Below are positions 1-26,509 of a DNA stretch of 26,509 nt, piece by piece (the first letter of the stretch is position 1; each line of letters begins with the position of its first letter). A model generated the notes under the pieces. That model saw only the letters and a program-made list of their open reading frames with translations. It was not told the DNA's origin and did no database searches. The stretch is from a virus. The DNA is taken from IMG/VR virus record IMGVR_UViG_3300037475_000089, positions 1 to 26,509 of that record, one strand, 5' to 3'. The translations under genes and the position numbers were made by a program.

Positions 1-222
1 AGGCGTGCCGAAAGGTCAGCGGGTAACTCTATTGAGACAATTGTCACCTGTCCGGCATCAAGGCATGTCGAGATGATGGCTGCAACTCTGGCAGCAGGGC
101 AGGAATACCCTATGTTCACAGAAGACCCGAAGCACTGCGCCGCTACGCTTTATTCTGTCCTGGAATCGCTTTGGAAGGCGCGGCAAACCCAAGCCCGAAA
201 AGAAAAGCCGGGAGTGGGGTAG
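1..222 (+). CDS. C-terminal part of an unrecognised protein (5' end outside window)
   Basis: Reading frame 1 is open from the first base to a TAG at 220-222, giving the last 73 residues of a protein whose start lies left of the window. The visible part has a mixed, soluble composition with a basic tail ending KEKPGVG. I recognise no motif. It lies 10 nt before the next start and reads in the same direction as the accessory genes that follow, so it probably belongs to the same transcription unit. The minus-strand open frame covering this stretch is taken to be a shadow. The frame is clear, but with so little visible no function is offered. Confidence 0.55.
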   Translation, partial: RRAERSAGNSIETIVTCPASRHVEMMAATLAAGQEYPMFTEDPKHCAATLYSVLESLWKARQTQARKEKPGVG

Positions 223-232
223 ATTTGAATTT

Positions 233-439
233 ATGAAAGCGAACACATCACACTCAATCCATTGGGTCCGGCATGAATTTGAGTATGGATACACATGCTC
301 TGAATGTGGATACCATGGGCGAACCCAAATCGGGCGAGATGTCCACAACCGCAATTCATGGCCGGAAAGATGCGTGGATTGGAAGCGGTTCTTTAATGCC
401 GCTTTGACAACCCCGAACCAACAAGCCGGGAGGCGGTAG
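233..439 (+). CDS. Small CxxC-containing hypothetical protein, 68 aa
   Basis: ATG at 233, 68 codons. It contains one clear zinc-knuckle-like pair in the segment YTCSECGYHG (about residues 20-29), followed by His38 and a lone Cys47. That could complete a metal site, but no second CxxC pair is present. Trp and Arg residues and the small size fit the DNA- or RNA-associated zinc-ribbon proteins common in phage accessory regions. No Shine-Dalgarno sequence is visible upstream. The first bases (TTTATGAAAGCGAA) recur exactly at the start of the gene at 1202. The function is unknown; the zinc-binding idea is inference from the Cys spacing. Confidence 0.55.
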   Translation: MKANTSHSIHWVRHEFEYGYTCSECGYHGRTQIGRDVHNRNSWPERCVDWKRFFNAALTTPNQQAGRR

Positions 440-442
440 ATT

Positions 443-904
443 ATGAAGATTCTATTTCTTGATGTTGATGGCGTGCTAAACCGGTGCGGCTTGTCCGGTC
501 AGGGGCTGGAGGAGGATAAGCTTGATCTACTCAAGCATATCACTGAAGCAACTGGTTGCGAAATCGTAGTGTCATCCACATGGCGAATGTTCGGGCATCG
601 GATGGATCAACTGCGTCGGGCGCTATACTGGCGCGGAATCCCCGACCCAATAGGGACAACCCCGGTCCACCCAAGGACTTCAGGAACGCTCTATATTGCG
701 GACACGAGAGGGAAAGAGATAAAGGCATGGATGAGGGATAGTGAGGAGCAGCCAGAGGTATTTGTGATTCTGGATGATGACGCCGACATGGGCGGGCTTC
801 TGTCTCACTTGGTTAAAACCGAATCCTTCACAGGGTTAACGCCTGAAATCGCCCAGGAAGTAATTCAGCGGCTCAACTCCCAAATAATCCCAAAACTTAG
901 TTGA
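443..904 (+). CDS. HAD-superfamily phosphatase-like protein (Swiss-Army-Knife RNA-repair HAD type)
   Basis: 153 aa with all the landmarks of a compact HAD hydrolase. Motif I is LFLDVDGVLN with the nucleophile and acid at Asp7 and Asp9, motif II is VVSSTW (Ser44/Ser45/Thr46), a Lys lies in the KEIKAW segment (91-96), and motif IV is VILDDDAD (Asp111-113). The SSTW motif and the TGLTPEIAQEVIQRL tail are typical of the small HAD domains found alone in phages and within polynucleotide end-repair proteins (HAD_SAK family). The expected chemistry is Mg-dependent phosphate removal, plausibly from nucleic-acid ends or nucleotides; the substrate is not visible. GGGAGG at 429-434 is a good Shine-Dalgarno for the ATG at 443. 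It starts 3 nt after the previous stop, suggesting co-transcription. Confidence 0.85.
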   Translation: MKILFLDVDGVLNRCGLSGQGLEEDKLDLLKHITEATGCEIVVSSTWRMFGHRMDQLRRALYWRGIPDPIGTTPVHPRTSGTLYIADTRGKEIKAWMRDSEEQPEVFVILDDDADMGGLLSHLVKTESFTGLTPEIAQEVIQRLNSQIIPKLS

Positions 905-934
905 CGGCGGGAAAGTTTAGGGTAAGGTAGCCAC

Positions 935-1174
935 ATGAACGCAAACTTTTCAATTACTCCAGCCGCAGCCAAGTTCCTCAAGATGACTGTTGAGCAGGCG
1001 ATGTCAGATGAGCGCCGCACAAGCATCCTCGCCGGGAACACGTTGAGAATGCTGGGCTACCAACGCAAATACAACCATGCGGCTTGGGACCGTGGGATGC
1101 GCTGGTTTAGTCCATCAGGAGAAATCCACAACGCCACGAACGTGACTGTTTTAATCTATGCAGCCGCAAAATAA
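935..1174 (+). CDS. Hypothetical protein, 79 aa
   Basis: ATG at 935 preceded by the purine-rich GGTAAGG, a usable ribosome site. The protein is soluble, with no transmembrane segment, Cys pair or recognised domain. It opens with a helical SITPAAAKFLKMTVEQAM stretch and has Trp-rich aromatic positions (AWDRGMRWFSPSG) in the middle. It lies in the row of small accessory genes between the HAD-like gene and the ATGA-coupled cluster starting at 1202. The function is unknown; the call rests on open frame, start context and tight packing. Confidence 0.55.
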   Translation: MNANFSITPAAAKFLKMTVEQAMSDERRTSILAGNTLRMLGYQRKYNHAAWDRGMRWFSPSGEIHNATNVTVLIYAAAK

Positions 1175-1201
1175 CCAACCCAAAAAACGAGGCCCCATTT
1201 T

Positions 1202-1411
1202 ATGAAAGCGAAGCAAATAGAGCAGCCCTACGAAATTCAGGCTGGCGACATCTGGTATTTTCAGACCTTTCTAAGCCACTCCGGAGCCGTGGGAGGGCAG
1301 CATATCCACAAGGATGAGGTCTGCCGCAGGTTGGAGGAGCAAGCTGGCCCAGGCGAGCTTATCCAAATCAACGATTTGTGGCACTGGAAATTAACCGCCC
1401 CAACCGCATGA
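1202..1411 (+). CDS. Hypothetical protein, 69 aa
   Basis: ATG at 1202 with no Shine-Dalgarno; stop TGA at 1409-1411 overlaps the next ATG (1408) as ATGA. The protein is soluble and acidic-aromatic, with DIWYFQTF and NDLWHWKLTA at its two ends and two His in GGQHIHKDE. No family is recognised. It is the first member of a run of five genes joined by 4-nt overlaps, which implies translational coupling. Its start region shares 14 bp exactly with that of the gene at 233 (TTTATGAAAGCGAA). Confidence 0.55.
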   Translation: MKAKQIEQPYEIQAGDIWYFQTFLSHSGAVGGQHIHKDEVCRRLEEQAGPGELIQINDLWHWKLTAPTA

Positions 1412-1581
1412 CACCAAAGAAAAGAGGCCCCAAACCCGGCACAGGAGGACGCCCCAAAGGATCAGGCAAACTCGGCAAGGTCAAGCTCACTTGCTTGGTT
1501 AAACCTGAAACCAGGGAGAAGCTGGGCGAACTGCCTGGCGCTACTCTGGACCTTTGGGCTAAAACCAGAAAGAAACCATGA
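1408..1581 (+). CDS. Small basic protein with AT-hook-like motifs, 57 aa
   Basis: The ATG at 1408 is chosen over an upstream in-frame GTG (1378) because it makes the ATGA overlap seen throughout this cluster. The N-terminal 25 residues are nearly all Lys, Arg, Gly and Pro, with KKRGPKPGTGGRPKGSGK around residues 4-21. The GRPKG core is the pattern of an AT-hook that binds the minor groove of AT-rich DNA. The remainder (CLVKPETREKLGEL) is helical. A DNA-binding accessory role is inference from composition; no family is assigned. It ends in an ATGA overlap with the next gene at 1578. Confidence 0.55.
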   Translation: MTPKKRGPKPGTGGRPKGSGKLGKVKLTCLVKPETREKLGELPGATLDLWAKTRKKP

Positions 1582-1757
1582 AGAAATCAGACATCATCGC
1601 CGGTCTTGTCGCCTGCCGGAATATTCTGAGCGAGCCGGATGACCTTGGGATACATAACCGGATCAGAAAGGACTTTGCCGCGCACTGCCGTTATTTGGCA
1701 GAATGGGAGATTGCAGCATATGACCGGAAGCGGGGTAAAAAGAAAGGAGCCAAATGA
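1578..1757 (+). CDS. Hypothetical protein, 59 aa
   Basis: Frame read directly from the sequence: ATG at 1578 (overlapping the previous stop as ATGA) to TGA at 1755-1757, which overlaps the ATG of the next gene at 1754. The product begins MKKSDIIAGLVACRNIL, is predicted helical through the middle (RIRKDFAAHCRYLAEWE) and ends in a basic KRGKKKGAK tail. No domain is recognised. The 4-nt overlaps at both ends strongly support it as a coupled gene even though it is short. Confidence 0.55.
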   Translation: MKKSDIIAGLVACRNILSEPDDLGIHNRIRKDFAAHCRYLAEWEIAAYDRKRGKKKGAK

Positions 1758-1765
1758 GCGCAGAA
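1750..1765 (+). repeat. 16-bp direct repeat at a gene start, copy 1
   Basis: CCAAATGAGCGCAGAA spans the stop/start overlap and first codons of the gene at 1754. The identical 16 bp occurs at 1953-1968 at the start of the next gene, 203 bp further on. The repeat pair brackets exactly one gene. Confidence 0.85.
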
Positions 1766-1960
1766 ACTATTAATGCCGCAGGTACTTGGGAGATGAAAAA
1801 CCGCCTGTGCGCTGCCATGGAGGAGGTTGCTGATTGCTACCGGGATTGGCTTCATGGAATCGCTGGCCATTCTGAACTAAGGGAGGACTTAGACCGACTG
1901 GAAACGGTTCTTTGGACCATCAGGAAAGATCCGAAATTTCAACACGAACAATCCAAATGA
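1754..1960 (+). CDS. Hypothetical protein, 68 aa
   Basis: ATG at 1754 with a good Shine-Dalgarno (AAAGGAG at 1743-1749) inside the preceding gene; stop at 1958-1960 overlaps the next ATG at 1957. The product is all-helical in appearance (MKNRLCAAMEEVADCYRDW, ELREDLDRLETVLWTIRK), soluble, with no recognised family. Its start region and that of the following gene share the exact 16-bp CCAAATGAGCGCAGAA, so both proteins begin MSAE. The gene could therefore be gained or lost cleanly by recombination between the repeats. Confidence 0.55.
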   Translation: MSAETINAAGTWEMKNRLCAAMEEVADCYRDWLHGIAGHSELREDLDRLETVLWTIRKDPKFQHEQSK

Positions 1961-1968
1961 GCGCAGAA
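1953..1968 (+). repeat. 16-bp direct repeat at a gene start, copy 2
   Basis: Second exact copy of CCAAATGAGCGCAGAA, again covering an ATGA overlap and the codons for MSAE. It is in the same orientation as copy 1 at 1750-1765. Confidence 0.85.
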
Positions 1969-2370
1969 CAACCATCAGCCGGGCCGCAGGATTGCCTCAC
2001 TTGCGGAAAGGCGACAGATATCAAGGTCGGCAACCGTCCAACTTGTTACGCCTGCCTGTCTAAGACTATGGATGAAATACGCAGGCATCAATGCGATGGA
2101 CCATCAGCCGGGGCCGTCAGGGCTGCGGAGATTATCCGAGCACTCCTAGCCTGGAGGGAGGTTAATCCCGACACAGAGGAAAGAACAAATGCGGAATTAG
2201 CCGAGGTAATGGCCGCAATCATCGACCGCGAGACCGGCGCGGGGGAGTTGTGGGCCGCACTGCGATACATCACGACTTTCCCGGATGCAATCAAAGCTAA
2301 ACAGGAGGCCAATGCTGCCTTGGCTAAGTATGCCTGCTACGACAGGGTAAGCCCGGGAACTGCTCGCTAG
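1957..2370 (+). CDS. Zinc-ribbon hypothetical protein, 137 aa
   Basis: The ATG at 1957 is preferred over an upstream in-frame start at 1912 because it overlaps the previous stop (ATGA) and carries the repeated start sequence. Two Cys pairs, CLTC (residues 13-16) and CYAC (30-33), form a four-cysteine zinc ribbon near the N-terminus. After that comes a helical region (AVRAAEIIRALLAWREV, ERTNAELAEVMAAIIDRE) without recognised motifs. Zinc ribbons of this form usually bind nucleic acid or protein partners; the partner here is unknown. It is the last gene of the coupled cluster. Confidence 0.6.
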   Translation: MSAEQPSAGPQDCLTCGKATDIKVGNRPTCYACLSKTMDEIRRHQCDGPSAGAVRAAEIIRALLAWREVNPDTEERTNAELAEVMAAIIDRETGAGELWAALRYITTFPDAIKAKQEANAALAKYACYDRVSPGTAR

Positions 2371-2379
2371 ATTTAAGGT

Positions 2380-2562
2380 ATGAACAAAGAATCCAAACAA
2401 GAACAAAACCGCAGAGCCTACGCCAAGAATTGCAGGCCAAAACGCAGGAAGTCGGCAGCAGGGGAACCCAAGGAGCCGGTTCAGTTCCAAATCCTGAAGC
2501 CTCGGGATTGGGTGGAATCCAAGGAGGATGAGGCGGAAGTGCGCCGGATTCTAAATCCTTGA
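2380..2562 (+). CDS. Small basic hypothetical protein, 60 aa
   Basis: ATG at 2380, preceded by TTTAAGG as a short Shine-Dalgarno. The N-terminal half is rich in Lys, Arg, Asn and Gln (KESKQEQNRRAYAKNCRPKRRKS) and the C-terminal half is acidic (ESKEDEAEVRRILNP). Nothing is recognised. It ends 5 nt before the first copy of the 15-bp repeat upstream of the terminase genes, so it is the last gene of the accessory block. A basic nucleic-acid-binding role is possible but unsupported beyond composition. Confidence 0.5.
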   Translation: MNKESKQEQNRRAYAKNCRPKRRKSAAGEPKEPVQFQILKPRDWVESKEDEAEVRRILNP

Positions 2563-2587
2563 ATTCAGTGCTGACTCGATCCATAGT
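2559..2587 (+). promoter_or_regulatory. Weak sigma70-like promoter candidate ahead of terS
   Basis: TTGAAT (2559-2564) and CATAGT (2582-2587) are separated by 17 nt, each matching four of six consensus bases. The 15-bp repeat occupies most of the spacer, as an operator might. The match is modest and could be chance. The other three repeat copies have no equivalent pair of hexamers, which weakens a simple sigma70 reading. Confidence 0.25.
2568..2582 (+). repeat. 15-bp block-border repeat R1 (GTGCTGACTCGATCC), + orientation
   Basis: Exact 15-bp sequence found four times in the window. This copy lies between the accessory genes and terS, ending 17 nt before the terS ATG. The 20 nt upstream are AT-rich (15 of 20). 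Unlike the other three copies it is followed by A rather than C. Its position fits a promoter, operator or module-junction role; none is proven. Confidence 0.85.
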
Positions 2588-2599
2588 AAGGCACACACT

Positions 2600-3046
2600 A
2601 TGCTTTCCGGACCGCATCAGAAGTTTGCCGAGGGGATTGTTTCAGGGCTGAATGCCCTGGAGGCATATCAAGCAGCTTACCCTAAAGCGGCCTATGACTC
2701 TGCAAGGACACGAGGGCCAGGTTTGTTTGCAAATGCTGCCATCATGGAGGAAATCTCACGAATGAGAAAAGAGGCCGAAAAGCAATCAACCTCAGCAGTT
2801 CTGACGCTGGCAGAGAAGTTTGATTTTCTCGCCAGTGTGGTGCGGACTCCAGTAGGGGATTTGGATCGAGATTCCCAACTAGCGCAGGAGTGGACGGAGG
2901 AAACCAACGCTTTTGGCGGGAAAACCAAGGTCAAGATGCCCTGTAAACTGAGGGCGTTGGAACTTCACGCCAAACTTGCCGGGGAGTTGAGCGAGAAAAA
3001 TCAGCCTGACACCGGAATCACCATCAACGTGATTATCGGAGCGTGA
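2600..3046 (+). CDS. terS: Terminase small subunit
   Basis: 148 aa. The N-terminal region (HQKFAEGIVSGLNALEAYQAAYP followed by SARTRGPGLFANAAIMEEISRM) is the helix-turn-helix DNA-recognition domain of Terminase_2-type small subunits. The central helices (STSAVLTLAEKFDFLASVVRTPVGDLD) form the usual oligomerisation region. The C-terminal CKLRALELHAKLAGEL is also typical of the family, followed by a short beta-like tail (ITINVIIGA). It binds the packaging start site on phage DNA and hands the DNA to the large subunit. It overlaps the GTG start of terL by 4 nt (GTGA), consistent with coupled synthesis of the two packaging subunits. Confidence 0.85.
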   Translation: MLSGPHQKFAEGIVSGLNALEAYQAAYPKAAYDSARTRGPGLFANAAIMEEISRMRKEAEKQSTSAVLTLAEKFDFLASVVRTPVGDLDRDSQLAQEWTEETNAFGGKTKVKMPCKLRALELHAKLAGELSEKNQPDTGITINVIIGA

Positions 3047-4404
3047 GTAAACCGCAGCAAATCACCCTGACGATTGTCCCAAGGCCGCATTTCCGCGAGT
3101 ATCTGACGCGCTCACAGCGTTTTGCCTGTATTGTGGCGCACCGGAGAGCCGGAAAGACTTACGCCTGCATTCAGGACCTGCTGGCGCGTGCTCTGACCCA
3201 TAAGCGCCCCGGCCCTGCTCTGCGGTACGGCTACATTGCGCCGACAAGGGACCAGGCGAAGGATATTGTTTGGGGATACCTCACGGCATTTTGCGAGAAA
3301 ATACCCCAGGTTGTGTTCAATAAGGCTGATTTGAGCCTCACGCTGCCCAATGGGGCGATGATCCGGCTTTACTCCGGCGACAGCTACGACCGGATGCGCG
3401 GGCTGTACTTTGACGGGGTTGTTATTGATGAACCTGCCGACATTGACCCGGAAGCATGGCCTTTCGTGGTGCGCCCGTGTCTTTCGGATTACGCCGGGTG
3501 GGCTACGTTCATCGGTACTCCGAAGGGACAGGATGCCTTTTACGACATTTGGAAGGATTCTGTTGGCCAGGCTGAATGGTTCTCTCTGGTGCTGCGGGCT
3601 ACGGATTCGGGGATTATTCCCGCCGCTGAATTGGTATCACTCCGGGCCGGAATGCCTGATTATGCCTACAGGCAGGAGTATGAATGCGACTTTACCGCCC
3701 CAATACCGGGCGCGATTTACGCCGCTGTGATGGACAAGGCGAGGGAAGAGAACAGGATTGGAGTCATGCAGCCTGATCCGAATTACCTTGTGCATACCCT
3801 GTGGGATTTGGGGGCGCCAAGGCAAACCGTCTGCTGGTATTTCCAGATTCTAGGCCGCACGGCCCGCTTTGTGGATGTGGACATGGACAGCGATGAAACG
3901 ATTCTCCAACGGGTCGGGAGAATGCGGAACAATGGCTACCTCTACGGATCTCATTTCTTCCCGCATGATGCACTCCAGACCGAGAGAAGCGGTAAAACGC
4001 TGGCTTCGGAGTTTGCTGCTGCGTGGTTGAGTCAGAACGTCGAGACAGTGACAAAGGCTGATGAACACAGGGCAAACATGAAGTTCATCCCGCGGACTCA
4101 TGATATTTGGGTTGGCATCAACCGGGCCATTCAGCTTTTCCCTGTGATGGAATTCAGGGAGCCGCAGTGTTCTGAGGCTCTGGCGCTCCTGGGACGCTAC
4201 AGGACGCGTCCAGACAGAGAGGGGGCCAATGCTACAAGGGAACCAATTCACGACCGTTCCAGCCACGTTGCCGACCCAATACGCTATTTTGCAGAGGCTG
4301 AACTAGCTGGGATGATCCCGTTCAAAGCGCCAACACCTCAGCCTGAATGGACTTACATGAGGGAGAAGCGGAAGGGAATCAAGGCCGTCAGAGTGGGCGG
4401 ATAG
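3043..4404 (+). CDS. terL: Terminase large subunit (packaging ATPase and nuclease)
   Basis: 453 aa, normal size for the family. The GTG start at 3043 overlaps the terS stop. The N-terminal ATPase has Walker A HRRAGKTY (33-40), Walker B VVIDE with the catalytic Glu at 130, and the coupling motif FIGTPKGQDAFYDIW (156-170). The C-terminal RNase-H-like nuclease shows the expected acidic residues: Asp255 in HTLWDLG, Asp309 in FPHDA and Asp411 in HVADPIRY. It forms the motor that pumps DNA into the prohead at the portal and cuts it. Portal normally follows closely in related phages. Here the next gene is the capsid, and portal lies about 15 kb downstream. Confidence 0.97.
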   Translation: MSKPQQITLTIVPRPHFREYLTRSQRFACIVAHRRAGKTYACIQDLLARALTHKRPGPALRYGYIAPTRDQAKDIVWGYLTAFCEKIPQVVFNKADLSLTLPNGAMIRLYSGDSYDRMRGLYFDGVVIDEPADIDPEAWPFVVRPCLSDYAGWATFIGTPKGQDAFYDIWKDSVGQAEWFSLVLRATDSGIIPAAELVSLRAGMPDYAYRQEYECDFTAPIPGAIYAAVMDKAREENRIGVMQPDPNYLVHTLWDLGAPRQTVCWYFQILGRTARFVDVDMDSDETILQRVGRMRNNGYLYGSHFFPHDALQTERSGKTLASEFAAAWLSQNVETVTKADEHRANMKFIPRTHDIWVGINRAIQLFPVMEFREPQCSEALALLGRYRTRPDREGANATREPIHDRSSHVADPIRYFAEAELAGMIPFKAPTPQPEWTYMREKRKGIKAVRVGG

Positions 4405-4410
4405 CCCACG

Positions 4411-4425
4411 GGATCGAGTCAGCAC
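4411..4425 (-). repeat. 15-bp block-border repeat R2, - orientation
   Basis: GGATCGAGTCAGCAC on the + strand, the exact reverse complement of R1, 6 nt after the terL stop. With one more base it matches the 16-bp form GTGCTGACTCGATCCC shared with R3 and R4. Read in motif orientation, the 20 nt upstream are AT-rich (15 of 20). With R1 it forms an inverted pair around terS-terL. Confidence 0.85.
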
Positions 4426-4611
4426 GATTTTTATTGACATTCCATAATCCTAAAGCAAACTGCCCCCGGATCGAGTTGCGGCCCGAAAGGATTACCCGCT
4501 CCTCCTTCGCTACCATTACGCGCCCAGGGTGTTCCTGACTAGCCGGAAGCGAAACTGCACAGACTATGAACTTGGTAGGGTTCTTGTCAGCACTTTCAAA
4601 ACTTCCGCCTT
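4426..4611 (+). other. Gene-free spacer between terminase and capsid genes
   Basis: Together with R2, the 207 nt after terL carry no ORF I would accept. Besides R2 the spacer contains two partial matches to it in the same orientation: GGATCGAGT at 4469-4477 and GTCAGCAC at 4586-4593, as if the motif were present in separated halves. No terminator-like hairpin with a T-run was seen. The capsid gene that follows has no Shine-Dalgarno; the bases before its ATG are pyrimidine-rich. The spacer may hold a capsid promoter or leader, or a scar where the portal block was lost. Confidence 0.45.
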
Positions 4612-5478
4612 ATGGCAACTGACTCCGTACCCGCGCACTTCACGACTGAATACAACAACAACTGGATCGCCCGCACTCAACAGCGCAAGTCCCGGTTGAA
4701 TGAGTTCATCAACATCATCGAATTCCAGGGAGAGCGGAAACGCTTCGACCGGGTTGGTGCTTCACAGAGCCGCCGCCGCACTGAACGCGCTGCTCCTACT
4801 CCGGTTTCCAATGCCTCCAGCGATTCCCGCTGGGCATATCGGGAAATGTTCGAGATCCCGGCCCGCATTCTGGACGAGGACGACGCTCAAAACCTGGGCG
4901 TTCTGACTCTGCCAACCAGCCGATACATTCAGGACGATGCCGCGATGTATAACCGCGACATTGATGACCTTGCCTGTTCGCTGGCTTTGGCTGATGCGAA
5001 GATTGGTGAAGCTGGAACTACCACGTTCGCCCTCCCTGCCGCACAGAAGATTGTTCACGGCGGAACCGGCCTGAATCTGGCTAAACTCCTGAGCGCCAAT
5101 GAAATCCGCCTTGCTGCGGAAATGGATGATACTCCATGGGTTCTGGTTGTTTCCAAGCAACAGATTACCAACCTGCTCAACACTACCGAAATCAAGAGCG
5201 CCGACTACAACACGGTCAAGGCTCTGGCTTCCGGTCAGGTAAACAGCTTCATGGGCTTCCAGTTCATCATCAACAACCGGCTCGGGAAAGTCTCCACTAC
5301 CCGCACCTGCGTTGCCTGGGCCAAGGGGGCTATCGACATGATCCGGGGCAGCATGACAAGCCGAATCGACAAGCGGCCTGATCTGTCCTACGCGACCCAA
5401 ATCTACTCCAAGTACAACCTTGGGGGCGTCCGGGTCCATGACGAGGCGGTTATCTCCATCGAGTGTACTGAAACCTAA
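4612..5478 (+). CDS. Major capsid protein
   Basis: 288 aa. The C-terminal half is the HK97-fold capsid signature seen in many podovirus coat proteins: VVSKQQITNLLNTTEIKSAD (179-198), then YNTVKALASGQVNSFMGFQF (199-218), a hallmark block, then the A-domain strands (TCVAWAKGAIDM) and a YSKYNLGGVRVHDEAVISIE end (about 265-284). The N-terminal arm is highly basic (ERKRFDRVGASQSRRRTE). It forms the icosahedral shell and would assemble on the scaffold, whose gene lies far downstream at 21301 instead of just upstream. It is followed by the putative decoration protein and, after that, a strong terminator, a usual arrangement for abundant head proteins. There is no ribosome-site consensus ahead of the ATG. 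Confidence 0.92.
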   Translation: MATDSVPAHFTTEYNNNWIARTQQRKSRLNEFINIIEFQGERKRFDRVGASQSRRRTERAAPTPVSNASSDSRWAYREMFEIPARILDEDDAQNLGVLTLPTSRYIQDDAAMYNRDIDDLACSLALADAKIGEAGTTTFALPAAQKIVHGGTGLNLAKLLSANEIRLAAEMDDTPWVLVVSKQQITNLLNTTEIKSADYNTVKALASGQVNSFMGFQFIINNRLGKVSTTRTCVAWAKGAIDMIRGSMTSRIDKRPDLSYATQIYSKYNLGGVRVHDEAVISIECTET

Positions 5479-5511
5479 TTCAACCCTTCTTCACTTCTAC
5501 TCTCCAATCAT

Positions 5512-5994
5512 ATGGCTGAATTTAATTCCACGGTTTACACCGCACAAAAGGCGACCCGGGCCAACCCTTCCCGGCTTGCTACTCAAAACAGCGCATCTGG
5601 CACGATCCAGGTCGCCAAGATCCCCTACACGCTGGCTGCAACTGAGGTTGCCAACGATACTATCAACCTGTGCGTTCTGCCTGCCGGGGCCATCCCGCTT
5701 CCTGAACTGTCCAGCGTGGTTTGTTCGGCTGACCCCGGAACTACGCTGACGCTGGATATTGGCAACGCTGACAACCCGGATGGCTGGGCTGATGGCATTG
5801 TGCTTTCTGCCGGTGGTCAGGTGGCTTGCACCAACACTGCAATCCCCGCTTGGGTGGCTGATACCCCTATCGTCACCGATTCCGGGTTTGCCACTGCCGG
5901 TAGCGCGGTGATTTACGCCACGGTCGCCAGCGCCAACACGCTGACCGCCTCCGTCGTGCTCTACTTCAACCTGGCTTACAAGCTGGCGAAATAA
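5512..5994 (+). CDS. Putative head decoration or accessory capsid protein
   Basis: 160 aa, beginning MAEFNSTVYTAQ, rich in Ala, Thr, Val and Asn with alternating beta-strand character (TINLCVLPAGAIPLPELSSVV, TLTLDIGNADNPDGWADG, SAVIYATVASANTLTASVVL). There is no hydrophobic signal or Cys pair. Its place 33 nt after the capsid gene and before a terminator, together with its size and beta-rich composition, is the usual setting of a decoration or head-stabilising protein. That function is an inference from position; I do not recognise a named family. No Shine-Dalgarno is present; the leader is pyrimidine-rich. Confidence 0.6.
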   Translation: MAEFNSTVYTAQKATRANPSRLATQNSASGTIQVAKIPYTLAATEVANDTINLCVLPAGAIPLPELSSVVCSADPGTTLTLDIGNADNPDGWADGIVLSAGGQVACTNTAIPAWVADTPIVTDSGFATAGSAVIYATVASANTLTASVVLYFNLAYKLAK

Positions 5995-6010
5995 TTGGTT
6001 CATGGTGTGG

Positions 6011-6043
6011 GGCCGGGGTGGTGAAAACTGCCCCGGCCTTTTT
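6011..6043 (+). terminator. Rho-independent terminator after the capsid genes
   Basis: A perfect 8-bp GC stem, GGCCGGGG (6011-6018) with CCCCGGCC (6031-6038), encloses a 12-nt loop and is followed at once by TTTTT (6039-6043). It lies 16 nt after the decoration gene and 11 nt before the tail adaptor start. It would thus attenuate read-through from abundant capsid transcripts into tail genes. Confidence 0.85.
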
Positions 6044-6054
6044 CCCGTAAGGAT

Positions 6055-6648
6055 ATGAGCACGACCGTAACCAACATCTGCAACCGGGCTTTAGGCCGTC
6101 TCGGGGATACTCAAATCCTTGATATTAACGACGCTGGCACTGCCGCGAGGGCTTGCCAGCTTCATTTCGAGGGAACACGCGACGAGGTATTGAGGGCGCA
6201 TCGGTGGAACTTTGCCACAACCCGCACGATCCTTGCGCAGAATATCACAGCGCCCCTCTTTGGCTGGGATTACTCCTATACTCTGCCAGTTGATTTCATC
6301 CGCGCTCTTGAGGTGAACGAGACGGAAGACGGGGAAGGGAATCCCTGGGCGTGTGAGGGAGGGAATCTGATGACCGATTCCGAATCCGTGAACCTGGTCT
6401 ATATCCGGCGCGAAACGGAAGTGGTGAAATGGGACACGCTCTTTCAGGAGGCAATGACTCTGAAGCTGGCAATGAAGCTGGCAACGGTTCTGCGCGGTTC
6501 ATCTTCACAGGTGGCTGAACTCGGAGAGGAATACACCAGACTGACGGCGGGCCTGGCCAAACGCGTTGACGCCAACGAAGGGCGCGACCGCATACCCCTT
6601 TGGCCCACCCGTTCACAGTTTGTTGCGGCGCGTTTCAGCGGGGCTTAA
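6055..6648 (+). CDS. Tail tubular protein A-like adaptor (T7 gp11 type)
   Basis: 197 aa. The N-terminus VTNICNRALGRLGDTQILDI is the standard opening of the T7 gp11-like adaptor family. It is followed by ACQLHFEGTRDEVLRAHRWNFATTR and the FGWDYSYTLPVDFIRALEV block, both diagnostic. The protein forms the ring joining the portal to the tail nozzle. The C-terminal helices (EAMTLKLAMKLATVLRG) are as expected. An AAGG lies only a couple of bases from the ATG, too close to be a good Shine-Dalgarno. The nozzle gene follows after 3 nt, the conserved order in this virion type. Confidence 0.92.
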   Translation: MSTTVTNICNRALGRLGDTQILDINDAGTAARACQLHFEGTRDEVLRAHRWNFATTRTILAQNITAPLFGWDYSYTLPVDFIRALEVNETEDGEGNPWACEGGNLMTDSESVNLVYIRRETEVVKWDTLFQEAMTLKLAMKLATVLRGSSSQVAELGEEYTRLTAGLAKRVDANEGRDRIPLWPTRSQFVAARFSGA

Positions 6649-6651
6649 ACC

Positions 6652-9468
6652 ATGGCAATTCATCACTTCCAAACTTCATTCAATGCGGGGGAACTGACGC
6701 CACAGCTTGACGCCCGTGTAGGAGTCGAGAAGTACACAAACGGGTGCAGGCGGCTGAAGAACTTCCTTGTCTCTGTTCACGGACCGGCAACCAAACGGCC
6801 TGGACTGGAGAACATCGGGGCAGCCTATACCGACACCACTCCCGCGAGGCTGATCGGGCTGAACTTCTCCGCGACAACCAGCTTCGTTGTGGAGATTACC
6901 ACGACCAAATTTCGCTTTTGGACGAATGGCGTGCTTGTGGCCTTTACGCTGGATCATCCTTATTCAGATACGGATTACCAGGACGTACAGGCCGCGCAGG
7001 TGAATGATGTAATTTACCTGACGCACCCCAATTACAATCCACGGATTCTGGAGCGGTATGGGAACGCCGACTGGAGACTGAGGGAGATTCATCAACCGGC
7101 TACGGGATGGACTCCGCCCGCTGCCGCTACTCCGCCAACGGGGAATTGTGTGCTGGAGCGATGGATTACCGGCCCGCTACTGGTGACAACGCTGGTTCTG
7201 GCTGATGCGGTATGCGCTCAATACCCGCCCAATCAGGTAATTCCCATGTCCGGGGCACCCATCGGAACGTTGGGCAACTGGTCGGCATCCATTCAGCGGG
7301 TCAGGGGATGGTTTGTGCCACGCACCACAGGTACTTATAAATTCCGGGCCATCAATATTGATGACATGGCAAGGGTGCGGTTCAACTCTACCGCCTACGG
7401 GGGAGAATCCGGAGCCGTTACCATCATCGAGGCTTCTATCAACCAGACCGTAGATAGCCCTGACTACTCACTGGTTGCCGGTTCCGCCTACTGGATCGAG
7501 TTTCTTCACAATGACATGGCGCAGCCCTCAGTTGGGCGATTCAATTACTTCATTGGCGGGGTGGATCAGGGGTATGTCACGGCAACCTCACTGGCGGCTC
7601 AACTCAATACCCCAACCGGCACAACGCTGGACGGATGGCCCGCGCTCTTGGATGAGAACACCGACGCACGCACGATCACGCCAAGCGGAACGAGCGGGAG
7701 CATTACCCTCACTGGTTCCGCTGCCATTTGGGAGGCTGGGCATGTCGGGGCTTGGTGGCAGATTTCACATGCAAGAGAAGGCGCGTACGCCGAAATCATC
7801 CCAGGAACTACAATTTCAGCAGGCACAAGCGCGACCACGCTCCGGGCGATTGGGCGCGTGACTGTTTACACCTACGGGACGTGGACGGCGACGATCTACC
7901 TTGAGGAATTAAACCCTGATGGAACCACATGGAGGGTAATGAGGACATGGAGGAGCGTAAATGATCGCAATGTGGTTGAAACGATCACGCTTGAGGGGGA
8001 ATCAATCCTTCGCCTTCGGACCACAACCGGAACCAGTGTTGCTGCCAGCGGGGCAAATCCAGACGCCCGCTTCATGGTCGAAGCAGGAGACGCCAGAGTT
8101 TACGGTCTTGTCCGCATTACCGGCTTCACTTCCTCAACCTCTGTCACGGCCACGGTTTACAAGGTGCTCCACGCGGCCACTGCAACCCCGCTCTGGACAG
8201 AAGGAGCATGGTCGGCGGTTCAGGGATACCCGCGCACGGTTTGTCTGCACCAGCAGCGGACCCAATGGGGAGGCACACTGAAACGCCCGCAATCCATATG
8301 GGGCAGCGTCACAGGGGACTTTGAGAACTTCCGCCGCTCTACCTTTGATGATGGATCTTACCTTTATCAGATTGCCTCTGAGAACTCGTTCCTGATTCAG
8401 TGGATGCTGAGTCAGGGGGATTTGCTGATTGGCACCAGTCTGGATGAATGGATTGCATCCGCTCCGGAGAATGCGCCAATCACGCCGGTCAACCTGTCAT
8501 TCCGCAGACAATCCGCGATTGGGAGCGAGTACAAGCAAGCCGTCCTGATCCGGGAAACCGTGGTCTTTGTGCAGCGCAACGCCATTGCCCTTTCCCGCAT
8601 GATCTACCGGGAGAATGGACGATATGGAGCGAGTGAAATCACCATTCTCGCCAGCCATCTATTCCGGGGCGTCATTCGCCAAATGGCCTGGCAGGCGCAA
8701 CCTTCCTCTGTGCTTTGGGTGGTTTTGCAGAACGGAAGCCTTGTCGGGCTGACCTATGAGGAGGATCAGAACGTGTTCGCCTGCCATGAACATACCACGG
8801 ACGGGCTATTTAAATCCGTGTCAGTGATTCACGGGCCGCAGGGCGATGAGGTATGGGTTTGCGTGCTCCGGGGCACTGCCTACCGCATCGAACGGTTTGA
8901 GCCGCGCACGCTCTTTGCTGGGGCTGTGGGCGATACTACGGCGCGACGGTGCTATGTGGATGCAGCGGTTTTGAAGGAATCAGCCACGGCTTTCACTTCC
9001 GTTACAGGGCTGGCTCACTTGAATGGCAAAACGGTCAAAGTCTTCGCAGACGGGGCAGAAAGGGCGGATGCGACCGTAAGCGGCGGGGCTATCACTCTTT
9101 CAGAGGAAGCCAACGTGGTTTGCGTGGGGCTGGGTTATACTTCGGAACTCCAGCCCATGAAGCTGGAAGCGCAGATGCAGAATGGGACCGCACAGGGCCG
9201 GAGGTTCAAGGTTTGCGGGGTGGTGCTCCGGCTGCTGGATTCCCTGGGGGGCAAGGTAGCCGCCAACATCGGAGGGCGCGAGGAGGTGATTGAATACCGG
9301 TCGGTTGAAACCCCGATGGATGCTGCACCGCCTATTTTCTCCGGGGATAAGGAACTTTCCCTGTCGTCCACCCATGGGAATTCCGTGGATGTGATTGTGA
9401 CCCATTCGGAACCGCTGCCGTTTACTTTGGCCGGGCTGGTGGTCAAGGTTGATATTTACGAAAATTGA
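6652..9468 (+). CDS. Tail tubular protein B-like nozzle protein with PA14-like insertion
   Basis: 938 aa, longer than T7 gp12 (about 800). The N-terminus (FQTSFNAGELTPQLDARVGV, then KYTNGCRRLKNFLVSVHGPA with KRPGL) is typical of gp12-like nozzle or stabilisation proteins, as is SIWGSVTGDFENF in the second half. Between about residues 165 and 310 sits an extra beta-rich unit with RGWFVPRTTGTYKFRAINID and LVAGSAYWIEFLHND, the pattern of a PA14-type carbohydrate-binding sandwich. The protein forms the hexameric nozzle at the tail tip through which internal proteins and DNA leave. The insertion could bind surface glycan; that is inference. The start ATG at 6652 has no Shine-Dalgarno. Confidence 0.9.
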   Translation: MAIHHFQTSFNAGELTPQLDARVGVEKYTNGCRRLKNFLVSVHGPATKRPGLENIGAAYTDTTPARLIGLNFSATTSFVVEITTTKFRFWTNGVLVAFTLDHPYSDTDYQDVQAAQVNDVIYLTHPNYNPRILERYGNADWRLREIHQPATGWTPPAAATPPTGNCVLERWITGPLLVTTLVLADAVCAQYPPNQVIPMSGAPIGTLGNWSASIQRVRGWFVPRTTGTYKFRAINIDDMARVRFNSTAYGGESGAVTIIEASINQTVDSPDYSLVAGSAYWIEFLHNDMAQPSVGRFNYFIGGVDQGYVTATSLAAQLNTPTGTTLDGWPALLDENTDARTITPSGTSGSITLTGSAAIWEAGHVGAWWQISHAREGAYAEIIPGTTISAGTSATTLRAIGRVTVYTYGTWTATIYLEELNPDGTTWRVMRTWRSVNDRNVVETITLEGESILRLRTTTGTSVAASGANPDARFMVEAGDARVYGLVRITGFTSSTSVTATVYKVLHAATATPLWTEGAWSAVQGYPRTVCLHQQRTQWGGTLKRPQSIWGSVTGDFENFRRSTFDDGSYLYQIASENSFLIQWMLSQGDLLIGTSLDEWIASAPENAPITPVNLSFRRQSAIGSEYKQAVLIRETVVFVQRNAIALSRMIYRENGRYGASEITILASHLFRGVIRQMAWQAQPSSVLWVVLQNGSLVGLTYEEDQNVFACHEHTTDGLFKSVSVIHGPQGDEVWVCVLRGTAYRIERFEPRTLFAGAVGDTTARRCYVDAAVLKESATAFTSVTGLAHLNGKTVKVFADGAERADATVSGGAITLSEEANVVCVGLGYTSELQPMKLEAQMQNGTAQGRRFKVCGVVLRLLDSLGGKVAANIGGREEVIEYRSVETPMDAAPPIFSGDKELSLSSTHGNSVDVIVTHSEPLPFTLAGLVVKVDIYEN

Positions 9469-9477
9469 TGGTAAAAC

Positions 9478-9492
9478 GTGCTGACTCGATCC
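9478..9492 (+). repeat. 15-bp block-border repeat R3, + orientation
   Basis: Exact GTGCTGACTCGATCC (16 bp with the following C), filling the 25-nt gap between the nozzle gene stop and the GNAT-like gene, with one base between the motif and the ATG at 9494. The 20 nt upstream are AT-rich (14 of 20). If it were a promoter, the message for the GNAT-like gene would be almost leaderless. Confidence 0.85.
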
Positions 9493-9493
9493 C

Positions 9494-9889
9494 ATGACCG
9501 TCCAGCCCTACAATAAAGAAGCACACGAGGGGCTTGTGTCGTCCTGGTGGGAACAGCACACCGGACGGCGCTTTCAGCCTGCTCTACTGCCTCCTGTGGG
9601 CATTGTGGGCGAAGACAGGCACGGACCGGCTTGTGCGTGCTGGCTGCACCTTTCCGCAGGCGTAGGCGTGGCATTCATGGAAAACCCCGTGACCCGCCCC
9701 GGAATGGGCATCAAGGCTGCAAAGTCAGCCCTGACTACGGTTTTCACAGCCTTGGAAGTCATCGCTCTTACCCATGATTACGGGGTGATTATGGTTCATC
9801 CCGTCGCATCGGGGCAAAAGTTCATGGAATCCCTGAACTACGTTTTCGAGATCCCGAAATACGTCACTGGCTCAAAAGTTCTCCGATGA
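9494..9889 (+). CDS. GNAT-like acetyltransferase-fold protein of the virion gene block
   Basis: 131 aa. The order of elements fits a compact GNAT fold: LPPVGIVGEDRHGPACACWL strands, a VAFMENPVTRPG turn, a long central helix (AKSALTTVFTALEVIALTH), the strand YGVIMVHPVA, and a terminal QKFMESLNYVFEIPKYVTG like the last helix-strand of GNATs. The classic Arg/Gln-x-x-Gly-x-Gly/Ala acetyl-CoA loop is not clear; only PGMGIKAA is present, so catalytic activity is uncertain. Small GNAT-like genes between nozzle and internal virion genes occur in T7-like phages, where T7 has gp13. It starts 1 nt after repeat R3 and ends just before the gp14-like gene. Confidence 0.6.
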   Translation: MTVQPYNKEAHEGLVSSWWEQHTGRRFQPALLPPVGIVGEDRHGPACACWLHLSAGVGVAFMENPVTRPGMGIKAAKSALTTVFTALEVIALTHDYGVIMVHPVASGQKFMESLNYVFEIPKYVTGSKVLR

Positions 9890-9890
9890 T

Positions 9891-10631
9891 ATGACCGCCG
9901 CAACCTTCGCTATTATTGGAACTGTCGCCTCCGTTGTGGGCGGGGGTATTGCTGCGTATTCCTCCTACCAGGCAGGCAAGACAAACCAGGCTATTTCATC
10001 GTTTAACGCGATGAATCAGGAGAAGAATGCGAAAATGCAACTCATGGCCATGCAAACGCAGGCCAATCTACAGAAGCAGGCGGCAGAAGCGCAGTACGCC
10101 CTGAGAGCACAGGAGGCACAGGCGAGGTTCAATAATGCAACCAGCATAGAGAATCAGGCGCTCGGGCAGGATCGCATAAACCGGGTGAATCTTGGCAAAC
10201 GCCGGGAGGAAATGGAGAGGCAGGCGGCATCAGCCCGTGCATCCATTGCGGCATCCGGGGCTGTGGAATCTTCCGGCACTCCTTTGGATATTCTGGCGGA
10301 GACTGCCGCAACCATTCAACGGGATCAGGAAGAGCAGCACTATGAGGGGGAATTGAACCGGATTTCCATGTTGAGGGAAGCTCAAATGGAACGGCTGGGC
10401 GGTTCTCTGGCATTGGCTGGGGCGACTCTGGACAAGAATTCAGAGGTCGCTGCCGCTGGCCTTAACCGGTCGGCGGGGCGTGCTTCCTATCTATCCAGCA
10501 TGAGAGAGGCAAGCTTGACCCGGTTGAGCGGTAAATCTGCGGCACGGTCCGGAGCAATTCAGGCCGGGGCTACTCTGTTCTCAACCATTAGCGGGGCTGC
10601 TTCCGGATACCATACTTACAAGACTTCCTGA
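9891..10631 (+). CDS. Internal virion protein B-like (T7 gp14 type)
   Basis: 246 aa. There is a glycine-rich hydrophobic N-terminus (FAIIGTVASVVGGGIAAYSS, about residues 6-25), then a long Gln/Ala-rich helix (EKNAKMQLMAMQTQANLQKQ). The middle has the block SARASIAASGAVESSGTPLD, typical of gp14-like virion core proteins, followed by more helix and a second glycine-rich C-terminus. Proteins of this type leave the capsid during infection and form the outer-membrane part of the DNA ejection channel. It begins 1 nt after the previous stop and ends 1 nt before the next ATG, so it is part of a compact internal-virion operon. No Shine-Dalgarno is visible. Confidence 0.8.
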   Translation: MTAATFAIIGTVASVVGGGIAAYSSYQAGKTNQAISSFNAMNQEKNAKMQLMAMQTQANLQKQAAEAQYALRAQEAQARFNNATSIENQALGQDRINRVNLGKRREEMERQAASARASIAASGAVESSGTPLDILAETAATIQRDQEEQHYEGELNRISMLREAQMERLGGSLALAGATLDKNSEVAAAGLNRSAGRASYLSSMREASLTRLSGKSAARSGAIQAGATLFSTISGAASGYHTYKTS

Positions 10632-10632
10632 C

Positions 10633-12255
10633 ATGCCAATCATCCCATTACTCCGCAAACCCGGCCCGATTGGTCCCGCTCCCCGCGCCGTGCTGGATAC
10701 GGAGCGGAGGCCGAATGTCGATAACCGCGCCGTTTCCCAGGCGGTCGGCAATCTGGCGGATGCGTCTAAAATCAAGGACGTTGACCCGAGGATCTACACT
10801 GACCCGATTCAATCCATGGGAGCAGTGGGCGAGGCGGTTTCCCGTGGGGGCAATATCCTGACGGGGCTGGCCATCAAGCAGGCGGAAGCACAGACGGATA
10901 TTCAGGTTGCCGAGGCTGACCAAGCCATGCAGGATGCTTTCAATAAACACGCTGAGTTTCGTATCAAAACGCCAGACTCTACACTCTGGAAGGCGAACAT
11001 GGATGAAACGCTTACCAAGGCGCGGCAATCCATTGAGGGGAACGAGAGACTGCGACCGGCTGCGAGGGATCAAATCCGAATCCGGCTGGATAAGTTCCAA
11101 GGGGATGCCAATGCTGATTTGATCCGGGATAGCGCAAAGCAGGACTTCCGCAGGGCCGGGAGTGTCTATGATGCCAGCATTCAGCGGGCAATGACGGCGC
11201 GGGATTATGAGGGCGCGGTGAAGCTGTCCAAGGAGGCCGAGGCGAAAGGCTACCGCTTCCCGCACGAAACCGCTGGCCTTGAGGATAATGTCAGCCGGTC
11301 CAAGGAAGCCGACCAAAAGGAAGCTGAGAAGCAAGAGCGGGAAATGCTCTATACTTCCAAGCTGACAGAGATTCAGGCTGATCCGGATAACGTGGATTTC
11401 TCTGATGTGAAAGACCCTGTTCTACGCGACCGGCTGGAAGTCCAGAAGCGGCAGCAAAAGGGCATGATGCGGGCTGATGCGGCTGACCTGATCGACAATG
11501 GAATTGCGACCGGGGATATTAAATCGGAGGCGGATATTGATGCGCTGAAGCTGAAAGGGCTTTCCCCTTCGGATGCTGCCAAGTGGAAAGAGGTTCTGAA
11601 GAAGACCACGAACGAGCGCGAGAAAGAGAAGATCCGGGCCAATGCTCCGGCTCTGGCTGCCGGGCTGGATGCTGAGATTCGCCAATACGATCCCGCTGCC
11701 GACCCGGACAAAAAAGAGTATTACCGGCTGATTGAAGCCAAAGCCCTTCTTCCTGTGGGATACCGCGAGGATTTGCACGCGCTACTCAAGCGGAAGAGGG
11801 AAGGAACGGACGTAAAGCCGGACGAGGTTATCAAGGACATGGGGGAAACGGTGATTTCCGAAATGCTGACTTCCGGCAATCTTGGGCCATACAAGCCACC
11901 TATTCCCACAGGAGACGCGGCAACGGATGCAGAAGCCGCAAAGCAATCCGTGGTTGCCCGTCAACAATCCAACTGGAAAGCCGCCAGCATCCGCAGGGCA
12001 TGGGCCAAGGAACTGAAGGCAAACCCCAAGATGACCACGGCAGAGGCTCAATCTACCCTTTCGCGCATCATGGCCCGCCCGGTTGAGTTGCCAGCACTGG
12101 AGCCGCCAAGCCTATTCCCAACCGGCAATGACTCGCCCGCCCGATGGGATAGCATCCTTGGCCCTGCTGCCAATGCTCCCGAGAACGATCTCCCCTCCGG
12201 CAGCAAGCCGCAGAAACCTTTAGTTGATTACGAACGCCCGCCCCTTCCTGAATGA
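10633..12255 (+). CDS. Internal virion protein C-like (T7 gp15 type)
   Basis: 540 aa, almost entirely helical and highly charged, with no signal peptide or membrane segment. The first 60 residues include the NRAVSQAVGNLADASKI segment seen in internal core proteins. Long coiled-coil-like stretches follow (EADQKEAEKQEREMLYTSKL; TTNEREKEKIRANAPALAAG). The C-terminus is Pro-rich (VELPALEPPSLFPTG, YERPPLPE). T7 gp15 has a similar place between gp14 and gp16 and forms the periplasmic tube of the ejection channel. Assignment rests mainly on gene order and helical composition. Its stop overlaps the next start by 4 nt (ATGA at 12252-12255). Confidence 0.7.
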   Translation: MPIIPLLRKPGPIGPAPRAVLDTERRPNVDNRAVSQAVGNLADASKIKDVDPRIYTDPIQSMGAVGEAVSRGGNILTGLAIKQAEAQTDIQVAEADQAMQDAFNKHAEFRIKTPDSTLWKANMDETLTKARQSIEGNERLRPAARDQIRIRLDKFQGDANADLIRDSAKQDFRRAGSVYDASIQRAMTARDYEGAVKLSKEAEAKGYRFPHETAGLEDNVSRSKEADQKEAEKQEREMLYTSKLTEIQADPDNVDFSDVKDPVLRDRLEVQKRQQKGMMRADAADLIDNGIATGDIKSEADIDALKLKGLSPSDAAKWKEVLKKTTNEREKEKIRANAPALAAGLDAEIRQYDPAADPDKKEYYRLIEAKALLPVGYREDLHALLKRKREGTDVKPDEVIKDMGETVISEMLTSGNLGPYKPPIPTGDAATDAEAAKQSVVARQQSNWKAASIRRAWAKELKANPKMTTAEAQSTLSRIMARPVELPALEPPSLFPTGNDSPARWDSILGPAANAPENDLPSGSKPQKPLVDYERPPLPE

Positions 12256-15200
12256 TCCTTGATAAAACACCGCCTGGAATCCTGAAGGATGAAGACGCCG
12301 CATGGATGCAGGCGAATATCACGGCTGTCCCGCCAGAGCGTAAGGCGCAAGCCCTCGCCAAGCTGAACGAATATCAGAACTTCCGCCGTCAGCATCCCAC
12401 GCCGGAAATGAATCAGCGGTATGCGCAGAATGAAGAGGTTGTTCTTGGGTTGTATGAAGCGCCGGAAAAGGCTGACTTCGGGCCGCTCTTTCCGTCTCTG
12501 CCTGATACCGAGAAGAATTCCCTACAGCAGCGGGTCGCAAATGAGTATTTCCTTGGGCATGTCACCGGCAAGGGGCGGGATGCTTATTCGGATACCATGG
12601 CTTACTCTGCGGAGCGGGGCAGGGTATCGGCTGAAATGTTTGGAGGACGGGGCGTGGATTCAGATTCGGGCTTTGCGACTGAGGCCAGGAACTACCTGAC
12701 CAAACAGAGGGATTTGCGGGTGCAGACTCAAGCCTTTGCCGAGGCTGGGCTTGCGGCTGCTTTGAAGATGACACCGGGCGACCCGCTGGCGGACCTTGAG
12801 AAGATCAAGGAAACGGCATCGAAAACCGACACCTTCACGCCACAGGAGGCGGAGCAATTCGTTCAATCGTACCGCATTTCCCGGCAGAATATGGAAGCGG
12901 TCGCCGGTCCATTCCGCCCGCTGGCCAAGACGGTGCGCCAACTGATCGAGAGCAAGGTTGCAAAAACGGGCGTTGATGAGTCAGGCGAGATGAGCACGGC
13001 GGACGAGGATTTCAATTCCGCCCTGGATATGATGCAGAGCGTACCGGCTGACAAGTTGCCGCTGGTGCTGCGGATGATAAAGGCCGGAGAGGGCGAGAGT
13101 GATAAGGGCGTGGCTGAAAAGGCCGGGCAATCGTTCGCCCGTGGCGTGATGGGACAACTGCGGGGAATTGCCAGCAATGCCAGGCGCGAGGGGATTTTAC
13201 GGGCTAAGGGGGTTCTGGAAGCCGACGCTGATTTTAAGGTATTCGGGAATCGGAGCCTTGAGGAGACATACAGCACCATGGCAATGCAGACTGTGGGCAA
13301 TCCGCTGGGGGCAAGGGATTTGCGCAAAGCCACGCCGGAGGAAGTCGCCAAACTCAAGGAAATGGCGGAAAAGGATCTTCAACGCAATATCATGGCCGGA
13401 CGGCTGGTGAACATCGAGGAACAGGCGGTTGATCCTATCGCGGGCAGCAACATGGCATCGAGGACGCTTTACGGCGCGGCCAATAGCGTGGGCGCAATGC
13501 TTCCGGCCTTTGTTCCCTATGCCGGGCTTGTCATCCAGCAGGGCGCTTTTGCCGATCAGGAGTTTAACCGGCAGATTGAGAACGGAGCGGACCCGAAAAC
13601 GGCGCACACCGTAGCCCAAATCACAGGCACGGTTCAGGCGGGGCTTGATCGCGTTCAGGCAATCTTCGCCCTGAAAATGCCGGGCGTGGGCATTGGTGCT
13701 GCGCGGCCTATTGCGGGAAATCTGGCCGCACAAATCACAGCCGGAGTTGCCGGGACACAAGCGGCTGAATACGCCGTAGAGTCAGCACAGGATGCGGTTC
13801 CGATCTTTACGGCATCGCTTGCCGGTCCATTGGGGCTGAATCTGCCGCAACAGAGCCAATTCACCGAGGAACTGAAACGCTGGAAAGTGTGGAATCCGGA
13901 AATGTTCATGACGCTCCTTCCGCTTTCCCTGTTTGGGGGTGGATTCCAAGGAGTCAAGAATACCGCAGAGGCACAGCAACAGCTCTCCGCCATGATGGCT
14001 GACCCTGTGGCACTGCAAGCCGTAGGGATAGCGCCAACGCAGGCGGAGAGTATCGCGGCACTACCAGAGGCAAAGCGCCCTGAAGCCTACAAGGCAGCCT
14101 ATTCTGAGCGAAATCCAGCCACGCCAGCAGCCGCCACGGCACAGCAGGTAGTATCGGAGCGCGTCACGGCTCAAATCCAGCAGGGACAGCAGGAGATTCA
14201 GACCCTACAGGAAAGCGGCATTGCCATCGAGCGCACCGCAGAGGGCTGGAATGTGACGGATACCGAGACGGGCAGCATGGTTGCGCATGACTCCGCTGAG
14301 AGCGCCATGCAAACGGCGCGGCAAGTGATGACTGAGAGGGGACTGGTTAAGGAGGAAACCTTTTTGGATGCCTTGGGAGAATTTGCGGGAGTGATGCAGC
14401 CGGGCCGGACGATGGAGGTTTCCAGCCGCTCCGGTACGCTCTTGAAGGAAATCGAGGATGCCGCTTCCGACAAAAAGGAACTGACGGTAAAAGCTATTTG
14501 GGACCGGGCGGATGACTATCGCGCCAGCATCGGGCAGGATGCGTTGACCCGGGACATGGAGAATCCTGATTCCCGGAACGCACTGGAAGGAATGTATGTC
14601 CTTGGGCGGTCCACTACGGAGGTTCAGAATAACGCGGCCCGCTCTATTTCGTTAATCCTTCAAGGAGGCGGCACGCTGGATCTGGTCGAGGAACAGGCAG
14701 AGAATGACTTGCGCGAGGCGGTCCACAATAAGCGCGTTTCCATGTCAGCCATGCGCGGGATGATTAAGCGCGTGGAGACGGCGACCGGTGACAAGTATCT
14801 CAACACCGATTCAGAAACCGGCGTTATTGAAGCCTGGTCGAGTCTGGTCCGGCTGTATGCGACCGGGACAAAGAACGGCAATAAGATCACGGCTGGGGCA
14901 CGCAAAGAGACGGCGGCAGAAGTCAGGTCAGAGCGTCGGCGGCTGCGTCAGGCGGAAGGGCAGGGCATCGCTCCGGCTGCGTTTGTGAAGATGCGGGAGT
15001 ATTACGATCAACTCCGGGCCATGCTGGGGCAGGTTGCGCGGCTGATGAAGGCGCAGAAAGAGGGCAAAATCACTGATCTGGAAAGCATGATCCGGGAGAG
15101 CGTTGGACTGAAAGAGCAGGACCGGCACGAAGAAGCGGTTGTAAAGGAGATTGCCAAGGAGGTTCCGGGAAGTATCGCTACTACCGATAGTTCGTTCTCC

Positions 15201-18047
15201 ATCACAACCGCCGACCGCCTGGAGCGCCTGTCTGATTCCCTCCGCGATTACGCACGCGACCCGGAAAGCCGGTTTAAAATGTATGACAAGGCCCGCGAGC
15301 GCCTGGCAGGTATGGCGCGTTCTGTCCGCTATAATGACAACGCCTTTGCCGATACGGAAGCAGGAACCGCCCGGCGCGATATGCTCCGGTTTATGCAGGC
15401 GCTGGATTCGATTCTGACTCCCTTCCCGCCTGAAGTGAGGGTGAAGGTCGGGGGATTCATCAAACTCGCCAGCCTGACCAGTAACCGGCAGATGGAGACG
15501 TTTATCAGGAAACGGGTCGTCAAGCTGGATAAGGTTCTGGAGGCTTTCTTACGGAAGGAATACACGGAGGGAATCCAGTCCATCTTTGCCAAGTCCCAGC
15601 CAAAGGCAGAAGCCGGGCAAAAGGACATAGGGAAAATCGGAGTGCTCGGGCACGCCTGGTTTGATATTGCTCGGGCTGCGTCTGAAATGACGGCACAGGA
15701 AGCGGCTGACCGGATCGCGGCTATTGAGAAGGCGCTTGAGCGGGATTTGACTCCGGGTGAAATGACTGACCTTGTGCGGCTTTGGGGTGCTGATGCCGTG
15801 GTTGATGAGGAAACCGCCAAGGATATGCTTCAGGAGGAGATTACTATCCTTGAGGCATTCGGGGGCATGGAATCCATGGATGCCGCTGCGCTCCATAATG
15901 CCTACACCGAAGCGGAAAAGGCTTACATCACAAACCGGCATGAATGGCTGGCAACGCTTACCGCCCGCAAGGAGCGCAGGGCCGCAACCCGTGAAGCCAA
16001 TACCCTGGAGGCTGGCGGCGGCTATAATGCGGCCACTCATAACCGGACCAATAAGGACAGCGCCGGGCCAAACGACTCTGTTGTAGAGCAGGCGAGGATA
16101 GCCGCCAAGATGACAGCGGAGACGGTAGAGGGGTTCATGGACACCCATTTCAACGCAGAGCAGCAGGCGGGGAATATCTTTGGATTTGCCTCAGAATCCC
16201 GCAAAGCGATTCAGAAAGCCATCTACAAGGCGCAGAGCGCAGAGACAGACGGTATTACCGCTAAAAATCAGCGGATGGCTGACAAGCTGCGGGAAATCTT
16301 CAAGGGCGGGCATGTAAAGCGGGCAGCCGCATTAAAGGCGCTACAGCAGCGGGGAGAAACAGGGATCGAGGGGAATGCAGCATTCCTATCCCAAATGCAG
16401 GGCGTTCATCTTACCATGCTGGCGCGGGATGAGGAATCCGCCGCATGGCTGGAATCCCATGGATGGGATACGGGCACCCTGGAGGAGATAGAGAAGTGGT
16501 TGACCCCTGAAGCGAAGGCACTGCGGGACTTTCTTGCAGAAGAGTACGACCAACAGTATGACCGCATCAACGCCGTCTATTCCCGGATGAAGGGAACCAA
16601 CCTGCCGCGCGTCCAGTTCTACGCCCCCCGGTTGGTGGAGCATGGAGGCACGCAGGCTGATATGACCCTAGACGGGCAGAACATCGCCGGAATGAGCACA
16701 GGCTTTACCCGTCGCCGCTTCACGAAACCACAAGGCCCGCCCAAGCTGGCAGACGCCCTTTCCGCTTTCCTGGCAAATGCCCGCGTTGTGGAGCATTACA
16801 TTGCATGGGCGGAAACGATGGCGGAATTCAAGGCGACAGTTCTTTCCCGTGATGTGCGGCTTGCTGCCGAAACTCACAAGGGAATTAAGAAATACGGGAA
16901 GCTTGCCCGTGAATTGAAGATTCTTGAAGAGGGCGGAATCAAACAGGCCATTCTACAGAACGAGGTCGGGAAGCTGTTGGACCGGTGGCTTGATGCCAAC
17001 AGCAAGACGGCGCTTCTTGGAAAGCTGACCCTGCTATTTAAACAGATTCCCGCCATGGTTGGATCTATGGCCAAAATCGGGCCGGTGGAGTTTATGAAGT
17101 CAGCCGCGCGGGTTATGACAGGGCAGGGCGCGATTGACCTGGGGGATATGTGGGATAGCCCGGTTATTCAGCGCAGGCTTCAAGCTGATTCCGAATGGGC
17201 GAGGTACGCAGCACAGGGGGCAAAGGCAAAGTCTGGTGTCATCAGCTACATTATGGAAAGGAATTGGGATGCCATTGGGTACGCCGACGCGGCTTTTACC
17301 ACATTCAGCGCCTCGGTTGCCTATGATGCCGCATACCGTGAAGCCAAGGAGTCCGGAGCCACAGAGGAGGAATCCAAAGAGCAGGCCATGGAAAGAGCGG
17401 GAATCGTGGTGGATCAGACCGCCCAGCCCATGAATCAATCCGCAAAGTCCCTGATGGAGCTGGAAGCGGGGATTCTGGCGCGTATCCTGTTCGCCTTTCA
17501 AGGGCCAAGCCGGCCGCTGTGGAGCGCCACTTATGAGGCGGTAAAGGGAGGGAACGTGAAAAACATCGCGGGCACCTATGCCGCCGTTGGTATCCTGACC
17601 CCCGTTCTGGTGCAGACTATCGGCAATCTCATCAAAGCCGCCCTGACGGATGATGAATTGGAGGACGTTTTCACATGGAAGGGCTACAAGGCGGCAATGC
17701 TGGCGGCTCCTGCCCAGGGTATGATTTTCTTCGGGACACTGGCAGAGCAGTTGTCCGGAGAGTTTGGAGGAGCGCCGCGCGTGGCAACCCTGCCCGTTGG
17801 GGATGCTCTTGCCAAGCTGATGAAGAATTACCGGAAGGCGAAAGACCCGGAAAAGGATCTGGAGGAAAAAGACATTCTCTCAATGATTCAAGCTGCGGGA
17901 ATGGTACTCGGGGGCCGGGCGGCTGATGTGAATCCGTTCATCAATACCTACAAGCAAGGGCAGCAGTTTATAGATAACCTGGAAACTACCCAAAAAGAAG
18001 AGGCGACACTCAAAAAGCAGAGGAAGAAGCGGGACGAAAAGAAGTAG
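12252..18047 (+). CDS. Giant internal virion protein (T7 gp16 position, large polyvalent type), 1931 aa
   Basis: At 1931 aa this is well above T7 gp16 (about 1320). A hydrophobic region at about 397-565 includes ASRTLYGAANSVGAMLPAFV, the segment DQEFNRQIENGADPKTAHTV common to large polyvalent phage proteins, and FMTLLPLSLFGGGF. A long helical middle (about 700-1450) contains LRKEYTEGIQSIFAK and a FGGMESMDAAALHNAYTEAE-like block. The C-terminal part (about 1580-1850) has membrane-active segments (LLGKLTLLFKQIPAMVGSMA; GILARILFAFQGPSRPLW; AAVGILTPVLVQTIGNLIKA) and ends in a Lys/Arg tail. It is probably ejected with the DNA to form the inner-membrane channel. I see no lytic transglycosylase motif like that at the N-terminus of T7 gp16. 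Confidence 0.8.
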   Translation: MILDKTPPGILKDEDAAWMQANITAVPPERKAQALAKLNEYQNFRRQHPTPEMNQRYAQNEEVVLGLYEAPEKADFGPLFPSLPDTEKNSLQQRVANEYFLGHVTGKGRDAYSDTMAYSAERGRVSAEMFGGRGVDSDSGFATEARNYLTKQRDLRVQTQAFAEAGLAAALKMTPGDPLADLEKIKETASKTDTFTPQEAEQFVQSYRISRQNMEAVAGPFRPLAKTVRQLIESKVAKTGVDESGEMSTADEDFNSALDMMQSVPADKLPLVLRMIKAGEGESDKGVAEKAGQSFARGVMGQLRGIASNARREGILRAKGVLEADADFKVFGNRSLEETYSTMAMQTVGNPLGARDLRKATPEEVAKLKEMAEKDLQRNIMAGRLVNIEEQAVDPIAGSNMASRTLYGAANSVGAMLPAFVPYAGLVIQQGAFADQEFNRQIENGADPKTAHTVAQITGTVQAGLDRVQAIFALKMPGVGIGAARPIAGNLAAQITAGVAGTQAAEYAVESAQDAVPIFTASLAGPLGLNLPQQSQFTEELKRWKVWNPEMFMTLLPLSLFGGGFQGVKNTAEAQQQLSAMMADPVALQAVGIAPTQAESIAALPEAKRPEAYKAAYSERNPATPAAATAQQVVSERVTAQIQQGQQEIQTLQESGIAIERTAEGWNVTDTETGSMVAHDSAESAMQTARQVMTERGLVKEETFLDALGEFAGVMQPGRTMEVSSRSGTLLKEIEDAASDKKELTVKAIWDRADDYRASIGQDALTRDMENPDSRNALEGMYVLGRSTTEVQNNAARSISLILQGGGTLDLVEEQAENDLREAVHNKRVSMSAMRGMIKRVETATGDKYLNTDSETGVIEAWSSLVRLYATGTKNGNKITAGARKETAAEVRSERRRLRQAEGQGIAPAAFVKMREYYDQLRAMLGQVARLMKAQKEGKITDLESMIRESVGLKEQDRHEEAVVKEIAKEVPGSIATTDSSFSITTADRLERLSDSLRDYARDPESRFKMYDKARERLAGMARSVRYNDNAFADTEAGTARRDMLRFMQALDSILTPFPPEVRVKVGGFIKLASLTSNRQMETFIRKRVVKLDKVLEAFLRKEYTEGIQSIFAKSQPKAEAGQKDIGKIGVLGHAWFDIARAASEMTAQEAADRIAAIEKALERDLTPGEMTDLVRLWGADAVVDEETAKDMLQEEITILEAFGGMESMDAAALHNAYTEAEKAYITNRHEWLATLTARKERRAATREANTLEAGGGYNAATHNRTNKDSAGPNDSVVEQARIAAKMTAETVEGFMDTHFNAEQQAGNIFGFASESRKAIQKAIYKAQSAETDGITAKNQRMADKLREIFKGGHVKRAAALKALQQRGETGIEGNAAFLSQMQGVHLTMLARDEESAAWLESHGWDTGTLEEIEKWLTPEAKALRDFLAEEYDQQYDRINAVYSRMKGTNLPRVQFYAPRLVEHGGTQADMTLDGQNIAGMSTGFTRRRFTKPQGPPKLADALSAFLANARVVEHYIAWAETMAEFKATVLSRDVRLAAETHKGIKKYGKLARELKILEEGGIKQAILQNEVGKLLDRWLDANSKTALLGKLTLLFKQIPAMVGSMAKIGPVEFMKSAARVMTGQGAIDLGDMWDSPVIQRRLQADSEWARYAAQGAKAKSGVISYIMERNWDAIGYADAAFTTFSASVAYDAAYREAKESGATEEESKEQAMERAGIVVDQTAQPMNQSAKSLMELEAGILARILFAFQGPSRPLWSATYEAVKGGNVKNIAGTYAAVGILTPVLVQTIGNLIKAALTDDELEDVFTWKGYKAAMLAAPAQGMIFFGTLAEQLSGEFGGAPRVATLPVGDALAKLMKNYRKAKDPEKDLEEKDILSMIQAAGMVLGGRAADVNPFINTYKQGQQFIDNLETTQKEEATLKKQRKKRDEKK

Positions 18048-18258
18048 GTTCCGGTTCCCTGTGCCAGTCCCCATTCCAGAAATAAGGGTACAAGGCGGGC
18101 TTATAAATTTTCCTCAACAAAAGCGCATGATGCAGACCCCTGACAATATCGCCCTCAGTAGCCCACGGGTGCCGGAACCTGAAAACGATCAGGGCAAATA
18201 CAAGGTACACCACGGCGCATTTTGCGACTGATTTCCAGTTCATTCGGTCAATTACCAT
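18010..18258 (-). CDS. Probable minus-strand small membrane protein (77-82 aa)
   Basis: The only non-shadow minus-strand candidate. It fills the 212-nt stretch (18048-18259) with no + strand gene and overlaps the end of the giant virion gene by 38 nt. Starts are possible at 18258 (MVIDRM) or 18243 (MNWKSV); the first lies one base from the opposing + start at 18260. The product has one clear transmembrane helix (CAVVYLVFALIVF, residues 9-21 from MNWK), then a basic RFRHPW turn and a cytosolic-looking amphipathic part (EGDIVRGLHHALLLRK) and a Pro/Ser tail. Reverse orientation inside a late operon is typical of an independently expressed moron-like gene; this is inference. Repeat R4 reads toward it from about 310 nt upstream. 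Confidence 0.5.
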   Translation of the reverse strand: MVIDRMNWKSVAKCAVVYLVFALIVFRFRHPWATEGDIVRGLHHALLLRKIYKPALYPYFWNGDWHREPEPTSFRPASSSAF

Positions 18259-18259
18259 A

Positions 18260-18610
18260 ATGACCCCCGTAGAGAAAGCCAAATCCATCCGCCCCGAAAC
18301 CTTCCGGGATGAACTGGAGGCGCATCTTCTTGGCGGATTTGTGCTCTCCACGCCAACCGCCTTTGTGATGGGCCGCCCTATCGCCCGTGTCGCTCCGCAC
18401 GCGCTACAGGCTGACCCGTGGTTTCAATTCCCGTCAGAGTCCTGTGATTGCTGGCTTGTGTGGCTGGCATCGGGGGATCTGGCGTCAATCTGGCGGCTGG
18501 TTCCCTATCCGCTGCCGTGGCTGGCGTGGGCTAGGAGGGATGGAGCATTGAAATTTAAAAATTTCTCCGGGATCGAGTCAGCACTTGCGGAAATTAAGAA
18601 ACGCGGATAA
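18260..18610 (+). CDS. Conserved-looking small phage protein, 116 aa, end of the internal-virion block
   Basis: Starts MTPVEKAKSIRPETFRDELE, continues with LLGGFVLSTPTAFVMGRPIA and WLVWLASGDLASIWRLVPYP with LPWLAWARR. This pattern (a GFV-STP-FVMGRP core and a later LPW-ARR motif) resembles uncharacterised small proteins found next to virion genes in other podophages. It is soluble, with two Cys in ESCDCWLVW. I know no function. It is separated from the giant virion gene by the stretch holding the minus-strand ORF. Repeat R4 lies inside its last codons, encoding GIESA, so that 15-bp sequence is conserved here despite being coding. No Shine-Dalgarno. Confidence 0.7.
   Translation: MTPVEKAKSIRPETFRDELEAHLLGGFVLSTPTAFVMGRPIARVAPHALQADPWFQFPSESCDCWLVWLASGDLASIWRLVPYPLPWLAWARRDGALKFKNFSGIESALAEIKKRG
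18570..18584 (-). repeat. 15-bp block-border repeat R4, - orientation, inside a coding region
   Basis: GGATCGAGTCAGCAC on the + strand, exact reverse complement of R1/R3 and 16 bp with the preceding G. It is located 26 nt before the end of the 116-aa gene. Next to it is an AT-rich perfect inverted repeat, GAAATTT-AA-AAATTTC (18550-18565). With R3 it forms an inverted pair around the whole GNAT and internal-virion block. The flank upstream in motif orientation is less AT-rich than at the other copies (12 of 20). Confidence 0.85.
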
Positions 18611-18664
18611 TCTGCCCGCACACGCACCCGGCAACGGGAGGGTTTCAGCCCCTTAAAGACGCTC

Positions 18665-19021
18665 ATGCAAAAGGAAACGCTTTATCCTCGCCCCTGTTCG
18701 CTGTGCCTTTTGCAAGGTGGAGGCGGGAAAGCGTCAGCTCCTAAACCTTCTGCGAGTCAGAAGAAAATGGAGTCCATGCAGATGAAGCTGATGCAGGCCC
18801 AGCTTAAACAGAGCAAGGAGCCCATGCACATGCCGGAGATTGCGGTTCCGCCTCCGCAAGCCCCACCCCCTCCGCCTCCTGCACAAACCGGCAGCGACGT
18901 TATCAACGCGGAACAGGAAGCGCGTCGCCAGGCATCCCGCCGCAAAGGCATTCAATCAACCTTGCTGGCTGCCCCGGTTCCGACCGGCGCACTTGGCGGG
19001 CAAACCTCCCTCCTTGGCTGA
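18665..19021 (+). CDS. Small Pro/Gln-rich protein upstream of portal
   Basis: Up to 118 aa from ATG 18665; a TTG at 18710 would give a start MQGGGGKASAPK, the glycine-rich opening I associate with this protein type, so the true start is uncertain. The middle is Met/Gln-rich helix (ESMQMKLMQAQLKQSKE) followed by a polyproline run, then INAEQEARRQASRRKGIQST and a glycine-rich TSLLG end. Small proteins with an ARR-ASRRKG-STLL end directly before portal are common in T7-like podophages; their role is unknown, perhaps minor head or head-tail assembly. The stop overlaps the portal ATG (TGATG). The 54-nt gap before it holds only a weak CCCG-GCAA-CGGG hairpin. Confidence 0.65.
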   Translation: MQKETLYPRPCSLCLLQGGGGKASAPKPSASQKKMESMQMKLMQAQLKQSKEPMHMPEIAVPPPQAPPPPPPAQTGSDVINAEQEARRQASRRKGIQSTLLAAPVPTGALGGQTSLLG

Positions 19022-20724
19022 TGGAAGAACTCATGTCCACAGAGGAGGCGAAGAAGCTGCTTGAGAAATACCAGGCACTGAAAGCTTTCCGCGCGCCGTG
19101 GGAAACACTGTGGAAAGACATTGCGGATTATGTCGCCCCGCGCCGGTCGCCTGGCATCAACTCCACAGTTTCAAGCCCCGGCACGGATGCGGAATCCCGG
19201 CTGTTTGATATTACCGCAGGGCAGGCGTGTATGACTCTGGCGAATGGCTGTCTTGCCTGGATGAGTCCGCAAGAGACGCCCTGGTTTTCGTTTACCCCTG
19301 ACGATTCTATTGAGGATATTGAATCCGCAAAATGGCTAAATCGTTGCACCACAACGACCCGCGAGGCGCTTGGCCGGTCAAATTTCTATACGGCTATCCA
19401 TGAATTCTATCTGGACCGGTCCGCATTCGGGACTGGTTGCCTGTATTTCGAGCCGGGCCGCAAAAAGAAGATCAACGCCCAATGCTGGCCGATTGGTTCC
19501 TATGTCATTGATGAGAACGACGAGGGCGACGTTGACACCGTTATCCGGGAATTAATCCTGACACCCCGGACCGCCGCGCAGAAGTTTGGCAGGGAGAATC
19601 TTTCAGGCCCTATGCAAAAGCGGCTGGATGACGGCGGGGCCAAGGCAATGGAACAGACCACGTTCCTGCACTTCATCTATCCACGGGAGGAGCGGAACAA
19701 GGAAAGTATTGCGCCGGGCGAGATGCCAATTGCCTGCGTTTACATGGAAAAGGATACTTCCCATGTGGTCAGGGTTTCCGGCTACGAGGAAATGCCCGTA
19801 ATGGTTTCCCGCTATCTGGAGTGGGGATCGAACATGGGGACGCGGTACGGGTGGAGTCCATCCTTCGCTGCTCTTCCTGAAGCCCGTCAGGTGAATTTCC
19901 TGCAAAAGATGATGGATGCCCTTGCGGAGAAGATGGCCTTCCCGCCTGTCCTGGCTCCTGATGAACTGGAGGGCGAGATTGATCCGAACGCGGCGGGCGT
20001 GACTTACTTCTCCAGCGAAGTTGCACAACGGCTGCCTAAGGAATGGATGACCGCAGGCCGGTACGACATCGGCAAGGATCGGGTACTGGAGCGCCAGAAC
20101 GCAATCAAGGCAGCTTTTCATACCGACCTGTTCCAGATGTTCGCGCAACTGGATAAGCAGATGACCGCGCGGGAAGTGGCGGAGCGGTCCAGTGAGAAGC
20201 TGATTCAATTCTCCCCAACCTTTGCCCGGCTGACCACGGAACTTTTCAACCCTCTCCTGGAAAGAATCTTTGGGATGGGGCTGCGCGGCGGATGGTATCC
20301 GGACCCGCCAGAGAACATGGTTCAGGATCTTGGAAACGGGAGCGGCTTCATTGCCTCCCCTCAAGTCCTTTACTCTTCCCGCATCGCGTTGGCCTTGCGC
20401 TCCCTGCCTGTGCTGGCCCTGCACCGCATGATTGAACTGACGGGCGGGATGGCTGAACTGCAAGTAACCGGAGCGCCAGTCTGCGACAATTTCAATTTTG
20501 ATGAAGCCTGGCAGATGGCCGCGCTGAATGAAGCCCTGCCGCCCAAGGTGGCCCGCTCTGTGACTGAGGTTGAGAAGATCCGCGAGGAACGCGCAGCCGC
20601 ACAGCAGGAGGCAGCAGAGCAGGCGCAAGCCATGATGCTGGCAGAAGGAGCCGCCAAGCTGGGAGGTGTCCCAAATGATTCCCCTGTAGGCCAGGTGATT
20701 GGCCAACAACTGCAAGCCGCATGA
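19021..20724 (+). CDS. Portal (head-tail connector, T7 gp8 type)
   Basis: 567 aa, usual size for the family. Recognisable blocks are EKYQALKAFRAPWETLWKDI and ADYVAPRR at the N-terminus, GQACMTLANGCLAWMSPQET, SNFYTAIHEFYLDRSAFGTG in the first third, YLEWGSNMGTRYGWSP in the middle and DKQMTAREVAERSSEKL in the stem and crown region. The C-terminus is Ala/Gln-rich (QQEAAEQAQAMMLAEGAAKL). It forms the dodecameric ring at one vertex through which DNA is packaged and ejected. Position is unusual: it normally follows terL but here comes after the internal virion block. An in-frame Met at residue 5 is an equally possible start. It overlaps the next gene by ATGA. Confidence 0.93.
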   Translation: MEELMSTEEAKKLLEKYQALKAFRAPWETLWKDIADYVAPRRSPGINSTVSSPGTDAESRLFDITAGQACMTLANGCLAWMSPQETPWFSFTPDDSIEDIESAKWLNRCTTTTREALGRSNFYTAIHEFYLDRSAFGTGCLYFEPGRKKKINAQCWPIGSYVIDENDEGDVDTVIRELILTPRTAAQKFGRENLSGPMQKRLDDGGAKAMEQTTFLHFIYPREERNKESIAPGEMPIACVYMEKDTSHVVRVSGYEEMPVMVSRYLEWGSNMGTRYGWSPSFAALPEARQVNFLQKMMDALAEKMAFPPVLAPDELEGEIDPNAAGVTYFSSEVAQRLPKEWMTAGRYDIGKDRVLERQNAIKAAFHTDLFQMFAQLDKQMTAREVAERSSEKLIQFSPTFARLTTELFNPLLERIFGMGLRGGWYPDPPENMVQDLGNGSGFIASPQVLYSSRIALALRSLPVLALHRMIELTGGMAELQVTGAPVCDNFNFDEAWQMAALNEALPPKVARSVTEVEKIREERAAAQQEAAEQAQAMMLAEGAAKLGGVPNDSPVGQVIGQQLQAA

Positions 20725-20993
20725 TTAAGCACACTCCAGAGTTTACCCCTGCCGCTAAACCGGCATCGGATGACCGTATGCTGGCGGCTGCCTACTCTGC
20801 GGCATTCGGCACGGAATACGGACGGATCGTGCTGGCTGATCTCAATGTCAAATTCGGACCGGATCGCCCCCGCTTCAAGGGGCACAGCGATTCGATCCAA
20901 GCCGCCCGCATCGACGGCGAAGCAAACGTGATGCTGGAAATACGCGAGGCCATCAAGGCAGGCGTGCCCAGCACCGGAATTCCTACACCATGA
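20721..20993 (+). CDS. Bbp19-like small phage protein
   Basis: 90 aa. The core YSAAFGTEYGRIVLADLNVK with FGPDRPRF, then AARIDGEANVMLEIREAIKA, matches the pattern of Bbp19-type proteins: an F-G-x(3)-G-x-x-VL-DL motif, a variable acidic loop, and a DG-x(2)-V-x-I helix. These sit next to portal or scaffold genes in many podophages; the exact role is not known. ATG at 20721 overlaps the portal stop, and its own stop overlaps the following start at 20990, so expression is coupled to portal and scaffold. Confidence 0.7.
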   Translation: MIKHTPEFTPAAKPASDDRMLAAAYSAAFGTEYGRIVLADLNVKFGPDRPRFKGHSDSIQAARIDGEANVMLEIREAIKAGVPSTGIPTP

Positions 20994-21301
20994 ACCACAA
21001 ACACCACAGTATAACCATCGAGCAGCCCGCACCAGGCCGTTACGTCATCACGGGGTTTCCCGCCGCTTCCGTCTATATTGAAGACGTGGGCACCCTCGCG
21101 CCTCCGCCTAATATTGATCTCCCCATGTCGGATGATCTGGCGGAGGCGATTCTGGCAATTATCAACAATTGGAAGCCGGTTCCTGTTGTCGCTATGAAGC
21201 CAGAGATTGCAGCCTCACTAACCGAGGCTGATCCAGGGGAATGGCCACCCGAGCTCATCCCCGCACGCCGTGGCCGTAAACCGAAAGGAGGGCAGGAATA
21301 A
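20990..21301 (+). CDS. Hypothetical protein with basic AT-hook-like tail, 103 aa
   Basis: Start ATG 20990 overlaps the previous stop, and the stop TAA shares its last base with the scaffold ATG (TAATG at 21299-21303). The N-terminal half is beta-like (HHSITIEQPAPGRYVITGFP) and the middle is helical (DDLAEAILAIINNW). The last residues PARRGRKPKGGQE contain an RGRKP core of the AT-hook type. Position between the Bbp19-like and scaffold genes suggests a head-assembly accessory; no family is recognised. The end of this gene carries the strong ribosome site used by scaffold. Confidence 0.6.
   Translation: MNHKHHSITIEQPAPGRYVITGFPAASVYIEDVGTLAPPPNIDLPMSDDLAEAILAIINNWKPVPVVAMKPEIAASLTEADPGEWPPELIPARRGRKPKGGQE
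21285..21291 (+). promoter_or_regulatory. Strong Shine-Dalgarno site for the scaffold gene
   Basis: AAGGAGG, a full anti-SD complement, 9 nt before the ATG at 21301. It stands out because capsid, portal and most other late genes in the window lack such a site. Confidence 0.8.
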
Positions 21302-22143
21302 TGGACGCCCAAGCTGATCCCGGAACAGTCGTACAAGACGGCAATCTGTTGGCCGGAGCAACCGCCCCGCCGCCAGAAGCTGCACCATGGTTTAACGCCC
21401 TGGGCGATGACTTCCGCCAGAATCCCAGCCTCTCAGCCTTCACCGGCTTTGAAGCCAAGGACATGATTCCGGTTCCCAAGGAAATGTTGGGAGCGATGGG
21501 CAAGGCATACGTTGAAACCAAGTCCTTTGTTGGGAAGAAGTTTCAAGCCCCGTCCGAAACCAGTACGCCGGAGGAAGTCGCCCAATGGCGGAAGACGGTT
21601 GGCGCTCCGGATGCCCCGGAAGGCTACGGCGAACTGCGGCCCTCTGACTTCCCGGAAGATCAATGGGACAAGGAAACCGCGGCCCAACTGGCGCAGATTG
21701 CCCACAAACACCACCTTCCCGCTGCTGCCGTAAAGGACATTATCGGACTTCATGCCGCACAGGTGAAAACCGGGCTGGAGAAATACCAGCAGGGAGAAGC
21801 CGCCGCGAAAGAAGCCGGGCTGACCAGGCTGAAACAGGAATGGGGAGCGGAGTTTGATGCACAGGCGCATGCCGCTAAAACTTTCGCTAAATCCATCGGG
21901 CTTGATCCGGATGTGACGATGGAGTTTGCCAGCCCTGGTTTTGTTCTGGCGATGGCACGCGGGGCAAAGCTCATCATGGGGGACAAGGCCGTTCAAGGCG
22001 CTCCTGTCAGCATCAATGGCGGCATCGAGAGCCGCATTCAGGATCTTATCCGGTCGCCTGAATACCTCGGGGAACGCGGCGGGCAGGCCCAAACCAGAGC
22101 GCAGGAACAACTCCACGCCCTCTACAACGCGAAAGGTTCCTAG
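21301..22143 (+). CDS. Scaffold (head assembly) protein
   Basis: 280 aa. It has an acidic, Pro-rich N-terminus (GATAPPPEAAPWFNALGDDF), then VETKSFVGKKF and AQWRKTVGAPDAPEGYGELR, a block very typical of T7-like scaffold proteins. Helices AQLAQIAHKHHLPAAAVKDI and GLTRLKQEWGAEFDAQAHAA follow, with a basic C-terminal helix that would contact capsid subunits. It directs prohead assembly and then leaves. In related phages scaffold is immediately before the capsid gene; here the next gene is the tail fibre and capsid is 16 kb upstream. Confidence 0.85.
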   Translation: MDAQADPGTVVQDGNLLAGATAPPPEAAPWFNALGDDFRQNPSLSAFTGFEAKDMIPVPKEMLGAMGKAYVETKSFVGKKFQAPSETSTPEEVAQWRKTVGAPDAPEGYGELRPSDFPEDQWDKETAAQLAQIAHKHHLPAAAVKDIIGLHAAQVKTGLEKYQQGEAAAKEAGLTRLKQEWGAEFDAQAHAAKTFAKSIGLDPDVTMEFASPGFVLAMARGAKLIMGDKAVQGAPVSINGGIESRIQDLIRSPEYLGERGGQAQTRAQEQLHALYNAKGS

Positions 22144-22145
22144 TC

Positions 22146-22832
22146 ATGGCCGTTACCACTTCAACAACCCTGGTCCAGTACGTTGGCAATGAGTCCAGCG
22201 TAACGCCTTACCCTGTTACGTTCCGGGTCGATTCCGCCAGTCATCTTCGGGTTGGCACCCGTGCGTATCTGGAGGCGGTGGAAGAATTCACCCTGCTGGA
22301 TACCTCCGCCTATCAGGTCAATCTGGATGAGGAAACCGGAACGGCGGAAGTCATCACGGACGACGAAATCAGCGCGGATCTTTATGTCGGGATCTGGCGG
22401 GAAGTGCCATACACCCAAGACCGGGAATACCCCGTTTCCGGTCCGTTCCCGTCGCAGTCGCATGAGATGGCTTTAGACAAGCTGACGATGTTGGTTCAGC
22501 AACTCAAGGCGGAACTGGATCGCGCTTTGGTGATGCGGACATACACCACGCAGACAGGCGATAATCTGATTCCTCCCGCGTCTTATGGGCTGGTTGGCTT
22601 CGATTCCGGCAAGGTCGGGACCATCTTTGATTTCACCACGTTGGAACAGATTATTTCCCCGTGGAAAACCACGGTTCAAGTCTTCGATGTAAACCCAACT
22701 ACCGATGACATTCCGGACGGGTTTGCCTCCATTTGGGTGAACACCGCGCAGCCGATAAACCAGCGGGTAAAGCTTTGGGCCAACGTGGGGGGGAACTTCT
22801 TCAACATGATCCTGGGGGATGCGGGAGCATAA
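22146..22832 (+). CDS. Tail fibre N-terminal domain protein (T7 gp17 N-terminus type)
   Basis: 228 aa. Residues 1 to about 130 follow the T7 tail-fibre N-terminal pattern: a beta-rich start, LYVGIWREVPYTQDREYPVS, then GPFPSQSHEMALDKLTMLVQ running into a coiled-coil helix (QLKAELDRALVMRT). This domain binds the adaptor-nozzle junction. The remaining 100 residues are short beta segments without the long fibre shaft or receptor domain of T7 gp17. It therefore probably acts as an adaptor to which another protein attaches, such as the appendage encoded from 25405. It begins 2 nt after the scaffold stop. Confidence 0.8.
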   Translation: MAVTTSTTLVQYVGNESSVTPYPVTFRVDSASHLRVGTRAYLEAVEEFTLLDTSAYQVNLDEETGTAEVITDDEISADLYVGIWREVPYTQDREYPVSGPFPSQSHEMALDKLTMLVQQLKAELDRALVMRTYTTQTGDNLIPPASYGLVGFDSGKVGTIFDFTTLEQIISPWKTTVQVFDVNPTTDDIPDGFASIWVNTAQPINQRVKLWANVGGNFFNMILGDAGA

Positions 22833-22836
22833 CGCC

Positions 22837-23256
22837 ATGAAAACCATTCTGCTCTCTACTCTCTGCGCTTTAGGGACAACGTCCTGCGAGGTTCTGCCGA
22901 CTGTGGTCAAGAAGGCGGATGGCAGTTCCGTTGTTACGGGAGGGGGGTCTATCTTCACCAAGAGCGATTCCAAGTGGGTCCGGGTTAAAGATCCATCCGG
23001 GCTTTCCATCGAGTACGCCAGCAAGAAGCACGACGAAACGGTTGTGCCAGTAAAGGGCATTGGGAGCATGACTACAATAGGAGTCGCAAAGGAAATTAAC
23101 GATGGACTCAAGACCACAGAGGCAACCAAAACCACACTTGGGGCGCAGTCTGTTTCCACGAACGCCACCAACAAGGCAGCCGCTTCCGCCGACCTGAAAA
23201 CTCTTAACCCCGTTGAGGAGGCAATCCCCGCCGTAATCCCTACTCCACAACCCTGA
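22837..23256 (+). CDS. Putative secreted or lipoprotein, 139 aa
   Basis: ATG at 22837 (MKTILLSTLCALGTTSC) is chosen over an upstream in-frame start at 22819 because it gives a clean signal sequence: a Lys, a short hydrophobic core, and Cys17 in TTSCEV, a weak lipobox. The mature part is Thr/Ser/Ala/Lys-rich and low in complexity (AKEINDGLKTTEATKTTLGA), with a Pro-rich end. A phage-encoded lipoprotein next to lysis genes could be an outer-membrane spanin-like or superinfection-related protein; neither is demonstrated. It follows the tail-fibre gene by 4 nt. Confidence 0.55.
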   Translation: MKTILLSTLCALGTTSCEVLPTVVKKADGSSVVTGGGSIFTKSDSKWVRVKDPSGLSIEYASKKHDETVVPVKGIGSMTTIGVAKEINDGLKTTEATKTTLGAQSVSTNATNKAAASADLKTLNPVEEAIPAVIPTPQP

Positions 23257-23260
23257 AGCC

Positions 23261-23575
23261 ATGCACGCACTGCTCGCCGCTTTTTCTGCTGATGATACCA
23301 CCATCAAGGGGGCTATTTACGCCCTCTGTGCGGCGGTCCTGCATCTGTACCGGAACGATAGGCAATGCCAGAAGAACGCAGCGGATACAAGTAAGCGGCT
23401 TGGCGTTCTGGAAGAAAAATACTCGAACGAGCAGGAGGAGCACAAGGAATTGAAAAAGCGGCTGAATGACTGCCCTGCCGAAAACTGCCCTCTCCACTTT
23501 GCCAACTCTGGCACCTTCTCGAATCCGCCAACCTTCTGCATCCGCAGCCTTCCCCAACACCCCGAAACGCCATGA
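23261..23575 (+). CDS. Membrane-anchored coiled-coil protein (lysis-associated candidate), 104 aa
   Basis: One N-terminal hydrophobic segment (TIKGAIYALCAAVLHLY, about 14-30) is followed by a charged coiled coil (KRLGVLEEKYSNEQEEHKEL, about 45-64). Then come a CPAENCPLHF Cys motif and a loose Ser/Pro tail. One N-terminal TM plus a periplasm-length coiled coil is the layout of inner-membrane spanins and some holin-accessory proteins. Its place between a lipoprotein-like gene and the endolysin cluster supports a lysis role by inference. The stop overlaps the next ATG (ATGA at 23572). Confidence 0.5.
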   Translation: MHALLAAFSADDTTIKGAIYALCAAVLHLYRNDRQCQKNAADTSKRLGVLEEKYSNEQEEHKELKKRLNDCPAENCPLHFANSGTFSNPPTFCIRSLPQHPETP

Positions 23576-23937
23576 AAGACACCAAAGAAACCAAGGAATT
23601 TCTGGCCTTTCTGGCAGACATTATCAACGCCTACGACAAGGCGAAGAGTGATGATGGGAAAGTATCCTGGCCGGAAGCGGTCGGCATGATTACCATGAAC
23701 GTGCCGGGGCTGCTGAATGCACTCCGGGGAGCGGGCGAGATTCCAGCAGAAGCGCGGGATTTCACGCGGGAGGAATTCAATGAACTCCGGGACTTCTTCC
23801 TGACGCGGATTGGCTGGACCCCTGACGACAACACGCGGGACCTGGCGGACGCCTATTTCCGCCTCATTACGGACACTTACCTGAACGCGCTCCGAATCAT
23901 CAACACCAAACGCCCGCCACGGGCCGAACTCGCATGA
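23572..23937 (+). CDS. Hypothetical protein, 121 aa
   Basis: Soluble and helical, with no signal, Cys pair or TM. It starts with a Lys/Glu-rich helix (KDTKETKEFLAFLADIINAY), then KVSWPEAVGMITMNVPGLLN and a C-terminal FTREEFNELRDFFLTRIGWT and TYLNALRIINTKR. I do not recognise a named domain. It is joined to both neighbours by ATGA overlaps (23572 and 23934), so it is part of the lysis-region operon. Confidence 0.6.
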   Translation: MKDTKETKEFLAFLADIINAYDKAKSDDGKVSWPEAVGMITMNVPGLLNALRGAGEIPAEARDFTREEFNELRDFFLTRIGWTPDDNTRDLADAYFRLITDTYLNALRIINTKRPPRAELA

Positions 23938-24170
23938 CTAAAGGTACCGTCATTCTTTTCTTTGCCGTTATCCTCGCCGTCTGTGCCTGCAAGGCTCCGA
24001 CTGAGGCGGAACAGGCGCGGGAGAATCTGGCCAAGCAAAAGGCCCGTGTGAATGAGGAGCTGGAAACCATGGAGAAGTGGGCGGCATGGATCGCAGAGAA
24101 GGAAAAGGCTGACCGCATCGAGAGAGAAGACGCCCGCATTGCTGCTGAATTTTTCAGAAACAACCCATGA
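23934..24170 (+). CDS. Small lipoprotein-like coiled-coil protein, 78 aa (spanin-like candidate)
   Basis: N-terminus MTKGTVILFFAVILAVCACK is a hydrophobic signal of the lipoprotein type with Cys17 and Cys19 after it (a non-ideal lipobox). It is followed by a single charged coiled coil (EAEQARENLAKQKARVNEEL) up to the C-terminus. A short outer-membrane-anchored helix is the form of an o-spanin. The gene at 23261 would be a candidate inner-membrane partner. Neither is established. ATGA overlaps join it to both neighbours. Confidence 0.55.
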   Translation: MTKGTVILFFAVILAVCACKAPTEAEQARENLAKQKARVNEELETMEKWAAWIAEKEKADRIEREDARIAAEFFRNNP

Positions 24171-24433
24171 AAGCCCTACTTGCCATCCTCCTTCGTTGGT
24201 TTGCCTCCGTTAAATGGGGCGACTTCCTCCGCGTTGTCGGCGCTGCCGTGAAGGCGGGCGAACTCTACCCGAAATCCACCGTCTCATCCAAAGAGAATGA
24301 TGCGGCGGTAAACCGGAACCGCGTCGCGCATGTCCTGAATTTCATAGCTCAATCCATTCCGGAACTGACCGGGTGGAAATCAAACCTTGTTCTGGAGTTG
24401 GCTGTTGGCTGGCTCAACCGCACAAAGAAATGA
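24167..24433 (+). CDS. Hypothetical protein, 88 aa, lysis cluster
   Basis: Begins with an amphipathic hydrophobic stretch (MKALLAILLRWFASVKWGDF) and ends with a second, weaker one (ELTGWKSNLVLELAVGWLN). Neither is a strong TM, and the middle is soluble (TVSSKENDAAVNRNRVAHVL). I cannot name a family. Adjacent endolysin and the paired hydrophobic ends raise the possibility of a membrane-associated lysis accessory, but this is weak. It overlaps the endolysin start by ATGA at 24430. Confidence 0.5.
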   Translation: MKALLAILLRWFASVKWGDFLRVVGAAVKAGELYPKSTVSSKENDAAVNRNRVAHVLNFIAQSIPELTGWKSNLVLELAVGWLNRTKK

Positions 24434-24942
24434 GCACACTTCCCGTCCGTCAAAAGCTGATCGACATTGCCCGGCGCGAAGTCGGCACGCTTGAACGTGG
24501 ACGGAACACGGGGCCAAGGGTGCGCCAGTATCAGGCGGCAACGAACCTTGCAGGGACCGGCTGGCCATGGTGCGCGGCCTTTGTGGATTGGTGCATTCTC
24601 CAATGGGGTAAAGACCCGGAAGTGTTGAAAGCCCTTGGGAAGACTGCGGCACAGTTTGAAGCATGGAGGCCAAAGACAGCAGCCGCGTTTGGGCTGGAGG
24701 ATTGGGGGGATAAGAAAGGGCTGACCGTCCTTGATGCCGATGACCGCCCCGCGCTCCGCACTGGCGATATAATCACCTTCGATATGTCCCACGTTGGGCT
24801 TGTGGCTGATGACACCGGAAACACCATCTTCACCATCGAGGGCAACACGGGCGCAACCGGGGGCAGGGATGGTGATGGCGTCTGGAGCAAGACCCGCACT
24901 TTCAAAGAAGCCCGGCGCTTCATCAGGATCATTCAACCCTAA
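24430..24942 (+). CDS. CHAP-type endolysin or peptidoglycan amidase/peptidase
   Basis: 170 aa from the ATG at 24430, which overlaps the previous stop; an upstream in-frame GTG at 24373 is less likely. The CHAP landmarks are Cys48 in GWPWCAAFVDW (nucleophile), His121 in DMSHVGLVADD and the IEGNTG segment (Glu137, Asn139) completing the site. LRTGDIITFD just before the His is typical. It would cut peptidoglycan (amidase or endopeptidase) for host lysis. There is no signal peptide, so it needs a holin or release protein; the membrane proteins upstream are candidates. There is no separate cell-wall-binding domain, as usual for phages of diderm hosts. Confidence 0.88.
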   Translation: MSTLPVRQKLIDIARREVGTLERGRNTGPRVRQYQAATNLAGTGWPWCAAFVDWCILQWGKDPEVLKALGKTAAQFEAWRPKTAAAFGLEDWGDKKGLTVLDADDRPALRTGDIITFDMSHVGLVADDTGNTIFTIEGNTGATGGRDGDGVWSKTRTFKEARRFIRIIQP

Positions 24943-24954
24943 TTAACTAATCTC

Positions 24955-25239
24955 ATGGCTCTTCTTCAAGTTGGCGACGACGGCGGTCTTTGGACTAAGA
25001 TCAATCCCCTAAAGGGATATTCCAAACTGATCCTGCAATTCCGTGGCGAGGAAGACGGATTCACGGCAAACAGCATGATTGTCAGGGGTCCGGAGGAATT
25101 CAGCAGTGTGGTTACTTTCAGCCTTCAAGGCATCATCCTGGAGGAAGGGGATTCCATTGTTCTCCCGGCATCTGGACCGTGGGAAGTCCGCCCGGTTGGT
25201 GATGTTACTACCGCGCTCCGTTACGTCTTCGCTCCATGA
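24955..25239 (+). CDS. Small beta-rich hypothetical protein, 94 aa
   Basis: Starts MALLQVGDDGGLWTKINPLK, then alternating beta strands (YSKLILQFRGEEDGFTANSM; VVTFSLQGIILEEGDSIVLP) with a Gly/Pro-rich end (GPWEVRPVGDV). There is no signal or Cys. A single-domain beta protein before a tail-appendage gene could be a virion accessory; this is position-based only. The leader is AT-rich without a Shine-Dalgarno. The stop overlaps the next ATG (25236). Confidence 0.55.
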   Translation: MALLQVGDDGGLWTKINPLKGYSKLILQFRGEEDGFTANSMIVRGPEEFSSVVTFSLQGIILEEGDSIVLPASGPWEVRPVGDVTTALRYVFAP

Positions 25240-25403
25240 AACCAAATCTGCCAAATATCCCGCTGTTGGATGCCTTCCAGGTTGGGAGGATCAAGCGGCG
25301 GGCAACAACCACAACCGGTAACGCGGGCGATGCCATTCTCCGCGCCGATGGCACCAGCGCCATTAAACGCCCTGACGGAACCTCAGATATTGTCCGCCCC
25401 TAA
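25236..25403 (+). CDS. Small hypothetical protein, 55 aa
   Basis: Frame read directly: ATG 25236 (overlapping the previous stop as ATGA) to TAA at 25401-25403. The product starts MKPNLPNIPLLDAFQVGRIK and has a small repeat-like end, AILRADGTSAIKRPDGTSDIV, where RADGTSAI and RPDGTSDI are near copies. Nothing is known. It begins and ends flush with neighbours, which supports it as a gene; the ADGTS/PDGTS motif suggests a beta-hairpin or tail-fibre-like turn. Confidence 0.5.
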   Translation: MKPNLPNIPLLDAFQVGRIKRRATTTTGNAGDAILRADGTSAIKRPDGTSDIVRP

Positions 25404-25404
25404 T

Positions 25405-26509
25405 ATGAAAACCATCCGCTTTCTTTTCTGCCTTCTGGCGCTGACCGCTCCGGCGCGGGCTGTTACTCTCACGGTCTCCGCCGATGTGGACGACTTCCTT
25501 ACTGCTGCCAATGATGCTTCAATGCGCTCAAAGATGGGCGTTGCCATTGGGACCAATGTTCAGGCTTACAGTTCAGTCTTGTCCACCTACGCGGGAATCA
25601 ATCCAAGCGCGAACGTCCAAAGCATCCTTGGAGGGGCTAACTACGCCGCAATCAGGGCACTTCTGGATCTTGAAGCGGGAACGGATTTTCTTTCCATTGC
25701 CGCAACCGCAGCCGCCTATCAGCCCTTGGATTCCGACCTGACGGCGCTGGCCAGTCTAGGCGACCCGAACGCAGACCGCCTTTTGTTTTGGGATGATTCT
25801 GCGGGGGCTGTTGCCTACCTCACCTTGGGGACGGGGCTTTCAATTACTGGCACCACCATCAATGCTTCAGGCGGAGGCGGTTCCTTTGATGCCACATCCC
25901 TTGGAGATCTTACTTGGGGCAATGGGACCGCTGATGATTTTACATGGACCTTTCATATTACCGGGACTCCCCCGACCCTGACCTTTGCGGACGGTATTAT
26001 CACGGTGGGCGGGGATTTTGCCATTACAGGGAGCCTCGCCGTGGATGCTGTCACGGCTACCACCGCAACCATTGGGACTTTTTCCTTCGAGGGTTCAACC
26101 GCTGATGCCAACGAAACCGCCCTGACTGTCACGGACCCGACCGCAGACCGGACAATCACCCTGCCGGATGCAACCGGCACGGTTGTCCTATCTGGACTAG
26201 AAACTGACGCTTTTGTCATTGCTATAAGTGATGAAACCACCGCACTAACCACCGGTACAGCAAAAGTCACGTTCCGCGCCCCCTACGCATTCACTATCAC
26301 GGGGGTAAAGGGCAGCCTAACCACCGTCAGCAGCAGCGGAACACCCACTTGGGATATTAACGAGAGCGGAACCACGGTCCTAAGCACAAAGCTGACTATT
26401 GACGCCTCCGAAAAAACCAGCGCAACCGCCGCAACCGCAGCCGTGGTGTCTGACGCATCCATTGCCGCTGATGCGGAAATCACTATCGACATTGATACCG
26501 CAGGAACCG
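25405..26509 (+). CDS. Secreted tail-appendage-like protein, N-terminal part (runs off window)
   Basis: ATG at 25405, open through the last base (368 codons). The N-terminus MKTIRFLFCLLALTAPARA is a classical Sec signal peptide with an ARA cleavage site. Next come GINPSANVQSILGGANYAAI and the segment YQPLDSDLTALASLG found in fibre proteins. A TADRTITLPDATGTVVLSG module typical of tail fibres follows. The part from about residue 270 (VIAISDETTALTTGTAKVTF, then RAPYAFTITGVKGSL and WDINESGTTVLSTKLTID) is the beta domain found in many phage tail proteins. It probably forms the receptor-contacting appendage, with the adaptor fibre at 22146. A signal peptide on a tail protein is odd. The C-terminus is not seen. 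Confidence 0.75.
   Translation, partial: MKTIRFLFCLLALTAPARAVTLTVSADVDDFLTAANDASMRSKMGVAIGTNVQAYSSVLSTYAGINPSANVQSILGGANYAAIRALLDLEAGTDFLSIAATAAAYQPLDSDLTALASLGDPNADRLLFWDDSAGAVAYLTLGTGLSITGTTINASGGGGSFDATSLGDLTWGNGTADDFTWTFHITGTPPTLTFADGIITVGGDFAITGSLAVDAVTATTATIGTFSFEGSTADANETALTVTDPTADRTITLPDATGTVVLSGLETDAFVIAISDETTALTTGTAKVTFRAPYAFTITGVKGSLTTVSSSGTPTWDINESGTTVLSTKLTIDASEKTSATAATAAVVSDASIAADAEITIDIDTAGT

Follow-up and report, generated by a model that had tools for sequence, protein, structure and literature searches.

Stoperators of the Cluster A mycobacteriophages (L5, Bxb1, TipsytheTRex) are short, asymmetric sequences present in many dispersed copies in a temperate genome, located mostly in short intergenic gaps and spelled differently between related phages (PMC6550527, PMC9283540). 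Their orientation with transcription is defining (PMC6550527, PMC9283540), and their function is lost when they are reversed (PMC9283540). The Start-Associated Sequences (SAS) of Cluster K mycobacteriophages are asymmetric 13-bp sequences with 11–19 copies, typically 3–7 bp before start codons, and they share one orientation, apart from four genomes in which one copy is reversed (PMC3203893). Their function was still called unclear in 2024 (PMC11373665). In Cluster O mycobacteriophages, 17-bp repeats occur in many dispersed copies that follow no orientation rule (PMC4351075).

The present analysis concerns a word of 15 bp, GTGCTGACTCGATCC, that is repeated in a window of 26,509 nucleotides, which is the whole stretch of viral DNA analyzed (positions 1 to 26,509 of the IMG/VR record IMGVR_UViG_3300037475_000089). 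The results suggest that a regulatory signal of a type described in mycobacteriophages, dispersed, asymmetric, and with a spelling proper to each lineage, also organizes a widespread clade of uncultured podoviruses, in which it would mark late structural units.

The Repeated Word in the Window

Four exact copies were found where the initial annotation had placed them, with the 15-mers beginning at positions 2568 (+), 4411 (−), 9478 (+), and 18570 (−), and three of the four run to 16 nt with C as the last base. A fifth, degenerate copy, GTGCTGACAAGAACCC, had been overlooked. The view that such a word should be nearly absent by chance was borne out, as the window, when up to three mismatches are allowed, holds five matches compared to 0.20 expected, and none of 100 dinucleotide shuffles reached five.

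The first site (2568–2582, +) is separated by 6 nt from the preceding ORF and by 17 nt from the ATG of the following terminase small subunit gene, terS (2600–3046, +; PF03592, E 8e-6; phrog_51, E 5e-15). The second (4410–4425, −) is an exact 16-mer directly 3′ of the stop codon (about 6 nt) of the terminase large subunit gene, terL (3043–4404, +; PF03237, E 1e-8; phrog_2, E 1e-33), and the third, degenerate one (4578–4593, −) lies 18 nt 5′ of the ATG of the major capsid protein gene (4612–5478, +; PF19821, E 6e-53). The fourth (9478–9493, +), again an exact 16-mer, is located 10 nt after the stop of a gene for a tail tubular protein B-like product (6652–9468, +; phrog_376, E 7e-165) and 1 nt before the ATG of a 131-aa ORF (9494–9889, +). 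This ORF, called GNAT in the initial annotation, yielded no match of its own in family searches and is by BLAST a homologue of the gene in the same slot in relatives. The fifth (18569–18584, −) is an exact 16-mer within the final codons of a 116-aa ORF, p18260 (18260–18610, +), whose usual place in many relatives is directly 3′ of terL. The previously given distances to terS, GNAT, and terL were thus right, as was the placement of the last copy within the 3′-terminal part of the 116-aa ORF. By the gene list used here, about 97% of the window is coding, yet four of the five sites are fully intergenic (binomial P about 1e-6, computed post hoc, only after the sites were known). Residues 217–293 of the tail-tube B-like protein match the GLEYA domain (PF10528, E 7e-9), which is a sugar-binding domain.

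Conservation and Spelling in Relatives

A profile search with TerL gave 80 loci, and de novo repeat searches followed; gene calls in the relatives were simple open-frame calls checked by homology. Words at gene-block borders were found in lineage A (GTTTTGACTGATACC; genomes G025–G030, G035, and G003, with 7–12 matches per near-complete genome), lineage B (GTCTTGACTGACACC), and lineage C (GTTTTGACTAATCCC). All three are 15 nt long and fit the family consensus GTNYTGACTNRNNCC. A further word, GTGCTGACTGGAACC, was added by a portal-protein search that led to G039, which has a minus-oriented copy at or just 3′ of the end of p18260. The more distant relatives thus carry spellings of their own at gene borders that match those of the window. 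In lineages A, B, and C and in G039, the copies within one genome are identical or nearly so, while each lineage has a different spelling at the same places. We infer from this combination that the word is read in trans, and this pattern, drawn from sequence comparison, is the main argument for the word as a recognition site.

L027 (6.1 kb), the relative closest to the window in its terminase (TerL 79–80% identical), carries ATGCTGACTCGAACC before terS (+) and GTGCTGACTCGAACC both behind terL (−) and upstream of the capsid gene (−), which are the same places and orientations as those of the window counterparts. Position 13 is A in all three of these copies (...CGAACC) and T in the four exact copies of the window. 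The copy at the capsid gene of this relative is intact and lies 13 nt 5′ of the gene, while the orthologous copy in the window is degenerate. On a portal tree, in which the window forms a long branch of unsure exact place, the motif types were clustered, with five label changes compared to a minimum of four, and no shuffle was as low. The AT-rich 20 nt upstream of the copies, pointed out in the initial annotation, are a feature of the window (15, 15, 14, and 12 of 20, and 13 for the fifth copy; window mean 8.8 of 20) but not of the family, as the 30 nt upstream of the lineage-A sites are 51% AT.

In IMG/VR, the lineage-A word plus one base was found in at least 120 stretches, with multiple copies on many contigs. 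A scan of IMG/VR for the exact 15-mer gave 22 contigs with one copy each, about the number expected by chance, and was uninformative. A nucleotide search of GenBank phages gave no match, searches of that phage collection turned up no close relative in culture, and a host search by genome scan returned distant terminases only, the best of them in an Akkermansia MAG.

Other lineages have repeated words of their own at similar slots, all in the sense orientation: GAGTTCCTAGCAGGGAAAT in G002 (at 2482, 6029, and 21618, oriented as L028) and a TTTCCGTATCGG-like word in G020 (at 1943, 5583, 19480, and 24717). Homology of these repeats with the 15-bp word could not be shown despite the similar slots.

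Slots and Orientation

The same slots recur in seven to eight lineage-A genomes. Recurring plus-oriented slots are the interval between IVP3 and the lysis genes, the position after a DnaC-like gene, and the position before terS. Plus copies near starts lie 2 nt upstream of the portal ATG, 4 nt upstream of the scaffold ATG, and 9–10 nt upstream of terS, with others farther away; the capsid gene commonly has two plus copies upstream, and p18260 holds one minus copy inside the gene. With up to two mismatches, G025–G028 and G030 have 11–12 matches each, exactly one of them antisense, and G029 has seven, two of them antisense. In lineage C (G007), the terS site is plus and the p18260 site minus as in lineage A, while the scaffold, capsid, and fibre sites are minus; a copy with three mismatches at 20078 lies at the border of the tail-tube B and internal-virion genes, comparable to the fourth site of the window. 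Sense copies account for two of five in the window, two of seven in G007, and about 10 of 11 in lineage A.

The site before terS is plus in the window, in L027, and in lineages A, B, and C, and p18260 holds a minus-oriented copy in lineage-specific spelling in lineages A, B, and C, as in the window. Sites before the capsid gene are minus in the window and L027. Across the sequences compared, orientation is thus fixed at two slots (terS plus, p18260 minus) and free at others, such as the scaffold and capsid slots. Within p18260 the codon place differs, being FSGIESAL at the C-terminus in the window and YSGISQNN further upstream in lineage A, which argues that the minus copy was kept or regained there. 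Sites 1–4 nt from an ATG occur in the plus orientation (GNAT in the window; portal and scaffold in lineage A) and in the minus orientation (fibre in lineage C). The description of each pair of copies as enclosing a module holds literally for the four exact copies of the window and fails as a rule, since L027 has the order +, −, − and the copies of lineage A are almost all plus. With many spellings, and with two slots of fixed orientation set against others that are flipped, the clade offers a natural experiment on whether orientation is needed.

Several further features were observed around these slots. A copy with one mismatch, GTTTTGGCTGATACC, lies inside conserved coding sequence of IVP1 (L239, 811–825; AVLADTANLYEM) and at the corresponding position in further lineage-A genomes, and protein constraint may explain it. 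A tRNA-Met (CAT) is located between the scaffold and capsid genes in lineage A (L240, 5731–5801; L237, 5–76; L083, 5967–6037), ending from a few to about 30 nt 5′ of a motif copy. The noncoding gap before the capsid gene (window 4425–4575; L027, 2718–2860; L240, 5815–5945) contains conserved blocks, TAAAGCAAACTG and TAGCCGGAAGCGAA in the window and L027 and GCAGACAMCTCC...GAGCCTG in lineages A–C, and similar-looking stretches are found in relatives without the motif. Pairwise identity of this element is nearer 60–65% (two aligned rows), the gap had no match in Rfam, and a common stem was weak; it may represent a capsid-gene leader RNA not described before. In G037, the gap between terL and the capsid gene (L275, 4215–4460) has four copies of AATCGGGTGAA, about 70–90 nt apart, where the window has motif copies.

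Possible Functions of the Word

The location of copies at block borders had raised the possibility of a recombination or module-exchange junction. In most relatives the gene order is terS–terL–p18260–portal–scaffold–MCP. In the clade of the window, the p18260–portal–scaffold block (18260–22143) is displaced from 4404–4612, the interval between terL and the capsid gene, to a position behind IVP3 and the internal virion genes; the moved portal-like gene (19021–20724, +) was assigned from its size and the gene order shared with relatives, without a family match. The displaced order (terL–MCP...IVP3–p18260–portal) is common to the window and G037, and also to G039 and L027 over the parts covered. 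However, the word is missing from G037 despite the same rearrangement, and it is present in lineage A, whose genes stand in the usual order, so that the junction reading fails. A linker would have shared sequence at a shared junction, and G037 and the window share the junctions only. A boundary sequence would moreover be expected to recur at a given junction in different phages and not at several junctions of a single phage, and such an origin for the word is therefore highly improbable. A site for DNA replication, packaging, or genome structuring, bound by a phage or host protein, would fit dispersed asymmetric sites that are read in trans; the tight link of the copies with gene starts and unit borders would not be expected of it, and we consider it very unlikely. 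Arm sites of a tyrosine integrase were set aside on the ground that the copies are genome-wide.

A phage-specific promoter, at which a phage-modified or phage-encoded polymerase would read the word and start transcription just downstream, draws on the about ten sense copies at unit starts in lineage A, which resemble the T7 late promoters, and on a −35-like hexamer found 5′ of 26% of the lineage-A sites compared to 11% in shuffles. The orientation at the scaffold and capsid genes, however, is reversed in lineage C or the window relative to lineage A, which would imply antisense promoters and argues against a downstream promoter. The T7-type polymerase family PF00940 was absent in G025, G028, G007, and G002 in a run in which the T7 control matched at 1e-110, and in 11 records (seven of them beyond these four) in an earlier run without a matching control. 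A promoter of this kind is therefore unlikely, if still worth weighing. A signal at the RNA level, in which the antisense copy in the p18260 transcript pairs with plus copies in or near translation starts, so that this RNA, whole or as a fragment, regulates how the other units are translated or how stable they are, can likewise be given only a small probability. In the complete lineage-A genomes, about ten copies are sense and a single one, in p18260 and exact over 14 nt, is antisense; several of the sense copies span the region 2–10 nt 5′ of start codons, the complement between the p18260 copy and the sense copies is 14–16 nt long, and the SAS of Cluster K show a similar pattern with one antisense copy (PMC3203893). 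Lineage C and the window, on the other hand, have several antisense copies at gene starts, which leaves no single guide strand for the whole family. Folding of RNA around the sites was mostly unremarkable, and the only Rfam match was the tRNA. An argument for leaderless mRNAs from the absence of a Shine–Dalgarno sequence was dropped, because many genes of these phages that have no word also have none. A related and rather doubtful proposal is a phage-wide antisense regulon, in which the conserved copy in p18260 would be the source of an RNA that base-pairs near the starts of most late units; if it were true, the one-antisense pattern of the Cluster K SAS would be the same logic, independently evolved.

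We favor, with somewhat better than even confidence, the reading of the copies as dispersed asymmetric operators of a phage regulator, similar to stoperators and SAS while fitting the full definition of neither. The initial annotation had suggested a phage-specific promoter or operator; the operator half is upheld by orthologous places, concerted spelling within genomes, and location at the starts and ends of blocks, and the promoter half is weakened by the orientation flips and by the finding of no single-subunit RNA polymerase in relatives. The GTNYTGACTNRNNCC-type word would be a putative site for a sequence-specific regulator, probably a DNA-binding protein encoded by the phage. Its copies would mark borders of transcription units, before terS and near the portal, scaffold, capsid, internal-virion, lysis, or fibre genes, with one antisense copy in the small gene p18260. 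Where promoters overlap some of the sites, the bound protein might block RNA polymerase, and at others it might obstruct transcription entering gene blocks. The late genes of a temperate phage would thereby be kept silent or separated, as with operators and stoperators. An asymmetric word, dispersed in a temperate phage at unit starts and ends and with −35-like hexamers upstream of some copies, fits operator-like sites. The mostly sense copies of lineage A also suit a promoter or a start-associated function, and the mixed orientation counts against the favored reading, as reversed stoperators lose function (PMC9283540).

The reader is presumed to be a protein and to act as a repressor, and the phage of the window is presumed to be temperate. 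Integrase PF00589 was found in every motif-bearing record longer than 37 kb that was searched (G007 and G025–G030), with positive controls matching, which indicates that the clade is at least partly temperate; none was seen in the 26.5-kb window fragment. All seven lineage-A genomes checked have two ribbon-helix-helix-like ORFs and an HTH_17 protein (PF12728, E 1e-12), and these small DNA-binding-like genes lie mostly behind the integrase or near early genes. Identity of the HTH_17 proteins falls to 38–45% even where genomes share the motif, and two different versions of the ribbon-helix-helix pair exist in lineage A, so that neither tracks the motif cleanly, a point against operators of this kind. 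The HTH_17 protein and a 60-aa basic protein behind the integrase are candidates only. The ribbon-helix-helix gene of G028 was rejected as the reader because its close homologues are missing from some lineage-A genomes. A small ORF in the window (1378–1581) contains an AT-hook-like GRPKGSGK and a ribbon-helix-helix-like stretch, with no Pfam match and no homologue among the relative loci compared.

Comparison with Known Systems

Compared to T7-type promoters, the word is similarly asymmetric and repeated at the starts of gene blocks, but its orientation is not uniform and no single-subunit RNA polymerase was found in the relatives. The repeats of Cluster O resemble it in their many dispersed copies without an orientation rule and differ in being palindromic and in numbering over 30 copies. 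Like the stoperators, the word is short, asymmetric, and dispersed, with a cognate spelling for each phage group. Unlike them, it is mixed in orientation in the window and in lineage C, is spelled differently, has about half as many copies, and has a reader represented by candidates only.

The layout of lineage A is strikingly similar to that of the SAS, including the single opposite copy. The SAS, however, hold the Shine–Dalgarno core AGGAG, which is lacking in all spellings of the word, and they are located in the non-structural half of the genome, whereas the word is mostly at structural-gene blocks. It is also often antisense in the window and in lineage C, the window having two sense sites (1 and 17 nt from an ATG) and three antisense ones. 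Since the word does not follow the orientation rule of the stoperators, lacks the SAS core, and is found mainly at structural genes, it is filed as a member of neither group. The one-antisense pattern that it shares with the SAS of Cluster K would nevertheless allow the function of the SAS to be examined in another phage system.
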